NCBI GenBank assembly: GCA_021083345.1
Contig: JAJGRE010000007.1
Span: 186,001 to 250,000, forward strand
Direction of reading: 5' to 3'
DNA length: 64,000 nt
DNA from: Calditrichales bacterium MX18-03
Lineage (GTDB): Bacteria; Bacillota; Clostridia; Lutisporales; Lutisporaceae
This document shows positions 1 through 64,000 of this stretch, in pieces; within the stretch, counting starts at the first letter, position 1, and each line of letters begins with the position of its first letter. The notes under the pieces are model-generated. The model saw nothing but the letters and a program-made list of their open reading frames with translations, was not told the origin of the DNA and made no database searches. A program made the translations under genes and the position numbers.

Positions 1-89
1 TGTTCCAAGCCGTTGAAAGCGTTATTCAAATTGATGGGGTATTCAATGCCTCATGTGTGCAACCTCTTGTAATGTATATTTCTTCCTGA

Positions 90-118
90 ATTCTACCATA
101 TGGAGCAGTCTTTGGCAA
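90..118 (-). promoter_or_regulatory. Sigma-A-type promoter reading out of the window
   Basis: On the minus strand TTGCCA (113-118) and TAGAAT (90-95) are separated by exactly 17 bp, a good vegetative promoter. It points left, away from rodA, so it should drive a gene that starts beyond the window edge. Nothing convincing is coded in bases 1-125; the only start with a fair ribosome site (AGAGGTTG then ATG near 41) stops after three codons. Confidence 0.55.
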
Positions 119-125
119 GCATATA

Positions 126-1244
126 CTAGAACCGGATCACCTGACGGCGCATCCCTACATTCAATACCAGTCCCACTGCCGCCATATTGGTCAGCAGCGA
201 GCTGCCGCCGTAGCTGATGAAAGGCAGCGGGATGCCTGTTACCGGCATCAGACCGATGGTCATGCCGATATTCTCAAGTACATGGAAAAGATACATAGCC
301 GTGACCCCGACGCAGATCAGCATGCCGTAGTCATCCTTTGAAACCTTGGCGACATGGATGCATCTCAGAAGCAGCCACATAAAAAGAACGATGACGGCAA
401 CTGCACCGATCAAACCCAGTTCCTCCCCTATGACGGAGTAGATAAAATCTGTATGGCGCTCCGGTATGAAACCCAGATTGTTCTGCGTGCCCTGGAACAG
501 CCCTTTCCCGGCGAACTGCCCCGACCCGATGGCGGTCTGAGACTGCAGCACATGGTAGCCTGCGCCCATGGGATCCAGCTCCGGATTCAAAAACACCCGG
601 ATACGGTCCTTCTGGTAAGGCTTGAAAAGGAAAAACCACATCATGGGGATACTGATCAGAAAAGTGGCAAATGCGCCTGCAATCATTTTATAGTTCAGTC
701 CGGCAGCATACAGCATAAAAACCGAGATGAAGATGAAGACTAATGCCGTTCCGAAGTCCGGCTGCAGAAGGATCAATCCGATAATCACACCCATATGCAT
801 CACAGCCGGCAATACATCAATGATCCTGTTCAGCTTATCCTTTTTCTTTTCCAGGTACTTGGCATAGGTCAGAATAAAGCCCAGCTTGACCACTTCAGAG
901 GGCTGGAAATTCAAAGGGCCGAAATCGATCCAGCTTCTGGAGCCCTTGATCTTGGAACCCAGAAACAGCACCGAAACCAACAGCAGGATGTTGACGATAT
1001 AAATCAAAGTATAATTGTCGCCAAAGGTATTGTAATCGATCAATAAAATGATGAGCACACCGATGATGCCCAGTATAAAAGCGATGATCTGCACCTTCAT
1101 GAGCCCTGTGGTGCCGCCTCTCGTAATATGAGTCGCGCTGGCTATGGCCGTTATGCCGTAGATAATGAGCAAAACCGTGGAAAACACAACGCCCAGGTCT
1201 ATATTCTTCAAAAGTTTGCGGTCAACTAAATCATCAAATTTCAA
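126..1244 (-). CDS. rodA: Rod shape-determining protein RodA (SEDS glycosyltransferase)
   Basis: Polytopic SEDS-family protein of 372 residues with about ten hydrophobic segments. RodA polymerises peptidoglycan glycan strands from lipid II during cell elongation, working in the membrane with a class B penicillin-binding protein. The diagnostic cytoplasmic/extracellular motif GFIPERHTDFIYSVIGEE lies at about residue 255-275, followed by the conserved C-terminal region VTGIPLPFISYGGSS. The start is a TTG preceded by AAAAGGA at 9 nt spacing; no better ATG is in frame. An extended -10 element (TGTTACAAT, 1320-1328) sits about 80 bp upstream. FtsW and SpoVE are the paralogues it could be confused with, but the length and lack of extended termini favour RodA. 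Confidence 0.9.
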   Translation of the reverse strand: MKFDDLVDRKLLKNIDLGVVFSTVLLIIYGITAIASATHITRGGTTGLMKVQIIAFILGIIGVLIILLIDYNTFGDNYTLIYIVNILLLVSVLFLGSKIKGSRSWIDFGPLNFQPSEVVKLGFILTYAKYLEKKKDKLNRIIDVLPAVMHMGVIIGLILLQPDFGTALVFIFISVFMLYAAGLNYKMIAGAFATFLISIPMMWFFLFKPYQKDRIRVFLNPELDPMGAGYHVLQSQTAIGSGQFAGKGLFQGTQNNLGFIPERHTDFIYSVIGEELGLIGAVAVIVLFMWLLLRCIHVAKVSKDDYGMLICVGVTAMYLFHVLENIGMTIGLMPVTGIPLPFISYGGSSLLTNMAAVGLVLNVGMRRQVIRF

Positions 1245-1377
1245 TCTTATCAGTCCTTTTCACTTATGTGCGGATGCCAGTATGCACCATTTGCAGGTAC
1301 ACACCGGCGCATCATATCTATTGTAACATATCTTTCCGGTTTTTTTGATAGAAAATTTTGGTGCCCCGGCGAAACGC

Positions 1378-1426
1378 GCAGAAGGCCATTCCAGTTCAAG
1401 CGAGGTTGGCTGGAATGGCCTTCTGC
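1378..1426 (-). terminator. 17-bp perfect stem-loop, no clear U-tract
   Basis: Arms 1378-1394 and 1410-1426 are perfect reverse complements around a 15-nt loop. It lies 30 bp downstream of the large minus-strand gene ending at 1458 and upstream of rodA. No run of T follows on the minus strand, so it may be a factor-dependent or processing hairpin rather than a classical intrinsic terminator. Confidence 0.5.
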
Positions 1427-1457
1427 CAATGTACAGCGGCACTACCTGCCGCGGATT

Positions 1458-2984
1458 TTAATCCATTCTTGCCGGCATTCCGGTGGAAAGGTCCAGGACC
1501 ATGATGAAATAGCCATAGCTGTTGGATTTGTGCGGCTTGTAGTGCATAAAGCCTTTTGATTTGTAGTACATCTCATTCCGCTTATTGTGTACAGCCGGGA
1601 TACCGAACATGAGATGTGTGACTTTCTTGCGGTCATCCTTATCGCGGTATTCATCCTCCTGGTCATCTTCCCTCTTGTGCCGGTCATATTTGACACCCAG
1701 GATATAATCTTTTCTGCCCATCATATAAACACACTCTTCCATCATAAAGGGATAGCCCATGGGAACCATATACCCCATGAAAGGTATGGCCATACTGTTG
1801 ACAAGATAAATATCATCACCGATCTTATACCAATCCCGGTCCCTCTTTTCATCATCAAAAGGCTCGTAGCGCCGCAGCTTCCGCAGCACCTTGGCCAGCT
1901 TTCTTTGCATGTCGCCCTGATCATAGAGGCTTTCGGGATATTCTTCGTCTTTTTCCTCTTTCTCTTTTGCTTTCTCCTTCTTAGCCTTCTCCTTGTGCTT
2001 TTTGGGACGGTCGTCAGAATCATCCGAATCATCGGAGGAGCAATCCTCTTCCTCATAATAATAGTAGTCGGCCTCAACACTGCAGGGCTTCTTGGGTTCT
2101 ACCTCGCAGGGCTCCTCCATTGGCGCCATTGGCGGGCAGAAAGTCACAGGCTGCTGGATCTCCACGGGTACCTCAACAGACATCTCTACAACTACCGTTG
2201 TTTCCTCCACCACGGGTATAGGCATCGGTTCCGGTTTTTCTTCCACCACCGGCATGGGGACAGGCTCAGGTATTACCTCTACGATGGGCATGGGCACAGG
2301 CTTTATCTCTACAACCGGTTCAGCTTTCTTTGGCATAACAGGCTTAACCTCCACGACCGGCTGAGCTTTCTTTGGCATAACGGGCTTAACTTCCACGACT
2401 GGCTGAGCTTTTTTGGGTATAACCGGTTGTACTGCCGGCATCATCGGCATTTCCATGGGAGCCATGGGCATTCCCATAGCGGGCGGTGGTGTTACGGCCT
2501 TTTGGGGTGCAATCTCTTCTACCGGCCCTTTTGCCTTATCCATCCTGCCAGGCTCAGCAGCCTTGCTTCTGTTTACCACCTCATACTTGCCTTTCCACTC
2601 CACCTTGTCTCTTCCCGTATATCCCGAGAGCGGTATGGATACCCCGCTGGTAACGGCTGCAACGCTAAAATCGGAAATGCCGAGACTGCTTTTCAAAACA
2701 TTGTCCGATTCAAATTCATAATAAAGCTCTCCTCTTCCGCCGCTGTCCACAACGAGCTTGCCTACATCCACCGCCATTTTCTTTGCCGGTGCTACCAGGA
2801 TCAAATGATATTCCGTTTTGTCTTCGCCCTTGACATTTTGTACGAAGGCCGTCAGCTTGCCCTTCCCGTGCTTCACCTCAACTTTTACATAACCGGTCGG
2901 GATTTTGCCGGCAGCCATTTCATATCCCTTGTCGTCTTCCTGCAGTATGATGAAGTATCGCTTATACTCATTAATCGAGGACAC
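1458..2984 (-). CDS. Large repeat-containing protein of unknown function
   Basis: I do not recognise a named family with certainty. The 508-residue product has four visible parts: a beta-rich N-terminal domain (about 1-135) without signal peptide; a Pro/Val/Glu-rich low-complexity stretch (about 150-300) with tandem copies of a 14-residue unit of the type KKAQPVVEVKPVMP; a strongly charged Asp/Ser then Lys/Glu stretch (about 305-365); and a Tyr/Met-rich C-terminal domain (about 375-508). Start GTG is chosen because AAGGGGG lies 7 nt upstream. Such modular, repetitive, Tyr-rich proteins in clostridia are often spore-envelope or exosporium components, but this is inference only. It follows rsmA with a 70-bp gap containing a hairpin that includes the ribosome binding site. 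Confidence 0.65.
   Translation of the reverse strand: MSSINEYKRYFIILQEDDKGYEMAAGKIPTGYVKVEVKHGKGKLTAFVQNVKGEDKTEYHLILVAPAKKMAVDVGKLVVDSGGRGELYYEFESDNVLKSSLGISDFSVAAVTSGVSIPLSGYTGRDKVEWKGKYEVVNRSKAAEPGRMDKAKGPVEEIAPQKAVTPPPAMGMPMAPMEMPMMPAVQPVIPKKAQPVVEVKPVMPKKAQPVVEVKPVMPKKAEPVVEIKPVPMPIVEVIPEPVPMPVVEEKPEPMPIPVVEETTVVVEMSVEVPVEIQQPVTFCPPMAPMEEPCEVEPKKPCSVEADYYYYEEEDCSSDDSDDSDDRPKKHKEKAKKEKAKEKEEKDEEYPESLYDQGDMQRKLAKVLRKLRRYEPFDDEKRDRDWYKIGDDIYLVNSMAIPFMGYMVPMGYPFMMEECVYMMGRKDYILGVKYDRHKREDDQEDEYRDKDDRKKVTHLMFGIPAVHNKRNEMYYKSKGFMHYKPHKSNSYGYFIMVLDLSTGMPARMD
2323..2430 (-). repeat. 42-bp tandem coding repeat
   Basis: Units at 2323-2364 and 2365-2406 differ at only a few positions and a degraded third starts at 2407. 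Each 42-bp unit codes 14 residues (KKAQPVVEVKPVMP type) of the Pro-rich linker of the surrounding gene. The near identity of the first two units suggests recent duplication by slippage and a length-variable linker. Confidence 0.85.
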
Positions 2985-2991
2985 AGAATAA

Positions 2992-3035
2992 CCCCCTTCT
3001 ACACATAGTCATTACTAATATATGTAGGAAGGGGG
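2992..3035 (-). promoter_or_regulatory. Leader hairpin enclosing the ribosome binding site
   Basis: On the minus strand CCCCCTTCCTACATA (3021-3035) can pair with TATGTGTAGAAGGGGG (2992-3007), with one bulge, around a 13-nt loop. The 3' arm contains the AAGGGGG ribosome binding site of the gene starting at 2984. It may also act as the end of the rsmA transcript. Confidence 0.5.
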
Positions 3036-3053
3036 CAAATGTGAACCAAAATA

Positions 3054-3917
3054 TTATCGGCTACTGTCCATCTTATCGGAAATCATGGCGAACTCCTCCA
3101 GGGAAAGGGTTTCTCCCCGCCGGTTCTCCTCTATGTCGCATGCTTCCAGCAGCGCCTTGATGCTTTCCTTGGATCGTCCGAAGTTGCCGGCGCTTAAGGC
3201 ATTCAGCAGCGTTTTCCGCCTCTGGGCAAAAGACGCCTTGACCACTTTAAAGAACAACGCCTCATCCTGTACCTGCACCGCCGGTTTTTCCCGGATATCC
3301 AATCGGACCACCATAGAGTCCACCTCCGGCTGCGGTATAAAAACCTCCGATGGAACGATAAGCACTTTATGGGGCTCACAGTAATACTGCACCGCCACCG
3401 TCAAAGCGCCGTAGTCCTTGCCTCCCGGCGGTGCGCAGAGCCTGTCGCCGACTTCCTTCTGCACCATGACGGTTATGCTTTTCAAATGGAGTTTTTCCTC
3501 CAGGAGCTTCATGATTATGGGTGTGGTGATATAATACGGCAGGTTAGCTACCACCTTGGCCGGCACGCTGCCGAAATGCTCTGCCAGCACAGCTCTCAGA
3601 TCCAGCTTTAGGATATCGTCATTGATGACCTGCACATTGTCATAACCGAACAATACCACTTTGAGCACCGGAATCAACTGCCTGTCGATTTCCACCGCCA
3701 GCACCTTCCCAGCCTTTTGGCTCAAACCGGTGGTCAGCGCACCCAAACCCGGTCCGATCTCCAGCACGCAATCCTCCTTGGAAACACCGGCGCTTTCTAT
3801 GATTGCCTTTAGAACGCCCTCATCTGTCAGAAAGTTTTGTCCGAACTTCTTGGCAGCCTTCAGATTGTATTTCTTCAGCAGCTCTTTGGTAGCTGCGGAT
3901 ACTGTCGTCTCTTTCAT
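3054..3917 (-). CDS. rsmA: 16S rRNA dimethyladenosine transferase RsmA (KsgA)
   Basis: Dimethylates the two adjacent adenosines in the 3' hairpin of 16S rRNA, a late step of small-subunit assembly. The 287-residue length is normal. Visible are the N-terminal KKFGQNFLTD, the S-adenosylmethionine loop LEIGPGLGALT at about 52-62, and the catalytic NLPYYI motif near 125-130. It follows rnmV with 15 bp between, the same rnmV-ksgA order found in Bacillus, so the two are probably cotranscribed. Start ATG has AGAGGATG upstream. Confidence 0.95.
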   Translation of the reverse strand: MKETTVSAATKELLKKYNLKAAKKFGQNFLTDEGVLKAIIESAGVSKEDCVLEIGPGLGALTTGLSQKAGKVLAVEIDRQLIPVLKVVLFGYDNVQVINDDILKLDLRAVLAEHFGSVPAKVVANLPYYITTPIIMKLLEEKLHLKSITVMVQKEVGDRLCAPPGGKDYGALTVAVQYYCEPHKVLIVPSEVFIPQPEVDSMVVRLDIREKPAVQVQDEALFFKVVKASFAQRRKTLLNALSAGNFGRSKESIKALLEACDIEENRRGETLSLEEFAMISDKMDSSR

Positions 3918-3932
3918 TGTTCATCCTCTTCC

Positions 3933-4496
3933 TTATGAATTGTTGTCCTGTCCCTGGGCAGCCACAACAGCGCATTCCAGTTCTTCTCTGGTTATCCCGT
4001 ACCGGTTCAGCCTGTTGACCAGCTGCTTCGCGTTGGCATATCCGATGCCCAATGCCGCGCCTACCTTTCTCCGCATCCTGACGGCACCTTCGTTGCCGGT
4101 AAGCCCATATGCCGCCATGTCGCCATTGGTGAAGAGGTTGACTGCCTCCTCCTTCTCACAGCGCGCCAGAGCCAATGCCCTCCGGATGCTGTCCGGGTTG
4201 GCGTTCTCAACACCGATATCTGCTTCCTCCTGGGCTTCCTCCAAGGGGACGAAGGCATGTCTGACACCCTTTACCTTCTGTGCAATAATCCCGCGGATCT
4301 TTTCTCCCATGAAGTCAGGGTCGGTCAGAACGATGACCCCGTGCCTTTCCTGGGCGGTTTTTATCAGTGCCAGGGTCTTTTGCGTCAGTCCGAAGCCGCT
4401 GGTGGTGATAATGTCGGCATCAACGGCCCGCCTCACGGCAGCTGCATCATTTTTGCCTTCTACTACGATAGTTTCCTTTATTCTGTCTTTTTCCAT
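3933..4496 (-). CDS. rnmV: Ribonuclease M5 (5S rRNA maturase)
   Basis: Toprim-domain endonuclease that cuts both sides of the 5S rRNA precursor, acting with ribosomal protein L18. The Toprim glutamate motif IVVEGKND is at residues 10-17 and the DxD motif VLTDPDFMGEKIR at about 55-67. Length (187 residues) and position immediately before rsmA are typical. Ribosome site AGAGGT lies 4 nt before the ATG. Confidence 0.93.
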   Translation of the reverse strand: MEKDRIKETIVVEGKNDAAAVRRAVDADIITTSGFGLTQKTLALIKTAQERHGVIVLTDPDFMGEKIRGIIAQKVKGVRHAFVPLEEAQEEADIGVENANPDSIRRALALARCEKEEAVNLFTNGDMAAYGLTGNEGAVRMRRKVGAALGIGYANAKQLVNRLNRYGITREELECAVVAAQGQDNNS

Positions 4497-4515
4497 ACCA
4501 ACCTCTCACGTGTTC

Positions 4516-4550
4516 CAAAAGGCAAGCAGCTGCGGAAGATCCCGCTTGCC
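4516..4550 (-). terminator. Probable intrinsic terminator of the 3D/G5 gene
   Basis: Minus-strand GGCAAGC (4544-4550) pairs with GCTTGCC (4521-4527), followed by TTTTG. It lies between the YabE-like gene and rnmV, so rnmV-rsmA may have partly independent expression. Confidence 0.5.
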
Positions 4551-4628
4551 GCCCCAAAGTGATGAGAGACCCTCTGCTCTAAGCCACGCTCAAAGCATCG
4601 AGTCTCTTATCCTTCATTTGCTCAACTC

Positions 4629-5666
4629 TTAAAATTTGTACCTGGGTTTATCCAGTACATAAACCTTGACTGTCTTTCTTCCAAATCTGGACACATCTTT
4701 GGGTGACTCATAGTACAGGTCGATCTTATTCCCCTTGATGGCACTGCCCTTGTCTGCTGCCAGCGCTTCACCGTATCCTTCTACATAGAGCCAGGTTCCC
4801 AGAGGAATAACCTGGGGGTCTACCGCAACGATGCCCGGTCTGACCCGGAGTCCCGATGCGGTGATGCCGTAATACTTGTCACCGGGGTTCTTTCCGGTAC
4901 TTTCAAAAGTGGCGTCATAAGCTGTCGCTACCATTTTCATGGCCTTAACGAAGCGCGTCAACTCGCCTCTGGAAGAGACCAGAAGGGTTTTGGTTCCCTC
5001 TTCGATAACGCCGTTTTGTACTTGCTTGGTAATTTTTTCTGATACAATCTGTCTGCTTACTTCCTGGCCGTCTTCAAAAACAACCTGGATGGACAGTTCC
5101 TTCTCACCGGGCTGCCCTTTCTTGACCACATTGACAATGCCTTTATCCAGCTTCTCATTCTTACTCACGGTATTGACAAAGTCAATCTTTACCTTCTTGG
5201 TGATCAACTGCTCCGTTACCCTTGCCACCTTGACCGTCATGTCGCCATTGATGGGGGTATCGGCAGCCGGTTCAAGCTTATCCTTTTCGCCCAGCAGAAT
5301 ACCGGCTTCCTTCAGTGCGCTTCCGATATCAAGCGCGGTTGTCAAAAGTGTTGTTTCTTTGCCATCGGCATGTATTGTGACTTTTCTTGCCCTGGATATG
5401 GTGATCTTTGTACCGTCCTCCAGCTTCGTGGATATGGCCGGTGTGATCTTATCCTGAGGCTTCAGCTGTACGCCCTTTTCCAGCAATACATCCCCAACAG
5501 TTTTCTTAAAGGTACTTGTGCTCATTAAACCGTCATTATCTTCAATTGTAATGTCCTTTTTCACTGTACTGTAGGCAAAAGATGCTGCCATTATCAAGCA
5601 AATTGCCAGGATTGCAATCCGCTTGACAGAAAATAAACTCCTGTTTATCTGAAAGTTTATTTTCAT
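4629..5666 (-). CDS. YabE-like cell-wall protein (DUF348-DUF348-G5-3D)
   Basis: Secreted or membrane-anchored peptidoglycan-active protein of 345 residues. A single N-terminal hydrophobic segment (about 15-33) is followed by two DUF348 ubiquitin-like repeats (about 40-150), a G5 domain (about 150-235) and a C-terminal 3D domain (about 250-345). The 3D signature is clear: VAVDPQVIPLGTWLYVEGYG and AADKGSAIKGNKIDLYY supply the conserved aspartates of this lytic-transglycosylase-like fold. In related organisms such proteins (YabE, RpfB-like) remodel the wall during growth or spore outgrowth. Its place between tatD-linked genes and rnmV matches Bacillus yabE. Start ATG has a near-perfect AGGAGG site. 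Confidence 0.9.
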   Translation of the reverse strand: MKINFQINRSLFSVKRIAILAICLIMAASFAYSTVKKDITIEDNDGLMSTSTFKKTVGDVLLEKGVQLKPQDKITPAISTKLEDGTKITISRARKVTIHADGKETTLLTTALDIGSALKEAGILLGEKDKLEPAADTPINGDMTVKVARVTEQLITKKVKIDFVNTVSKNEKLDKGIVNVVKKGQPGEKELSIQVVFEDGQEVSRQIVSEKITKQVQNGVIEEGTKTLLVSSRGELTRFVKAMKMVATAYDATFESTGKNPGDKYYGITASGLRVRPGIVAVDPQVIPLGTWLYVEGYGEALAADKGSAIKGNKIDLYYESPKDVSRFGRKTVKVYVLDKPRYKF

Positions 5667-5745
5667 TCCTCAACCTCCTTTTCCTGTCGTAAGGATCATG
5701 TGTTGTTTTCAATTTATTACCAAGCACTTCATCCTTAGTAGATAC

Positions 5746-5774
5746 ATTTTATCGTTCTTTGCATTTGTTGTCAA
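5746..5774 (-). promoter_or_regulatory. Strong sigma-A promoter of the YabE-like gene
   Basis: Minus strand TTGACA (5769-5774), 17-bp spacer, TAAAAT (5746-5751). It gives a leader of about 75 nt. I looked for a c-di-AMP (ydaO) riboswitch in 5667-5860 and did not find one. Bases 5775-5935 hold no gene I can support. Confidence 0.8.
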
Positions 5775-5935
5775 ATTTTTGGCGTTTTGGCAACCTCCTT
5801 GTAATATAAAATGCCCCATATTATATATTGTGCGTCGGTTTTCCTCATTAGTATTCTAGACAAATCTTGTTGTTTTATACAATATATGCATATAGGGACA
5901 AAAGTATTTGCCGGCGGAATCCCGTGTGGGGCGGC

Positions 5936-5966
5936 AAAACAAAAACAGCAGGGACTATCCTGCTGT
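5936..5966 (-). terminator. Intrinsic terminator after the radical SAM gene
   Basis: Minus-strand ACAGCAGG and CCTGCTGT (5959-5966 and 5945-5952) form an 8-bp stem followed by TTTTTGTTTT. It closes the DUF4349-radical SAM transcript, 34 bp after the stop at 6000. Confidence 0.8.
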
Positions 5967-5999
5967 ATCGCACGTTAGCTTGGGCATATGCTTTATGGT

Positions 6000-6578
6000 T
6001 TAATAGTAGTGCCGTACGCGGAATTTTGCACCCATTTTTTCAGCTATCTCCCGGCAGCACTCGATCTGATGGGCTGATATGACATCCACCACGGTCAGCC
6101 ATACCTCCGGTATGTGCCTGGTGCATGCTTCAGCAAATTTCAATACGGCCTCATAGGCCAGCGCCCCGTCCTCCGGGCTGCATAACCTGGCATACTCTGC
6201 ACTGTCCGCCGCATTCAGGCTGATGGATATGCTGTCCACATAACCTTCCAGCTCCGGGACGATATCCCTGCCCCATATCAGGTTGGCTTGCCCGTTGGTA
6301 TTGACGCGGACCGGCTTATCCAGCCCCTTCAGATACCTGGCAACGGCAATAACCTCCCGGTAACGGGTCAAGGGCTCGCCATAGCCGCAAAAAACCACTT
6401 CCCGGTAGTTTTCACGGCCCTTGATGTCTTCAATGATCTCCTCCACCGAGGGCTCCTTCTGAAGCCACAGGTCAAAGCCCAGCCCTTCCGGGTGGTTCCT
6501 GATACAGAAGCTGCAATTGTTGGTGCATTGGTTGGTCAGATTGATATAAAGTACATCCTTCAGCATATAGGTAATCAT
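6000..6578 (-). CDS. TatD-linked radical SAM protein
   Basis: Short radical S-adenosylmethionine protein (about 192 residues) of the group found next to tatD genes. The iron-sulfur cysteines appear as CTNNCSFC at about residue 18-25, followed by VFCGYGEPLTR, the usual GGEP-like SAM-binding strand. It lacks the C-terminal SPASM domain and any recognised substrate domain, so the substrate is unknown. The start ATG at 6578 is preferred over the one four codons upstream because AATGGAGG sits 5 nt before it. The gene follows the DUF4349 lipoprotein by 19 bp and tatD is one gene further upstream, fitting the family's genomic habit. Confidence 0.85.
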   Translation of the reverse strand: MITYMLKDVLYINLTNQCTNNCSFCIRNHPEGLGFDLWLQKEPSVEEIIEDIKGRENYREVVFCGYGEPLTRYREVIAVARYLKGLDKPVRVNTNGQANLIWGRDIVPELEGYVDSISISLNAADSAEYARLCSPEDGALAYEAVLKFAEACTRHIPEVWLTVVDVISAHQIECCREIAEKMGAKFRVRHYY

Positions 6579-6597
6579 ATGATCCTCCATTGGCTAT

Positions 6598-7458
6598 TTA
6601 TTCATGCTTCCGTCTGTTCTGCAACGCCCGCCTGATGACTTTGGTCCATAAAAAATAGATGGCCGCGATAAAAGGTGCTATGGGAAGCAGGAAAGCGATC
6701 AGGCTGATGAGTGCCGTAAAGCCGCCGATCAGTGCTTCCACACCGTCCTTGAACGCCCTTCTTATCTGGTAACCCAGCTCATTGGGATCTTCTGACCTGA
6801 TATTGGTGCCGGAAGGCACAAGCCGGATGGAAACCTGGCTGTACTGTATCCGCCGGTCCAGATTGGTGATCTGCCCCTTGAGCAGCTCCAGCTCCTCTGT
6901 CAGCCTCCGGATCTCCCTTTCGATCTCCAGTATCTCGGAGACCTTCCAACCCCCCTTCTGCAGCAGCTTTCTCAGGGTTTCTATCTCGGACTCCAGATTT
7001 TTGATCCGGGTCTGGGTGTCAAAATAGGCATCGGTCACATCCTCGGTGTTTTTGCTCTTGCTTACGAATACGCCGACACCTTCCAGCCCTTTCATGAAAG
7101 CATCGGTGCTGCCTGCCGGTATCATCAGCGTCAGCCGGACATCACTCTCGTTCACATGGGACTCTCTGATGTATCCGCCCGCTTCCTCCGTCATCGCTTC
7201 TACCACATCGATGCTCTCCTGCAGCTTATCCACCCGCAAGGTGGCATTCACCGATACGATCAGCTTCCGATTCAACGGGATAGTGCCTGCTCCGCCTGCA
7301 GGGCTTCCCGATGCAGTGTCCATGACTGACTCTTCCCTTACTGTGGCTTCCTGCTGCGCCGCCTTAGGCGTAGCCGACTCCGACCGCTTGGCACTGCAGC
7401 CCGCTATGATGGAAAAACACATTATTATTATAAGTAGAACCGCAAGTTTCTTTCTCAT
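6598..7458 (-). CDS. DUF4349 lipoprotein
   Basis: Membrane-anchored protein of about 286 residues. It begins with a lipoprotein signal peptide whose lipobox reads IIAGC (Cys at about residue 20). The DUF4349 region follows, with a long heptad-rich coiled coil (about 135-200, IEREIRRLTEELELLKGQI), and a C-terminal hydrophobic segment (about 245-270) before a basic tail, so the chain spans the membrane at its C-terminus. Function of DUF4349 is not established. The start at 7458 is chosen because GGGAGGGG precedes it and the signal peptide starts there; 22 further in-frame codons upstream lack a site. Confidence 0.88.
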   Translation of the reverse strand: MRKKLAVLLIIIMCFSIIAGCSAKRSESATPKAAQQEATVREESVMDTASGSPAGGAGTIPLNRKLIVSVNATLRVDKLQESIDVVEAMTEEAGGYIRESHVNESDVRLTLMIPAGSTDAFMKGLEGVGVFVSKSKNTEDVTDAYFDTQTRIKNLESEIETLRKLLQKGGWKVSEILEIEREIRRLTEELELLKGQITNLDRRIQYSQVSIRLVPSGTNIRSEDPNELGYQIRRAFKDGVEALIGGFTALISLIAFLLPIAPFIAAIYFLWTKVIRRALQNRRKHE

Positions 7459-7498
7459 ATAACCCCTCCCACTCCATCCATTTGCTGGAATTAGGTAT

Positions 7499-7504
7499 AT
7501 TATA
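7499..7504 (-). promoter_or_regulatory. Extended -10 promoter of the DUF4349 gene
   Basis: Minus-strand TGGTATAAT, with no good -35, lies 41 bp upstream of the lipoprotein start. The -10 is embedded in a perfect small dyad (GGTATA-T-TATACC, 7494-7506), which could be a repressor site. Confidence 0.5.
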
Positions 7505-7522
7505 CCATAGATGGGCAGACGC

Positions 7523-7552
7523 AAAAAGAAAAACCCTGCAAATGCAGAGTTT
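7523..7552 (-). terminator. Intrinsic terminator overlapping the tatD stop
   Basis: Minus-strand AAACTCTGCA / TGCAGGGTTT hairpin with one mismatch followed by TTTTTCTTTTT, immediately at the tatD stop codon. Together with the next promoter it separates metG-tatD from the lipoprotein transcript. Confidence 0.65.
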
Positions 7553-8318
7553 ATTCAATACTAAACAGGCGCTTGCCGTTTTCCATTGTCTTTTGCGCCA
7601 CTTCTTCAAAGGTGATCCCTTTGATTTCGGCTACCTTTTCCGCTACGAAGCGGACGTAGGCGGGGTAGTTCCTTTTTCCCCTATTAGGTACCGGTGTCAG
7701 GTAAGGGCTGTCAGTCTCGATGAGCAGCATATCCAGCGGAACCTCCCGGACCACCTCCACCGTTTTCTTGGCATTGGAAAAAGTCACAGGCCCGCTGATG
7801 GACAGGTACAGCCCCAGCTTCAGGCACTCCCTGGCCATTTCCACACTACCGGAAAAGCTATGCAGGACGCCGCCTACCGATTTTACGCCGGTATTCTTGA
7901 AGATATCCATGACATCCTGGTGGGAGTCCCGGTCGTGAACGATGATGGGCAGCTTCAACTGTCTGGCCAGGTCAATCTGCTGGATGAACCGCTTTTTCTG
8001 AATGTCTCTCGGAGAATAGTCATAGTAATAGTCCAGCCCGATCTCCCCGATGGCTTTGACCTTCTTGTGGGCTGCCAAATTCGCCAGCACTTCGATGGAC
8101 GCTTCATCCATTGTGGATGCATCGTGAGGATGAACACCCACAGAGGCGTATATGCCGTCATATTTGTCTGCCAGACCGATGGACTTCACCGAAGTCGCCA
8201 TATTGCTGCCTGCATTGAGAATGAGGCTGACCCCCTCCTCAAAACAGCGCTTGATCATTTCATCCCTGTCCGGATCGAACCGGTCGTCGTCCATATGGGC
8301 ATGCGTATCAAAAAGCAT
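7551..8318 (-). CDS. tatD: TatD family metal-dependent hydrolase (YabD)
   Basis: Amidohydrolase-fold metalloenzyme of the TatD family, associated with 3'-5' DNA exonuclease and quality-control activity. Metal-binding motifs are all present: FDTHAHMDD at the N-terminus, GEIGLDYYYD (about 85-94), IVHDRDSHQD (about 120-130), LHSFSGS (about 150) and ETDSPYLTP (about 200). At about 255 residues it is full length. Start ATG 8318 has AAGGAAGG 10 nt upstream; an in-frame TTG seven codons earlier is less likely. It follows metG by 26 bp, as yabD follows metS in Bacillus. Confidence 0.93.
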   Translation of the reverse strand: MLFDTHAHMDDDRFDPDRDEMIKRCFEEGVSLILNAGSNMATSVKSIGLADKYDGIYASVGVHPHDASTMDEASIEVLANLAAHKKVKAIGEIGLDYYYDYSPRDIQKKRFIQQIDLARQLKLPIIVHDRDSHQDVMDIFKNTGVKSVGGVLHSFSGSVEMARECLKLGLYLSISGPVTFSNAKKTVEVVREVPLDMLLIETDSPYLTPVPNRGKRNYPAYVRFVAEKVAEIKGITFEEVAQKTMENGKRLFSIE

Positions 8319-8344
8319 CTTGCGTTTTCCTTCCTTCAAATGTA

Positions 8345-10315
8345 TTAGCTCACCTTTGACCCCGTGCTGATCTCAGACACCGGCGCCACCAGCGTCAAGG
8401 CCCCTTCGTTGGAAGCAGCCAGGATCATCCCGTTGGACTCTATCCCCTTCAGCTTCACCGGCTTCAGGTTGGCTACCAGCACCACATACTTCCCGATCAG
8501 CTCCTCCGGCTTGTAATGCTTGGCGATGCCGGACACCACCTGCCGCTTCTCACTGCCTACTTCCAGCTGCAGCTTCAGAAGCTTGTCGGCGCCCTCCACC
8601 CGCTCGCATTCCAGGACTTTGGCCACCCGGAAATCGATCTTGGCAAAGTCATCTATGGTGATGTAGCCCGGGTCTGCCGCTGCCGCCTTTTCTTCCTTCT
8701 TGGCCTCTTCCTGCTTCACCGGTGCCTGCTTTGCCTCTTTCTTCGGCTCTTCCTTAACCGGCTCCTCTTTGGCAAATTCCACTCTGGGGAATATGATCCC
8801 GCCTTTTTTCACCACTGCACCGGCCTTCAGCGCACCGAACTTCTTCACGCTGGCCCATACCTTATCGCTATCCTCAACGATACCCAGCTGCTCAAAGATC
8901 CTGAGCGGTGTGTTGGGCATAAAAGGACTGATCAGGACAGCCGTTATTCTCAGAGACTCGGCCAGGTTGTAGAGCACCGTCCCCAGCCTTGCTTTTTTCG
9001 CTTCATCCTTGGCCAATACCCAAGGCATGGTTTCATCAATATATTTGTTGGTCCTGCCAACCAGCTTCCAGATCTCCGCCAGCGCATTGGAGAACAGCAG
9101 CTTCTCCATCAGATCCTCCACCTTGACGGAAGTGGCTTCCGCCAGTTCAATGAGGCTGGCATCCAGGGGATCCTTGCTGTCCACAAAGGCGGGCAATACA
9201 CCGCCAAAGTATTTATCGATCATTGTAACGGTTCTGGAAAGCAGATTGCCCAGGTCGTTGGCCAGATCGGAATTCAGCCTGTTGACCAGCGCTTCCTCTG
9301 AGTAAACACCGTCGGAGCCAAAGGGCACCTCCCGCAGCAGGAAGTAGCGGATGGCATCCACGCCGTATTTTTCAACCAATATGACCGGGTCCACCACGTT
9401 GCCCTTGGATTTGGACATCTTGCCGCCTTCCAGGATCAGCCAGCCATGGCCGAAAACCTGCTTGGGCAGCGGCTCACCCAGCGCCATCAGCATGATCGGC
9501 CAGATGATGGTGTGGAAACGGACGATTTCTTTTCCTACCAGATGCACATCTGCCGGCCAATACCGCTTGTAGTCGCTGTCGTTTTCCGTCATGAAGCCTA
9601 AAGCCGAAGCGTAGTTGGACAATGCATCGATCCAGACATAAACCACATGCTTATCGTCAAAGCTGACGGGGATTCCCCAGTCGAAGGAGGTTCTGGATAC
9701 ACAGAGGTCTTCCAGTCCCGGCCTCAAAAAGTTGTTCAGCATTTCATTCTGCCGGGTCTGGGGCTGAATGAACTCCGGATGGTCCTCAATGTATTGGATC
9801 AGGCGGTCCTGGTATTTGGAAAGCCTGAAGAAATAGCTTTCTTCCTTTGTCAGCTCCACTTCCCTGCCGCAGTCGGGGCACTTGCCGTCCACCAGCTGAC
9901 GCTCCGTCCAGAAGGACTCACAGGGGGTGCAGTACCAGCCCTCATATTCACTCTTATAGATGTCGCCCTGGTCATAGAGCTTCTTGAATATCTTCTGAAC
10001 GACTTCCACATGCTGCTGGTCAGTGGTCCGGATGAAGCGGTCATGGGTAATGTCCAGAAGCTTCCACAGTTCCTTGATCCCTGCCACAACCTCATCCACA
10101 TACTGCTGCGGCGTCACACCCTTATCTACTGCTTTGCGTTGGATCTTCTGTCCGTGCTCATCGGTTCCGGTGAGGAACATGACGTCATAGCCCTGAGCCC
10201 GCTTGTACCGCGATGCGGCATCCGCTGCAACCGTCGTGTAGGAGTGTCCGATATGCAGCTTGTCGCTGGGATAATAGATTGGCGTTGTGATATAATAGGT
10301 CTTTTTGTTTTCCAT
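8345..10315 (-). CDS. metG: Methionyl-tRNA synthetase
   Basis: Charges tRNA-Met with methionine in the cytoplasm. The 656-residue protein is the long homodimeric form. It has the class I HIGH motif (KLHIGHS, about 21-27), zinc-type cysteine pairs (CTPC and CPDC, about 126-147), the KMSKS loop (GGKMSKSKGNV, about 296-306), an anticodon-binding helical region, an Ala/Lys/Glu linker (about 505-545) and a C-terminal EMAP-like tRNA-binding domain (about 548-656). Start ATG follows AAGGAGGAG. The gene is controlled by the T-box leader just upstream. Confidence 0.97.
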   Translation of the reverse strand: MENKKTYYITTPIYYPSDKLHIGHSYTTVAADAASRYKRAQGYDVMFLTGTDEHGQKIQRKAVDKGVTPQQYVDEVVAGIKELWKLLDITHDRFIRTTDQQHVEVVQKIFKKLYDQGDIYKSEYEGWYCTPCESFWTERQLVDGKCPDCGREVELTKEESYFFRLSKYQDRLIQYIEDHPEFIQPQTRQNEMLNNFLRPGLEDLCVSRTSFDWGIPVSFDDKHVVYVWIDALSNYASALGFMTENDSDYKRYWPADVHLVGKEIVRFHTIIWPIMLMALGEPLPKQVFGHGWLILEGGKMSKSKGNVVDPVILVEKYGVDAIRYFLLREVPFGSDGVYSEEALVNRLNSDLANDLGNLLSRTVTMIDKYFGGVLPAFVDSKDPLDASLIELAEATSVKVEDLMEKLLFSNALAEIWKLVGRTNKYIDETMPWVLAKDEAKKARLGTVLYNLAESLRITAVLISPFMPNTPLRIFEQLGIVEDSDKVWASVKKFGALKAGAVVKKGGIIFPRVEFAKEEPVKEEPKKEAKQAPVKQEEAKKEEKAAAADPGYITIDDFAKIDFRVAKVLECERVEGADKLLKLQLEVGSEKRQVVSGIAKHYKPEELIGKYVVLVANLKPVKLKGIESNGMILAASNEGALTLVAPVSEISTGSKVS

Positions 10316-10351
10316 TTTTTACTCCTCCTTATTTTTCATCGTTTTCTCAAC

Positions 10352-10385
10352 AAAAATGCCCCCGCCCCATACAGGGACGAGAGCA
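10352..10385 (-). terminator. T-box leader terminator
   Basis: Minus-strand 12-bp stem (10374-10385 with 10357-10368, several G-U pairs) with loop TGTAT, followed by ATTTTTG. It is the premature terminator arm that uncharged tRNA is expected to prevent from forming. Confidence 0.85.
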
Positions 10386-10657
10386 ACTCGTGTTACCACC
10401 CAATTTCACTTCCGCCTCGCGGCAAAAGTCTCTGCAAGTGACTTGCCATAGGCGCATCACCCTGCCGGTTAACGTCGGCATGCCGGTGCAGGCTTATCCC
10501 GGAAACTCAGGCTCATCTGCGCTTCAGGCTCACTTGCACAGTTCAGGGGCCATGTTCGGCTGGTTTCGTGTACCGGCTCCCACCAACACCGGTTCTCTTG
10601 GACATATACGCCAGCTTACTCTTCCCGTCATCACTTTTGATTCATTAACAACTATAT
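10352..10657 (-). promoter_or_regulatory. T-box riboswitch controlling metG
   Basis: The leader carries the highly conserved T-box element; GGGTGGTAACACG lies at 10389-10401. Upstream is a long stem I region with GTGGGAGCCGGT-type elements, and downstream the competing terminator. The sequence GAACATGGCCCCTGAAC (10533-10549) places ATG in the expected specifier loop, matching methionine. T-boxes read the charging state of the matching tRNA: uncharged tRNA-Met stabilises the antiterminator and lets metG be transcribed. Confidence 0.93.
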
Positions 10658-10663
10658 GTGAAA

Positions 10664-10692
10664 AATATACAATAGAAAACCACTACTGTCAA
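10664..10692 (-). promoter_or_regulatory. Sigma-A promoter of the metG T-box leader
   Basis: TTGACA (10687-10692), 17-bp spacer and TATATT (10664-10669) on the minus strand, a near-consensus promoter. The -35 overlaps the last codons of the upstream transglutaminase-like gene. Transcription should begin near 10657. Confidence 0.88.
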
Positions 10693-12764
10693 TATCCAAA
10701 TTGGATTTCCACCACACCGGTGATCGGATCAATGCCCCAGCCGGCATTCCTGGCTCTGCTGCTGTTCAGGGCCGACTGCAGGATACTGCGCAAGTCATAG
10801 GCGCTTTCCTTATAGTTCTTGATCTTGATCTCCAGCTGATAATCCTTATTCGCCAGTGCATTCCTGATGATCCGGGCCACATCGCTTTTGTTCTCCGCGA
10901 ACCTGCCGTTTTTTACGTAATAATTGAATTTTGTAGCCGTGCAGGCCGGATACTTGCTTTTTTCCCAGGTGTGGGTTTTTGCCATTTCTTCATCGGTCAG
11001 ATTGAAGTAGCTGCGTGTCAGGGTCTGGGTTCCATCTTCACTGACCGGATCATCCCAGGTAGGATCTACATGGTAGTATTCCCCGTCTATCTTTACGATA
11101 TTCCAGGCATGACCCAAATCGTTATCCGCTCCGGGGGTATTGATCTCATCCCCTTCAACCACCATGCATTCGATTCCCGCTTTGTTCAAAAGCATTTTGA
11201 ATGCTTCTGCATAGCTGTCGCATACACCCAGACCGTCTATCAGTACACCGTAAGCATCATGCTGCTCAAAAGGCACCTTGTTCGATTTAATTCCCTCCGT
11301 ATCATACCTGGCATGATTGATGATATAGTCATGGAGGAGTAATTCCTTCAAATAATCCGTCATTTCCGGCTTGATCAGCTGCCCTACAATATCATTGACC
11401 CTTGCTTCGGTTTCACGCTTCATGGCGAGAAGCTGCTCCGCCGGGTACTGATAGGTGAACATAATGCTGACGGTTTTCAAGCTGTCATTGATCTGCCACC
11501 GCCAGGAAGCAAGATAGCCCAGGTCGGGATGGTCACTGACAATCTTTCTGACCAGCTCCGAAACCTTTTCTGCATCCTCCAGCTTCACGACCTTGACACC
11601 GGCGCTGAGCCTCACATTCTCTATGGCATTTTTCAGCACCTCGTACATTTCCTGCTCGTTATTGGCCATGGTATTGTTTTTTATATAGTAATTGGCTTTC
11701 ATACTGGTGCAAGCAGGCTGTTCTGACCTGTTCCAGGTATGGGTCTTCGCCATTTCTTCATCGGGAAGGTTGAAATAATCATGGGTCACGATGACCTTCC
11801 CTTCGCCATCCAGCATGCTATCATTGCTTGCATCCAAATGGTAATAATCGCCTTCGATCCTGACAATATTCCATGCGCCGCCGTCCCCTGCCACAATCCG
11901 GCTCTCGATGCCGGCCCTGCTCAGCAGAAGCTGCATGGCCATGGCATAGCCATAGCTGTTTCCTTTCCCTTTTATCAGCACACCGTAAGGTGTATAGGAT
12001 TCCTCTGTACCGGAGATATCATACGCCGTGCTGCGGACCAGATAGTCATGCAGCGCCAACTCTTTATCATTCTCCGTCATCTCACTGGAGATAACCTTCC
12101 CGGTGATTTCGGCAACTTTCTTATCCAGCTCCGCCTTTACGGCAGTCAGTTGGACCCTGTCATAGGCATACAGGAAATCAATGGTTAGAATGCAATAGCT
12201 GCCCTGGCCGGGAACAGACCAGGTGTATGCCAGGTCCTTCAGGTAGAAAAGCTCCCCGCCTTCAGCCATACCTTTCTGGTATAACCGGTTCACATCCAGG
12301 GTGTCCTTCAGCTGTTTCGTTGTTTTGATGCTCAGCCTTGGTTTGGCTTCCTTTGCTGCCTTTAACGCTGCGTCATAAAGCGCATCCTCAGTATAGGCTG
12401 CTGTGTCGGCAGACTCGTATTTGAAGGTGGTGTCCAGCCGGGCGGACTTGCCGGTCAGCTTGGAAACCGACTTGTACTCCGCCAGCAGCGTGCTGGATTG
12501 CCTGATACCTTCCAGCGCTTGGCTCAGCGCGGCCTCCAGATTGTAGGTTTTCGGATCATAGCTGCTGATGCTGACTGCCAGGCTTGCTTTATTGTTCTTT
12601 ATTGCATTGCCAAATGCATTGTAAAACTCGGTGCTGTTCTTAACTGCCGTTACCGGCTCTATCATCATCTGCTGCAGTGCTTTGCTGTATGCAGGCACCA
12701 CACTCAGTGAGAGGATCAGGATTGCCATTAACAGGGTCAGACCCAATACTTTGGCTTGCTTCAT
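10689..12764 (-). CDS. Secreted protein with two transglutaminase-like modules, the first degenerate
   Basis: Exported protein of about 691 residues. Start ATG 12764 opens a signal peptide (MKQAKVLGLTLLMAILIL) with AAAGG 10 nt upstream. Two copies of a transglutaminase/protease-like core follow, each ending in a matching tail that begins YFNL-DEEMAKTHTW. The second copy keeps a Cys-His-Asp triad: GVCDSYAEAF (Cys codon 11220-11222), GHAWN (His codon 11109-11111) and YYHVDPTWDD. In the first copy the aligned residues are GNSYGYAMAM (Ser, codon 11955-11957) and GGAWN (Gly, codon 11877-11879), so it should be inactive; its Asp remains. Family members are cysteine peptidases or crosslinking enzymes at the surface. 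The physiological role is unknown. Confidence 0.85.
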   Translation of the reverse strand: MKQAKVLGLTLLMAILILSLSVVPAYSKALQQMMIEPVTAVKNSTEFYNAFGNAIKNNKASLAVSISSYDPKTYNLEAALSQALEGIRQSSTLLAEYKSVSKLTGKSARLDTTFKYESADTAAYTEDALYDAALKAAKEAKPRLSIKTTKQLKDTLDVNRLYQKGMAEGGELFYLKDLAYTWSVPGQGSYCILTIDFLYAYDRVQLTAVKAELDKKVAEITGKVISSEMTENDKELALHDYLVRSTAYDISGTEESYTPYGVLIKGKGNSYGYAMAMQLLLSRAGIESRIVAGDGGAWNIVRIEGDYYHLDASNDSMLDGEGKVIVTHDYFNLPDEEMAKTHTWNRSEQPACTSMKANYYIKNNTMANNEQEMYEVLKNAIENVRLSAGVKVVKLEDAEKVSELVRKIVSDHPDLGYLASWRWQINDSLKTVSIMFTYQYPAEQLLAMKRETEARVNDIVGQLIKPEMTDYLKELLLHDYIINHARYDTEGIKSNKVPFEQHDAYGVLIDGLGVCDSYAEAFKMLLNKAGIECMVVEGDEINTPGADNDLGHAWNIVKIDGEYYHVDPTWDDPVSEDGTQTLTRSYFNLTDEEMAKTHTWEKSKYPACTATKFNYYVKNGRFAENKSDVARIIRNALANKDYQLEIKIKNYKESAYDLRSILQSALNSSRARNAGWGIDPITGVVEIQFGY

Positions 12765-12856
12765 TCTATTCACGACCTTTACTTTTGACTTAAATAGGAA
12801 GATTCTACAGGAATACGGAAATTCCTTTACGATGCTGGAAAAAGTTTGGCTGGCCC

Positions 12857-13363
12857 TTAGAAAAACCTGCTGCATATCATTACCGACGCCACGACCCCCG
12901 TCACCTCCGCAATCAGTGCCGCTGCAAGGGTATGCCGTATATTGCGTATGCCGACTGAGCCAAAATAAACCGTAATAGTGTAAAAAATCGTCTCAGTACT
13001 GCTCATAATCACAGAGGCCAATACACCAGGGTAGCTGTCGGCGCCGACCCGCTTCAGAATATCAGCCAGGATGCCCAATGCACCGCTGCCGGACAGCGGC
13101 TTCATAATGACCAGCGGCACCACCTCTGCCGGCAGCCCGATAAATGCCGTCACAGGCTTCAATATGTACAGGATGAAATCCAGCCCGCCGGAGCACCGGA
13201 GCATGGCAATCGCCATCAGCATGGCGACAATGTACGGGAAGATCTTGAGGGTGATGTTCATCCCCTCTACGGCACCCTCGATGAAGGCTTCGTACACCTT
13301 CACGCCTTTCAAATGCCCGTAAGCCAGGATCAGCAAAATAATGACCGGTATGATATAGCTCAT
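12857..13363 (-). CDS. spmB: Spore maturation protein B
   Basis: Integral membrane protein of 168 residues of the nucleoside-recognition (Gate) domain family. SpmA and SpmB act together in the dehydration of the spore core in Bacillus. Recognisable conserved stretches are VEGMNITLKIFPYIVAML, IMKPLSGSGALGIL and IMSSTETIFYTITVYFG. The start at 13363 overlaps the spmA stop as ATGA; the frame is open further upstream but that part runs antisense-like through spmA and is not coding. Confidence 0.92.
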   Translation of the reverse strand: MSYIIPVIILLILAYGHLKGVKVYEAFIEGAVEGMNITLKIFPYIVAMLMAIAMLRCSGGLDFILYILKPVTAFIGLPAEVVPLVIMKPLSGSGALGILADILKRVGADSYPGVLASVIMSSTETIFYTITVYFGSVGIRNIRHTLAAALIAEVTGVVASVMICSRFF

Positions 13364-13947
13364 CTTACCACTCCACTCACTCTCTCCAGCAGCTTGCAGG
13401 AGATAATGCCCACAGTGAGGGCTGCCAGCGAAGCCAACAGTGCCGGCACGATGATGAAGCCGGGATTGGCTGAGCCTGCTGAGCTGCGGAGGCTCATGAC
13501 AGTGGCTGGGATGAACACCGGGGGGGCAGCGTTGATGACAAGGAAAAGGCACATGGCATTGGTGGCGGACTCCTTGCGGAGGTTCAGCTTCTGAAGCTCC
13601 TGCATGGCCTTGAGGCCCAGCGGTGTTGCGGCGTTGCCAAGGCCCAGCATGTTCGATGTGATGTTCATGATCATCGAACCCATGGCGCTGCTCTTGGCAG
13701 GCAGCTCGGGGAACAACAGCCGCATCACCGGCCGGATGGCAGCTGCCATCCGGTCCACAAGGCCGGACTTCTCCGCCACCTTCAGCACGCCGCACCACAG
13801 CATCATGCCGCCCACCAGCCCCAGCCCCAGCTCCACTGACGACTGCATCGACTTCATGATCGCCTCCGTCACCAGGCTCAGCCGGTTACCTGTGGCGGCA
13901 AATGCCACTGCGATGGCAATCATATAAAACCACAGTTTGTTGATCAT
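13360..13947 (-). CDS. spmA: Spore maturation protein A
   Basis: Membrane protein of about 195 residues, partner of SpmB in spore core dehydration. Conserved pieces include the start MINKLWFYMIAIAV, GGMMLWCGVLKVAE, MIMNITSNMLGLGNAATPLGLKAM and the C-terminal ATNAMCLFLVINAAPP. The gene is translationally coupled to spmB through ATGA. Start 13947 is used because GGTGG lies 7 nt upstream; note that this site is itself part of an inverted repeat at 13953-13995. Confidence 0.92.
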   Translation of the reverse strand: MINKLWFYMIAIAVAFAATGNRLSLVTEAIMKSMQSSVELGLGLVGGMMLWCGVLKVAEKSGLVDRMAAAIRPVMRLLFPELPAKSSAMGSMIMNITSNMLGLGNAATPLGLKAMQELQKLNLRKESATNAMCLFLVINAAPPVFIPATVMSLRSSAGSANPGFIIVPALLASLAALTVGIISCKLLERVSGVVR

Positions 13948-13952
13948 ACAAA

Positions 13953-13995
13953 AACCACCATTCATTTTAGTATAATAATAAAATGTATGGTGGTT
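13953..13995. repeat. Inverted repeat upstream of spmA (copy 1)
   Basis: Arms 13953-13969 and 13979-13995 are 17 bp with one mismatch around a 9-nt AT-rich centre. Its outer arm (AACCACCATTCATTT) is identical to that of a second copy at 14723. The inner end of the left arm provides the ribosome binding site of spmA on the minus strand. No T-run is convincing enough to call it a terminator. Confidence 0.8.
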
Positions 13996-14092
13996 GGGGT
14001 GCGTTTATCACCCAGACTAACATAGAGAAAGGATCTATTTATGGGAGAAGATCCAAATATGTTTCGGTCCTTATCTTACACTTTCTTTCATA

Positions 14093-14701
14093 TCATTCTC
14101 CTCCATGGTTGTTCCTCAAATACTTAGGAACCTCCACCTCAGCTGCAGCGTTGATCGTATCAACAGTGATTCCTGCCCTTCTGGCCATATATACAAGATC
14201 ATTCACAGTCGAAGTATAAAAGGATGTCCCCACCACCAGCAGCTTATCAGCAGAGCCAATCATTTCAACCGCATTAAAATAGTAAGGAATCTGATCTCCA
14301 TATAAAACGACATCAGGTTCAAGCAAATCTCCGCATTCTTCACAGTATAGAGAATTCCTGACCCAATTGAACTCATACTTCTTACCACATTTCTTGCATA
14401 AGACCCAGTCCAGATTCCCATGTATTTCGATTACTTCCTTACTTCCAGCCTTTCTGTGAAGCCCATCCACGTTCATTGTGACAATAGGTACCCCGTATTG
14501 AGCCAAGGCGTTATGAGCCGCATTGGGCACAGCTTTCTCTATGTTTTGTTTCATCGTGCTCAGAATTCTGTAAAATTCCTCGGGGTTTGATATAAAATAT
14601 CTTCTGCTCAGCTTGTCTCTCAAGTCACCCATCTCTTCAAACGTCGGAATTCCGCTTGCCTTGGATATCCCCGCTCCTGTAAGGGCTACAATTTTATGCA
14701 T
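14093..14701 (-). CDS. Sir2 family NAD-dependent protein deacylase
   Basis: Compact stand-alone sirtuin of about 203 residues that removes acyl groups from lysines using NAD. Visible motifs are IVALTGAGISKASGIPTF (NAD-binding), TMNVDGLH (normally TQN-D-LH, so Gln is replaced by Met), the catalytic IHG, two CxxC zinc pairs (CKKC and CEEC), VVLYGD (for FGE) and GTS. The start at 14701 is chosen for its AGGAGG site 7 nt upstream. It lies alone between the MinD-like gene and spmA, has its own promoter and is bracketed by two related inverted repeats. The Gln to Met change and short length mean deacylase activity is likely but not certain. Confidence 0.87.
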   Translation of the reverse strand: MHKIVALTGAGISKASGIPTFEEMGDLRDKLSRRYFISNPEEFYRILSTMKQNIEKAVPNAAHNALAQYGVPIVTMNVDGLHRKAGSKEVIEIHGNLDWVLCKKCGKKYEFNWVRNSLYCEECGDLLEPDVVLYGDQIPYYFNAVEMIGSADKLLVVGTSFYTSTVNDLVYMARRAGITVDTINAAAEVEVPKYLRNNHGGE

Positions 14702-14722
14702 CCTACTTCCTCCTGTAATAGA

Positions 14723-14760
14723 AACCACCATTCATTTCTCAAATTAAATGGATGGTGGTT
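14723..14760. repeat. Inverted repeat upstream of the sirtuin (copy 2)
   Basis: Arms 14723-14737 and 14746-14760, 15 bp with one mismatch at the same position as in copy 1, centre 8 nt. It lies in the 5' leader of the sirtuin, 22 bp before the start codon. Outer 15 bases of the left arm are identical with copy 1. Confidence 0.8.
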
Positions 14761-14839
14761 GATTTGGCCTATAGAATTCTATCAGCTGTTTCCTTTCAAC
14801 TCCGGTTATTAACCATCATTCCAGTATTTTCATATTTAT

Positions 14840-14868
14840 ATTCTACTTGAATCATGAATCGTTATCAA
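14840..14868 (-). promoter_or_regulatory. Sigma-A promoter of the sirtuin gene
   Basis: Minus-strand TTGATA (14863-14868), 17-bp spacer, TAGAAT (14840-14845). It predicts a leader of about 130 nt that carries inverted repeat copy 2. Confidence 0.65.
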
Positions 14869-14923
14869 TACAAATCACAGTGTCCCTGCAAATGCTATGT
14901 AGGCGTCCAGTTCCGGAAATCCC

Positions 14924-15667
14924 CTACAACACATACGCCACAGTCTCCCCCAAAAGCCTCCTGACGATATCCCAGTACGCTTTGCCTGCCTCGCTGTCCT
15001 TGTCTTCTATGATGCGCTGTCCTTTATATACCGATGCAATGACCTTTTCTTCATAGGGGATCAGTCCCAGCAGGTCGGCAGCCAGGATCTTGACAATGTC
15101 GTCCTGTCCCAGGCAGACGCCAAGTTCAGTCAAAAGCGGCTTGACGTTGTTCAGGATCAACTTATAGTCCCGGATACCGGCACTTTTCAGCAAGCTGATG
15201 ATTCTATGAGCGTCCCTGACTGCCCCAACGTCCGGTTCGGTCATCACAATCACCTTGTCAGCCAAGCGTACGGAATGATAGAAGCTTTGCTCCAGTCCCG
15301 ACGGGCAATCGACCAGAATAAAGTCATATTGCTTTCTCAGAAAGCCAAACAGCTCCTTCATGGTGTCCTGCTGGCCGTTATCATGGCAGCAGCTGATCAG
15401 CTTAAGGTAGTTCAGGTTCTCTGACACGCTGTCTTTCACAATCTCATATTCGAGGCAGCTGTCCATGTCCTGCCGGTCTTCATCCGCTGCCAGCCTTGCC
15501 GTACCGGAGTCAAAGCCCATTACAAATTCCATATCCTTAAATTCACAGTATACATCTGAGATCAGCACCCGTTTCCCAGACCGTGCCAGACCTGTCCCGA
15601 TATTGGCAGCTGCAAGTGTTTTTCCCACACCGCCCTTGCCGGACGTAATGACATACACCTCACCCAT
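14924..15667 (-). CDS. MinD/ParA-like P-loop ATPase
   Basis: Deviant-Walker ATPase of 247 residues, closest in look to MinD. The Walker A motif SGKGGVGKT (residues 9-17) keeps both lysines. FKDMEFVMGFDSG corresponds to the MinD segment after the switch region, and FILVDCPSGLEQSF is the Walker B region. The end AYWDIVRRLLGE resembles an amphipathic membrane-targeting helix. No minC, minE or divIVA lies beside it, so whether it positions the division site or serves another membrane process is open. GGAGGGG lies 7 nt before the ATG. Confidence 0.82.
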   Translation of the reverse strand: MGEVYVITSGKGGVGKTLAAANIGTGLARSGKRVLISDVYCEFKDMEFVMGFDSGTARLAADEDRQDMDSCLEYEIVKDSVSENLNYLKLISCCHDNGQQDTMKELFGFLRKQYDFILVDCPSGLEQSFYHSVRLADKVIVMTEPDVGAVRDAHRIISLLKSAGIRDYKLILNNVKPLLTELGVCLGQDDIVKILAADLLGLIPYEEKVIASVYKGQRIIEDKDSEAGKAYWDIVRRLLGETVAYVL

Positions 15668-15765
15668 ATTACCACCCCTCCGTTTGCATTAATGTGTCCA
15701 AACCCGATTTAAAGGCATGCTTGTCTATACTGTACTATTCATATGCCTGTACAAGCGGTAATATG

Positions 15766-15808
15766 CAAAAGAAAAAGAGCCTTTGCCTTGATTGGGCTGC
15801 AGCTCTTT
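15766..15808 (-). terminator. Intrinsic terminator after the methyltransferase gene
   Basis: Minus-strand AAAGAGC (15802-15808) pairs with GCTCTTT (15774-15780), followed by TTCTTTTG. It lies 50 bp past the methyltransferase stop. Confidence 0.6.
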
Positions 15809-15858
15809 GCAGTATACAGGTTGACTTTTTCAGAAAACAGATAAAACAAATGGTCGGC

Positions 15859-16575
15859 TTATTGTTTTGTGCCTATTATAATCAATTGGGTAGCACCTGC
15901 GATCCCTACATCCTTAAGCCGTATCCTTAATTCCTCTCCCCTTGTTCTCAAAGTTTCATAGTCAGGCAAACCCTGTGCCTTTTGCATATATGTATCGATT
16001 ACTCCGTCTAGCTGCTCTAGCTCAGCTTCATTCCTGCAATCAGCCTCAGGCTCTGTATAATCATATACTTCCTTTACCTCAATTCCTGCTTCTTCAAGAA
16101 GGCTGACAATTTCCTGCCTCCTGAAGGTGTGATGATGGCTTATGCCAAGCCTGCTGTCGATATCTGCCCACCAATGATGCATATGAACATGGGTTTTCTG
16201 AGGTTCTTTCTGATTATCACAGTACATCTCGTTGATGATCAGTAATCCGCCGGGCTTCAATACTCTTTTCATCTCCTGCAAAACCATGTTGGCATCATTG
16301 AGATGATGGAGTGAATTCGATATGCAAACCGTGTCAAAATGCCCGTCCTCAAAGGTAAGGTCTTCCCCCTGCATTGACATCAGCCTTATCCTTTCATCCG
16401 GAAATTTTTTTTGCGCTTCCTCAAGCTTACCGGGCTCACAGCTGTCCACCCCGATAATCTTATCAAAGGACCCGAAACCTTCTGCCAGCAGTTTGATAAA
16501 GCTGCCGCCCCCGGTTGCCACATCTAGGATACGCCCTCCGGACATTCCCGATAGCCTTTTCTTTAGAATCTCCAC
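15859..16575 (-). CDS. Class I SAM-dependent methyltransferase
   Basis: About 238 residues with a complete Rossmann-type methyltransferase core: ILDVATGGGSFIKLL (motif I), a second strand IIGVDSCEPGKLEEA, FDTVCISNSLHHL (motif IV region) and VLKPGGLLIINEMY. This is the UbiE/Methyltransf_11 style used on small molecules. The substrate cannot be told from the sequence. Start GTG 16575 has GGAGGT 6 nt upstream; earlier in-frame codons lack a site. It follows the 985-residue protein by 29 bp on the same strand and may share its transcript. Confidence 0.85.
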   Translation of the reverse strand: MEILKKRLSGMSGGRILDVATGGGSFIKLLAEGFGSFDKIIGVDSCEPGKLEEAQKKFPDERIRLMSMQGEDLTFEDGHFDTVCISNSLHHLNDANMVLQEMKRVLKPGGLLIINEMYCDNQKEPQKTHVHMHHWWADIDSRLGISHHHTFRRQEIVSLLEEAGIEVKEVYDYTEPEADCRNEAELEQLDGVIDTYMQKAQGLPDYETLRTRGEELRIRLKDVGIAGATQLIIIGTKQ

Positions 16576-16604
16576 AATAAGACCTCCACTCAAAAAATAA
16601 TAAA

Positions 16605-19556
16605 TTATTCCGGCTTTAAGATGACCCCGACGCCGCGCCTTCCGTCTATTCTGACCTGGAAGGGTTTATCGGAACGAATCAGCTTGACATGCTCGGTTTT
16701 CTCGTATACCGGTGCCTGCTCCAGCCATTCCCAATTGACGCTTTCCCTTCTGGTACCGACCTTGCCGATATGCAGATACCCCATTTTCAACGAGGTCAGG
16801 TTATGGTGAAAATGGCTTCCCAACGATGGCTCCACTGCCAGAATGTCAAGATCCGCCTCAACGATCACCTTTGCCTGTGACATCTGAGACCACGCCAGTG
16901 GTATTCCCAGCCAGGGGTCCGACGTTCCCATACGGCCAAAGCCTATCAGAATGCACTTCCGGTTCTCATTGAAAAGCTGCTTGTTCAGGATACCTATCTC
17001 CGCTGCAATCTTGGTTGTTTTGCTTGTTTCAAAGCTGCTCCGGTCAACAAAAATGATGTCATGGATATCCTGATAGATGCCGTTTCCAATGGTATGACAG
17101 CTTTCACAGATCAAATCCCCTGCAGTGGTTTCATCAATTTTAACCTCGACAGCCTCTTTCCCTACCACCAGCGGTCTTACCTGAAGCAGATAAAACTCGG
17201 CTTTCTTACTTCTGTCCGTGGGTATATTGATGGCAAACTCAATTTCCACGTCTGTCCCGAAGGCATATTTGTTCATCTGAAAAAGGTCCTTCACGATGTC
17301 GGCAAGGGGGACAAGGTTGTATTTCAGGATGGGCGCAAAGGTCACGACCTTGGGACCCGCTGCCATGTACGAATCATTGATTGCGTCATTTTCTGACGAG
17401 TAAGTACTTGCGATATTCCTTAGAACGCCATCCTGCTCAGCACGCTTCAGGTCAAGCTTCCTGTAAGTGCACCCGTCATCCGTCACCAGCTGCTTGGATG
17501 AATCGCTTAGATCAAGTGCATAGAAATTCAACTGGGATTTTCTCAAAAACTCGGAGGGTGATGCGTAAGGCGGATTCATCTTGGGATAAACCGGTGAGAA
17601 TCGGTATACCTGCTCTCCTTCAACAACTGTTTTGCCGAACCCCAGCGCAAGGCTTACAATCCCCTCATTGGCCTCCATATAGGATATCGGGTAGAAATTA
17701 TATGACTGTGCCACACCGGATACAACCGGATAGAATACGTCACCATGGTATTCTCCCACCAGCTGCTGAATCAGTACGGCCATTTTTTCTTCCTCGATGC
17801 GGAGATCCGCATTTTGTGCATACTGCTTTGGAGACTGGCTGAAAACAGAAGCATAGACCAGCCTGATGGCATCGGTCAGTTGCTTCAGCCGCACTTTGGG
17901 GTCTGGATCATTGTTGGGTAAAATGTAGGTTTTGTATATCCCTGCAAAAGGCAGTATGTGGGAATCCTCCAGTATGCTTGAAGACCTTACCGCCAGCGGA
18001 TAATGCGCAGCCTCTATCAGCATGCGAAGATTATCTACAATTTTCTGGGGGAGGGCCGCAGATAAAAAGCTGGCTGCTATCTCTTCTTCGTTTGTGGAAT
18101 TAACAGCCATCTCCTGAAGGTTATTGGTCTCCATATATTCTTCAAAAACACCGCTGCAGATTACAAAGGAGCGAGGTGTCTTTATCCTGATATCCGTATA
18201 TTTGCTTAGGAGGTCGGAGTTGGAGAGAAGGGAATTGAAGAAGGCGATGCCTCTGCCTTTGCCTCCCAGCGAACCGCCGCCAAGCTTGATAAAGGAGCTC
18301 TCCATATCCATTCTGGAAAGCCCGAATTCCACGATGACACCGCTCTGAAAGCCCATAAAATATCTTTCCAGACAGTCCAGGATGACCTTCCTGACCTCCT
18401 CCGAACTGCTGTAATCCGATAATCTGATAGGTCTTAACTCATCTGCTATCTCAAATTCCGTCCTGGCCCTGAACCAACGGGAAAAATGGTTGTTGCCCGC
18501 ATGATAATTCAGACTCTCCTCTGGAAGGTCACGGATGACGGCTTCAAAATGAGATATGTCCGATGCCCTTGCAATCACCGATCCATCGGGGTATTTGAAC
18601 ACAAAATCTCCGAATCCGAAATTATTGAGGATAAAGCTTCTCAGCTCATGCATCAGACTGGGAGAGGTTTTGCTCAGGAAACCCACATTGATTTCCCTGG
18701 CCTTTTCCCGGTTTTCGACCTCTCCCGACTGCAGAAGGATAGGGAGATCGATTATTTCGCCTTTTACATACTCGATAAATTTGAAGCCTGCAGACTTATC
18801 GCGCTTTCCGTCTATGGGAAAGCCCACATCCGAGATGATGCCCAATAGATTGTTTCTATAACGGCAAATGATATCCACTGCCTCTTCATAGGTTTCAGCC
18901 AGCAGGATTTTAGGCCTTGCCCGCATCCTCAGATTCCGGTGAAGATCATTGACGGCATGGGTAATCAGGTAGCGGGTCTGCTTCATGATCTCGGTATAGA
19001 TGATGGGAAGAAACTGAGAGTAATACCATGGGGAATCATCTACAACCAATATCCCTTGAACGCCCAGCTTGCTGTCTTCCTCAATATTGAAGCTGTCTTC
19101 CACATATTTGATAATAGCCAGGAATATTTTGCTGTCGCCTGACCAGTAAAACACCCTGTCGATATATTTTGTTTTCCTGATTTCTTCCACCATATCATTG
19201 CTTATGTTGTCATAGGCCAGCATGACAACAGGTTTTCCCGGATAGGCCTCCTTGATGAACCTGCCGAATTCAAGGGGGTCGGTGTCCCCGATACGCGGCA
19301 TGGTTATGATAAGGTCATACACCCGCTTCTTAAGGGCTGCAAAAGCTTCCTCTGCCGTGGACACCCTTTTGATCCTCGGCGCAAACTGCAGATTCAGATC
19401 CAGGTACTCACTGAATATCTGCTCTGAAAGCCGTCCATCCTCTTCCAGCACAAAGGCGTCATAAGCAGTTGACACCAGAAGGATGTCACGGACACGGAAT
19501 TTCATCAGATCATGGAACCTTGAAAATTTTGGGCTGTTTTCTTTAGCAATATCCAT
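16605..19556 (-). CDS. Receiver-receiver-PEP/pyruvate-binding domain protein
   Basis: Very large soluble protein (about 983 residues). Residues 25-140 form a receiver-like fold in which the phosphorylatable Asp is replaced (LIITMPRI). Residues about 165-320 form a second receiver with all key residues: LVVDDS, the acceptor in GIISDVGFP, LLQSGE and FLSKTSP. From about 425 to 870 there is an ATP-grasp region of the PPDK/PEP-synthase N-terminal type: GGGSLGGKGRGIAF, LAVRSSSILEDSHILPFAGIYKTY and IEFAINIP. The swivelling phosphohistidine domain and the PEP-binding barrel of true PEP synthase are absent, so it is unlikely to interconvert pyruvate and PEP alone. Role unknown, perhaps a response-regulated phosphotransferase. 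Start 19556 has AGGAG 6 nt upstream. Confidence 0.82.
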   Translation of the reverse strand: MDIAKENSPKFSRFHDLMKFRVRDILLVSTAYDAFVLEEDGRLSEQIFSEYLDLNLQFAPRIKRVSTAEEAFAALKKRVYDLIITMPRIGDTDPLEFGRFIKEAYPGKPVVMLAYDNISNDMVEEIRKTKYIDRVFYWSGDSKIFLAIIKYVEDSFNIEEDSKLGVQGILVVDDSPWYYSQFLPIIYTEIMKQTRYLITHAVNDLHRNLRMRARPKILLAETYEEAVDIICRYRNNLLGIISDVGFPIDGKRDKSAGFKFIEYVKGEIIDLPILLQSGEVENREKAREINVGFLSKTSPSLMHELRSFILNNFGFGDFVFKYPDGSVIARASDISHFEAVIRDLPEESLNYHAGNNHFSRWFRARTEFEIADELRPIRLSDYSSSEEVRKVILDCLERYFMGFQSGVIVEFGLSRMDMESSFIKLGGGSLGGKGRGIAFFNSLLSNSDLLSKYTDIRIKTPRSFVICSGVFEEYMETNNLQEMAVNSTNEEEIAASFLSAALPQKIVDNLRMLIEAAHYPLAVRSSSILEDSHILPFAGIYKTYILPNNDPDPKVRLKQLTDAIRLVYASVFSQSPKQYAQNADLRIEEEKMAVLIQQLVGEYHGDVFYPVVSGVAQSYNFYPISYMEANEGIVSLALGFGKTVVEGEQVYRFSPVYPKMNPPYASPSEFLRKSQLNFYALDLSDSSKQLVTDDGCTYRKLDLKRAEQDGVLRNIASTYSSENDAINDSYMAAGPKVVTFAPILKYNLVPLADIVKDLFQMNKYAFGTDVEIEFAINIPTDRSKKAEFYLLQVRPLVVGKEAVEVKIDETTAGDLICESCHTIGNGIYQDIHDIIFVDRSSFETSKTTKIAAEIGILNKQLFNENRKCILIGFGRMGTSDPWLGIPLAWSQMSQAKVIVEADLDILAVEPSLGSHFHHNLTSLKMGYLHIGKVGTRRESVNWEWLEQAPVYEKTEHVKLIRSDKPFQVRIDGRRGVGVILKPE

Positions 19557-19631
19557 ATGCATCTCCTGCCTTGTTCTTATCTATCAATAGGTTTGCATCA
19601 ATCTTGCATTTTATGCTGTATTCGTACGCGA

Positions 19632-20183
19632 TCAAACATTATAGTACTCATCGCCCCAGTATTTGCGGATAAACTCGTCCCGGCCGGATATCTTCCTGTC
19701 CGATTTGTATTCCACTGGGCTTTTCTTATAAAAATCCTGATGGTATTCTTCCGCATCGTAGAAGACAGCAGCCGGAAGTATTGGCGTTACGATAGGCGCC
19801 GGGAACCTGCCCGATTCGTCCAGTGCCTTCTTTGAGGCTTCAGCCAGCTCCTTCTGTTCCTCTGTGGTATAAAAAACAGCTGTCCGGTAGGAGTCTCCCC
19901 GGTCATGGAACTGGCCGCCGGCGTCCGTGGGATCGATCTGCCGCCAGAAAGCCTGCAAAAGCTTGTCGTAGCTGACAAGTGCAGGGTCGTAAGTCATTTT
20001 CACTACTTCGTAATGCCCAGAAGTCTGTGTCTTCACATCTTTATAAGTAGGGTTTTCCAGATGCCCTCCCATGTAGCCGGACCGGACCTCCAGGATCCCG
20101 TCCAAAGCATCAAAGGGAGAAACCATGCACCAGAAGCAGCCTCCCGCAAAAACCGCAGTTTCATACGCTTTGTTCTCACTCAT
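19632..20183 (-). CDS. msrA: Peptide methionine sulfoxide reductase MsrA
   Basis: Repairs S-methionine sulfoxide in proteins. The catalytic motif AGGCFWCM is at about residues 12-19, with GYMGGHLENPTYKDV and GQFHDRGDSYRTAVFY following, and the length of 183 residues fits. Only MsrA is present; no MsrB domain is fused. Start 20183 is preferred for the GAGAGGGG site; it overlaps the nadE stop by 8 bp, so the two are cotranscribed. Confidence 0.95.
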   Translation of the reverse strand: MSENKAYETAVFAGGCFWCMVSPFDALDGILEVRSGYMGGHLENPTYKDVKTQTSGHYEVVKMTYDPALVSYDKLLQAFWRQIDPTDAGGQFHDRGDSYRTAVFYTTEEQKELAEASKKALDESGRFPAPIVTPILPAAVFYDAEEYHQDFYKKSPVEYKSDRKISGRDEFIRKYWGDEYYNV

Positions 20184-22140
20184 TACAGACACCCCTCTCT
20201 TCATACAATGCTTTTACTTCACTCAGCCAGGCCTCATAGGAGGCATCACTGGGCATCCGCCAATCCCCTCTGGGTGACAGCGCGATGGAACCCACTTTGG
20301 GCCCATCGGGCAGGCAGGACCGTTTGAACTGCTGTGTAAAGAACCGCCGGAAAAAGATCTCCATCCATTTCAGGATGGTCTGACTGTCATATTTGCCTTC
20401 AAAGGCATCCTCCGCCAGCAGCAGTATTTTTGCCGGGGGGTAGCCGCAGCGGACCATATTGTAAAGAAAGAAATCATGCAGCTCATATTTGCCGATGATG
20501 TCTTCGGTTTTTTGCTGGATCTTCCCTTCCTGACTGAGGGGCAGCAGCTCCGGGCTTACCGGTGTATCGCAGACATCGTATAAAGCCCTTGCTATGGTCG
20601 GCCTGTGCGCTCTGCTCTTGTCCGCATACCATTCTACAAGATACTTCACCAGCGTCTTCGGAATGCTGCAATTGACAGCATACATGGACATATGGTCTCC
20701 GTTATAGGTGCTCCAGCCCAAAGCCAGCTCCGACAGATCCCCGGTGCCGATCACCAGTCCGCCTTCCTTGTTGGCAATGTCCATCAGGATCTGTGTCCGC
20801 TCCCTGGCCTGGGAATTCTCATAGGTTACGTCATGCTGGTTCTCATCATGGCCGATATCCTGGAAATGCTGCAAGCACGCTGCCTTGATGGAAATCTCTC
20901 TGGCATCGGTACCCAGCTCTTTCATCAGGACCGTTGCATTGGTGTAAGTTCTGTCCGAAGTACCGAAGCCCGGCATGGTCACGGTGATGATATTCTTCAT
21001 GGATATTCCCAGCTGCTCGCAGACATCCACGCATACCAACAGTGCCAGTGTGGAGTCCAGTCCTCCGGATATGCCCACCACCATTTTGCTGACCCCGCTT
21101 TTCAGAAGCCGCTGCTTCAGGCCGGTGGACTGGATCTTGAAGATCTCCCTGCACCGGATATCCCTTGCCTCTTTTGACTTGGGAACAAAGGGGTGGGCCG
21201 GTGCTTTTCTCAGCAGCTTGGGTACAGCATCTTGCTGTAGTGTAAAGTCCACGATCTGATAATCTATTTTGTCAGCCTTGCCCATAAAGCTGTTCATCTT
21301 TCTCCGGTCGTTCATCAGCCTGCCCAGGTCGATATCCTGAATGATGCATTCATTCTCCTGGAATCTCTGCTCGGCAAGGACAGCGCCGTTCTCTGCAATC
21401 ATCCCATGTCCGCCGAATACCACATCGGTAGTGGACTCGCTTTCTCCCGCAGAGGTATACACGTATCCTGCCACACACCTTGCAGACTGCTGACTGACCA
21501 CCGACTGCCTGTACTCCGCCTTTTGCACAATATCGTTGCTGGCCGACAGATTGAGAATCAGGTTGGCCCCGTACAGCGCATGGTAGGAGCTTGGGGGAAT
21601 AGGCGCCCAGAGGTCCTCGCAGATATCCACCCCGATGCACAGCTCCGAAGCGGTATCCCTGAAAAGCAGGTTTTCGCTGAAGGGCACCTCCTGCCCGCAA
21701 AGCACAATGGTCTTGCTGATCCGCCTGACAGAAGAGGCGAACCACCTGTATTCATAAAACTCGCTGTAGTTCGGTATGAAGGTCTTGGGAACCACACCCA
21801 GGATCCGGCCCCTATTGAACACCACGGCACAGTTGAACAGCTGGTTGTCGGCCCTGACCGGCATCCCCACGGCAATGACCATGTCAAGCCGGCTTGTGCT
21901 TTCAATCATGATGCCCAGTTCCTTCTCAGCCTCCAGCAGCAAACCTGTCTGATGAAACAAATCGGCACATGTATAGCCTGTAACTGCCAGCTCAGGAAAA
22001 ACAACGACCTGCAAACCCAGCGCCTTCTTTTCTTCAAGGAGCTCCTGCATTTTGACGGTATTATATGCCGGGTGCCCGATCTTCAGCCGGGGGCATGCGG
22101 CCCCTGCCCTGACAAATCCGTATTCCTTCAATTTAAGCAT
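20176..22140 (-). CDS. nadE: Glutamine-dependent NAD+ synthetase
   Basis: Final step of NAD synthesis: amidates deamido-NAD using ATP and ammonia released from glutamine. The N-terminal nitrilase-type glutaminase domain (about 1-280) shows its Glu (VFPELAVTGYTC), Lys and Cys (GVDICEDLW) residues. The C-terminal synthetase domain has the ATP pyrophosphatase loop VGISGGLDSTLALL and GTGDLSELALGWSTYNGDHM. Total about 654 residues, normal for the fused form. Start ATG 22140 has GGAAGG upstream; 26 further open codons upstream are not coding-like. Confidence 0.95.
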   Translation of the reverse strand: MLKLKEYGFVRAGAACPRLKIGHPAYNTVKMQELLEEKKALGLQVVVFPELAVTGYTCADLFHQTGLLLEAEKELGIMIESTSRLDMVIAVGMPVRADNQLFNCAVVFNRGRILGVVPKTFIPNYSEFYEYRWFASSVRRISKTIVLCGQEVPFSENLLFRDTASELCIGVDICEDLWAPIPPSSYHALYGANLILNLSASNDIVQKAEYRQSVVSQQSARCVAGYVYTSAGESESTTDVVFGGHGMIAENGAVLAEQRFQENECIIQDIDLGRLMNDRRKMNSFMGKADKIDYQIVDFTLQQDAVPKLLRKAPAHPFVPKSKEARDIRCREIFKIQSTGLKQRLLKSGVSKMVVGISGGLDSTLALLVCVDVCEQLGISMKNIITVTMPGFGTSDRTYTNATVLMKELGTDAREISIKAACLQHFQDIGHDENQHDVTYENSQARERTQILMDIANKEGGLVIGTGDLSELALGWSTYNGDHMSMYAVNCSIPKTLVKYLVEWYADKSRAHRPTIARALYDVCDTPVSPELLPLSQEGKIQQKTEDIIGKYELHDFFLYNMVRCGYPPAKILLLAEDAFEGKYDSQTILKWMEIFFRRFFTQQFKRSCLPDGPKVGSIALSPRGDWRMPSDASYEAWLSEVKALYEERGVCNE

Positions 22141-22291
22141 TGTCCTACTTCCTTCCCTCTGCTTCTTGTATATATACTGATTATAAGACATATTTTGCCG
22201 GTTTTCCACAAGCAACATGCAGCGGTTATGCTTTTAATGCCCAACCGTGCGCCAATATTTTAACAAGCAAAAGTGCAAGATAATTCTTCTA

Positions 22292-22425
22292 AAACGTTTA
22301 CGAAAGTGGTAATATAGTGTTAATGGGAGCCGCAACGGTTTTTGACAGAGTAAGGGCATCATTTTAATGCACATATAGGTTAATTATTTAGCAAGGAGTG
22401 AGTTTATGAACGCAAACGTTTACAA
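22292..22425 (+). promoter_or_regulatory. Control region of the transaldolase gene
   Basis: A promoter-like TTGACA (22342-22347) with 17-bp spacer and weak TAATGC (22365-22370) precedes the gene. The exact 10-mer AAACGTTTAC occurs twice, at 22292-22301 and at 22414-22423 just inside the coding start. Each contains the palindrome AAACGTTT. The second fits the catabolite-response (cre) consensus with one mismatch over 22410-22425. A LacI/CcpA-class repressor site is therefore plausible. Confidence 0.45.
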
Positions 22426-23491
22426 GAGTCCCCTGCACAAGACGGCCAGCACAACCGTCACGGAGGTATGGAATGATTCATGCTCCATCGAAGAATTGAA
22501 ATATTCCATCGAAAACGGTGCGGTGGGCGCAACTACCAACCCGGTCATCGTGGCAGAGGTGCTCAAAAAGGAAATGAGCCTATGGAAAGGCCGCATTCTG
22601 GAGCTGATCAATGAGATGCCGGAAGCCACCGAGGACGAAATCGCCTGGAAGCTGATCGAAGAAATGGCAGTCAAGGGCTCAGAGCTTCTGATGCCGGTAT
22701 TTGAAAAGGAAAACGGCAGAAAAGGCCGGATCTCCATCCAGACCAATGCAAAGTACTACCGCAATGCAAAGCGGATGGCAGATCAGGCTGAGTACTTCAA
22801 TACACTGGCCCCCAACATGATGGTCAAAATGCCGGTTACAAAAGCCGGTGTGGAAGCAGTGGAAGAGTCCACTTACAGGGGCGTCAACATCAATGCGACG
22901 GTTTGTTTCACAGTACCTCAGGCCGTGGCAGTAGCCGAAGCCGTGGAAAGAGGGCTTAAGCGCCGCGAAGCGGAAGGCCTGGATGTATCCTCCATGACGC
23001 CGGTATGCACCATTATGGTAGGCCGTCTGGATGACTGGATAAAGGTGATGGCAAACAAGAAGGGCGTCGTCATAGACCCTGGTTATCTGGAATGGTGCGG
23101 TGTGGCAGCTATGAAAAATGCCTATAGGATCTATCAGGAAAGAGGCTACAGGACACGCCTCCTTGCTGCAGCATACAGAAACCATATGCACTGGAGCGAG
23201 TTCATCGGCGGAAACATGGTTCTGACCATCCCCTGCGGCTGGCAGAAGAAATTCAATGCCTCTGACATTGAAGTCGTGCCCCGGATCGATAATCCGGTGG
23301 ATCCCAAGATCGTCGATGAGCTGCTCAGCAAGTTCGATGAATTCAGAAGGGCTTATCATGAAGACGGCATGACACCGGAGGAGTTTGATTCCTATGGTGC
23401 CACAGCCAGAACGCTGAGAGGCTTCATCAAGGGCTACGAAGAGCTTTTGGGCATGATCCGCGACCTGATGATCCCCAACCCCGATGCTTAA
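22406..23491 (+). CDS. Transaldolase family protein
   Basis: TIM-barrel aldolase of 361 residues, one of few plus-strand genes here. Family motifs are GATTNPVIVAEVL (about 36-48), MVKMPVTKAGVEAVEE (about 137-152, holding the strand with the Schiff-base-type lysine region), GVNINATVCFTVPQAVAVAEA (about 156-176) and GRLDDWIK. Transaldolases shuttle dihydroxyacetone units between sugar phosphates in the pentose phosphate pathway; this longer subgroup is less well characterised, so the true donor could differ. AAGGAG lies 7 nt before the ATG and a strong terminator follows. Confidence 0.88.
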   Translation: MNANVYKSPLHKTASTTVTEVWNDSCSIEELKYSIENGAVGATTNPVIVAEVLKKEMSLWKGRILELINEMPEATEDEIAWKLIEEMAVKGSELLMPVFEKENGRKGRISIQTNAKYYRNAKRMADQAEYFNTLAPNMMVKMPVTKAGVEAVEESTYRGVNINATVCFTVPQAVAVAEAVERGLKRREAEGLDVSSMTPVCTIMVGRLDDWIKVMANKKGVVIDPGYLEWCGVAAMKNAYRIYQERGYRTRLLAAAYRNHMHWSEFIGGNMVLTIPCGWQKKFNASDIEVVPRIDNPVDPKIVDELLSKFDEFRRAYHEDGMTPEEFDSYGATARTLRGFIKGYEELLGMIRDLMIPNPDA

Positions 23492-23509
23492 TCCATCCCG
23501 ATAATATAC

Positions 23510-23559
23510 AGACTGCGCCTATGCATGATATACACCACGCACAGGCGCAGTCTTTTTTT
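23510..23559 (+). terminator. Strong intrinsic terminator of the transaldolase gene
   Basis: Perfect 11-bp arms AGACTGCGCCT (23510-23520) and AGGCGCAGTCT (23543-23553) followed by seven T. It also sits directly behind the convergent hutH stop. Confidence 0.93.
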
Positions 23560-23562
23560 AGC

Positions 23563-25095
23563 TCAATCCAGCTCGCCCACAGCTTTTTCTACAGCCCTCA
23601 GCAGCTTTCCTTCAGCAATCAGCTGAACTGCCATATCCGTATCCTGATACAGGACCCTGTCCTTTTCCATAAAGCTTACCGCTTCCCGCAAGGCCAGGTA
23701 TGCCTGCTTCGACCCTTTCCCCAGCTTTCCGCAGTCCTTCAGGTCTGCTGCCTGCGCGGCACACATCCATTCAATGCCAAGGACATATTGCACATGTCGG
23801 ATGATCTCCCTTGCCTTCCTAGCTGCAATTGTCCCCATGCTGACATGGTCCTCCTGGTTTGCGGAGGTGGGTATGGAGTCCACACTGGCCGGATGGGCCA
23901 GCACTTTGTTTTCCGATACCACAGCCGCAGCTGCGTACTGCGAAACCATGAACCCGCAGTTCAGGCCGCCTTTGGGTGCCAGGAACGCCGGCAGCCCGCT
24001 GAGCGCCGGATTGACCAGCCTCTCTATGCGCCTCTCCGACACATTGCCCAGCTCGGAGACCGCAATCCCCAGCGTATCCATGGCTATGGCAACGGGCTGT
24101 CCGTGGAAGTTCCCCCCCGAAAGTACGTCACCCTCTCCATCCGGAAATATCAGCGGGTTATCGGTTGCAGCGTTGATCTCCGTTTCGATCACTTCCCTGA
24201 CATAGTCGAAGGCCGGTCGGCTGGCACCGTGGATCTGCGGGATGCATCTCAACGTATAGGCATCCTGCACTCTTTTTTCTCCCTGCCGGGTGGTCAGGCC
24301 GCTTCCCTCACACAGCCTCAGCAGGTTCCGCGCCACAGCCGTCTGCCCTTTATGGGGTCTGGCCAGGTGGATCCGGGGATCAAAGGCGTCCACGATGCCC
24401 TCCAGTGCCTCCAGTGTCATGGCAGACACGATGTCGGCCGTCTTGATCAGCGTTGCGGCATCGAATACTGCAAGAGCTGCCACACCCATCATGGCACAGG
24501 TGCCGTTGATCAGTGCCAGCCCTTCTTTCGCCTTCAGGACAATCGGCGGGATGCCGGCTTCTTTCATGGCAGCTTCTCCGCTCATCAGACGACCCGCAAA
24601 CGCCGCTTCCCCTTCCCCCATCATGACAAGCACCATATGGGCAAGGGGGCAAAGGTCTCCGCTGGAGCCCACGGAGCCTTTCTCACGAATGATGGGATGT
24701 ACCCCTTTATTCAGCATATCGATCAACGTTTGCACCGTTTCCAGCCTTATACCCGAAAAACCCTTGGCCAGCGCATTGATGCGCAGCAGCATGATGGCAC
24801 GCACCACTTCCGTATCAAAGGGCCTCCCGATTCCCACTGCATCGGCATAAATCAGATTCCGCTGCAGTTCTTCTATCTCATCCTTGGAAATCGCCACATC
24901 ACTGAACTTGCCGAAGCCGGTATTGATGCCGTAGATGATCCTGCCCTCTTCTATCATTTTCTCCAGCAGTCTCCTGGATTTTCCGATATTGCATTTTCCT
25001 GTCTCGGACAACTGAACAACTGCCCCGCTTCGAGCCACTTCAGCCACATTGTCGATGGTCAAGCTGTTGCCGTCTATTTCAATTATTTTCTTCAT
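23563..25095 (-). CDS. hutH: Histidine ammonia-lyase
   Basis: First enzyme of histidine degradation, eliminating ammonia to give urocanate; 510 residues, as usual. The family's MIO electrophile is normally formed from Ala-Ser-Gly in GSVGASGDLAPLAH. Here the motif reads GSVGSSGDLCPLAH, confirmed at 24655-24700, so the first MIO residue is Ser. The rest of the active-site framework is intact, including GTCAMMG, QDAYTLRC.PQ and the NQEDHVSMG region. It is the last gene of hutU-hutI-hutH. Start 25095 with GGGGGTG upstream lies 13 bp after hutI. Confidence 0.94.
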   Translation of the reverse strand: MKKIIEIDGNSLTIDNVAEVARSGAVVQLSETGKCNIGKSRRLLEKMIEEGRIIYGINTGFGKFSDVAISKDEIEELQRNLIYADAVGIGRPFDTEVVRAIMLLRINALAKGFSGIRLETVQTLIDMLNKGVHPIIREKGSVGSSGDLCPLAHMVLVMMGEGEAAFAGRLMSGEAAMKEAGIPPIVLKAKEGLALINGTCAMMGVAALAVFDAATLIKTADIVSAMTLEALEGIVDAFDPRIHLARPHKGQTAVARNLLRLCEGSGLTTRQGEKRVQDAYTLRCIPQIHGASRPAFDYVREVIETEINAATDNPLIFPDGEGDVLSGGNFHGQPVAIAMDTLGIAVSELGNVSERRIERLVNPALSGLPAFLAPKGGLNCGFMVSQYAAAAVVSENKVLAHPASVDSIPTSANQEDHVSMGTIAARKAREIIRHVQYVLGIEWMCAAQAADLKDCGKLGKGSKQAYLALREAVSFMEKDRVLYQDTDMAVQLIAEGKLLRAVEKAVGELD

Positions 25096-25108
25096 TCCTG
25101 CACCCCCT

Positions 25109-26410
25109 TCAGCGGCTGCTTTGCTCTGCAAGCCTTCCATTTTCCACAACCACCCTGCCTCTTTTTATGACAATGTCCACGATATTGCCTCCCAGCCTAT
25201 AGACCACCTCTTCGTAAACCGGCGTATCCCATATCTGAATATCCGCCAACTTGCCAGCCTCCAAAGACCCCCGGTCATGGTCCAGGCCCAGTGCGGCAGC
25301 CCCCCCGCTTGTCGCCGCCTTCAGGGACTCTGCCGGCGTCATACGATGTCTTCTGCAAGCCAGCATCATGACAAACTGCATGGATTCCGTCCAGTTGCCG
25401 GGGTTGCAGTTGGTCGCCAAAGCAATCGTCATACCCGACTCCAGCATGGGCTTCGGATTGAAGGGCTTGGGGTGGTTAACGGAAAAATCCGTACCGGGGA
25501 GCAGGACGCCCGGAACCTTTGCCTCGGCCAGCTTCTTCATAACACTTGCCGGTGTATAGTTCAGGTGGTCAGCAGACACCATCCGCAGATCCGCAGCCAG
25601 ATCAGATCCTCCTATATAGGAATAGGCGTCGGTATGGATCTTCGGTTCCATTCCAGCAGCTCTGGCAGCCAGCAATATTTTTTCTGATTCCGCAGCGGTA
25701 TAATACCCTTCGTCGCACCAGACATCGCAGAACTTTGCCAGCTTCAGCCGGCCTACCTCCGGTATCATTTCCTGAAGCAGCAGGGACAGGTACTTCTGCT
25801 TGGGCATTTCCGAAGGCCAGCCATGGGCACCCAAAAATGTCGGTACGACATCCACGGGCAGCACCTGGTCCAATCTCTTGCTGACTCGAAGCTGCTTTAG
25901 CTCATTCTCAAGATCGAGGCCGTAGCCGCTCTTGCTTTCCACCGTTGTCGTACCGCAGCACAGCATGCGCTTCAGCTTTCGGGCAGATGCTTCAAAAATG
26001 GTCTCTTCCGATTCCGCTCTTGTCATTTCCACTGTCGCGGGCAGCCCGGTCTTGATGCCCATTTCCCTGATGGTCTCAGGATTATCCACAGTCAGCCTGG
26101 CCACATATTCCCGCACTCTGGAGCCGCCGAAGACCAGATGGGTATGGCTGTCTACAAATCCCGGAACCACCGTCTTTCCGCAGGCATCCAAAACGACAGC
26201 TCTGCTGCAGTCAACAGCCTCCAGCACTTCTGCCTGTGTCCCGACCGCCTCGATCCTTTCTCCTTTAACCGCCAGCCATCCGTTTTCTATCAAACCCGGC
26301 GGGTCCTTTGTATCCGCCTTGCAGGTTATCAACTGTGCTGCATTCCGGATCACCATATCTGCCGCAGCTTTTTCCTTTACAGCGCTTAATGAATTGCCTC
26401 CCTTGCTCAT
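25109..26410 (-). CDS. hutI: Imidazolonepropionase
   Basis: Opens the ring of 4-imidazolone-5-propionate to N-formimino-glutamate, third step of the pathway. A metal-dependent amidohydrolase of about 433 residues with VVPGFVDSHTHLVFGGSR, the ESKSGYGLDLENELK loop, the DVWCDEGYYTAAE strand and the late TDFSVNHP / ATNCNPG metal-site region. The start overlaps the hutU stop as ATGA. No glutamate formimidoyltransferase or formiminoglutamase gene is in the window, so the last step is encoded elsewhere. Confidence 0.95.
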   Translation of the reverse strand: MSKGGNSLSAVKEKAAADMVIRNAAQLITCKADTKDPPGLIENGWLAVKGERIEAVGTQAEVLEAVDCSRAVVLDACGKTVVPGFVDSHTHLVFGGSRVREYVARLTVDNPETIREMGIKTGLPATVEMTRAESEETIFEASARKLKRMLCCGTTTVESKSGYGLDLENELKQLRVSKRLDQVLPVDVVPTFLGAHGWPSEMPKQKYLSLLLQEMIPEVGRLKLAKFCDVWCDEGYYTAAESEKILLAARAAGMEPKIHTDAYSYIGGSDLAADLRMVSADHLNYTPASVMKKLAEAKVPGVLLPGTDFSVNHPKPFNPKPMLESGMTIALATNCNPGNWTESMQFVMMLACRRHRMTPAESLKAATSGGAAALGLDHDRGSLEAGKLADIQIWDTPVYEEVVYRLGGNIVDIVIKRGRVVVENGRLAEQSSR

Positions 26411-28116
26411 CGTGGTGCTTTTCCATCCGGTCCGAAGGTAGCTACCGGCGTCCACCACAGCGGCACCTTGATCTGTTCGTCGGTCAGCTTCCCTTCTCCG
26501 TTGGCCACTTCCTTTGCCGTCTCATAACCTGCCTGGGCGTGACGGACGACACCGATACCGGAGTCCACCGTCAGGCACACATTAAGCCTGAAATCCGCTT
26601 CATCTGTCCCGTCGGCAATCATCGTCACACCGGTATGAACCGCTTCTCCCATGGAATAATTGGCCTGGATGGCAATGAGATCGCACATCCCTGCACAGTT
26701 CAGCAGGCCATTGAGGTAGGGCCAGTCGGAGATCAGGTCTCCGCCGTCCTTCATATTCTCCGACTCAAAGGTGGGGTTGACGATGGAGCCCGAATCCAGG
26801 TTGTCTCTGGAGAAGGCCACCGGACCCTTCAGTTCTCCTTTTTTTATCAGTTCATTGACTGCCAGCCCGAATTTCCGCCTTTGCCCGAAGCCCATGTAGC
26901 AAACCCTTGCCGGCAGCGCTTCGATGGGAAGATGCCTGCGGGCCAGGTTGATCCATCTTTCCACCAGCGGATCTCCCTTGCAGATCTCCAGAGCCAGGTC
27001 ATCTGTCCGCTTCAGGTCTTCCGGCTCTCCCGACAGGCAAGTCCACCGGAACGGTCCCCTGCCTTCGCAGAACAGCGGCCTGATATACGCCGATACGAAG
27101 CCCGGTATCTGCAAGGCTTCCTCTCTCGGCATTCCGGCATCCATGCACTCTTTCCGGATGCTCGTTCCATACTCGAAGGCTTCAGCGCCTTTCTTTGAGA
27201 ATGCGATCATAGCCCGCAGCTGCTTTTTCATCGTCTCTCTCGCATCATGCAGGTATGCTTTTCTGTCCTTTGCCCTGTATACATCCGCCTGTTCCCCGGT
27301 ATAGCCTGACGGTATATATGAAATGGGATCATGGCAGGGGCACATTTCACTGACGATATCCGGCATGAAGCCTTTATCATGGGCTTCCCAGAACACCTCT
27401 GCCGCATTTCCCACAATGGCCACTGACAGAGGCGTCTTGTCGGCTGCAGCCTTTTCCGCCAGCAAGCGGGCTTCATCGAAGGAGTACACGATCTGATCCA
27501 TGTAGCCCTTTTCCATACGCCTTCTGATCACTCTTTCATCCGCATCCACAACGACAGCTACACCCCCATGCATCTTCATGGCCCAGCTCTGGTTGCCGCC
27601 CATTCCGCCAGCACCAGCTGTCAGGTAGATCCTGCCTGCAAGACTATTGTTGAACCGTTTTAAGGCGATAGCCGACAGGGTTTCGAAGGTTCCTTGTATG
27701 ACGCCCTGTGTGCCGATGTATTCCCAGGGGGCTGCCGTGTATTGGGCGAACATGGTCAGGTTCTTGTCCTGAAGCTCATAGAACTTCTCCCAAGTCGCCT
27801 TCATGATGTTGGTCGTAGCCATGACGACCCTGGGGGCAAGCTTATGGGTCTTGAAAATGGCCACAGGCATCCCGGACTGTATGACCAGCGTCTCGTCATC
27901 CTCCAGTTCCTTCAGCGACTTCACGATGGCATGGTAAGACTCCCAGTTTCTTGCGCACTTTCCGTTTCCCCCATATATGACCAACAGCTCAGGAATCTCT
28001 GCATTCTCCATGTTGTTCTCCAGCATCCGCAGCAGCGATTCCTGCTTCCAGCCCTTGCAGCGCAGCGTCGGTCCTCTTTGTGCCCTGACTGAATAGAGTA
28101 TTTCCGGTCTTTCCAT
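26407..28116 (-). CDS. hutU: Urocanate hydratase
   Basis: Second step of histidine degradation, converting urocanate to imidazolone propionate with a tightly bound NAD as electrophile. The 569-residue chain shows LVIYGGNGKCARNWESY near the N-terminus, LTAGAGGMGGNQSWAMKMHGG (dinucleotide-binding loop, about 165-185) and the Cys-containing CFCEGRGPFRWTCLSGE-like region (here LFCEGRGPFRWTCLSGE, about 350-366). AAGGAGGATGG precedes the ATG. It is the promoter-proximal gene of the operon, behind a sigma-54 promoter. Confidence 0.95.
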   Translation of the reverse strand: MERPEILYSVRAQRGPTLRCKGWKQESLLRMLENNMENAEIPELLVIYGGNGKCARNWESYHAIVKSLKELEDDETLVIQSGMPVAIFKTHKLAPRVVMATTNIMKATWEKFYELQDKNLTMFAQYTAAPWEYIGTQGVIQGTFETLSAIALKRFNNSLAGRIYLTAGAGGMGGNQSWAMKMHGGVAVVVDADERVIRRRMEKGYMDQIVYSFDEARLLAEKAAADKTPLSVAIVGNAAEVFWEAHDKGFMPDIVSEMCPCHDPISYIPSGYTGEQADVYRAKDRKAYLHDARETMKKQLRAMIAFSKKGAEAFEYGTSIRKECMDAGMPREEALQIPGFVSAYIRPLFCEGRGPFRWTCLSGEPEDLKRTDDLALEICKGDPLVERWINLARRHLPIEALPARVCYMGFGQRRKFGLAVNELIKKGELKGPVAFSRDNLDSGSIVNPTFESENMKDGGDLISDWPYLNGLLNCAGMCDLIAIQANYSMGEAVHTGVTMIADGTDEADFRLNVCLTVDSGIGVVRHAQAGYETAKEVANGEGKLTDEQIKVPLWWTPVATFGPDGKAPR

Positions 28117-28165
28117 AATACCATCCTCCTTTTAATTGGCCGCATACCATTATGACTTCTTATTG

Positions 28166-28181
28166 AGCAAGGAGCATGCCA
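28166..28181 (-). promoter_or_regulatory. Sigma-54 promoter of the hut operon
   Basis: Minus strand reads TGGCATGCTCCTTGCT. The -24 GG (28179-28180) and -12 GC (28167-28168) dinucleotides have the required 10-bp separation and match the TGGCAC-N5-TTGC consensus with one change. Transcription should start near 28155, about 40 bp before hutU. Confidence 0.87.
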
Positions 28182-28253
28182 AATTGCTGCCGGAGGTGCT
28201 ATCCCCTGGGATTGTTGATTTTCCCCACAGGTAAAGCAGACATGGAAAAGACC

Positions 28254-28270
28254 TGTATAATTTTTATACA
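28254..28270. promoter_or_regulatory. Proximal activator-binding palindrome (UAS1)
   Basis: TGTATA-N5-TATACA, within a larger perfect dyad (28250-28274, 11-bp arms, 3-bp centre). Its centre is about 107 bp upstream of the predicted hut start, the usual distance for enhancer sites of sigma-54 activators. On the minus strand a TTTT follows, so it could double as the end of the activator transcript. Confidence 0.7.
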
Positions 28271-28317
28271 GGTCCTCCAAAATAATATTGCTTTTCAATG
28301 CAAAAACGCCTACAGTA

Positions 28318-28334
28318 TGTATAAATTCTATACA
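28318..28334. promoter_or_regulatory. Distal activator-binding palindrome (UAS2)
   Basis: Second TGTATA-N5-TATACA, abutting the stop codon of the activator gene. Centres of the two sites are 64 bp apart, close to six helical turns, which places them on the same face of the DNA. Confidence 0.7.
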
Positions 28335-30053
28335 CTATTCCCCTTTGCGGATGCTCAGCTTTTTCATTCGGTAGATCAGGCTCTGGCGGATGATTCCCAG
28401 GTCTCTTGCAGTTTCGGAGATATTCCAGCTGTTTCTGTCCAGGCTCTCCAGCACGACGCTTCTTTCTATTTCCCGCAGTATCTGTGAGAGGGATTCGGTG
28501 CTTGTCCTTGAGAAGTTTGCTGCCCTGGACCCAAGAAGCATCTCCTTGAGGTACTCCGGCAGGTCTCCGAGGCCTAAGCCCCTCCGGTTCTCCTCCGCCC
28601 GGATCATCAGGTTTTCTATGACATGCTCAAGCTCCCTGGTATTGCCGGGCCAATCATACATCAGCATCACTTCCTGCAGCTCCGGGGAGAGGACCTGGAT
28701 GGTCTTCCCCAGCAGCTTGTTGTATTTCCGGATAAAGAAGGCTGCAAGGTCCAGTATATCCCTTTTCCGCTCCCGCAACGGTGCGATGAACAAGCACAGG
28801 CCGGCAATACGATAGAAAAGGTCCTGCCTCAGACCGCCGCTTTTTATCAGTTTTCTCGGTTCTTCATTCATGGCACAGATGACTCTGCAGCGCACAGGCA
28901 GCGTTTTGACACCGCCTACACGTCGGACCTTTTTCTCCTGCAGCACGCGCAAAAGTTTCGTCTGCATGGATACCGGCATGGAGTTCAGCTCGTCCAGGAA
29001 CAAAGTGCCCGCCCCGGCTTCTTCAAACAACCCCACATGGTCTGCCGCACCTGTATAGGCTCCCTTCACGGCGCCGAAAAGGATGCTTTCCAAAAGGTTC
29101 TCCGGTATGGCTGCACAGTTTACGGCCACAAAGGGCTCCGTCTTCTTCCTGCTGAAATTGTGCATGCTCTGGGCAAATACCTCTTTGCCGGTCCCCGTCT
29201 CCCCGACGATCAGGACATTGTTCTCCAGCATCGCCATGGTCTGCGCTTCCCGGATGAGGCTCAGCGTTGCTTCGCTGTTGCCGACGATGTCCGAAAAAGT
29301 GTACACCGTACCGTTGGCGGTCTCCTCTGTTTTTATATAATCAGGCTCCTCCCGTGCGAAAAGCCGTTTCTGCTCGATGGTCTCAGCCAGCTGGGACTGC
29401 AGCCTGTTTTCATTCCTGCTGATGGAATAGACGCCGATTTTTTCTCCGTCCTTTATAATGGGATAGGTACTGTAGGAAATATATTTGGGTATGCCGTCCT
29501 TATACGCATGCGCCTTGTAAAGGTTGACCTTCGCCTGCCCGCTCTTGTATACCTCCCGGTGCTCCGACTGGTCCTCCGAGTCGTAATGATAAACATCCCA
29601 CAGGTATTTTCCCATGATATCCCGTGCCTTCATGGCTTCCAGCTTTTCCTGCGCCTTATTATACAGCACCACCTTTCCCCGGTAGTCGCTCATGATGATT
29701 CCATCGCTGATGGATTCCATGATCTTCTCTAAGCAATACAGCTTGATATCCTTGTTCTTGCAGTCCTGCAGGGAGGTCATCAATACCAAGTTATAAGATC
29801 CATTCACATCCTCAATGGGATGGTCTTCCAGGCTATAGCTGTCTCCGGATGCCGTCCTGTATACCTTTCCCGGTGCGGGACTTGTCTCCATGCCGTCCTC
29901 CAGAACCTGATGGAAGTTTTTGTTGACCCATTCCGTTCCGTTAAGCCGCTTCTCTATATAATCATTGACCCATAGGATTGTAGCCTGCCTGTCCAAGAGG
30001 ATGACACCTGAAGCAAATTTCGAAAGCAACTGTCCGATCTGAATCATGTCCAT
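28335..30053 (-). CDS. Sigma-54-dependent transcriptional activator of the hut operon
   Basis: Enhancer-binding protein of 572 residues. Two PAS-like sensory regions (about 1-100 and 105-220) precede a AAA+ domain (about 250-480) with Walker A VGETGTGKE, the sigma-54-contacting loop KGAYTGA (GAFTGA variant), Walker B LFLDELNSM and R-finger region. A Fis-type helix-turn-helix closes the protein (about 535-572, SETARDLGIIRQSLIYRMKK). It has no receiver domain, so a ligand or protein sensed by the PAS region probably controls it. The adjacent sigma-54 promoter and paired palindromes make hutU-hutI-hutH the likely target. The ATG follows AAGGGG. Confidence 0.92.
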   Translation of the reverse strand: MDMIQIGQLLSKFASGVILLDRQATILWVNDYIEKRLNGTEWVNKNFHQVLEDGMETSPAPGKVYRTASGDSYSLEDHPIEDVNGSYNLVLMTSLQDCKNKDIKLYCLEKIMESISDGIIMSDYRGKVVLYNKAQEKLEAMKARDIMGKYLWDVYHYDSEDQSEHREVYKSGQAKVNLYKAHAYKDGIPKYISYSTYPIIKDGEKIGVYSISRNENRLQSQLAETIEQKRLFAREEPDYIKTEETANGTVYTFSDIVGNSEATLSLIREAQTMAMLENNVLIVGETGTGKEVFAQSMHNFSRKKTEPFVAVNCAAIPENLLESILFGAVKGAYTGAADHVGLFEEAGAGTLFLDELNSMPVSMQTKLLRVLQEKKVRRVGGVKTLPVRCRVICAMNEEPRKLIKSGGLRQDLFYRIAGLCLFIAPLRERKRDILDLAAFFIRKYNKLLGKTIQVLSPELQEVMLMYDWPGNTRELEHVIENLMIRAEENRRGLGLGDLPEYLKEMLLGSRAANFSRTSTESLSQILREIERSVVLESLDRNSWNISETARDLGIIRQSLIYRMKKLSIRKGE

Positions 30054-30143
30054 ACCAGCAACCCCTTTTCTTTAGCGCTGTCTTGACCCTGCTACTCTCA
30101 TATTAGCACATTTCAAGGCGGACATAAATCCTTAGGCTTTCTG

Positions 30144-31532
30144 TTACTCCCCGGTTACCTGGCATGCAAAAGCATACTCGCAGCTTGCGAATGATACCTT
30201 GTCGTTGTTCCTGATCTCATAATCGATGTTGCTCTTGATCCGCTCTCCGTTTAACCTGGTTCCGTTTTTTGAGTTCAAATCCCTGACATAATATCTGCCT
30301 TCGCGGCTGATCAGCTCCGCATGGAGCTTCCCTACAGTCCCGTTTTGCAGGACATGATCTGCATGGCCTTTCAGCCTGCCTACCAGAAGCGTGGGTTTGC
30401 ATAGGATGATCGGATCGGCAGAACCGTCCTGCGTGCTCTTCAGACAAGCGATTGCGTTGCTGCCTTTACTGCGGTCCAATAGAACCGTGTCACTGCGGTT
30501 ATGTACCTCAAAGTATTCCGTCACATCCGGTTTTTCTGCTGCTTGCATTTGCTGCTGCCGCTCCGGCTTCTTCCCAGCCTTTCGCTGTGCATCATCTTTC
30601 TTGGATACCTTGATGTGCTTTTCCTGCTTTCCGTGATCTTTGGCGGCGGTATTGCCTTTGCCGGACAAGAGCTTGCTCATGAATAGTAAGTCCATTGCCC
30701 CTACGATGATAGCCCAGCCGCCCAATGTAGACACCTTGTCCGCTGCAGTCAGACCGCCGGATAATTGTGCGAGCAGACTGATCATAACCAGTGCAAGCAC
30801 CTGCACCAAAGCGGCAGCCAGAACAACTTTCCTGTTCCTGTTTTTATCTGTGGGTCTCTTCACTTCCGCCTGTGGGCTGACCATCGGTTCGAGCGGTACA
30901 TTTTTATGCTTTTCCTGTCCCGCAGCCGCTTCCTGCTTTACCGGCTGCTCCGGCGTACCGGACCAATCCTGCAGCAATTTGTCGAAGGCTGCTATTGAAA
31001 AATCCTCCTGCCTTAGCTGGCTCAGCAGGTTATGTATCAAGCCGCTGCAGGCGTTTCCGTCAAAGCTTACGGCGTTCATAAGCAGGTCACAGACGAAGGC
31101 TTTGAAGCTGTCATTCACGTCCTCTCTGACGATCATAGGGATATAGGCGAGGGAAATCTCCATGGTGCCTGGATTTACAAAGATATACCGCTCATCCAGC
31201 ACAAAGCTGTTTTCATTGAGAAAATAGTTGCAGCTTTCATCAACCACCCGAATGATCCCTCTCAGCAATCCCGCAAACTCCAACTCACTCAGCTTCCTGC
31301 GGCATAAAAAATGCTGCAAGGACACCTTTGATGTAATCCTATAGTAGAGATTGAGCGTATCGTTGATATGCCTGGCCTCCAAGGGCAGAATCCCGGGATC
31401 GGGATTATTGGCGATCATTTCAGTCTGATAGTAAAGCAGCGCTTCCGCACCCTGCATGCGGATTACCAGGTAGCTTGCTCCGGCACCATTTTCATAGTCA
31501 AAGCAAAACCTGTCCCCATTCTTATGGAACAT
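30144..31532 (-). CDS. DUF6382-FHA protein of the Tad pilus locus
   Basis: 462-residue membrane protein. The N-terminal half (about 1-185) resembles DUF6382. Two hydrophobic segments follow (about 235-258 and 265-290) and a C-terminal forkhead-associated domain (about 365-460) with LVGRLKGH, LHAELISREGRYYVRDLNSKNGTRLNGERI. The usual Ser-Arg of the phosphothreonine site is Gly-Lys here (VGKLHAE), so phosphopeptide binding may be altered. It is the last gene of the pilus cluster. FHA proteins often couple secretion systems to Ser/Thr kinases; no kinase is in the window. Confidence 0.82.
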   Translation of the reverse strand: MFHKNGDRFCFDYENGAGASYLVIRMQGAEALLYYQTEMIANNPDPGILPLEARHINDTLNLYYRITSKVSLQHFLCRRKLSELEFAGLLRGIIRVVDESCNYFLNENSFVLDERYIFVNPGTMEISLAYIPMIVREDVNDSFKAFVCDLLMNAVSFDGNACSGLIHNLLSQLRQEDFSIAAFDKLLQDWSGTPEQPVKQEAAAGQEKHKNVPLEPMVSPQAEVKRPTDKNRNRKVVLAAALVQVLALVMISLLAQLSGGLTAADKVSTLGGWAIIVGAMDLLFMSKLLSGKGNTAAKDHGKQEKHIKVSKKDDAQRKAGKKPERQQQMQAAEKPDVTEYFEVHNRSDTVLLDRSKGSNAIACLKSTQDGSADPIILCKPTLLVGRLKGHADHVLQNGTVGKLHAELISREGRYYVRDLNSKNGTRLNGERIKSNIDYEIRNNDKVSFASCEYAFACQVTGE

Positions 31533-31553
31533 CCAATCCCTCCTTTACAATGC

Positions 31554-32492
31554 TTAATCCTGCTGCCTGGGCGGTTTGCAAACCTTGCAGGGCGTGTACC
31601 CCAGCTCTGCCTGGGATAGCGGCATCGGAATCTTGCTGGCATACAGATACCTGCAGCTTCCTACATGATACCGTATCCCCGTCCTGGTTACATAGACGGT
31701 GGGAGAATGATCCTCCTCAAAAAGGCTCAACCCTTCTTCCCTTGCGGCCGCAGCTTCACAGCTGCCCTTGAGCCATGCCTTCTCCACCGCCGTATGCACC
31801 ATGGTTATATCCCGGTTGCCGAAAAAGGGCAGCGGCATGTCAAACCTGTATTCCACCTGGACGACCACATCGTCCTGTGAAATATCTCCTTCCTCAAAGC
31901 CAAACCGCCGGTACTGCTCTCGCCTCATCGTATATGCCTGCTCACTTTGCGGAAACTCCACCAGCGTGAACCGGATTCGTTGGGGATCCATCAGGCTGCT
32001 GCCGGCAAAGTCTTCCATTAGTGCCTTGGCGATGCGGTACTTGACATCGGATTTGTACGCCCAGTATTCATCCGTCGATCTGCTTGCAAGGGATCCCACA
32101 ACACCGCCCAGATAGTCGGCTGCAACCTTGTTGATCAGGGTCTTGATGTCATGCTGCTGCATACTTCCCGTCAACAAGTCCGCTAAAGCACCTTCCGGCT
32201 GCCCGATCCCGGCATACTCCGGCAGCTTACCGGCCTCTTCCATTATCGAAGGGATTTGCCCAACGCCATACTGCTCGATAATACCTTCCTCCAGTGCGTT
32301 GAGGTATTTGACCGGATACGCTGCCGCAGCAATTTGCTTTGCCGTTTCGTTGACTGCATGGTCCAAGGTCAGGCTTATACAAGCAAACCGGACACAAAAA
32401 AGCAGAACGAAGAAAAAGCAAAGGAATACCGGAAAGGCAATACAGGCTTCCACCGTCAGGGACCCTCTGTTCTTATGTCTGTGCTTTGACAT
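31554..32492 (-). CDS. TadE-like pseudopilin with C-terminal Cys/His module
   Basis: 312-residue protein beginning GSLTVEACIAFPVFLCFFFV, a TadE-type N-terminus with the conserved Glu and one membrane segment (about 10-35). A periplasmic/extracellular region follows. The last about 45 residues (VYVTRTGIRYHVGSCRYLYASKI ... YTPCKVCKPP) form a small His/Cys module seen at the end of unrelated clostridial secreted proteins, with His-x4-Cys and CxxC, suggesting metal binding. TadE/TadF proteins are minor pilins processed by the prepilin peptidase. ATG follows AAGGAG. Confidence 0.78.
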   Translation of the reverse strand: MSKHRHKNRGSLTVEACIAFPVFLCFFFVLLFCVRFACISLTLDHAVNETAKQIAAAAYPVKYLNALEEGIIEQYGVGQIPSIMEEAGKLPEYAGIGQPEGALADLLTGSMQQHDIKTLINKVAADYLGGVVGSLASRSTDEYWAYKSDVKYRIAKALMEDFAGSSLMDPQRIRFTLVEFPQSEQAYTMRREQYRRFGFEEGDISQDDVVVQVEYRFDMPLPFFGNRDITMVHTAVEKAWLKGSCEAAAAREEGLSLFEEDHSPTVYVTRTGIRYHVGSCRYLYASKIPMPLSQAELGYTPCKVCKPPRQQD

Positions 32493-32503
32493 CCAAAAAC
32501 TCC

Positions 32504-34546
32504 TTAGTATCCTATATAGACTTCCTTTTCAACCACATACCGGTTCCCCTGAAAACCCTCGAAGCCCAGCTTATCCAGACTGAGCACAGGCAGGAACCAC
32601 AAGTTCACCGGCACCGAGACACTGGCTCTTACAGCGGTTTGGTACCGGCCCAGCTTGAAATCCTCCCGGCTGCCTTCCGGTCCCACATCCGCACCCATTT
32701 TTATATTGACCTGCATCAGCTGCTGGATTCGCCGCAGGGTGACCTCCTCATCCTGCATCAGGAGCAGGAAACGCAAATGGTCGGAGTATTGCAGCCTGAT
32801 CCCCGGACAGCCGGGAGAAATGCTGACCGCTTCTCCCGCCAGCATCGCCAACATATCGCTGCAGGCCTGTATGCTTCCCTCCGCCAGTGCCCATGCCAGT
32901 CTGGCAAAGGGGTCCGGAATGCCGTTGGCAGCAAAGCTGTCGATGGCATCAATGGCAAACCGCAGAAACCATACCTGGGCCATCACCTCTTTGACGACCG
33001 CGGCCTGACTGTTTTTGGGCATATCGTAAGGAATATCCGAACCGCTCAATATATACTCCACTTCGCCCTTCTTAAAATGCCGGGTTCTCTCCGTCTTTGA
33101 CGTTATAAAAGTAAACCGGTCCATGACGTATTCGGTCAAATAAAGCTTATCCCGCATATTCAAAGAGGTATCCTCCAGAAACTGCAGCAGCTGCCTCATA
33201 TATGAAATTGCATTGTCATAGCTCTTCTCAGACTGGGCCGCTCCGGAACGGTCATGCACCGATATTGCCGACTGCATCAGCTTTTCCATATCGCCATCGG
33301 ACTCATCCCTCACGTCAGCCAGCTCCCTAGCCGTTAAAAGCCATGCAGCAGGAATGTACCTCCCTAGGGCTTCCAGCTTTGTCCGGACCTCCTCCGTTTT
33401 GTTTTCGTAGCCCTGCTTTTGTTCCTGCTGCTTTTCCGAGTGCGCTTTGCCGTTTGTCTTGACGTCCTCTCCGGCTTCAACCTCCTCCAGCCGGATATCG
33501 GCCAGTGTCCTGTCCAGCGCCTCCAGCCTATCGTCGATCTCCTGCTCCAACTGCTCGATCTGCTGCCGCAAAGAGTCGATTTGCTCCGCATCCTCCCCGG
33601 TCTGCTCCTGCCGTGCAAGCAAGCCGCCCAATTCACTTTGCTGCCTGTCTATCCGATCCCTCAGCGATGAGACTTCTTCCGCTGTCGGGGCTGCTATGCG
33701 CATGTACTTTTGGATTGCTGCCCCGGCTTTCTCTCCGCCTGCCTCAACTTGGTCGTACCGGATGCTTTCATTGGCCTGCATGCCGGCCTCTCCATTCCGG
33801 AGATTGTCCGCAGGATCTTTCTCCTGCAGAAAATCCACTGACTGCTGCCTGGCAGCCGCATAGGCAGCATGAGCCTCGATGCATTGCGGCAATTTATCCG
33901 CAATCGCATCCTCCAACCCCTCCATCAGCACCTGCAGCTTCCTTTCCGTCAGCGATTCCGCATTTTTCCGGATACTTCTGATCCTGCCGTTCAACGCTTC
34001 CAGCTTTTCTTCCAGCGCCAATGCCTTTCCTCTGACGGCTTTCTCCTTTTCGGCAAAGGCCATTTTCTGCCCCAACTTGGCTTTCTTAAAGCCGGCGATG
34101 ACATCCCCGTCAAAGCTGTCCGCAGCATTTTCAACCATTACGGCCGGTGCCTTGTACTTCATATACTGCAGGATCTGCTGTCTCAATATACTTTCATCGG
34201 TCAGGCTCCCCAGGCCTTCAGCCTCCATCCTGCACCCCTGCAGGTCATAACGGATGAAGCGGATGCCCTGGTGCCTTTCCGTCAAATTCAGCTGGAAGTA
34301 CCGCATCAACCGCTGCTTGAGCACCTCCGGACCGCCTCTGGTATCCAGGCCGAATATGCCGAATTCGCCACAGAGCGTCCCATCATAGTCTGCCAACACC
34401 GACCTTACGGATGTGGAAAGGGCGCTTTCCACTTTTCTCTCGGCTGCCTGTATCCGGGCAATATCGATCAGCGAGCCGGCAAAAGTCAGCACAGCCATAA
34501 AGGTCACTGCCAAAAACACCGTTATTCCGCCTTTATTGTTCCACAT
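32504..34546 (-). CDS. DUF5702 protein of the Tad pilus locus
   Basis: 680-residue protein with an N-terminal TadE/TadG-like membrane anchor (GGITVFLAVTFMAVLTFAGSLIDIARI) and a long external region. Residues about 180-400 contain two heptad-rich stretches (LEEKLEALNGRIRSIRKN; LRQQIEQLEQEIDDRLEAL) predicted as coiled coil. The family accompanies clostridial Tad clusters in the place of TadG and may be a surface-exposed minor pilin or tether. The precise role is not established. Confidence 0.8.
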   Translation of the reverse strand: MWNNKGGITVFLAVTFMAVLTFAGSLIDIARIQAAERKVESALSTSVRSVLADYDGTLCGEFGIFGLDTRGGPEVLKQRLMRYFQLNLTERHQGIRFIRYDLQGCRMEAEGLGSLTDESILRQQILQYMKYKAPAVMVENAADSFDGDVIAGFKKAKLGQKMAFAEKEKAVRGKALALEEKLEALNGRIRSIRKNAESLTERKLQVLMEGLEDAIADKLPQCIEAHAAYAAARQQSVDFLQEKDPADNLRNGEAGMQANESIRYDQVEAGGEKAGAAIQKYMRIAAPTAEEVSSLRDRIDRQQSELGGLLARQEQTGEDAEQIDSLRQQIEQLEQEIDDRLEALDRTLADIRLEEVEAGEDVKTNGKAHSEKQQEQKQGYENKTEEVRTKLEALGRYIPAAWLLTARELADVRDESDGDMEKLMQSAISVHDRSGAAQSEKSYDNAISYMRQLLQFLEDTSLNMRDKLYLTEYVMDRFTFITSKTERTRHFKKGEVEYILSGSDIPYDMPKNSQAAVVKEVMAQVWFLRFAIDAIDSFAANGIPDPFARLAWALAEGSIQACSDMLAMLAGEAVSISPGCPGIRLQYSDHLRFLLLMQDEEVTLRRIQQLMQVNIKMGADVGPEGSREDFKLGRYQTAVRASVSVPVNLWFLPVLSLDKLGFEGFQGNRYVVEKEVYIGY

Positions 34547-34567
34547 CCGGCCGCCTCCCCTGAAGCA

Positions 34568-35266
34568 TCACTCTTTCGCAGCTTCATGCCTTATTCTGTC
34601 CAGCATACTGTCCAGCTTGCCGGCAAGTCTCGCTCCGTATTCCGCCGACAAGTCCACGTTCCTTATATATTCTGCAGGTTCTGCCAGAACTGCCGTCCCG
34701 GCAGCCGTCATCGTCAGGGTCTTTTTGCCGTCGAAAACCGCCTTCAGGTAACCGAAAGGGATTCTTACTTCCTGAATGATAGTGACCTGAATCCGGCTTG
34801 ACATGAAGCCTTTATGGCAGACGATTTGAAAATCGGTTTTTTCCGGCTTCAGGATGCAGCGACCCAGCCGGTTAAGCAAAGCATACCGGATCCGGTTCAT
34901 TTTCCTTTCGGCTCCTTCATTCTCACTGAAAGCAGCTGCGGCTGATCTCAGTACTTCATCCAGTTCCTCCGTTATGTTGATGGACTCACTCACTTTCTTC
35001 TCAGACATGTCCAGACCCTCGTACAATGCCTCACTGCCTCCTCCGGCAGAGCTGCTGCCCGCAGCCCACAGCTCTGCTCCCTTTTGAGCGCAGTATCCAG
35101 CTGCAGCCGACAGCATCGCTCTCTGCGACAGGTAGAGGAAAGAGCCGGAAAGGGCAAAAAGAACAAACAGCACCGTTGTCACCGTCAGGCAGGCTTCTAC
35201 CGTATAGCTGCCTTTCCTGTCCGATGCCAGCTTGTGGAGGACCTTTAACCTACCGTCTTTCTTCAT
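34568..35266 (-). CDS. TadE/TadF-like pseudopilin
   Basis: 232-residue protein with the N-terminus KGSYTVEACLTVTTVLFVLFALSGSF: a basic leader, TVEA with the conserved Glu and one membrane helix. The rest is a soluble extracytoplasmic domain rich in Ala and Ser without known motif. Start overlaps the flp stop as ATGA, so pilin and pseudopilin are translationally coupled. Confidence 0.75.
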   Translation of the reverse strand: MKKDGRLKVLHKLASDRKGSYTVEACLTVTTVLFVLFALSGSFLYLSQRAMLSAAAGYCAQKGAELWAAGSSSAGGGSEALYEGLDMSEKKVSESINITEELDEVLRSAAAAFSENEGAERKMNRIRYALLNRLGRCILKPEKTDFQIVCHKGFMSSRIQVTIIQEVRIPFGYLKAVFDGKKTLTMTAAGTAVLAEPAEYIRNVDLSAEYGARLAGKLDSMLDRIRHEAAKE

Positions 35267-35457
35267 TGATCCAGGTTGGTAAAGGAGTCATCCAGCTTGT
35301 CGTTGCCGAAAACCGTATTGAGGGAACTGGTCACAAAATCAAAGATTTTCTGCCTGAAAATCAAGGCGATCCCCAGCAGCACTGCAATGATCACCACGAT
35401 CTCCACTGTTCCCAGTCCGTCCTCTTCCTGAATAAAGCTTTTCAACATTTCTCTCAT
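35263..35457 (-). CDS. Flp-type type IVb major pilin
   Basis: 64-residue prepilin. A short acidic leader ends in EEDG, followed by LGTVEIVVIIAVLLGIALIF: prepilin peptidase should cut after Gly to leave Leu+1 and the conserved Glu+5. The hydrophobic helix is about 20 residues and the C-terminus is short and polar (LNTVFGN), as in Flp1 pilins. The third ATG (35457) is taken as start, with AGGAG 9 nt upstream; two adjacent ATG triplets lie closer to the site. Confidence 0.88.
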   Translation of the reverse strand: MREMLKSFIQEEDGLGTVEIVVIIAVLLGIALIFRQKIFDFVTSSLNTVFGNDKLDDSFTNLDQ

Positions 35458-35488
35458 GCACATCATCTCCTTTCAAACTTCTAGGCTG

Positions 35489-37024
35489 CTAAAAACCCTT
35501 CATGGATAATACTGCCGGCGCCGTCACGATCATCAGGATGGCCACAAGCATCAGCATCAGAGGCAGGAGCAGCTTCGTCGAGGCTTCCTCACCCAACCGC
35601 TTTGCTGCGTTTTTCCGCATTTCCCAGCACTCGACGGATTGGAGCCGCAGTATCGCAACGGTTTCTTCGCTGCCCTTTCGCAGATTCTGGAGCAGCACCG
35701 ACACAAACTTGGCCACCTCGGGTACCTTGCACCTGCCAGCGAAGGCTTCATACGCCTGGTGCTCCGGCTTGCCGCCCCTGATGTCGCTTAAGGCGGCAGC
35801 CAGTTCCCGATAGAAGGGACTGTCCTTGCCGCTCTCCCCTTGGATCCTGTCCATGGCCCTGCCTGCTGTCATACCGGCCCCCATCAGCAGCACCAGCTTG
35901 TTCAGAAAATCAGGAAAATCATATTGAATCTGCCTTCTCCGTTTTTCTGCCTTATCATGGATGCCGCGGTCCAGAAGATAGGCAATGAGACCAGCCGTAA
36001 AAAAGGCGAAGAACAAAGTCCCCAGTCCGCTGTCCTCCTTCGGCCGCATGTCTGGCAGCCATGTAATGATAACCCCCTCATAGCTGCTGGTAGTGGGCAG
36101 AAGGATCCTGTCATCCCGTATCACATCATCAGCACCGCTGCTTTTGCCCCTGCTTATTTCCTTCAAGCTGCTTCCCAGTTCTTCCAGCACCTTTGACAGG
36201 ATACGGCCTTCGCTTATGGTTGGCTTGCATACCGTCACTTCAAACCTTTTTTCTTTCATAACCGCACCCTTCTTTGCAGTGGCAGTCAGCATGACCACCG
36301 CCTTCATGTCATGCGCTTCGGGTACAGTCACTGCGCCGTCTGCTGCCACCACCTGCGTATTGCTGCTCCTCCATTCAAAATGGACTTCCAGGTTTTCCAG
36401 TGCCTTATAGGTTTTGTTCAGCTGCAGCCGGCTGCTTACAGCATCGAGGCTTCTATTGCTTCCTTTTATCATATCTCCGGTCAGCCTTTCCAAAGCCTTT
36501 ATTACCGCGTCACTGTCACTGGGCGGGGCTGCCTCCGGAATGCTTATAGCATACAGCTGCTGCCTCGACTGCTCACCTTTTTTTACATCAGCCTTCAGAT
36601 AGACCTCCCTGCTGCCTCCACCAAAGGCCGGCCTCACCAGCTCCCTTCCGCCGATCAGGTGCGTCTCTTGGGCACTGCCGCGGCTCACCGTCTCTTGAAC
36701 CCACATCATGCTTCCGAAAAAAGACAAAATCAGAAGGATTAGAAGCACATGGCACACCTTTGCTGCCCAGTGAAGCCTCAGTCCGGAGTCGGCATTTTTG
36801 GCGCCGTATAGCTCACCGAACTGCCGATGAAGCTTCAAGTCATACCGCGTACGATAACGGTACCGGATCAGATCCATGAACGCCGACCCGACAGGCAGCA
36901 GACAGGAATGCAGACCCTTTGCAGCGGTGCGTTGGTCGTCCATCCCGCTGCAAAGGCCCTTGCTCCTTATAAAAAGAAAAACAGTAAATACAAGCAGACC
37001 CGCAAAAAAGATGATGCATATCAT
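35489..37024 (-). CDS. TadC-like pilus platform protein with Ig-like insert
   Basis: 511 residues, against about 300 for ordinary TadC. Hydrophobic segments lie at about 3-18, 71-89, 333-351 and 487-508. The type II secretion F domain is at about 375-500 (NKLVLLMGAGMTAGRAM, FVSVLLQNLRKGSEETVAILR). Between membrane segments two and three, an extracytoplasmic region holds an atrophied bacterial Ig-like domain (about 215-275): FEWRSSNTQVVAADGAVTVP and VVMLTATAKKGAVMKEKRFEVTV. The F domain anchors the assembly ATPase; the Ig-like part is an unusual addition. Confidence 0.82.
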   Translation of the reverse strand: MICIIFFAGLLVFTVFLFIRSKGLCSGMDDQRTAAKGLHSCLLPVGSAFMDLIRYRYRTRYDLKLHRQFGELYGAKNADSGLRLHWAAKVCHVLLILLILSFFGSMMWVQETVSRGSAQETHLIGGRELVRPAFGGGSREVYLKADVKKGEQSRQQLYAISIPEAAPPSDSDAVIKALERLTGDMIKGSNRSLDAVSSRLQLNKTYKALENLEVHFEWRSSNTQVVAADGAVTVPEAHDMKAVVMLTATAKKGAVMKEKRFEVTVCKPTISEGRILSKVLEELGSSLKEISRGKSSGADDVIRDDRILLPTTSSYEGVIITWLPDMRPKEDSGLGTLFFAFFTAGLIAYLLDRGIHDKAEKRRRQIQYDFPDFLNKLVLLMGAGMTAGRAMDRIQGESGKDSPFYRELAAALSDIRGGKPEHQAYEAFAGRCKVPEVAKFVSVLLQNLRKGSEETVAILRLQSVECWEMRKNAAKRLGEEASTKLLLPLMLMLVAILMIVTAPAVLSMKGF

Positions 37025-37027
37025 ACG

Positions 37028-37930
37028 CTACACCTCTATGTCCATGATTTTCTTTGAAATGACGTAAGCAGCGGCCAGGAGCAGGATGGCAAGGGTCATG
37101 ATGATGTTGCCCTGAATGGTTGAAAAAACCGGCTGCATGAAATCGCCGGCACTTGCGGATATAAAAATAATCATCAGGATGGGCATGACATTCAGCACCT
37201 TCTGCTCAAACCGTCTCTCCGCCAGTAGGGCATCGATCTCCTGCCTGATTTCCATTTTGTCCCTCAAGATATCCGTCGAATTCTTCACCACCTGCACCAG
37301 GTTCCCGCCGCTCCGTTTGCTTACCTGAAGCACATCGGCAAAGCTGCGGATGTCTTCCAGATGCGACCGGTCTGCAAAATCCTTCAGTGCCGCTTCAATA
37401 GTCTCGTTCATTTCCAGCTTTCTGGCGATGTATTCCAACTCCCTGAGCAAATCGGTACCGGCATCCGGATACTGTACGGCCATGTCGCACGAAGCCTCCT
37501 TGAAGGCTGCTTCAATGGATTTTCCTGCGGTCAGGGAGGAGGATAAGGAATACAGCATCTCCTTGAACTGAATGCCCAGCTCCTGTTTACGCTTCCTGAT
37601 CATTTCCTTCACCCTGTATTTGGGGTATAACAGTGCTGCAGGTGCTGCCATCAGTGAAATCACAGGATTCCTGTAAAAGATCATGCCCGCAGCAAAAATT
37701 GCCGCAGATGCAGCAGCAATACATGAGAGCCTTTCTCTCCGCGTCATCCGATAGGTGTTATAATCGGGCGGCCTGCCAGCTGCACTTTCCGTCGCTGCAC
37801 CTCCCTTCCCCGGTTTTACGCCTATTCTCTTTTCTCCCGCTCCGAAGCCGATCCCCTTTAAGAGCACGGCAAGAATCAGCGCTACCAATACTACCGCTGC
37901 CATCAGCAGCCCAATAACCACCTTCTCCAT
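37028..37930 (-). CDS. TadB-like pilus platform protein
   Basis: 300-residue inner-membrane protein with an N-terminal membrane segment (about 5-25), a paired segment at about 78-105 and a C-terminal one near 275-295. The central type II secretion F domain (about 120-250) includes FKEMLYSLSSSLTAGKSIEAAF and FADVLQVSKRSGGNLVQVV. TadB and TadC form the membrane platform on which CpaF drives pilin polymerisation. It ends 3 bp before the tadC start. Confidence 0.88.
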   Translation of the reverse strand: MEKVVIGLLMAAVVLVALILAVLLKGIGFGAGEKRIGVKPGKGGAATESAAGRPPDYNTYRMTRRERLSCIAAASAAIFAAGMIFYRNPVISLMAAPAALLYPKYRVKEMIRKRKQELGIQFKEMLYSLSSSLTAGKSIEAAFKEASCDMAVQYPDAGTDLLRELEYIARKLEMNETIEAALKDFADRSHLEDIRSFADVLQVSKRSGGNLVQVVKNSTDILRDKMEIRQEIDALLAERRFEQKVLNVMPILMIIFISASAGDFMQPVFSTIQGNIIMTLAILLLAAAYVISKKIMDIEV

Positions 37931-37943
37931 GATGCATCACCCC

Positions 37944-39182
37944 TCACACCTCTGCAGGTATCCCTGCCAGCTTGAATTTGCCTGTATTCTGCATAACTTT
38001 TTCCGTTCTTTTGAGGCAGCCGGTTACACCTCCATCTACAGTTTCACACGCCTCCTCGAAGCTGTAGAGGGTATTTACCTGGATCTGGCCTTGGCAGCAA
38101 TCCAGCACCTCGGTGATTTCCATGACCCTTCTGCTCTTGTCCCGGAGCCGGGACAGGTGGATGATGATATCGATGGCGGATGCGATCTGCTGCCGTATGG
38201 CTTCCAGGGGAAGGGGCACGGCGCAGAGCACCATGGTCTCCAACCGGCCCAGCATGTCCCGGGTTGAATTGGCATGGCCGGTGGAGAGGGATCCGTCGTG
38301 CCCCGTGTTCATGGCCTGCAGCATATCCAGGGCTTCCGCCCCCCTGACCTCACCAACCACGATCCGCTCCGGCCTCATTCTCAGCGAGGTTTTTATCAGG
38401 TCCCTGATGGTCACCTCCCCTTTCCCCTCGGTATTGGCATTCCGCGTTTCCAGCCTTACGATGTTTTCTATTCCCACAATCTGCAGCTCTGCCGAATCTT
38501 CGATGGTAATGATGCGTTCATCCTTTGGTATGAAGTTGGAAAGCATATTCAGAAAGGTCGTCTTGCCCGATCCTGTCCCGCCGCAGATAAACAGGTTGTA
38601 TTTGGCTTTCACCAGCCTTTCCAGAAAGCCGGCAGCCTCCTTTGTCAGTGATCCCCATGCCACCAGGTCCCCTATGGTGATAGGCTTGTCCGGAAACTTC
38701 CGGATGGTGAGGATGGGTCCGTTCAAGGCAATGGGCGGAAGCACGGCATTGACGCGGGAGCCGTCCTTGAGCCTGGCATCCACAATGGGGGTCGATTCGT
38801 TTACAATCCGGTTCACCCTGGCTACGATGGACTGGATGACATCCTCCAGACGCCTTTGGCTATCGAAGTAAACATCCGCCTTGAGGCATTTCCCGTTCCG
38901 CTCTACAAAAACATCCCGAAGGCCGTTTACCATGATTTCCGTGATGCTTTCATCGTCAATCAAAGGCTGAAGCACATCCATCCGCCTGACGGCATTAAAC
39001 ACCGTCCGGATGAGCTCCTGCTTTTCCCTGATGCTCAGGAACTGCTGTCTGGACTTTTCAAAAACGATTCCCGTCAGCAGCTCTTCCACTGCCTCATCCG
39101 AAGCATCCTTGTCCATATCCATGCCATCCCTTAAGGCTTGCTTGATCTCATTGATGAGGCTTGTTTTCATCTCTTCGTTCAC
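37944..39182 (-). CDS. CpaF/TadA secretion ATPase
   Basis: 412-residue type II/IV secretion ATPase powering Flp pilus assembly. The Walker A motif CGGTGSGKTTFLNML is at about 196-210, the aspartate box IITIEDSAELQI follows, then Walker B-like MRPERIVVGEVRGAEALDM and the His box TGHDGSLSTGHANS. The N-terminal region (1-60) is the helical bundle typical of CpaF. All catalytic residues are intact, in contrast to the neighbouring TadZ. Confidence 0.94.
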   Translation of the reverse strand: MNEEMKTSLINEIKQALRDGMDMDKDASDEAVEELLTGIVFEKSRQQFLSIREKQELIRTVFNAVRRMDVLQPLIDDESITEIMVNGLRDVFVERNGKCLKADVYFDSQRRLEDVIQSIVARVNRIVNESTPIVDARLKDGSRVNAVLPPIALNGPILTIRKFPDKPITIGDLVAWGSLTKEAAGFLERLVKAKYNLFICGGTGSGKTTFLNMLSNFIPKDERIITIEDSAELQIVGIENIVRLETRNANTEGKGEVTIRDLIKTSLRMRPERIVVGEVRGAEALDMLQAMNTGHDGSLSTGHANSTRDMLGRLETMVLCAVPLPLEAIRQQIASAIDIIIHLSRLRDKSRRVMEITEVLDCCQGQIQVNTLYSFEEACETVDGGVTGCLKRTEKVMQNTGKFKLAGIPAEV

Positions 39183-39195
39183 TGAGTCCCCTCCC

Positions 39196-40302
39196 TTACA
39201 GCCTGTTGGAAAGCGCCTGAATCATTGCACCGAAATCGTTGTTCAGATAGATGGCATATCGGTCGTCACGCTGATGCAGCAATGGAACCGTCTTGGGTAT
39301 CCGGATGGCGGCAGGCTTGCCGTTCCAAAGGCTGCCTGGATTCTCCGAATCGTTTGCGGCTTGAACCTTGTTCATGACAAGCATGCTTTTCTCGAAAAGG
39401 CTGATTTCCGTCTTATGCCCGACGATCCTGAATTCTTTTTCCAGCCTCTGAATTTTTACCTTTGACACGCAGCCGGGGTCCGATACAACCAGTATAACGT
39501 CACAGGCATCTAATACGGCTATACTGCCAGGATCCAGGCGGCTTGGCATGTCGATGACGATGCGGTCGTACTGGTTCAGTTCTCTGATCTGATCTACCAG
39601 GTAGGAGAGTTCTTCAGGCATCAGCGCCTCAAGGTCCGTAATACTCTCAGGGGGGCACAGGTAGTGAATGCCCGTTGCCGTATCCACCTGCTTTACGGTC
39701 GAGATCTTCATTCCAACTGCCTTATGCTTGTCCTTTATAAAATAGACGACATCTGTCAATGTTTGCTCGCCGTGGCACTGGAAATATACCGGGGTTGACT
39801 GTGTATTCTCCAGGTTGAGGTAAAAGGTTCTTTTGCCTTTCCCCGAAAAAACAGCAGCCAGAGCAACTGCCAAGGTACTGTTACCCACGCCGCCTGCAGG
39901 GGAAAAAACAGCCACTGCCTTGGTCTTCTTCTCTCCTTTCGCCGCCGGCATCTCACCGGGAAATTTCTCGGCATAAAGGCCCAGCACCGTACTCAGAAGC
40001 TGTTCTCCGGATAGATACCGGTTCACCACCGCATAGCCGCTATCGCACTTTCCTTGTCTGCCGGAGGACAATACCACGACCAGACCGGCACTGCTCAAGC
40101 TTTTCGACAGGTTGAGCATATCGGAGCCGATCAAAAGGATATCCGCGACTCGGCTGCTGTTTTCCAAGTAGTCATAAAGATACAGGGTATCCGTGAAATA
40201 ATTTAATTGCACCTTCGAGCCATAATATTTGCTGATATAGCGGACCAAACCGCCCACATAATGCCTGTCTGCATCCGCCACCACCATGTTGATTTTTATC
40301 AT
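39196..40302 (-). CDS. TadZ/CpaE-like pilus localisation protein with altered P-loop
   Basis: 368 residues: an N-terminal atypical receiver fold (about 1-115) without phosphoacceptor, then a ParA/MinD-type ATPase domain (about 128-368). The Walker A motif reads FSPAGGVGNSTLAVALA, so the nucleotide-contacting Lys of GGVGK is Asn (AAC, codon confirmed near 39880) and the MinD signature Lys is Ala. Walker B-like YDRIVIDMPSRLDPG is present. TadZ proteins mark the pole or site of pilus assembly, and atypical members are known, but loss of this Lys suggests no ATP hydrolysis. Overlaps the peptidase gene by 4 bp. Confidence 0.85.
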   Translation of the reverse strand: MIKINMVVADADRHYVGGLVRYISKYYGSKVQLNYFTDTLYLYDYLENSSRVADILLIGSDMLNLSKSLSSAGLVVVLSSGRQGKCDSGYAVVNRYLSGEQLLSTVLGLYAEKFPGEMPAAKGEKKTKAVAVFSPAGGVGNSTLAVALAAVFSGKGKRTFYLNLENTQSTPVYFQCHGEQTLTDVVYFIKDKHKAVGMKISTVKQVDTATGIHYLCPPESITDLEALMPEELSYLVDQIRELNQYDRIVIDMPSRLDPGSIAVLDACDVILVVSDPGCVSKVKIQRLEKEFRIVGHKTEISLFEKSMLVMNKVQAANDSENPGSLWNGKPAAIRIPKTVPLLHQRDDRYAIYLNNDFGAMIQALSNRL

Positions 40303-40901
40303 ATCCAGTCCCCTTGCCTATAACATTTATTAAAAAAGAATGCCAAACATGTCCCCAAAACCACCGCCCATGCGAAGCTGAAGCTTTCGTCCCCACTGCT
40401 GTCCAGCTTTGAGGTATAGGGCAGGAGGGATTGCGACAGAATGCATGACCGGAGGTATACATAAAGATATCTGGCCCGCTGCCGTGCATTCCCTCTTTTC
40501 AGGATAAGCAAAGCTGCTATCATGCCCCCTGACATGAATGTACAGACCATCACCGCAGCAGCCATTTTCCAACCCAAAACCGAGCCCACGGCGGCGAATA
40601 GCTTGATATCCCCTGCCCCCAGCATTTTCAATGTAAACAGGCTGAAAAGCAGCAACACGGGCAAACCTGCACCCATGAAGGAATCCAGTAGTCCTCTGCA
40701 GCCAAGGAAGAGAAGATTCGTTGCCGCGCCTATCCCGATAAAGGGGAGAACAACCCTGTTCCTGATTTTGCGGCTCCTTATATCGCTGTTCAGCGCAAGC
40801 GAAAGTAAAATCCCCAGTTCCAGCAGCTTCAGACCTGCAGATATTTCGATATGAATCACCAGCTTTTTCCAATTTAAAGTTATTTTACCATATATTTCCA
40901 C
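40299..40901 (-). CDS. Prepilin peptidase (TadV/CpaA, A24 family)
   Basis: 200-residue membrane aspartyl protease that removes the pilin leader. Both catalytic aspartates are in place: ALNSDIRSRKIRN (about 38-50) and LKMLGAGDIKLFAAVG (about 92-107). No N-methylation zinc domain is present, as expected for the short TadV type. First gene of the pilus operon; an extended -10 (TGGTAAAAT) lies just upstream. GTG start with GGGAG 8 nt before it. Confidence 0.88.
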   Translation of the reverse strand: MEIYGKITLNWKKLVIHIEISAGLKLLELGILLSLALNSDIRSRKIRNRVVLPFIGIGAATNLLFLGCRGLLDSFMGAGLPVLLLFSLFTLKMLGAGDIKLFAAVGSVLGWKMAAAVMVCTFMSGGMIAALLILKRGNARQRARYLYVYLRSCILSQSLLPYTSKLDSSGDESFSFAWAVVLGTCLAFFFNKCYRQGDWI

Positions 40902-40970
40902 AAAATACTACTCCCATTTTACCACCTTGCCGAATAAAAAATATTTGCTGAGTTTTTATCCGGCCCCAAA

Positions 40971-41016
40971 AAAAGAACTGCCGCGCACTAATTTCTCAAT
41001 GCGCGGCAGTTCTTTT
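40971..41016 (-). terminator. Intrinsic terminator after the HD-GYP gene
   Basis: Perfect 16-bp arms (40971-40986 and 41001-41016) with 14-nt loop, followed on the minus strand by a T-rich run. It insulates the HD-GYP gene from the pilus operon. Confidence 0.93.
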
Positions 41017-41022
41017 CCCTGC

Positions 41023-42027
41023 TTATATATCCACACTTTCGATAAACAAAGTCAATTCACTAGCCAGGTTGTATTCCCGTTTCTGGTTGTCGGCCGTCTT
41101 GACCCTTACGACAGGTCGTGTAGGAAGCTTGCTGTTCTGTGCCACCACCACACCTGATTCACCGTTGTTCAGTGTAACGCCGACTCCCGTAGGATACGTC
41201 GCAATATTCTCATTGAAAATCTGAACGATCTCCTTGTCCAGCTGCACCGTAGACTTCATATTGATCATCTCGTGAGCGATATAGGATTGCACCGAATCCT
41301 GCCCCATATAACCTGCTGCCAGATTATCATACTCGTCTGCCACGGCAACGATTTTGGCACCCTCGTAAATGTCCTTATCCTTCACTTTCCTTGGAAAGCC
41401 GCTGCCGTCGTTCCTTTCATGATGACCGTATACCGTCATGGTGATCCTGGCGCCAAACCCGTGGTGCTTGCGGAGGTACTCCAAGGATGTATCGACATGC
41501 TCACTGTTATAATCAGACCGGAAGCCCTTTAGTTTGATATCATGCAAAAACGCCCCTACCGCAATATCTTCCAGGACATCGGGCATATATCCCTTGAACA
41601 AGGCCAGCACGACACTGATTACACACACATTGATAGCGTGAATCCAACGCTGATCTGTCACTGCAATATTATTGAACAGAATAATGGGCATGCCCATCGA
41701 GGCTCTGACGGCTCTGATAATCTCTTTTACTGCGTTTTTTATCTCATACTCATCCAGCAGCTTATCCGCATCTGCCAGCTTATATGCTTTGCTGATGGTA
41801 TTCATTGCCAGAAGTTTGGTATTGTCGTCTAAGACAGCTACCCCTTCCACATCTTTATAGAAGTCATCATGAATATATACAGAAAAAATACCATGCGCAC
41901 ATAACCGCTCGACAAGCCTCTCGGTGATGCGGGCACCTGCAGGCAGCAAGACTCTGCCGTCGAGGGTCATAACGGGAATACTGATGGTTTCCTGGTTTTC
42001 AATCGCTTTCACACTGACTAGCTTCAT
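41023..42027 (-). CDS. HD-GYP domain protein (putative c-di-GMP phosphodiesterase)
   Basis: 334-residue cytoplasmic protein. An N-terminal region (1-100) typical of clostridial HD-GYP proteins precedes the hydrolase domain. The metal-binding HD pair is FLHDIKLKGF, and the signature HHERNDGSGFP (GYP changed to GFP) follows. HD-GYP enzymes degrade cyclic di-GMP, which controls pili and motility; the adjacent Tad operon makes that link attractive. C-terminal about 80 residues (GVGVTLNNGESGVVV...) form a PilZ-like or beta-barrel tail. Start 42027 has AGGAGG 5 nt upstream. A TATAAT (42074-42079) lies 47 bp upstream. Confidence 0.85.
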   Translation of the reverse strand: MKLVSVKAIENQETISIPVMTLDGRVLLPAGARITERLVERLCAHGIFSVYIHDDFYKDVEGVAVLDDNTKLLAMNTISKAYKLADADKLLDEYEIKNAVKEIIRAVRASMGMPIILFNNIAVTDQRWIHAINVCVISVVLALFKGYMPDVLEDIAVGAFLHDIKLKGFRSDYNSEHVDTSLEYLRKHHGFGARITMTVYGHHERNDGSGFPRKVKDKDIYEGAKIVAVADEYDNLAAGYMGQDSVQSYIAHEMINMKSTVQLDKEIVQIFNENIATYPTGVGVTLNNGESGVVVAQNSKLPTRPVVRVKTADNQKREYNLASELTLFIESVDI

Positions 42028-42140
42028 TTTAGCCTCCTGCATAAAAATGAACATACTTCCATATCTAGAACAAATTATATCAAAGCCGCAGCGACATGCC
42101 TAGTATCCGGAAGTAGAATATCCGGTATAAGCCGTAAATT

Positions 42141-43370
42141 TTATCCTTTACCATATATTTCGACAATCTTTGTAATTACTTTAACTGCTTTTTCCATGGA
42201 AGGAATAACGGCATATTCATAGCGGCCATGATGGTTGTGGCTGCCGGTGAACAGGTTGGGGGTCGGAAGCCCCATAAAGGAAAGCCTGGAACCGTCTGTC
42301 CCGCCGCGGATGGCCCGGATGATGGGCTTGACGCCCACTGCTTCCATCGCCTCAACCGCTGTATCCACAATATAGCGTACCGGTTCTATTTTTTCGCGCA
42401 TGTTGTAATACTGGTCCTTCAGTTCCATCACGATGGTGTTATGGCCGTATTTATCATTCAAATGCGCCGCAATCTTTCTTACGGCCGCTTTTCTCGCTTC
42501 AAACTTCTCACGGTCATGATCCCGGACCAGAATGGTCAAATGGGTCTGATCAACCTTGCCGTGGATCTCATCCAGGTGAAAAAAGCCTTCATAACCTTCG
42601 GTGTAGGCGGGCGCTTCCAGTTTGGGCAGCATGCTCACAAATTCCATGGCCACCAACTGGGAATTGACCATAACGCCTTTAGCTGTTCCGGTATGCGTAC
42701 TTTTTCCGTTGACCCAGATACGGGCCTTGGCTGCATTGAAGCTTTCATACTCCAGCTCGCCTTCCTGACCGCCGTCTACCGTGTAAGCAAAATCCGCCTT
42801 GAATCCTGCTGCATCAAAGTATTCCATCCCATTGCCCACCTCTTCATCCGGAGAGAAGGCTACCTTGATCTTGCCATGTTTGATTTCAGGATGTGCTATG
42901 AGGTATTCCATAGCAGTGAGTATTTCGGCAATCCCAGCCTTGTCGTCTGCTCCCAGCAGCGTTGTTCCGTCCGTGGTGATCAGGTCCTGGCCTTTATAAA
43001 GCAAAAGCTCGGGAAACTCCCTGGGAGACAGCACGATGTTGTCCCGGCTGTTCAGCACGATATCGCCGCCGTCGTAATTCCGGACGATCTGAGGCTTGAC
43101 ATCGGCACCTGACAAATCGTCTGCCGTATCCATATGGGCAAGAAAACCAATGACCGGTATATCCCTTTCGGTATTGGACGGCAGTTCCCCTGTAACATAG
43201 CCGTACCGGTCCATAATCACTTCTTTCAGCCCTATGGCTTTCATTTCCTCCTCCAGCGCTCTGGCAAGCACCAACTGCTTTTCCGTACTGGGGAAGTGCT
43301 CTGAATTTTCCATGGACTGGGTATCAAAGCTGACATAGCGCAGAAAACGCTCCACGAGTTTTTCCATCAT
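42141..43370 (-). CDS. pepT: Peptidase T (aminotripeptidase)
   Basis: M20-family zinc exopeptidase releasing N-terminal residues from tripeptides in the cytoplasm. Metal and catalytic motifs: GFLAHMDTADD, LLGADDKAGIAEIL, FSPDEEVGNGME and the C-terminal TGSHNHHGRYE. About 409 residues, full length. Two consecutive ATG codons and an in-frame TTG lie after AGGAGGG, so the exact start could shift by one or two codons. Confidence 0.94.
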   Translation of the reverse strand: MMEKLVERFLRYVSFDTQSMENSEHFPSTEKQLVLARALEEEMKAIGLKEVIMDRYGYVTGELPSNTERDIPVIGFLAHMDTADDLSGADVKPQIVRNYDGGDIVLNSRDNIVLSPREFPELLLYKGQDLITTDGTTLLGADDKAGIAEILTAMEYLIAHPEIKHGKIKVAFSPDEEVGNGMEYFDAAGFKADFAYTVDGGQEGELEYESFNAAKARIWVNGKSTHTGTAKGVMVNSQLVAMEFVSMLPKLEAPAYTEGYEGFFHLDEIHGKVDQTHLTILVRDHDREKFEARKAAVRKIAAHLNDKYGHNTIVMELKDQYYNMREKIEPVRYIVDTAVEAMEAVGVKPIIRAIRGGTDGSRLSFMGLPTPNLFTGSHNHHGRYEYAVIPSMEKAVKVITKIVEIYGKG

Positions 43371-43405
43371 CAATCCCTCCTCATATCAATAAAACACACA
43401 TTCAA

Positions 43406-43464
43406 AAAGGGACATACCTTAACGTAACAGGAGTACCTCCTGCTCGAGCAAGGTGTGTCCCTTT
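43406..43464. repeat. Nested palindromic element (REP-like)
   Basis: Outer arms 43406-43420 and 43450-43464 pair over 15 bp with one mismatch (AAAGGGACATACCTT / AAGGTGTGTCCCTTT). Inside is a second perfect hairpin CAGGAG-TAC-CTCCTG (43428-43442). It lies between lacI and pepT, separate from the lacI terminator. The AAAGGGAC...GTCCCTTT ends resemble short palindromic repeats dispersed in many Firmicutes genomes; only one copy is in this window. Confidence 0.65.
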
Positions 43465-43518
43465 ACATTATAACATATTTTGCGTATAAATTCAGTGAAA
43501 TAATCCTCACACATGGAG

Positions 43519-43554
43519 AAAAGCCTTTCATAGGTTCAAACCATGAAAGGCTTT

Positions 43555-43555
<1 letters not shown>
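43519..43555 (-). terminator. Intrinsic terminator of the galactose operon
   Basis: Thirteen-bp perfect arms (43519-43531 and 43543-43555) starting right at the lacI stop codon, followed by TTTTC on the minus strand. Confidence 0.8.
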
Positions 43556-44613
<1,058 letters not shown>

Positions 44614-44623
44614 CTATACTATA

Positions 44624-46585
44624 TTAATTTAAACCCTTCCACTTTACAAGCAAGCTTCCATACGGTTCGACAACATTCTCGCCAAATGCTTTCTCACTAC
44701 CGGTATGGTTGTTGATGAACAGCCATTCCTCACCGCCGGTCGATCTCATGTATACTTCCAAACCCTCCGGCGCTTCAATATGGCGGATTTGTCCCTCTGC
44801 TGCAATTTCCCTGGCAATAGTATCCATAATGCTGCTGTCAACACCGCCGCCAATGTAGTACACCCTTCCCTTACCGTATGTATTTACTGTAACACAGGCT
44901 TTGTCTTTATAAAAAGGCTCATCATACAAGTACAGGGCAGAAGCCGTCTCCAGATCTGCCAAATCCCGCCAGACCCCACAGCTGCCTTCCAGCCCCTCTG
45001 CCTTACCGATGCCCTTCAACTTTACACATTGCCTTTCCTGCAGGGATTCCGCATCCCTGACCGCGATTCCGGCGATATCCCGGATGCAGCAGGGCGGCGT
45101 CTGCCTGAAATTCAAATTGTTATGGCGGTCCTTTATACCGGCCCTGAAGGAGAAGACAATGGTCCCCCCTTGCCTTGCAAAGGCTTTGAACCGGTCTGCC
45201 AGCGCCGGGTCGATGATCTGCAAGACCGGCACGACCAGCACCTTGTACCTTGAAAAATCCTTGCCGGTACTGATGACATCGATTTGGGCATTCAGCTTGT
45301 AAAAAGGCGTATACAAGCGCAGCAATTCCCTTGTGAAATCGAATTCCTGGGACTGCTGCTGATGCTGCCAGGACCAGATATTGTCAAAATCATAGAGCAC
45401 TGCGATGTCAGGCTTGATCTCACTCTTCAGCACTTCCCCATGCTTCCGGATATCCTGCATGAAGGCTCGCACCTCGTGATATTTCCGCCCGTCTTCATTA
45501 TCCTGGTCGATGATTCCCAGGCAGAATTGCTCCGCTCCCCGGGTCATCCCGCGCCAGCGGAAGAACAGCATGCTCTCACAGCCATGAGCCATTGCCTGAT
45601 AAGCCCACATCTTGGCCTGCCCTGGCCTGGGCAGATAACCGATGACATTGTGCCCCTGAGCACCCATCAGTTCTTCAACGATCCAGTAATTGCGACCCTG
45701 CAGCCCCCGGATAAAGTCATGGGTCATGGCAATATGGGCAGGCGCTATGGGTTCCCGCAATCCGCCCCAGACGGGGTAATTATCATAGGATACAAAGTCC
45801 AGCGCTTCAGCCATGGCACTGGGGTCATGCGCCTTTTCAAAAAAGCCCCCAGGGATATTATGCGTAATCTGCTGGTGTCCGCCTTTATACATCCTGACCA
45901 GTTGGATTTGCTGCAGTGCGAAGCTGTTGACGGAAAAAGACCGGAACCGGCTCCAGTCCAGCCTGAGGCTGGGGTTGTGCACGGTTATGGTAGGCTGTGG
46001 AAGCGGGATTTCTTCAAAGGTATTGTAGGTCTGGCCCCAGAAGATGGTGCCGTAGATTTCATTCAACTTTTCAATGCTACCGTACTCTGTCCTCAAAAAA
46101 GCCTGAAAAGCAGCGTGGCACTGCTCACAGTAGCATATATCGCTGCCTTCATGGCCCAACTCATTGTCAATCTGCCACGCAACCAGTGCTTCCTCATCCC
46201 GGTAATGGTTTACAAGCTCCCTCACGATCCGGGAGGCATACACGCGGTATGTATCGGAGTTGAAGCAGTACTGCCTGCGGCCGCCAAACCCCCTGATATG
46301 CCCGTACGCATCCTTCGAAAGGATGGAAGGATGCTTGGCTGCTAGCCACGCAGGAAAAGTTGTTGTCGGTGTCCCAAATAGGACCTTCAGCCCGTGGCTT
46401 TTTGCTTTTTCTACCACGTGGTCAAAGAAGCTGAATTCAAATTCGCCTTCGGTCTTCTCCATCAGATGCCAGGCAAATTCGCCGACACGTATGATATTGG
46501 CTCCCATATCGCTGATGCGTTGCAAATCCTCTTCCAGCATATCCGCATCCCAATGCTCCGGATAGTAGTCTACACCCAAGTACAC
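44624..46585 (-). CDS. Beta-galactosidase, GH42 family
   Basis: Cytoplasmic glycoside hydrolase of 653 residues without signal peptide. GH42 features include the N-terminal GVDYYPEHWD, the acid/base VAWQIDNELGHEGS (about 137-150) and a nucleophile region around YWIVEELMG (about 305-313). Cys residues ICYCEQC (about 153-159) form the zinc cluster frequent in GH42. Cleaves terminal beta-galactosides such as plant galactan fragments or lactose, feeding galactose to GalK-GalT-GalE. GTG start after AAGGAGGGAG. Confidence 0.93.
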   Translation of the reverse strand: MYLGVDYYPEHWDADMLEEDLQRISDMGANIIRVGEFAWHLMEKTEGEFEFSFFDHVVEKAKSHGLKVLFGTPTTTFPAWLAAKHPSILSKDAYGHIRGFGGRRQYCFNSDTYRVYASRIVRELVNHYRDEEALVAWQIDNELGHEGSDICYCEQCHAAFQAFLRTEYGSIEKLNEIYGTIFWGQTYNTFEEIPLPQPTITVHNPSLRLDWSRFRSFSVNSFALQQIQLVRMYKGGHQQITHNIPGGFFEKAHDPSAMAEALDFVSYDNYPVWGGLREPIAPAHIAMTHDFIRGLQGRNYWIVEELMGAQGHNVIGYLPRPGQAKMWAYQAMAHGCESMLFFRWRGMTRGAEQFCLGIIDQDNEDGRKYHEVRAFMQDIRKHGEVLKSEIKPDIAVLYDFDNIWSWQHQQQSQEFDFTRELLRLYTPFYKLNAQIDVISTGKDFSRYKVLVVPVLQIIDPALADRFKAFARQGGTIVFSFRAGIKDRHNNLNFRQTPPCCIRDIAGIAVRDAESLQERQCVKLKGIGKAEGLEGSCGVWRDLADLETASALYLYDEPFYKDKACVTVNTYGKGRVYYIGGGVDSSIMDTIAREIAAEGQIRHIEAPEGLEVYMRSTGGEEWLFINNHTGSEKAFGENVVEPYGSLLVKWKGLN

Positions 46586-46597
46586 GCTTCTCCCTCC

Positions 46598-48103
46598 TTA
46601 TATACCGATATGGCTGACGAACCGGACAAAGGCTTCCAGTCCGGCACTGTCCTGTTTGAAAACGCCTGCATCCCGCAGGACCCTTTCAAACCTTTTGCCT
46701 GTCTCCAGCCTCAGAACCGCATCATAGTCCGTACCGGCCTGCTGCGGGTACCGGTTTTTCAAGTATTCAAACCAAGGCAGGTGCTGCATCAATTCCGGAT
46801 AGTCAGCAATCTCCTTCAAGCCTGCCAGACAGTCCGAGAGGAGCACCAGCTCCGATGAAAGCCGCGGCGGCAGCACGGCCAGCCCCATAACCTCAATCAA
46901 TCCGATGTTTTCCTTCTTGATATGGTGAACATCGCTGTGGGGATGGAAAATCCCCAAGGGGTGGACCTCGCTGGTCCTATTGTTTCTCAGCACCAGGTCC
47001 AACTCATATTTTCCGTCCTTATGTCTGGCAATCGGTGTGATGGTATTGTGAGGCTCATCGCCGGAATACGCCCTTATGTCTGCCGCTTCATCACTATAGC
47101 CCCGCCATGCATCATAAATGACGCCAGCAAGCTTCGCCAAGCGCTCTTTTTCCTCACACCGTATCCGGATAACGGACAGCGGCCACTTGAGGATGCAAGC
47201 CTCAATATCCGGAAAGCCCTGGAACCGGAACGACTTTACAGCGGAGGCCTTTTCCATGGCAAAAGCATAGCAGCCACCCTGAAAATGGTCGTGTGAAAGG
47301 ATGGAACCGCCTACAATGGGTAAATCCGCATTGGAACCGATAAAATAGTGGGGAAAGCGCGCCACAAAGGCAAGCAGTCTTTCAAAGGTCTTGTCGGATA
47401 TTTTCATGGGCTCATGCCCATCCTTGAAAACAATGCAATGCTCATTATAGTAGACGTAGGGAGAATACTGAAGAAACCACTTCTCTCCGCACAGCGTCAT
47501 CGGGATAATCCGGTGGTTCTGCCTGGCCGGATGGTTGACTCTGCCTGCATAACCCTCATTTTCCTTGCACAGCAGACAAAGGGGATAAGAAGACGATTTG
47601 ATGTGCTTGGCTGCCGCAATGGCCTTTGGATCCTTCTCCGGCTTCGCTAGATTGACGGTAATATCCAGTTCGCCAAATTCGGTTGCCGCCTTCCACCGCA
47701 GGTCCTTTTCGGTCCGGTCGGTGCGGATGTAGTTTGAGGCCTTGGAGAAAGCATAGTAGTAATCGGTTGCCTGCTTGGGTGCGCCTTCATAGGCCGCATC
47801 AAACCGTTTGATAACCTCACTGGGACGGGGCAGCAGACAATCCATTATTTTTGTATCCAGCAGGTCCCGGTAGGTTATGGTATTATCAGTCAGGATGCTC
47901 TTTTGGCAGGCATAATCCAATATATTGTCCAATATGGGCTGCAGGCGCCCAGGTGCTTCCTCCTGCGCTTCCGGCTCCTCATAATTATCCAGCCCCAGTA
48001 TCTCCAACAGCTTGTTCCTGACATAGATTTCATCTTCCATTTGCATCAGGCCTTGGGCTTTGCCGTATTCAAGCAGCCGCTTCAGTTCTTTGAAAATATT
48101 CAT
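46598..48103 (-). CDS. galT: UDP-glucose--hexose-1-phosphate uridylyltransferase (Firmicutes type)
   Basis: 501-residue Firmicutes-type GalT, longer than the enterobacterial form. It moves UMP from UDP-glucose to galactose-1-phosphate. Recognisable regions are SSSYPLCLLCKENEGY, ENVIP-like INHRIIPMTL, and the active-site segment GGSILSHDHFQGG with the HDH core corresponding to the HPH catalytic histidine motif. Sits between galE and the GH42 gene with 13-bp gaps. ATG after AAGGGGTGG. Confidence 0.94.
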   Translation of the reverse strand: MNIFKELKRLLEYGKAQGLMQMEDEIYVRNKLLEILGLDNYEEPEAQEEAPGRLQPILDNILDYACQKSILTDNTITYRDLLDTKIMDCLLPRPSEVIKRFDAAYEGAPKQATDYYYAFSKASNYIRTDRTEKDLRWKAATEFGELDITVNLAKPEKDPKAIAAAKHIKSSSYPLCLLCKENEGYAGRVNHPARQNHRIIPMTLCGEKWFLQYSPYVYYNEHCIVFKDGHEPMKISDKTFERLLAFVARFPHYFIGSNADLPIVGGSILSHDHFQGGCYAFAMEKASAVKSFRFQGFPDIEACILKWPLSVIRIRCEEKERLAKLAGVIYDAWRGYSDEAADIRAYSGDEPHNTITPIARHKDGKYELDLVLRNNRTSEVHPLGIFHPHSDVHHIKKENIGLIEVMGLAVLPPRLSSELVLLSDCLAGLKEIADYPELMQHLPWFEYLKNRYPQQAGTDYDAVLRLETGKRFERVLRDAGVFKQDSAGLEAFVRFVSHIGI

Positions 48104-48116
48104 CGGTTACCACCCC

Positions 48117-49106
48117 TTACTTCCCATACCCCTCCGGGTTGTTTTTATGCCATTTCCAGGCGGATGCAATAATGTCCTCCACTTTAGCGAACCTGGGCTT
48201 CCAGCCCAGTTCCTGCTGTGCTTTGGCACTGGAGGCAACGAGCCTGGACGGATCTCCTGCCCGCCTTGGGCAGGTCATGGCCGGTATGGGATGCCCCGTC
48301 ACGCCTCTGGCGGCTTCAATCATTTCCTTGACGGAAAAGCCTTCGCCGTTCCCCAGATTGTACACGCCGCTGCCTGCCCCGTTTCGCAGCCTCTCTAGTG
48401 CCAAGAGGTGCGCATCCACCAGATCCATAACATGGATGTAATCCCTGACGCAGGTACCGTCATGGGTATCATAATCCTCTCCGAAGATGGATATCTGAGA
48501 CCGCTTGCCCAGCGGAACCTGCAAAATCAGAGGCACCAGATGGGTTTCCGGCTGGTGGTCTTCGCCGATCCTGCCGTCCCAGTGCGCACCGGCTACATTG
48601 AAGTACCGCAAGGCAATATACTTGATGCCGTGGGCCTGATCCGCCCACTTCATCATTTTTTCCATTGCCAGCTTTGTTTCCCCATAGGGATTGGTGGGTT
48701 CCGTCCTATCCGTTTCCAGGATCGGCATGCTTATGGGTTCCCCATAGGTGGCGGCCGTCGATGAAAACACGATTTTACCGACGTTGTGCCGGTGCATCGT
48801 CTCCAGCAGCACCTGGGTTCCGAAAACATTATTGTCGTAATAGGCCAAGGGTTCGGTCATGCTGACCCCCACAAGGGAATTTGCCGCGAAATGAATCACC
48901 GCATCAATGTCATTCTCAATAAAGACGCTGTCCAGGAACGCCCGCTCCCGGATATCTCCCTGATAGAATCGGGCTTTAGGATGCACCGCATCCAAATGGC
49001 CTGTCTGAAGGTTGTCCGCCACAATCACTTGTTCACCGTTGTCCACCAGACCGTAAACGCAGTGGGAACCGATATAGCCGGCGCCGCCGCATACCAAAAC
49101 CGCCAT
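48117..49106 (-). CDS. galE: UDP-glucose 4-epimerase
   Basis: Short-chain dehydrogenase-type epimerase of 329 residues interconverting UDP-galactose and UDP-glucose. NAD-binding GGAGYIGSH (residues 6-14), Ser-Ser-Thr catalytic triad region [10 protein letters not shown] and the YxxxK motif [11 protein letters not shown] are all present. Start 49106 follows AAGGAGG; an upstream open stretch of 56 codons overlaps galK and is not part of the gene. Confidence 0.96.
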
Positions 49107-49122
49107 ACACCAACCTCCTTGT

Positions 49123-50286
49123 TTAGATCTCTCTTGCGCCGTCACCGATGGAAACGACGTAAAAATCCGCTTTGTAGCCGATCTTTTCCTCATAGGCCTT
49201 TCCGACCTTTTCAATAAACACCGGAATGCTGCTGCTTGGGACCATATTAACGGTACAGCCGCCAAAGCCTCCACCGGTCATTCTGGCGCCAATGGCCCCA
49301 TTGGCCCACGCAGCTTCCACCAATGTGTCCAGTTCCGCTCCGGTTACTTCATAATCATCCCGCAGTGAGACATGGGAGGCATTCATCAATTCGCCGAAAA
49401 GCGCAAGATTGCCCTCGTTCAAGGCCTCGACCGCCTTTATGGTTCTACGGTTTTCATATACGGCATGCTTCGCCCTTTTCCTCTCCACATCATTCCCGAT
49501 CAGATGGGCATGACTTTCAAAGGCCGCTTCAGTCAAATCGCCCAAAGCTGTGATATCCAGGACTTTTTTCAGCTGCCCCAAGGCACGCTCGCATTCGCTG
49601 CGCCTCTCGTTGTATTTTGAATCGGCAAGGCCGCGCTTCTTATTGGTATTCGCAATGATAATGGAAACACCATCCAACTTGACCGGTACATAAGTGTATT
49701 CCAGCGTATTGGTGTTCAGAAAGACAGCATGATCCTTTTTGCCCATGCCGCAGGCAAATTGATCCATGATGCCGCAGTTGACGCCGTTGAACTCGTTCTC
49801 GGATTTCTGGCTGTATTTGACCATTTCAACCATATCGATATTCAATCCATACAGCGTTTTCAGCATGATACTGGTTGCCAGCTCAATGGATGCACTGGAG
49901 GATAGGCCTGATGCGTTGGGAATGTCGCCGTAGAACAAGGCATCAAAGCCTGTTTCGATGGCAAAACCTGCATCTTTGAATATTTTTACGACTCCTTTGG
50001 GATAATTGGCCCAGCTATGTGCCGGATCATATGTCAGTTTATCCATGTCGGATTCCATCATGCCGGCTGCTTCGAAGTTCAGTGAAAGCATCCTTAGCTT
50101 GGCATCATTTCTTCTCCGGGCGACGATATACGTACCGACACTTAACGCACAGGGAAACACATGCCCGCCGTTGTAATCCGTGTGCTCACCGATAAGGTTC
50201 ACCCTCCCTGGTGCAAAGAAACGCAGGGTACCGGCTTTTGTCCCAAAGTTTTTTTCAAAGCTGTCAACCAATTGGTCCAAGTTCAT
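49123..50286 (-). CDS. galK: Galactokinase
   Basis: GHMP-family kinase of 387 residues phosphorylating galactose at C1. Signature [17 protein letters not shown] (about 26-42), the ATP loop [14 protein letters not shown] (about 118-131) and the C-terminal [17 protein letters not shown] are intact. Start ATG 50286 with GAGGTG 6 nt upstream; a GTG three codons earlier lies inside that site. Confidence 0.96.
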
Positions 50287-50320
50287 ATTAAGCACCTCTA
50301 ACCCCCGCTGTTAAAAACGG

Positions 50321-51361
50321 TTATTTTTTCTTGATATATTTCCGGGTATCGATGGCAACTGCGGTAATGATGATCAAACCTTTGATGATATATTGCAGAT
50401 AGGGATTGACGCCGATAAAGGCCAAACCGTAGTTGATGACCTGGAAAATCAGTACACCGGTGACGACCCCGCTTACCGTTCCGATACCGCCGCTGAAGGA
50501 AACACCACCTACCACACAGGCTGCGATGGCATCCAGTTCGTACATGTTTCCGGTGTTGTTGGTTGCACTGCCGACACGGGCTGCTTCCAGAGCACCCGCA
50601 AAACCATACAGAACACCTGCTATCACATAGACGGTAAGAATGGTTCTGACCAGATTGACCCCCGATACAACCGCTGCTTCGGGATTTCCGCCTACGGCAT
50701 AAATGTTCTTGCCAAAACGGGTCTTATTCCACAGCACCCAGATAAAAAGTGTCACAAGGGCGGCATAGATAACCAGAAAAGGGATCATGAACCCGCCAAG
50801 GTTGATGCTGCCCTGCGCGATATCCATGTATGACTGGGACAAACCGCCGATAGGCTGTGCCCCGTAAGGCGGGCGGTCAAAATAAATGGAGTTGACACCG
50901 TAGATGATGATCATGGTGCCCAGGGTGGCAATGAAGGGTGTTACCTTCAGTTTGGAAATAATGAAACCGTTTATGAGTCCAAAGAATCCGGTGATGGCTG
51001 CAACCAGAAGGATGGGCACAAAAATGGGAAGCATCGGCAAGTCGGGATACATCCTGTAAGGGTATTCCGCTGCCTGAAGCAGTGAAGCGCTGATAACAGC
51101 TGCCAGGCCTACCATACGGCCTGCCGAAAGGTCGGTGCCCTGTGTAATGATCAGGCCGCCGATCCCTAATGCTATGATAATTCGAGTGGAGGCTTGGGTT
51201 AAAATATTACGGAAATTATTGATGCTGACGAAATCCGGGGAAATGGCAATGATCACCAGCAACAAAACAAGCAGCACCAGAAATATGGCGTTGTTCATTG
51301 CCCACGCCGCCGCATCCTTCCCTGTTAAGCTTTTCAGCCTGTTAGATACTTTGCTCAACAT
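50321..51361 (-). CDS. mglC: Galactose/methyl galactoside ABC transporter permease
   Basis: Hydrophobic BPD_transp_2-type permease of 347 residues with about ten membrane segments. FRNILTQASTRIIIALGIGGLI and GNPEAAVVSGVNL are typical of MglC/RbsC permeases. Works with MglA and MglB to import galactose or glucose. Start is ambiguous among ATG 51361 (AGGAG 8 nt upstream, preferred), ATG 51367 and GTG 51370. Confidence 0.93.
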   Translation of the reverse strand: MLSKVSNRLKSLTGKDAAAWAMNNAIFLVLLVLLLVIIAISPDFVSINNFRNILTQASTRIIIALGIGGLIITQGTDLSAGRMVGLAAVISASLLQAAEYPYRMYPDLPMLPIFVPILLVAAITGFFGLINGFIISKLKVTPFIATLGTMIIIYGVNSIYFDRPPYGAQPIGGLSQSYMDIAQGSINLGGFMIPFLVIYAALVTLFIWVLWNKTRFGKNIYAVGGNPEAAVVSGVNLVRTILTVYVIAGVLYGFAGALEAARVGSATNNTGNMYELDAIAACVVGGVSFSGGIGTVSGVVTGVLIFQVINYGLAFIGVNPYLQYIIKGLIIITAVAIDTRKYIKKK

Positions 51362-51378
51362 ATTCATCACTCCTCATT

Positions 51379-52899
51379 CTACAAATACTTCGCGGACAAG
51401 CGCAGGATCTCTTCCTGTGTGGTCTCCCTGGTCTCGACGATTCCCGCTACGCGGCCGTTGCTCATTACCAGGATCCGGTCCGTTATTCCCAGCAGCTCCG
51501 GCATCTCCGACGATATCATCATAATGCCTTTTCCTTCGCTTGCCAAAGCGATGATCAGCTTATAAATCTCATATTTCGCGCCTACGTCGATTCCTCGTGT
51601 GGGCTCATCCAGCATCAGGATCTCCGGCTGTGTCAGAAGCCATCGGCCAAGGATGACCTTCTGCTGGTTACCGCCCGACAAGGAGCCGATCAGGGTCCTT
51701 TGAGACGGTGTCTTGACACTCATGCTGTCAATGACCCATTTTGTATCCTTTTTGCATTTCTCTTCATCAATCAGTCCGGTACTGCCGAAATACTCGCCAA
51801 GGTTGGCAACAATGGAATTGAAACTGATATTCAATATGTTGAAAATACCGGTAGACCGGCGCTCCTCGGTAACCAGGGCAAACCTGTTCCGAATGGCCTC
51901 CTCCGCAGTACTGTTCTTCACCTTCTTGCCGTGCAGATAGACATCGCCGGATGATACGTGCCGGATTCCAAAAAGGGACTCCACGATATCCGTGCGCTTG
52001 GAGCCTACCAACCCGGCTATGCCCAATATTTCTCCCTTTCGAAGCTCGAAGGATACATCCTGGATAGAGGGCTGATAGGTAGCAGTCAAGCCTTCCACCT
52101 TGAGGATCGTTTCTCCCGGCATATTGGTTTTTTCTGGGAAACGGTTTGTCAGGTCACGGCCCACCATCAGACTGATAATCATATCCGTTGTCAGCTCTTT
52201 TGCGGGCTTAGTTGCGATCCATTTTCCATCCCTCATGACCGTCACTTCATCTGAGATTTGCAGGATCTCTTCCATCTTGTGGGATATATAAATGATGCTG
52301 ACTTGCTTTTCTTTCAAGGCCCGTATGATGGTAAACAGATGATTGACTTCTTTTTCTGTCAGCGAAGAGGTAGGCTCATCCATGACAATGACCTTGGAAT
52401 GGTAGGAAACAGCTTTTGCAATCTCCACCATCTGCATTTCCGATACCGATAGCTTTTCTACTTTTTCCCTGGGATCCAGCCTGATATCCAATTCATTGAA
52501 TATCTTTCTTGTATCCTCGTACATTTTGTCCTCATCGACAAACAAGCCTTTTTTTGGATAGCGGCCCAGCCATATATTGTCCATGACATTCCGCTGGCGG
52601 ACCTGGTTCAATTCCTGGTGCACCATGGATACACCATTGTCCAATGCTTGCCTTGCAGTGGTAAACCGGATCTTTTTCCCGGACAGATAGATTTCTCCGC
52701 TGTCTGTGTGGTAAATCCCGAACAAGCACTTCATCAGTGTTGATTTTCCGGCTCCGTTTTCACCCATCAGAGCATGAACGGTACCGGGACGCACCTTGAA
52801 CTGGACATTATCCAGTGCCCTGACCCCCGGAAACTCTTTCGAAATACCCACCATTTCCAGCAGATACTCTCCATGATGTTTCAGCGCTGCATTTTGCAT
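51379..52899 (-). CDS. mglA: Sugar ABC transporter ATP-binding protein MglA
   Basis: 506-residue fused double ABC ATPase. The first cassette has Walker [13 protein letters not shown] and Walker [12 protein letters not shown]; the second has the signature [15 protein letters not shown] and [17 protein letters not shown]. The second cassette's Walker A is degenerate (GLVGSKRTD), as is normal for MglA/RbsA. Energises MglC for galactose uptake. ATG 52899 is preferred because GGGGTG lies 6 nt upstream. Confidence 0.95.
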
Positions 52900-52989
52900 A
52901 GGTTTCACCCCGTTTCTATGAATAAATGACGCACAATATCTCTTTGAATACCCTATCGCTTCTCCCAGTAAGTTTCTTTAATTGAACGA

Positions 52990-53029
52990 TTGCAAACAAG
53001 GATGCATGCAGATGCATCCTTGTTTGCAA
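52990..53029 (-). other. Intercistronic 18-bp stem-loop between mglB and mglA
   Basis: Perfect 18-bp arms (52990-53007 and 53012-53029) with a 4-nt loop, 27 bp after the mglB stop. No U-tract follows, so it is more likely an RNA-stabilising or partial attenuation structure that keeps the binding-protein message more abundant than mglA-mglC. The rest of 52900-53055 holds nothing I can identify. Confidence 0.75.
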
Positions 53030-53055
53030 TAAGGGTATGAATTTATATTTTCAGT

Positions 53056-54108
53056 TTATTTGTAAGCTTCTTCTGCGAATGCGATGTTATCCTTTGTCAC
53101 TGCGACATAAGGTACACGAACTGCCTTGTTGTTGTCAAACTTCCACTGTGTACCATCCAGCGGATCTTTTCCGTTGGCAACATTGATAGCCAAGTCAGAA
53201 GTAGCTCCGCCCTGATTTTTAGCATCGTTCAGAACTGTACCGACCATTAAGCCGCTTTTGACCTGTTCCAATGCATCAGGGATTGCATCAACACCGACTA
53301 CCGGCATGAATTTGTCGCCTGTGAAGTAGCCATTGCCCTTTAAGGATGAAACTGCGCCAAGTGCCATTGCGTCGTTGTTGCAGATAACGAACTCGATCTT
53401 ATCGCCATGTTTTGCCAGCCATGCGTCAACCAGTTCCTTACCCTTCACGCTGTCCCACATACCGGTCTGAAGTTCTAATTCTTCCACTGTAATTCCTGCA
53501 TTCTTTACTTCTTCTACAGCGTACTTCGTTCTTGCTTCAGCATCCGGATGTCCTGGCTCGCCTTTAAGAAGAACATACTGCATTTTTCCGTCGCCGTTCT
53601 TATCCCACTTTGCATTGGCCTTCCATGCATCAGCAATCATTTTGCCCTGGATAACCCCTGCTTCGGCGGATGCTGTACCGACGTACCAGCATTTGTCGTA
53701 GCTCTTAAGCACGTCTGCGTTGGGTTCCTTATTGAAGAAAACCACAGGAAGGTTGGCTGCCTTTGCCTTCGTGATGATAGCCGGAGCTGCCTGAGGGTCA
53801 ACCAGATTGATGGCCAGTGACTTGACACCCTTTGAGATCATCATGTCAACCTGCTCATTCTGTGTAGCCTGGTTGTTCTGGGAGTCGTTGAGGATGAGTT
53901 CCGCTTTGCCTTCTGCGCTCTTTTCAATTGCTCTTCTTACGAAAGACATGAAGTTGTCATCAAACTTGTAAATGGTAACACCGATTTTGGGTGTTTCTGC
54001 TGCCGGTGCTGCCTGTTCCCCTGCCGCAGGAGCTGCAGGCTTCGGTGCACAAGCCGCCAAAGAGAATACCAATGTCAGCGCCAATAGTAATGCCAGTACC
54101 TTTTTCAC
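53056..54108 (-). CDS. mglB: Galactose/glucose-binding lipoprotein MglB
   Basis: Extracytoplasmic sugar-binding protein of 350 residues, anchored as a lipoprotein: signal peptide [20 protein letters not shown] with the lipobox Cys at 20, then a Pro/Ala-rich tether. The periplasmic-binding-protein-I core carries typical MglB segments: [28 protein letters not shown] and [11 protein letters not shown]. Start is GTG after GAGGGGG. First gene of the galactose transcript. Confidence 0.95.
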
Positions 54109-54167
54109 AAATGATTCCCCCTCTTATTTAATTATTCTTTCCCCCATGACTTTCGCCACTTGCCTTC

Positions 54168-54196
54168 AATTTACTAAAATTTTATCCCTTTGTCAA
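54168..54196 (-). promoter_or_regulatory. Sigma-A promoter of the mgl-gal operon
   Basis: TTGACA (54191-54196), 17-bp spacer, TAAATT (54168-54173) on the minus strand. Leader of about 55 nt to the mglB start. Confidence 0.85.
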
Positions 54197-54227
54197 TTGC
54201 TTTTTGAGATTCCTTTTGATGAATCTT

Positions 54228-54257
54228 CTGTATTATTTTGTGGTTGAAATAATACAG
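54228..54257. promoter_or_regulatory. 30-bp dyad upstream of the mgl promoter
   Basis: Perfect 11-bp arms CTGTATTATTT / AAATAATACAG with an 8-bp centre, 31 bp upstream of the -35. The position and spacing suit a binding site for an activator or a looping repressor. Confidence 0.55.
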
Positions 54258-54314
54258 TCATATTACCTTCCGTTCCTTTAGTTCCAACAACTCAGCTTTG
54301 GCTATAATAAAGCA

Positions 54315-54366
54315 GCCGTTTTCCGCTCTACAGCCTATCCTGGTAGGCTATAGAGCGGAAAACGGC
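54315..54366. repeat. 52-bp long dyad in the mglB-GH3 divergent region
   Basis: Outer arms 54315-54330 and 54351-54366 are perfect over 16 bp; inner arms AGCCTA/TAGGCT (54332-54337, 54344-54349) continue the stem after one mismatch. Both neighbouring genes diverge from this place, so it cannot be a simple terminator for either. Confidence 0.75.
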
Positions 54367-54458
54367 AAGAAGTTTATAGGGTAATTTTTTGTCATATTAG
54401 AGTAAATTTTAGTAAAACATTACACGGATAAAGTGTATATCGTTCTTCAGATAGGTTG

Positions 54459-54464
54459 TATAAT
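54459..54464 (+). promoter_or_regulatory. Probable -10 element of the GH3 gene
   Basis: A consensus TATAAT lies 42 bp before the GH3 start. No good -35 is at the right distance, so an activator may be needed. A small dyad TACAC-N7-GTGTA (54421-54437) lies at the -35 position. Confidence 0.45.
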
Positions 54465-54505
54465 GGACTTAAGTGATGATTAAACAGATAAGCGGAGGGA
54501 TTTAT

Positions 54506-56692
54506 ATGCGTCAACGCTATCAAGACGCCTCTCATTCTCCTCAAGATAGAACATTGGATTTGCTGTCGAGAATGACCCTTGAAGAAAAAATTGGTCAGAT
54601 GTGCCAGGTTGACGGCAGGCATGATCCTGAGACCTGGATTCAGGAGCGGCATATCGGTTCCTTCCTGCATGTCACTGGAGGTGAGCCTGAACGCCTTCAA
54701 AAGCTGGCATCAGAAACACGGCTAGGTATTCCCATTCTGTTCGGCATCGACGCCATTCATGGTCATGCCTTTCAGAACGGTGCAACTGTCTTTCCAACGC
54801 AGCTGGCATTGGCTTCAAGCTGGAATCCGCAGCTATTGGAGGAGGTAGCCCGCGTTACAGCCGTTGAGGTCCTTTCAACCGGACTCCACTGGACTTTTTC
54901 CCCTGTTCTCTGCATCGGCAGGGATACCCGGTGGGGACGAATCGGCGAGACCTTCGGAGAAGACCCTTACCTTATTGGGGTACTTGCCGCTGCAATGATC
55001 AGAGGCTATCAGGGGGAAAAGCTGTCCGACCCCTGCAGCATCCTGGCGTGCGCCAAACATTTTGCAGCCTATGGCGAGTCGTTGGGGGGAAGGGACTCAG
55101 CCGAGTCGGAAGTATCGGAGCGCAAGCTGCGCAGCATCTTCCTTCCTCCCTTCAAGGAGGCGGTAAGAGCAGGCTGTGCGACCTTTATGGCCGGCTACAA
55201 TGCCATTGACGGCACACCCTGCTCGGCCAGCAGAAGGCTCCTGACGGAAATTCTGAGGGAGGAATGGGGCTTTTCGGGCTTTGTTGTCTCCGATTGGAAT
55301 AATGTTGGTCATCTGCATACCACCCAGAAGGTGGCTTCGACTCTTGAGGAAGCCTGCGAGATGGCACTTCATGCGGGAAACGACATGATAATGTCCACTC
55401 CCGAATTCTATAATACAGCCATCAGACTCGTGAAGGAAGGCCGAATTAAGGAAGGTGTGATCGATGCTGCCTGCAGCCGCATCCTTCAGTTGAAGTTCCG
55501 ACTGGGACTGTTTGACGACAAACGCTATCCGGACAAGAGCAGGACAGCTGATGTCTTAGGCTGCAATGCCCATAGGGAAAAGGCATATGAAGCCGCCTTG
55601 GAATCCATGGTATTATTGAAGAACCATGAGGGCACGCTGCCTTTTTCCGATAAGATAAAGCGAATCGCGCTCATCGGACCCAATTGCGACAATGTCCAAT
55701 CACAGCTGGGCGATTGGTCCTTCGGCGCCCGTGAGTTTGAACTTATCGCAGTACCCACTTTGGACTACCATCCCGAATATGATGTCAGCCCCATCATTAC
55801 CCTGCGGGAGGGTATCCGGAGGAGAGCCTGTGAAAATGTTCAGGTTGTTTATGAGAAGGGTTGTGATTTGCTGGATGAAAGCAGTCATAGCATCGGGCGC
55901 GCAATCAAAATTGCAGATGAATCCGATGCGATCATTGCCGTTGTCGGCGATACCAACATTTTGAATGGTGAAACCCGCGACAGAACGTCGCTTGAGTTGA
56001 CGGGAGCACAGCAAGACTTGCTGTGTGCATTGAAACAAACAGGGAAACCCCTTGTCGTTGTCCTGGTCTGCGGCAAGCCGCTGACGGTTCCGTGGATCGC
56101 AGCCAATGCCGATGCTGTGCTACTGGCTTGGAATTCCGGCATGGAAGGCGGCCGGGCTGTGGCTGACCTGCTTTTTGGGGATCACAACCCTTGCGGAAAG
56201 CTTGCTATTTCCTTCCCGCGCCATATCGGCCAGCTGCCTGTTTACTACAATCAGCTTCCAGGTTGGCATGGCGGCACCTACGTCGAAATGGATTCGGAAC
56301 CGTTATATGCCTTTGGTTATGGACTCTCCTATACTCAATTCATTTACACCGACCTGCAGGTATCCTTAACGGAGACCGGTGCGGGAGGTGTCCTCACAGC
56401 ATCGGTCAAAATCCGAAATGCCGGAACCCGGGAAGGTATGGAGATCGTTCAATTATATGTACATGATGTCTATAGTTCCGTCACTACACCGGTCAAGGTA
56501 TTAAAAGGCTTCCAGCGTGCGGCATTAAAGTCCGGCCAGGAAAGCACCGTAACGATTACTGTTCCGGTATCCGCTTTGTCCCTCATCGACAGACAATGCC
56601 GTGAAGTTCTGGAGCCGGGCGAGTTTGAGATCATGGTCGGCAGTTCCTCCAGGGATGAAGATCTGCTGCGGCAGCTCGTTACCGTTTCATGA
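54506..56692 (+). CDS. Beta-glucosidase-type glycosidase, GH3 family
   Basis: 728-residue BglX-like enzyme without signal peptide, so cytoplasmic. The N-terminal barrel has the nucleophile segment GFSGFVVSDWNNVGHL (Asp in SDW), KHFAAYGESLGGRD and RIGETFGEDPYL. A middle alpha/beta sandwich and the C-terminal fibronectin-III-like domain (GMEIVQLYVHDVYSS) complete the usual three-domain layout. Acts on beta-glucosides or related short oligosaccharides. Divergent from the galactose operon. Start ATG 54506 has GGAGGGA 6 nt upstream; the earlier in-frame ATG has no site. Confidence 0.93.
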   Translation: MRQRYQDASHSPQDRTLDLLSRMTLEEKIGQMCQVDGRHDPETWIQERHIGSFLHVTGGEPERLQKLASETRLGIPILFGIDAIHGHAFQNGATVFPTQLALASSWNPQLLEEVARVTAVEVLSTGLHWTFSPVLCIGRDTRWGRIGETFGEDPYLIGVLAAAMIRGYQGEKLSDPCSILACAKHFAAYGESLGGRDSAESEVSERKLRSIFLPPFKEAVRAGCATFMAGYNAIDGTPCSASRRLLTEILREEWGFSGFVVSDWNNVGHLHTTQKVASTLEEACEMALHAGNDMIMSTPEFYNTAIRLVKEGRIKEGVIDAACSRILQLKFRLGLFDDKRYPDKSRTADVLGCNAHREKAYEAALESMVLLKNHEGTLPFSDKIKRIALIGPNCDNVQSQLGDWSFGAREFELIAVPTLDYHPEYDVSPIITLREGIRRRACENVQVVYEKGCDLLDESSHSIGRAIKIADESDAIIAVVGDTNILNGETRDRTSLELTGAQQDLLCALKQTGKPLVVVLVCGKPLTVPWIAANADAVLLAWNSGMEGGRAVADLLFGDHNPCGKLAISFPRHIGQLPVYYNQLPGWHGGTYVEMDSEPLYAFGYGLSYTQFIYTDLQVSLTETGAGGVLTASVKIRNAGTREGMEIVQLYVHDVYSSVTTPVKVLKGFQRAALKSGQESTVTITVPVSALSLIDRQCREVLEPGEFEIMVGSSSRDEDLLRQLVTVS

Positions 56693-56706
56693 CACTTGTA
56701 CAGCTT

Positions 56707-57408
56707 TTATCGATCGATTTTATAACCGGTACCCCACACCGTTTTGATCAGCTGCGGCTCCTTGGGATTGTCTTCCAGCTTCTCCCGCAGCTTGCGGATA
56801 TGTACCATCACGGTGTTGTTCGAGTCGTAAATCCGTTCCTTCCAGACCTTGGCGAAGATTTCTTCCGCACTGAAGACCCTGCCAGGATTGCTGGCCAGAA
56901 GATACAATATTCCGTATTCCGTCGGAGTCAGTTCGATGACACGCTCTCCTACCCTGACGTGATGAGTCTGGAGCTCCACCACCAACTTGCCGATACAGAT
57001 CCTGTTTTTGTCCGGCACTTCCACCGCCTCATTTCCCCTGCACAGGTGCCGCCGCAGTAGCGCTTTGACCCTGGCCAGCGCCACCAGCGGATTAAAGGGC
57101 TTTGCAACATAGTCATCTGCACCGGTGCTGAGAGCCAGTATTTCGTCCATATCCTGTTTCCGGGCACCCAGCATCATGATGGGGATGCTGGAAATGCTCC
57201 TGATCCGCTTGCAAAGGGTAATGCCGTCAATATCCGGTAAAAATACCGCCATGACAACAAGCTGAATGTTGTGCTGCATCAGCATGTCAAGAGCCTCCAG
57301 GCCCCTGTATGCCCGAAGGGTTTCAAAACCGTCACTCTGCAAGTGCTGCTCAAGCAGCTCTACTGTACTCTTGTCACTGTCGGCTATCAGAATCCTATCC
57401 GCACCCAT
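56707..57408 (-). CDS. Atypical OmpR-family response regulator lacking the phosphoacceptor Asp
   Basis: 233 residues: receiver domain (1-115) and winged-helix DNA-binding domain (about 130-233, LTPTEYGILYLLASNPGRVFSAEEIFAKVW and the recognition region ending VWGTGYKI). In the receiver, the acceptor position of LDxxLP reads VVMAVFLPDIDG: Asp is Ala (GCG near 57250). The acidic pair is ADSD rather than DD, and the switch Thr is Gly (MMLGARK); the Lys of VAKPF is kept. Aspartyl phosphorylation is therefore not expected. No histidine kinase is adjacent. Start 57408 or ATG 57420. Confidence 0.88.
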   Translation of the reverse strand: MGADRILIADSDKSTVELLEQHLQSDGFETLRAYRGLEALDMLMQHNIQLVVMAVFLPDIDGITLCKRIRSISSIPIMMLGARKQDMDEILALSTGADDYVAKPFNPLVALARVKALLRRHLCRGNEAVEVPDKNRICIGKLVVELQTHHVRVGERVIELTPTEYGILYLLASNPGRVFSAEEIFAKVWKERIYDSNNTVMVHIRKLREKLEDNPKEPQLIKTVWGTGYKIDR

Positions 57409-57439
57409 TCCATACACCATCCGTCATTATTACTTGCCG

Positions 57440-58027
57440 CTACAATCCGGTTTCCCGGTACAAACCTTCACAGACCATATCACTTAGTGCTTTTCTATCC
57501 GAAGGAAGCTCTCTTTCCTGCAGCTCTTCCGGCAGATTTTCTTCAGGTCCCTGCTCTCCCATTGCGATAACCGCATAGATTTCATAGTCCTCCGGAATGT
57601 TCAATACTGCTCTTGCTTTGGCTTTATCAAATCCGCCCATTGCATGGGCATACAGCCCCTGCCTTACGGCCTCCAGAGCCAGGTACCCCCAGGCACAGCC
57701 CGCATCGAAGCCGTTCCAGCGGTTTGGCTTTCCGTTCCGGGAGAACACGGTGTGCGATACCAGCACCAGCAAGACCGGCGCCTTATCTGCCCATACCCGG
57801 TTGGTCTCCGCCAAAACCTCAAGGACCCTCTGCCTGTCCGCTTCCGTTCTGGCAACGATCCATTTCCAGGGCTGCTCATTAAAGCATGAGGGAGCCCAAC
57901 GGGCTGCTTCCAGGATGCTGTTCAGCTTTTCCTCCGGCACCGGTGCCGAAGTGAAGGAGCGAGGGGACCAACGCATCAGAATCAACGGGTTTACCGGATG
58001 ATCCGACTTTCGTTTCTCATTATCCAT
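57440..58027 (-). CDS. Nitroreductase family protein
   Basis: Flavin-dependent oxidoreductase of about 195 residues. Family features are RWSPRSFTSAPVPEEKLNSI (FMN-binding arginine region), ILEAARWAPSCFNEQPWKWIV, and GFDAGCAWGYLALEAVRQGL. It reduces nitro groups, quinones or similar compounds with NAD(P)H; the natural substrate is unknown. Start 58027 has AAGGAG 7 nt upstream. A 12-bp palindrome TTTGCCGGCAAA (58071-58082) and a Spo0A-type box (58096-58102) lie upstream. Confidence 0.88.
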   Translation of the reverse strand: MDNEKRKSDHPVNPLILMRWSPRSFTSAPVPEEKLNSILEAARWAPSCFNEQPWKWIVARTEADRQRVLEVLAETNRVWADKAPVLLVLVSHTVFSRNGKPNRWNGFDAGCAWGYLALEAVRQGLYAHAMGGFDKAKARAVLNIPEDYEIYAVIAMGEQGPEENLPEELQERELPSDRKALSDMVCEGLYRETGL

Positions 58028-58095
58028 AAGCATTCTCCTTTTCCCTGTTCTATAATCCATCATACACTATTTTGCCGGCAAATTTCTATCAAAAA

Positions 58096-58102
58096 TTCGA
58101 CA
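58096..58102 (-). promoter_or_regulatory. Spo0A-type box upstream of the nitroreductase gene
   Basis: TGTCGAA on the minus strand, an exact core 0A box, about 70 bp before the nitroreductase start. Only a 7-mer, so chance is possible; its weight comes from the second exact box 220 bp away at abrB. Confidence 0.35.
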
Positions 58103-58117
58103 TGAGCCGATTCGCAT

Positions 58118-58155
58118 GACCTTTATTATGTAATAATTATTACATAATAAAGGTC
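58118..58155. repeat. 38-bp perfect palindrome upstream of abrB
   Basis: The 19 bp at 58118-58136 are the exact reverse complement of 58137-58155, without any loop. It is AT-rich and lies between the divergent nitroreductase and abrB genes, 119 bp upstream of the abrB -35. Confidence 0.85.
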
Positions 58156-58273
58156 ACTAAAACATTATTATCCTTAAAATTTTTTAGTATTTACTGTTTT
58201 CATTGGGATTTTAACCCTGCCTATCCCCTCAGAATGTATGAAAAATTACACTTCCTTACATTTATAAAAAGTA

Positions 58274-58302
58274 TTGACTTTTATTGTCATATCTGTTAAC
58301 AT
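58274..58302 (+). promoter_or_regulatory. Extended -10 promoter of abrB
   Basis: TTGACT (58274-58279), 17-bp spacer, TAACAT (58297-58302) preceded by TGT, giving an extended -10. Start point expected near 58309. Confidence 0.7.
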
Positions 58303-58319
58303 TTAATCAGTAAGAATTT

Positions 58320-58326
58320 TGTCGAA
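58320..58326 (+). promoter_or_regulatory. Spo0A box in the abrB leader
   Basis: TGTCGAA, an exact 0A box core, about 11-17 bp downstream of the predicted abrB start point. In Bacillus subtilis, phosphorylated Spo0A represses abrB from boxes downstream of the start, so the position fits. Confidence 0.65.
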
Positions 58327-58359
58327 ATATGTAGTATTGTGTATTTGGGAGGAGATATT

Positions 58360-58599
58360 TTGAAATCTACAGGTATTGTTAGAAAAGTTGATGAGCTGGG
58401 AAGAGTTGTTATTCCGATCGAGTTGAGGAGAACCCTCAATATCGAAGAAAAGGACTCCTTGGAAATTTACGTTGACGGAGAACACATCATTCTTAAGAAG
58501 TATGAACCTGCATGCATTTTCTGCGGCAACGCAAAGGATGTCATCGTCTACAAAGGCAAGAATATTTGCCCGGCTTGCATGGAAGAGTTTAAGAAATAG
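58360..58599 (+). CDS. abrB: AbrB-family transition-state regulator
   Basis: 79-residue DNA-binding protein. The swapped-hairpin AbrB N-terminal domain reads STGIVRKVDELGRVVIPIELRR (3-24) and the C-terminal part carries two CxxC pairs (CIFC, CPAC) typical of clostridial AbrB and able to bind a metal. AbrB represses post-exponential genes until Spo0A shuts it off. Start is TTG 58360, with GGGAGGAG 5 nt upstream, giving the family's usual N-terminus (L/M)KSTGIVRK. Transcribed against its neighbours, as abrB is in Bacillus. Confidence 0.94.
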   Translation: MKSTGIVRKVDELGRVVIPIELRRTLNIEEKDSLEIYVDGEHIILKKYEPACIFCGNAKDVIVYKGKNICPACMEEFKK

Positions 58600-58605
58600 A
58601 TGCTG

Positions 58606-58632
58606 AAAGGTTAGGATAACATCCTAACCTTT
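58606..58632 (+). terminator. Intrinsic terminator of abrB
   Basis: Perfect 12-bp arms AAAGGTTAGGAT / ATCCTAACCTTT with a 3-nt loop and T-run. It probably also serves the convergent DUF1858 gene. Confidence 0.92.
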
Positions 58633-58637
58633 TCATT

Positions 58638-58829
58638 CTATTCTACCTTATTCAGAGCATCCAGAATCGTATCTGCATCAAACCCGTGAACCATGGCAGC
58701 CTGTTCGACGGATTCGCCTGTTGCGCCGGGGCAGCTCAGGCAGTGCATCCCAAAGCTCATGAAAACCTCCGCAGTTTTGGGGTTCGCTCTCAGGATCTGA
58801 GCAATCGTCATGTCCTTTGTAAAAGCCAT
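58638..58829 (-). CDS. DUF1858 small protein
   Basis: 63-residue protein of the DUF1858 (ScdA-N-like/hybrid-cluster-associated) family: [44 protein letters not shown]. The conserved CLSCPGAxxES stretch suggests a redox or metal role, which is unproven. Start 58829 with GGAGG 7 nt upstream. Often found as an isolated small gene in anaerobes. Confidence 0.9.
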
Positions 58830-58855
58830 CCTATGTCCTCCTTTCAAACAGAAGC

Positions 58856-59701
58856 CTATTCTAAATCGCATCCTATCTTATATATTTCCTTCTTGGGAAG
58901 TTTTCTATCCAGTGCGACTTTTTTTATTGCTTCCTTTTTATCCATTCCTTGTTTGAGATACTGTTTAATATGTTCCTCAACGGTTATATTATCCCATTTC
59001 TTTGCCTCAATATCAACCAGTTCTTTCTCATTAATTCCCTCAATGACCAAAACAAATTCACCCTTTATATCCCTTTCCTCAAAGATGTCGATAACCTGGC
59101 TGATTTTCCCTCTGACGGTTTCTTCAAATTTTTTGGTCAGTTCGCGGGAAACCGATATGCTTCTTTCTCCCAGGCTTCCTCTGATGTCTGAAAGCGTATC
59201 CTTAAGCCGGTGGGGCGCCTCATAGAAAATGATGGTCCTGCTCTCTTTCGACAGGGCTGCCAGACGCTCACGCCTTTCTTTTTTTGACACCGGTAAAAAC
59301 CCTTCAAAGCAAAAGCGCCGGGTGGAGAGACCCGATATGATCAATGCCGTCAGTGAGGCGGTCGCACCCGGTATCGGAACCACATCGATATGATGCTCAA
59401 TACAAAGACAGACCAACTCTTCTCCCGGATCGGATATGGCAGGCATCCCGGCATCGGATACCAGTGCGATGCTCTTGCCCTCCAGCAGAAGCTTCACCAG
59501 CTCCCGCCCTTTTTCTGTCTTGTTATGCTCATGATAGCTTACCAATGGCTTCCTGATTTCCAGATGGTTCAGAAGCTTCATGGTGTGACGGGTGTCCTCC
59601 GCTGCAATCAGATCCACTTCCTTCATGATCCGGATGCACCGCAGGGTCAGGTCTTCCAGGTTTCCAATAGGGGTTGCACATAAATATAAAACACCGGCCA
59701 C
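58856..59701 (-). CDS. rsmI: 16S rRNA 2'-O-ribose C1402 methyltransferase
   Basis: Tetrapyrrole-methylase-fold enzyme of 281 residues that methylates the ribose of C1402 in the decoding centre. Conserved segments [47 protein letters not shown] and FYEAPHRL are all clear. GTG start overlaps the trmN6 stop (TAGTG) with GGGAGGGTG before it; the two are coupled, as yabB-yabC in Bacillus. Confidence 0.96.
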
Positions 59702-60441
59702 TATTTCACCCTCCCGTATATCCGTTGGATTTCTTCCGTAAAGTTTCCGCTTTCATCATATATATACAGCGGGTCCATGAACTTCAGCTCCACATTCCCG
59801 CCTCTGGCACCCTCTACCAGGAGGAGGTTGGGCCGTTTTCCTGCCGACGGATGGATGAAGCGGATCCGCTTCGGCTCGATGCCGACATTCCGCATCTCAT
59901 AAATGATATCCACCAGCCGGTCCGTCCTGTGTACCATAAACAACTTGCCGCCCGGCTGCAGCAATTCCTTTGCACTCTGCACCACATCCTGCAGATTGCA
60001 TAGGATCTCAAACCTGGCGATAGCCTTCGTCTCTTCGGGGTTATTGATACCGCAGTCCTTTTTCACATACGGCGGGTTGACCACCACACAGTCATACAGC
60101 GCTTTGCCAAGCAATGCCGGTGCTTCCTTAAGATCCATGCGCCTCACCTCCACCACGTCCTCCAGTCGGTTCAGCTTCATGCTGCGTGCCGCCATATCCG
60201 CCATATCGGCCTGAATCTCAATAGCGATGATCTTCTTTGGCTTCCGCCTGGCATAGATCAGAATGGGGATGATGCCCGTACCGGTTCCGAACTCCACCAC
60301 CCGGTGCTTCTGCTTGATCTCTGCAAAATCCGAAAGCAGGACTGCATCAACCCCATACCGGAAGGCGTTCTTCTTCTGTATGATGAAGTAGCCGTTCTGC
60401 AGGTCGTCCACCGCTTCATCTTCTCTCAACCGTTCATCCAT
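59701..60441 (-). CDS. tRNA1(Val) adenine-N6 methyltransferase-like protein (YabB/TrmN6)
   Basis: 246-residue class I methyltransferase. Motif I VVEFGTGTGIIPILI (about 43-57) and the N6-adenine/N-amide catalytic motif VVNPPYVKK (about 119-127) are plain. Homologues modify A37 of a tRNA-Val. It heads the trmN6-rsmI pair and matches the position of Bacillus yabB. AAGGATG lies 7 nt before the ATG. Confidence 0.9.
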   Translation of the reverse strand: MDERLREDEAVDDLQNGYFIIQKKNAFRYGVDAVLLSDFAEIKQKHRVVEFGTGTGIIPILIYARRKPKKIIAIEIQADMADMAARSMKLNRLEDVVEVRRMDLKEAPALLGKALYDCVVVNPPYVKKDCGINNPEETKAIARFEILCNLQDVVQSAKELLQPGGKLFMVHRTDRLVDIIYEMRNVGIEPKRIRFIHPSAGKRPNLLLVEGARGGNVELKFMDPLYIYDESGNFTEEIQRIYGRVK

Positions 60442-60586
60442 TATATTTCATCCTTCATTTTAGTTGTTAGATTCGTGTTCAGAAAACTACTGTCTTGAGC
60501 AATGAGAAGTTATCTCTGAGGATAAGGAGGATTCATTTTCCGCAGAAAACCATTACTTTTCAATTGTCGCGGTAGTTTTATATGAT

Positions 60587-60614
60587 AAAAAAAAGACCCA
60601 AGGGTCTTTTTTTT
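60587..60614. terminator. Bidirectional terminator after the ferredoxin gene
   Basis: AAAAAAAAGACCC / GGGTCTTTTTTTT hairpin, 11 bp past the ferredoxin stop. Symmetric A and T runs let it work on either strand. Bases 60442-60586 contain no further gene I can support. Confidence 0.85.
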
Positions 60615-60625
60615 AATGCATTGTA

Positions 60626-60796
60626 TTATTCCTGAACAGGAGCATCAACGGGACAAACATTTGCACATGCGCCGCATTCGATGCACTCATCCGGATTGAT
60701 TACGTATTTATCGTCGCCCGCACTGATGCAGTTTACTGGGCACTCTGGCTCACAAGCTCCGCAGCTGATGCAAGCGTCATTGATTATATATGCCAT
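60626..60796 (-). CDS. 2[4Fe-4S] ferredoxin
   Basis: 56-residue clostridial-type ferredoxin. Two cluster motifs are complete: CISCGACEPECP (from Cys 9) and CIECGACANVCP (from Cys 38). Small soluble electron carrier used with hydrogenases, pyruvate:ferredoxin oxidoreductase and radical enzymes. Start ATG at 60796 follows AGGAGGTG. It occupies the place between yaaT/ricT and yabB/trmN6 where Bacillus has yabA. A possible -10 (TAAAAT) is at 60827-60832 on the minus strand. Confidence 0.96.
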   Translation of the reverse strand: MAYIINDACISCGACEPECPVNCISAGDDKYVINPDECIECGACANVCPVDAPVQE

Positions 60797-60917
60797 GGTT
60801 ACACCTCCTAAGCTTTTTTCATATCCATTTTATCACTAAATTGCTACAAATTAAACCCTTATTCTTAATAATATTAGCAAATTTCCTATATAGGATGTAC
60901 GGTTTTTGCAAAAATTA

Positions 60918-61799
60918 TTAGTTGTCTTCCAGAAGATGAAGGTTCTCAACATCTCCCTCAACCACCGGCTCAGTATCCTTTCCCGGCTTGATCTCCAGTA
61001 CCTTCTTCACCGGATAGTCCTTGACCACCCGAAGGTTGCCTTCCATCAGCTCCAGCCTGACCTTAACCAGCTCTCTCAGGATATTGGACTCGATAACCTC
61101 GCCTTTTCCCTCCGGTGTGTCTACCAACGCGCCGACTTTTGGCATAAACTTCCGGGCGCTTTCATAAGCTTCCTGCTCATACTTGAGACAGCACATCAAT
61201 CTGCCGCATATACCCGATATTTTCGTGGGATTGAGGGAAAGGTTCTGTTCCTTGGCCATTTTGATGGATACCGGAGCAAAGTCTCCCAGGAAAGTCGCGC
61301 AGCATAGGCATTTGCCGCATGGGCCCAATCCGCTGATCATTTTCGCCTCATCCCGCACACCGATCTGCCGCAGCTCGATTCTGGTCTTGAACACCGAAGC
61401 AAGGTCCTTGACCAATTCCCTGAAGTCCACCCTTCCGTCTGCCGTAAAATAGAAGATGATCTTGTTGTTGTCAAAGGTGTACTCGACATCGATCAGCTTC
61501 ATTTCCAGGCTATGCTGCCTGATCTTTTGCAGGCATATGTTGAAGGCATTTTTTTCCTTTGCCTTGTTATCCTCATATACCTTTTTGTCTTCATCCGTGG
61601 CAACGCGCAGTACCTTTTTCAAAGGAGCAACGATCTCCGTTTCCGGTACCTCCCGGACACCCAGCACGGCCTTCCCGTATTCTATCCCCCTGATGGTTTC
61701 GACGATTACATTATCGCCCACCTGGATTTCCAGATCCGCTGGATCGAAATAGTATATCTTTCCGGCTTTCTTAAACCGGACGCCCACTGTTTTTACCAT
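60918..61799 (-). CDS. ricT: PSP1-domain protein RicT (YaaT)
   Basis: 293-residue member of the PSP1 family, the RicT/YaaT component of the RicA-RicF-RicT complex that promotes RNase Y-dependent mRNA processing and sporulation entry in Bacillus. The PSP1 core has the Cys-rich stretch GPCGKCLCCATFLGDF and ISGICGRLMCCLKYE, whose cysteines ligate iron-sulfur clusters in the Bacillus complex. The gene overlaps the holB end by 29 bp and its GGAGG site lies inside holB. Confidence 0.93.
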   Translation of the reverse strand: MVKTVGVRFKKAGKIYYFDPADLEIQVGDNVIVETIRGIEYGKAVLGVREVPETEIVAPLKKVLRVATDEDKKVYEDNKAKEKNAFNICLQKIRQHSLEMKLIDVEYTFDNNKIIFYFTADGRVDFRELVKDLASVFKTRIELRQIGVRDEAKMISGLGPCGKCLCCATFLGDFAPVSIKMAKEQNLSLNPTKISGICGRLMCCLKYEQEAYESARKFMPKVGALVDTPEGKGEVIESNILRELVKVRLELMEGNLRVVKDYPVKKVLEIKPGKDTEPVVEGDVENLHLLEDN

Positions 61800-62802
61800 T
61801 GTTCAAACATACCTCCGCAATATTAAGCAGCATGGAATCCATGCTATTTTTTATACTCACATTAAACCGCATATAGTTTAGTGTATTCTTAATTATTTCC
61901 ATTATACTGATTATCTTGCCGTCCGTCAAAGCCTCATCGTGACTGGACAACATATCAGCTTTGTCAGTATTGACCAGATACTGCTCCCTCAAGCTGCCCG
62001 TTTCGCGATATACCAAAAGATCCCGCAGCCACTCCAGAGCAAACGCCAGGAAACCCTCTGCTTCCGCCCTGTCCAGGATCTTTTCAGTAGCCATGCCGCA
62101 CGCTTCCTGTCCATGTCCTTTTATGGCCGCGTCCAGAAGCCGGATATGGAAATCCCGGGCTTCAAAGCACTGCTCTCCCTCAAGAATTTCCACTGCTCTC
62201 CCTATTATACCATTGGCATATTTAGATGCAAGTTTTATCTTCGTTTCTGGATAGCTGAAGGCTTTTGCAAGGTATGCCTCAATGGCTCTGCTGTCCACAG
62301 GCTTAAACTGAAAAACTTGGCAACGGGACAGGATGGTAGGCAGGATGGCATACTGGTTTTCTGCCAGAAGAAGAAATACAGTGTTCTGGGGCGGCTCCTC
62401 CAAGGTCTTCAAAAAAGCGTCCTGGGCATCATGGGTCATTTTTTCTGCTTCTTCTACGACAATAACCTTATAGCCTTCTTCATAAGGTTTTTTTGAAACC
62501 TCTGAAATCAGCTGTCTGATCTGTTTGATCTTGATGGATTGGCCTGTGGGCCTGATGTATTCAATATTGGGATGGTTGCTGTTTTTCACACGCATGCAGG
62601 TACTGCATTGTCCGCATGGTCTCATGGAAGGAGCTGCCTTGCAATTCAATGCCTGCGCAAAAACAAAGGCCGTGTGCTTTTTCCCACAGCCCTTGGGCCC
62701 GCAAAAAAGATAGCCGTTGGCAACCATCCTGCCCGCCACGGCATTTCTTAAGCTTTCTGCAATCACCGGCTGCCCGACAATACTGTCAAAACTCATTCCC
62801 AT
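61771..62802 (-). CDS. holB: DNA polymerase III delta-prime subunit
   Basis: 343-residue AAA+ subunit of the clamp loader that places the sliding clamp on primed DNA. FCGPKGCGKKHTAF is the P-loop position, with Lys in place of the usual Thr/Ser after GK; delta-prime subunits often do not hydrolyse ATP. The zinc cysteines CGQCSTC...C (about 53-66), VVEEAEKMTHDAQDAFLKTLEEPP and LPTILSRCQVF (sensor 1/SRC motif) are clear. Order darA-yaaR-holB-ricT equals Bacillus. Confidence 0.95.
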   Translation of the reverse strand: MGMSFDSIVGQPVIAESLRNAVAGRMVANGYLFCGPKGCGKKHTAFVFAQALNCKAAPSMRPCGQCSTCMRVKNSNHPNIEYIRPTGQSIKIKQIRQLISEVSKKPYEEGYKVIVVEEAEKMTHDAQDAFLKTLEEPPQNTVFLLLAENQYAILPTILSRCQVFQFKPVDSRAIEAYLAKAFSYPETKIKLASKYANGIIGRAVEILEGEQCFEARDFHIRLLDAAIKGHGQEACGMATEKILDRAEAEGFLAFALEWLRDLLVYRETGSLREQYLVNTDKADMLSSHDEALTDGKIISIMEIIKNTLNYMRFNVSIKNSMDSMLLNIAEVCLNNGKNSGRPV

Positions 62803-62816
62803 TACTCCTCTTTTAT

Positions 62817-63269
62817 CTACATGTACATATCCAGAAGCATTCCCTTGATAGAGCCGATGCTTTCAAGTATTTTGATATTGTCCTTTTCTTCTTTTAAAAA
62901 TTCCCGGCTTAGCTCTTCAACCTTGGCATTCACTTTTTTAACCAGTGCATAGACCTTATGGCGGCCTCTCCTGTCAAAATGATTAAACTTGGAAAACTTC
63001 AACGCGTTGTTGACGACCTCATCCATGAACTCGGTTATCATTTTTTTATAATGTTTGAGTTCCTTGATATCCATCGTCTTCGACAGGTTCTCTCCTTGCC
63101 GTTCAATATCACTCATCAATCTGTTCAGCCTGGTTTCGAGATCCTGCTCCTCCGTCCGCCTCAGCGTGTCCCCGAAATTCGGCTTGTTGCTGCTGATGTC
63201 GGACTTGCGGTCCTCTCGGGAAACACTGCTGGCAATGGCGGGGTGGTTCTTGATATCGCCAATCTTCAT
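62817..63269 (-). CDS. YaaR family protein (DUF327)
   Basis: 150-residue helical, charged protein of the DUF327/YaaR family, always found between darA and holB in this gene order. Residues about 35-75 and 105-145 look strongly helical (LETRLNRLMSDIERQGENLS; VEELSREFLKEEKDNIKILE). Function is not known. ATG with AGGAG upstream, 11 bp after darA. Confidence 0.9.
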   Translation of the reverse strand: MKIGDIKNHPAIASSVSREDRKSDISSNKPNFGDTLRRTEEQDLETRLNRLMSDIERQGENLSKTMDIKELKHYKKMITEFMDEVVNNALKFSKFNHFDRRGRHKVYALVKKVNAKVEELSREFLKEEKDNIKILESIGSIKGMLLDMYM

Positions 63270-63280
63270 AAGCAGCTCTC

Positions 63281-63610
63281 CTATACTTTTTCAAACCGGT
63301 CGGTATCCACGACAAAAATAGTCGCACCGCCTACCTTCACATCAATGGGATAGGGAATGAACACACCGGCGGAACCGGTGGGAGGAATGGGCGTTGTGAA
63401 GGTTTGCTTCCGGCTCTTGCAAATTTCCTTGATGATGCTGATCACTTCATCTACCTTTTCCTTCTCTACACCGATCAGGAGCGTGGTATTTCCTTCCCTG
63501 AGAAAGCCTCCCGTGGAAGCCAGCTTGGTTGAACTAAAACGCTGCTGAACCAGTTTTTCCACCAGATCATCCGCATCATCGTCCTGTACGACGGCAATAA
63601 CAAGCTTCAT
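63281..63610 (-). CDS. darA: Cyclic di-AMP receptor DarA/PstA (YaaQ)
   Basis: 109-residue PII-like protein of the DarA/PstA/YaaQ family, which binds cyclic di-AMP as a trimer. Characteristic strands MKLVIAVVQDDDADDLVEKL, TKLASTGGFLREGNTTLLIG and GSAGVFIPYPIDVKVGGATIFVV are conserved. What it signals to is unresolved. Start 63610 with TAAGGAGG 9 nt upstream. In Bacillus tmk lies between yaaO and yaaQ; here it is absent. Confidence 0.94.
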   Translation of the reverse strand: MKLVIAVVQDDDADDLVEKLVQQRFSSTKLASTGGFLREGNTTLLIGVEKEKVDEVISIIKEICKSRKQTFTTPIPPTGSAGVFIPYPIDVKVGGATIFVVDTDRFEKV

Positions 63611-63623
63611 AACCAATACCTCC

Positions 63624-64000
63624 TTATATTTTGCTGTTCTTCAGCACAGTCATATATTGCAGCGTGGCATCAGCGGTGCCGTTTATTTTGATACCGCTTG
63701 CCCTGCATTGTTTTACATAGTCCATACTTTCCGGCGTAATAACCTCTCCGGGCATCAGTACCGGTATTCCAGGGGGATAAGGAATCACCATCTCACCGGC
63801 GATCCGTCCGATACATGCTTCCACCGGAACACATTCCTTTTCCAGGTATACTGCTTCCCACGGCATACAAGCTGACTCCGGCACCGGTAGACCGGCCTTC
63901 GGTCCTTTTACTGGCGGCACAGTGCCCCCGAAGTCTTGGGCCATGTCAGTGAGTGCCCGGACAAAACGGCGGTAGTCCTCTTCTTCATCGCCTATCGTCG
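63624..64000 (-). CDS. Orn/Lys/Arg decarboxylase, C-terminal part (YaaO-like, partial)
   Basis: The reading frame is open to the window edge, so only the last about 125 residues are seen; the PLP-binding domain lies beyond. Visible are the C-terminal domain segments VYLEKECVPVEACIGRIAGEMVIPYPPGIPVLMPGE, conserved in the Orn/Lys/Arg decarboxylase family, and the ending GTADATLQYMTVLKN. Members decarboxylate basic amino acids to polyamine precursors. Position directly before darA matches Bacillus yaaO. An internal ATG at 63944 is not the true start. Confidence 0.88.
   Translation of the reverse strand, partial: TIGDEEEDYRRFVRALTDMAQDFGGTVPPVKGPKAGLPVPESACMPWEAVYLEKECVPVEACIGRIAGEMVIPYPPGIPVLMPGEVITPESMDYVKQCRASGIKINGTADATLQYMTVLKNSKI

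Follow-up and report, generated by a model that had tools for sequence, protein, structure and literature searches.

The window, i.e. the whole 64,000-nucleotide stretch of DNA analyzed in this work, contains two short inverted repeats that bracket a sirtuin gene. The explanation that we favor, with a probability of about 0.6 given the sequences compared, is that the first repeat (dyad 1, 13953-13995, minus strand) is the leader hairpin of the spmA-spmB operon, which would harbor an internal sigma-E-type promoter and silence read-through, and that the second one (dyad 2, 14723-14760, minus strand) is a decaying duplicate of this leader. According to this model, the leader would be a hairpin of 13-15 bp, (i) whose 5′ strand would hold a sigma-E-type -10 element, (ii) whose 3′ strand would hold the ribosome-binding site (RBS) of spmA, and (iii) which would be followed by a T-tract. 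In the cell, a transcript coming from the upstream gene would fold the hairpin, leading to termination and/or to a hidden spmA RBS. A transcript initiated with a sporulation sigma factor would start in the loop and would be devoid of the 5′ strand, so that spmA would be translated. Dyad 2 would be a duplicated leader copy, now decaying, upstream of sir2, a gene that now sits between the two copies.

The two dyads and the sirtuin interval

Both dyads had been pointed out in a preliminary description of the window, and their positions are confirmed here: each has a single mismatch, at the same inner position, and on the + strand the same 16 nt (AAACCACCATTCATTT) occur in both left arms. Both stems are predicted to fold, dyad 1 with a free energy of -17.2 kcal/mol (z -3.9) and dyad 2 with one of -18.3 kcal/mol (z -2.5). 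As initially described, each dyad precedes a gene start on the minus strand, spmA (13360-13947) for dyad 1 and sir2 (14093-14701) for dyad 2, and sir2 is the sole gene between them. The spmA product carries a Gate domain (PF07670) and its orthologues are adjoined by spmB, which was located at 12857-13363 (minus strand) by orthologue comparison. The sir2 product, a short NAD-dependent deacylase-like sirtuin, belongs to PF02146 (E 1.5e-31), and the scores of all NCBIfam deacylase models against it are below cut-off. A role as a defence sirtuin was considered and dropped since no PADLOC match was present. The MinD-like ATPase encoded nearby (14924-15667) scores 191.6 bits, under the MinD cut-off of 212.9. 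It had also been proposed that sir2 has its own promoter. This could not be established: the region includes six sigma-70-like sites versus 3.6 +/- 2.0 in shuffled sequences, and the best site directed towards sir2 (14868-14840) is located upstream of dyad 2, outside the inter-dyad interval.

The genome-wide search for the arm that the same description called for revealed that these two dyads are its only copies in the 4.69-Mb genome. When one mismatch at most is allowed, AACCACCATNCATTT is found at seven genomic places, corresponding to the four dyad arms and three unpaired single sites (two places for the control). Among 61 genomes, the exact dyad pattern was detected in two, the present one (both dyads) and G004, which carries a single inverted repeat with a different interior; a stricter pattern had no match in viral contigs. 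Like REP or MITE palindromes, the dyads are short intergenic inverted repeats, but only two copies exist, both next to spmA, and the REP candidate, which implies many dispersed copies, was therefore rejected. A search of Rfam for known riboswitches or other RNAs gave four matches, all far under the gathering score of the family.

A leader hairpin of spmA in the family

Comparison with relatives indicates that the hairpin is an element of spmA and not of the sirtuin gene, because it is found in all the spmA leaders of the family and is absent at nine sirtuin orthologues. The gene spmA was found in 47 of the 61 genomes, and 30 leaders were read, 17 from the family of the present genome and 13 from other families. 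This family includes 22 genomes, which are also the order-level set; five were left out, either devoid of any spmA match (G003 and G013) or giving a partial spmA match without the 5′ end (G004, G011 and G014). A hairpin immediately precedes the spmA start in 17/17 family leaders whose spmA is complete at its 5′ end (z between -2.4 and -6.5), and excess structure is absent from 13/13 leaders of other families (z -0.95 to +1.33). A covariance model, R1, was built from the 16 relatives, excluding the present genome. It recovers both dyads of the window, dyad 1 with 45.3 bits and dyad 2 with 27.5 bits, and its best match in 39 genomes outside the family only reaches E 0.02. The 16 relatives carry the spmA dyad, yet none of them has a sirtuin gene upstream of spmA. 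Furthermore, an R1 search around the nine sirtuin genes closest to sir2 (orthologues with 53-63% identity) found no dyad. One additional R1 match, in G014 (C176:2585-2621), was discarded by eye as an ordinary terminator-like hairpin beside a different gene.

The stem covaries. In the alignment of the 17 leaders, whose rows are related genomes, the covariation score is 0.264, compared to 0.139 for shuffled alignments (0/500) and 0.028-0.084 for slid partners, and the stem shows 17 double-change cells versus 7.2. Of the five covariation measures, two do not exceed chance (403/500 for the pairs showing a double change and 87/500 for pair types), and RNAalifold yields a weak consensus from the same alignment (only eight pairs, -3.9 kcal/mol). 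From one genus to another, the arms differ through compensatory changes, some of them G-U pairs, which disrupt the symmetry of the DNA.

A promoter-like box and the putative ribosome-binding site in opposite arms

The motif CATA is present in the left arm of all 17 leaders, even where its partner base no longer pairs; in columns 45, 47 and 49 of the alignment, all 14 unpaired cells stem from departures of the right arm. In 16 of these leaders, ATA is found by eye 15-16 nt upstream of CATA (L028 has ATT instead), i.e. an ATA -35 and a CATA-type -10 near the published spacing. In the window, the putative -10 (CATACATT, 13982-13989, minus strand) lies within the left arm of dyad 1 and the putative -35 (ATAAA, 14004-14008, minus strand) precedes it. 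In Clostridioides difficile, the sigma-E -35 element is reported as ATA and spmA-spmB as having a sigma-E promoter (PMC3789822); for this same operon, an ATA -35 and a sigma-K-like -10 are given (PMC3789822). Sigma-E genes listed for Bacillus subtilis include dacB-spmAB and spoIVA, and the two sigma-E elements (8 nt and 10 nt) are described as 12 +/- 1 bp apart (PMC517825). The left-arm CATA and the upstream ATA thus match a putative sigma-E-type sporulation promoter, from which sigma E would initiate transcription within the loop. Genome-wide, ATAA-N13-15-CATACANT occurs at 10 places versus eight for the control; it is not enriched and therefore the box motif is weak on its own. In the same family, ATA-N15-CATA is found in most of the 20 rows of spoIVA leaders, and the spoIIIAA leaders are mixed for this layout (rows L207 and L220 have unusable starts and most spoIIIAA leaders outside genus g2 missed the regular expression).

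The right arm contains the putative Shine-Dalgarno sequence of spmA (GGTGG, 13955-13959, minus strand), the only G-rich stretch seen by eye before the start. The T-tract (13948-13954, minus strand) extends from the stem end to the start codon; five or six of its seven bases are T in 17/17 family leaders, compared to one to five in the 13 outside leaders. The RBS is predicted to lie within the 3′ strand of the helix of the long transcript in 15/17 leaders, the two failures being L024 and L025. Assuming that the internal start is located 7 nt past the -10, the resulting leader would be 22-28 nt long and devoid of the left arm. Under this assumption, the predicted cost of opening the RBS in the present genome is 17.3 kcal/mol for the read-through transcript versus 9.6 kcal/mol for the internal start (medians for the 17 leaders, 19.7 versus 4.0 kcal/mol). 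The leader could therefore act as an insulator, in which read-through transcripts would undergo termination or remain untranslated and those made in sporulation would be free. In addition, SpmA may have a short N-terminal extension since an in-frame ATG or GTG is found within the right arm in 15/17 leaders (13963-13965 in the window).

This predicted arrangement recalls the leader of the lysozyme gene e of phage T4, whose RBS is locked in long early transcripts, as are those of soc, 49 and I-TevI (PMC3014915). The predicted RBS lock in the long transcript is common to both. As for a promoter in the DNA of the 5′ strand, the spmA leaders show a conserved box layout that resembles the published one and makes it a candidate. 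Unlike gene e, the spmA leader belongs to a bacterial sporulation operon, has sigma-E-type boxes and a T-tract behind the stem, and is a prediction from sequence. For sigG of B. subtilis, a large hairpin that does not form in the transcript from the sigG promoter has been proposed to block read-through translation, and a small RBS hairpin reduces translation (PMC5942855); gene and sigma factor differ from those of the spmA leader. Our literature search on a spmA leader hairpin or on its link with sigma E retrieved no paper by title or start of abstract, and the subscription literature may differ. If the model is true, it would provide a bacterial, order-wide instance of a switch for which phage T4 is the best-known example, where a hairpin silences read-through and conceals a developmental promoter in one arm. 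It would also offer a sporulation operon a simple means to remain insulated amid changing upstream neighbours.

Probable leader duplication and alternative explanations

Dyad 2 looks like a decayed duplicate of the spmA leader because it has lost the invariant CATA, replaced by CATC, and leaves the sir2 RBS uncovered. The AGGAGG of sir2 falls outside dyad 2 (unpaired probability 0.82 with the dyad and 0.81 without it), and its predicted opening cost is 6.0 kcal/mol with the dyad versus 4.7 kcal/mol without it. An independent parallel was found in G001, whose sequence comparison shows a leader duplication with a gene between the copies. This genome carries, in this order, a distal leader followed by a spmA remnant, a gene whose 844-aa product has an HtrA-like protease domain, and spmA preceded by a complete leader. 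Its upstream DNA is identical to that of G017 at 643 of 922 positions, the alignment running via this hairpin of the distal leader into the initial codons of spmA, and the remnant behind this hairpin beats 2000/2000 shuffles. In the distal copy, CATT replaces CATA. The tail of dyad 2 resembles the tail of this distal copy (10/2000 shuffles as good), and a spmA codon remnant sought beside dyad 2 was undetectable (421/2000 shuffles as good). For the present genome, we therefore only infer that sir2 sits between duplicated leaders. More speculatively, the spmA leader could be an insulating module that combines promoter, terminator and RBS lock in about 60 bp, with a palindrome that tends to duplicate locally. 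Genes such as sir2 here or the HtrA-like gene in G001 would repeatedly settle between the old and the live copies, spmA keeping the complete leader and the newcomer a decaying one.

An alternative explanation, less probable in our opinion, is that dyad 1 is merely the intrinsic terminator of the upstream gene, overlapping the spmA promoter, and that the hiding of the RBS is a by-product. The position of the T-tract, directly behind the stem in 17/17 leaders, fits this explanation, as does a co-directional upstream gene that ends only 63-88 nt away in 11/17 of them. Furthermore, L024 and L025 have a weak hairpin, and the nearest main co-directional gene listed upstream of their spmA ends at a distance of 505 and 899 nt. 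However, strong hairpins are kept in L014, L018 and L022, for which no close co-directional upstream gene is listed, and a rule-based terminator scan of the region, which admits only loops of 3-8, found none. Termination is also compatible with the main explanation and the two are not exclusive.

The preliminary description offered two other possibilities, a regulator or RNA structure controlling both genes and a sirtuin gene acquired as a cassette with short palindromic ends. An RNA structure is retained for spmA, as a conserved and covarying leader hairpin; joint control of spmA and sir2 is not, dyad 2 lacking the invariant CATA and being clear of the sir2 RBS. A dimeric repressor governing both genes from the two dyads would account for their identical arms and for the overlap with the putative -10. 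It is nevertheless very improbable, given the compensatory changes and G-U pairs that spoil the symmetry of an operator, the presence of only two sites in the genome and the missing CATA of dyad 2. The mobile cassette (MITE- or IS-like) is the least probable of all. Although two copies bracket sir2, and two leader copies another gene in G001, dyad 1 stands without sir2 in 16 relatives and the ends do not travel with the gene, as no dyad surrounds the nine sirtuin orthologues. In addition, there are no further genomic copies, none of the neighbouring proteins that were searched could be recognised as a transposase and the viral contigs gave no match. The idea of a gene insertion thus survives for G001, where a gene lies between old and live leader copies, but not in its cassette form.

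As side observations, the spmA leader is constant across L012-L028 while the upstream gene changes between genera. In genus g2 (L114:2068-3402 and 3402-4000; L115; L112), a helix-turn-helix/TPR-like regulator is encoded upstream of spmA and is followed, still upstream of spmA, by a small secreted-peptide-like ORF of about 40 codons on the opposite strand. By eye, they look like a peptide quorum-sensing pair. In G007, a weaker hairpin resembling the spmA leader (L114:3843-3880; R1, 18.1 bits, E 0.042) lies upstream of the spmA hairpin, and similar extra weak hairpins are visible upstream of spmA in G001 and G017.

Follow-up and report, generated by a model that had tools for sequence, protein, structure and literature searches.

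A predicted one-component sigma-54 activator with paired upstream sites for hutU-hutI-hutH in a member of the Bacillota

Sequence comparison makes it very likely that, in this bacterium, hutUIH is turned on by a one-component sigma-54 activator that binds a pair of UAS. In the window (the whole 64-kb stretch of DNA analyzed), the minus strand carries, in order, the activator gene (30053-28335), two dyads, a sigma-54 promoter, hutU (28116-26407), hutI and hutH. The activator gene and hutU are co-oriented, and the interval between them is 218 bp. A preliminary description of this DNA had called the arrangement a complete hut switch. The mechanism that it named, an adjacent activator acting through paired dyads and a sigma-54 promoter, stands, with a layout that is conserved in relatives; the word "complete" goes too far, since we infer both the signal and the binding of the activator to DNA.

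Results

The hut genes and their surroundings

Three minus-strand genes encode urocanate hydratase (hutU, 26407-28116; TIGR01228, 632 bits against a cut-off of 375), imidazolonepropionase (hutI, listed ORF 25109-26458; TIGR01224, 370 bits, cut-off 298) and histidine ammonia-lyase (hutH, listed ORF 23563-25149; TIGR01225, 690 bits, cut-off 539). The true start of hutI is probably an internal ATG near the end of hutU, and that of hutH is probably the ATG near 25095. A transaldolase-like gene (22406-23491; PF00923), which scores well under the curated transaldolase cut-offs, is convergent with hutH. Directly upstream of the activator gene, a run of genes at 30144-40302 resembles a Tad-type pilus cluster, with an FHA/DUF6382 protein, TadE-like proteins, TadB/TadC-like proteins, a CpaF-type ATPase and a CpaE-like protein.

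Most work on the control of hut genes in the Bacillota concerns HutP of Bacillus. HutP (PF09021) is absent from this genome, as judged by a search that detects the B. subtilis control, and HutP antitermination was thus ruled out.

Two perfect dyads precede a sigma-54 promoter

The interval between the activator gene and hutU contains two putative UAS dyads on the minus strand. The distal dyad (28318-28334; TGTATAAATTCTATACA, minus-strand reading TGTATAGAATTTATACA) abuts the activator stop codon (28335). The proximal dyad (28254-28270; TGTATAATTTTTATACA, minus-strand reading TGTATAAAAATTATACA) is enclosed by an extended inverted repeat of 25 bp, to which no strand is assigned (28250-28274; GACCTGTATAATTTTTATACAGGTC). 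Each matches TGTATA-N5-TATACA with 0 mismatches and their centres are 64 bp apart, exactly as had been reported for two palindromes of the same pattern; both read TGT-N11-ACA, which places them in the TGT-N10-12-ACA class of UAS. A possible degenerate third site (28299-28314, minus strand; TGTAGGCGTTTTTGCA), found by anchored alignment and weak, lies about 20 bp inside the distal dyad. The two dyads are the only perfect copies of TGTATA-N5-TATACA in the 4,686,761 bp of the genome, and 3000 dinucleotide shuffles of the 290-bp region produced no perfect dyad and no pair at 64-66 bp. The loose motif is not enriched in general, because a genome scan allowing up to 2 mismatches gave 295 forward matches versus 297 for the reversed-pattern control.

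A predicted -24/-12 promoter of the GG-N10-GC form (TTGGCATGCTCCTTGCT) lies at 28182-28166 on the minus strand, at the distance of about 82 bp from the dyads that had been described beforehand. Its GG is 82 bp from the centre of the proximal dyad and 146 bp from that of the distal one. TTGGCATGCTCCTTGCT shows no mismatch to the published clostridial sigma-54 consensus TTGGCATNNNNNTTGCT (PMC6615313). Strict TTGGCAYN5TTGCW sites number 21 in the genome versus 0 for the reversed control, so only about 0.0005 such sites are expected on this strand of the 218-bp interval. One copy of rpoN is present in the genome, and with the -24/-12 promoter this marks the operon as a predicted member of a sigma-54 regulon. 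Transcription of hutU is predicted to start at about 28155, with a leader of about 39 nt. No sigma-A-type promoter was found in 28000-28450.

The adjacent gene encodes a sigma-54 activator

The proposed hut activator (28335-30053, minus strand; 572 aa) has a PAS(-PAS)-AAA+-Fis-HTH architecture. The earlier identification of a sigma-54 activator with a GAYTGA loop and PAS domains was upheld by Pfam (Sigma54_activat, PF00158, 1.2e-61; PAS, 7.1e-10), by motifs and by Foldseek. The AAA+ domain carries GETGTGKE (Walker A) and the GAYTGA loop characteristic of sigma-54 enhancer-binding proteins, and the C terminus contains a Fis-type HTH (HTH_8, PF02954, 1.2e-9, residues 526-566). The closest solved structures by Foldseek are sigma-54 activators such as NtrC1, FleQ and DmpR. 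Two PAS-like regions can be recognized; the second of them and the AAA+ domain are well modelled structurally, the first PAS less well. A Pfam scan found no receiver domain, which sets the protein apart from response regulators of the CbrB/NtrC type.

The best-scoring NCBIfam model is PrdR, and identity with PrdR was ruled out because the score of 342 bits is far under the equivalog cut-off of 795. The genome encodes six related activators at E<=1e-90, the hut activator among them. The nearest of its paralogs in the genome (L066, G000:C10:296-3350), 40-43% identical, sits after a gene of 396 aa that has its own strict sigma-54 promoter, TTGGCACAAGAATTGCT.

Activator orthologs are linked to hut genes

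Orthologs of the activator occur in 14 genomes, Bacilli included, with hut genes in the neighbourhood in all 14. The 13 genomes beyond this one are two of the same family (G004 and G014), two Acidaminobacter, Scopulibacillus, two Viridibacillus, three of family f46, and G679, G439 and G477. Two types of urocanase occur at these loci, the 570-aa form of the window and one of about 675 aa that is only about 30% identical to it, and the activator gene precedes, follows or diverges from the hut genes. Because both urocanase type and gene order differ, inherited gene order alone does not account for the linkage. In a tree of 13 hut-linked activators, 12 form one clade (support 99/97); the thirteenth (L078) joins just beyond it, as does one unlinked paralog. 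Few genomes of the class, 6 of 391, have an ortholog at that similarity, and hutH itself was found in 39 of 291. At 57 other hutH loci of the class and phylum, 1.5-kb flanks contained no activator or -24/-12 site upstream of hutH; this span is too short to reach even the activator of the window, which lies 3 kb from hutH, and the result was given no weight.

The dyads accompany one recognition helix

The preliminary description had suggested scanning relatives for TGTATA-N5-TATACA beside hutU. Five of the orthologous activators, a small sample that includes two close relatives, carry the recognition helix LGIIRQSLIY, and all seven of their target promoters have the dyad. Clear pairs are present at five of the seven, spaced 64 bp in the window, 65 bp in G004, 66 and 65 bp at two promoters of Acidaminobacter hydrogenoformans and 66 bp in Acidaminobacter MAG4. 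The hutU-1 promoter of MAG4 has one near-perfect dyad with a degenerate partner at 66 bp, and the G014 target has a single perfect copy. Shuffling all seven regions (3000 times each) gave no pair at 64-66 bp. The -24/-12 promoter lies 82-172 bp inside the inner site in each region, the distance being 239 bp in G014. Between the sites, conservation is confined to a weak third element that lies inward of the outer site by about 20 bp; in Acidaminobacter this element is TGTAAAATATTTTACA-like and has the same offset as 28299-28314 in the window. The G004 dyads are about 830 bp past the activator gene, from which a gene on the opposite strand separates them, yet they adjoin the hut promoter; therefore, the dyads belong with the promoter and not with the 3' end of the activator gene.

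No perfect dyad was found at the loci of orthologs with other recognition helices. The Bacilli, in which the helix differs, have other repeats upstream of the hutU sigma-54 promoter: GCAAAATTTATCTGC occurs twice, 87 bp apart, in both Viridibacillus, and GCAAATATAATTTGC in Scopulibacillus. These repeats are suggestive only.

An unbiased scan of the 391 genomes of the class for the dyad pair returned this genome, G004 and G042 only. In G042 (L081, contig C7), three TGTATA-N5-TATACA dyads adjoin a different activator, 34% identical, that has its own sigma-54 promoter, and the pair was therefore not counted as a site of the hut activator. This locus shows that the TGTATA half-site is common to different sigma-54 activators and that the dyad alone cannot name the protein. 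Another perfect dyad, TGTATAATCTTTATACA, is found in Acidaminobacter (L059:3675-3691 and L060:3789-3805) immediately upstream of a helicase-like gene, which itself lies before the activator gene. This dyad overlaps a TATAAT-like sequence, no -24/-12 site was found beside it, and it is a possible site of autoregulation.

The second PAS domain is the likelier sensor

The first PAS region is absent from 5 of the 13 aligned hut-linked activators; therefore, the second PAS is the likelier sensor. Its residues E164 and H165 are invariant across all 13, and at this place the paralogs examined have other residues, typically TSTL, in an alignment read by eye. When the PAS domain sequence was compared with solved structures, the only matches were general PAS ones (WalK), which gave no clue to a ligand. 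From the gene context, the signal is probably histidine, urocanate or a related sign of histidine surplus.

A second hut cluster and the origin of the operon

A second, different hut cluster is located on contig C8 of the same genome (672000-691000; L068) and contains a 675-aa urocanase (about 31% identical), hutI, a formiminotransferase-like gene and a cyclodeaminase-like gene. Its 19 kb contained no sigma-54 site and, even with one mismatch allowed, no dyad. The cluster in the window is without genes for processing formiminoglutamate, so the two clusters may be complementary. None of 21 other genomes of the family has the hutU type of the window (their best match is about 33% identical), yet this hutU is 85% identical to hutU of Acidaminobacter, which suggests that the hut operon may have been acquired by horizontal transfer. 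The activator is only 56-58% identical to its orthologs in both groups.

Discussion

In the proposed mechanism, dimers of the activator would bind the two 17-bp dyads through the Fis-type HTH. Six turns apart, the dyads would share one face of the DNA, and an AAA+ ring assembled there could loop to the promoter, where its GAYTGA loops would remodel the closed complex that sigma-54 RNA polymerase forms at TTGGCATGCTCCTTGCT. The outcome would be transcription of hutU-hutI-hutH, presumably as one regulated unit, induced by a compound of the histidine pathway.

Other readings of the interval deserve consideration. The proximal dyad may only resemble an operator and serve chiefly to end the activator mRNA as an intrinsic terminator, or to attenuate a read-through transcript as an RNA element. 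Read as minus-strand RNA, this dyad gives a stable hairpin (-17.5 kcal/mol, z -6.3) and then UUUU, 60-85 bp past the activator stop codon. However, the U tract is short, a terminator scan called none, the proximal repeat included, and the folding of the distal dyad does not exceed the chance level (z -1.2). The G004 pair, distant from its activator gene and separated from it by a gene on the opposite strand, and the conserved spacing of 64-66 bp likewise speak for sites on DNA, and we regard the RNA explanation as very unlikely. A second role of the proximal repeat, as a weak terminator of the activator mRNA, is possible; an Rfam search found no known RNA element near its gathering score. Still harder to credit is a chance -24/-12 match, with hutUIH transcribed either from a sigma-A promoter or as an extension of the activator transcript. 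Although the two genes are co-oriented and only 218 bp apart, a strict site is hardly to be expected by chance in the interval, sigma-54 sites occur at the same place in relatives, Bacilli included, and no sigma-A match was found in 28000-28450, so that this route is extremely improbable.

The dyads might also be targets of another regulator, such as a repressor or some other sigma-54 activator, with the adjacent activator working from different DNA. The genome has several related activators, each of them a conceivable binder of the dyads, and the pattern adjoins a different activator in G042. The Acidaminobacter dyad upstream of the helicase gene, with its TATAAT-like sequence and without a visible -24/-12 site, would fit a repressor or an autoregulatory site. 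Against this, across orthologs the dyad comes and goes with the recognition helix of this particular activator, and the inner sites have a position proper to enhancers, 82-172 bp upstream of the -24/-12 promoter. We therefore consider another regulator unlikely and favour binding of the adjacent activator to the paired dyads.

The preliminary description presented a dedicated sigma-54 hut switch as a distinct arrangement, and this novelty was overstated: Pseudomonas hutU, HiaR and the usual clostridial layout precede it. Pseudomonas hutU is sigma-54 dependent via CbrB and NtrC and has two palindromic NtrC subsites upstream (PMC8871633). It resembles the present case in these respects, but it relies on global two-component activators and the HutC repressor, whereas here the activator is dedicated, adjacent and one-component. 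HiaR is a clostridial sigma-54 activator predicted, with its own UAS, to control the histidine-breakdown gene hutH in hiaL-hyp-hutH (Nie et al. 2019, PMC6615313). Its target differs from the hutU-hutI-hutH found here, and by its published description the HiaR UAS is among the "distinct" motifs, in contrast to the TGT-N10-12-ACA class of the present dyads. In the Clostridiales, 39 activator groups have been reconstructed, most of them beside a single target, with several UAS, many of which are TGT-N10-12-ACA (PMC6615313). Activators of this class (PrdR, CrbR, AdhR and others, with UAS of the NifA/FhlA type; PMC6615313) share with the switch in the window a TGT-N11-ACA site, multiple UAS, a sigma-54 promoter and an adjacent single operon. 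The differences here are the hut target, the fixed pair at 64-66 bp and the extended half-sites TGTATA/TATACA. Given the precedents in Pseudomonas and the Clostridiales, the switch enlarges an already well-populated kind by a hut activator that has UAS of its own; it is very probably real, and a new example of a well-known type.

We found no description of this activator group in the open-access literature. Tentatively, the hut-linked activators may form an unnamed family across the Bacillota: one-component sigma-54 sensors dedicated to hut genes, in which the PAS with E164-H165 would bind histidine or urocanate directly, the enhancer would be a fixed pair of sites six turns apart, and the half-sites would co-evolve with the recognition helix. 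We find this broader proposal plausible, with the odds leaning somewhat against it in full.

The predicted switch would be a compact example, in the Bacillota, of histidine breakdown placed under a sigma-54 activator of its own. With matched changes in helix and DNA site and an invariant Glu-His in the PAS domain, both the DNA code and the signal of these activators would be directly testable.
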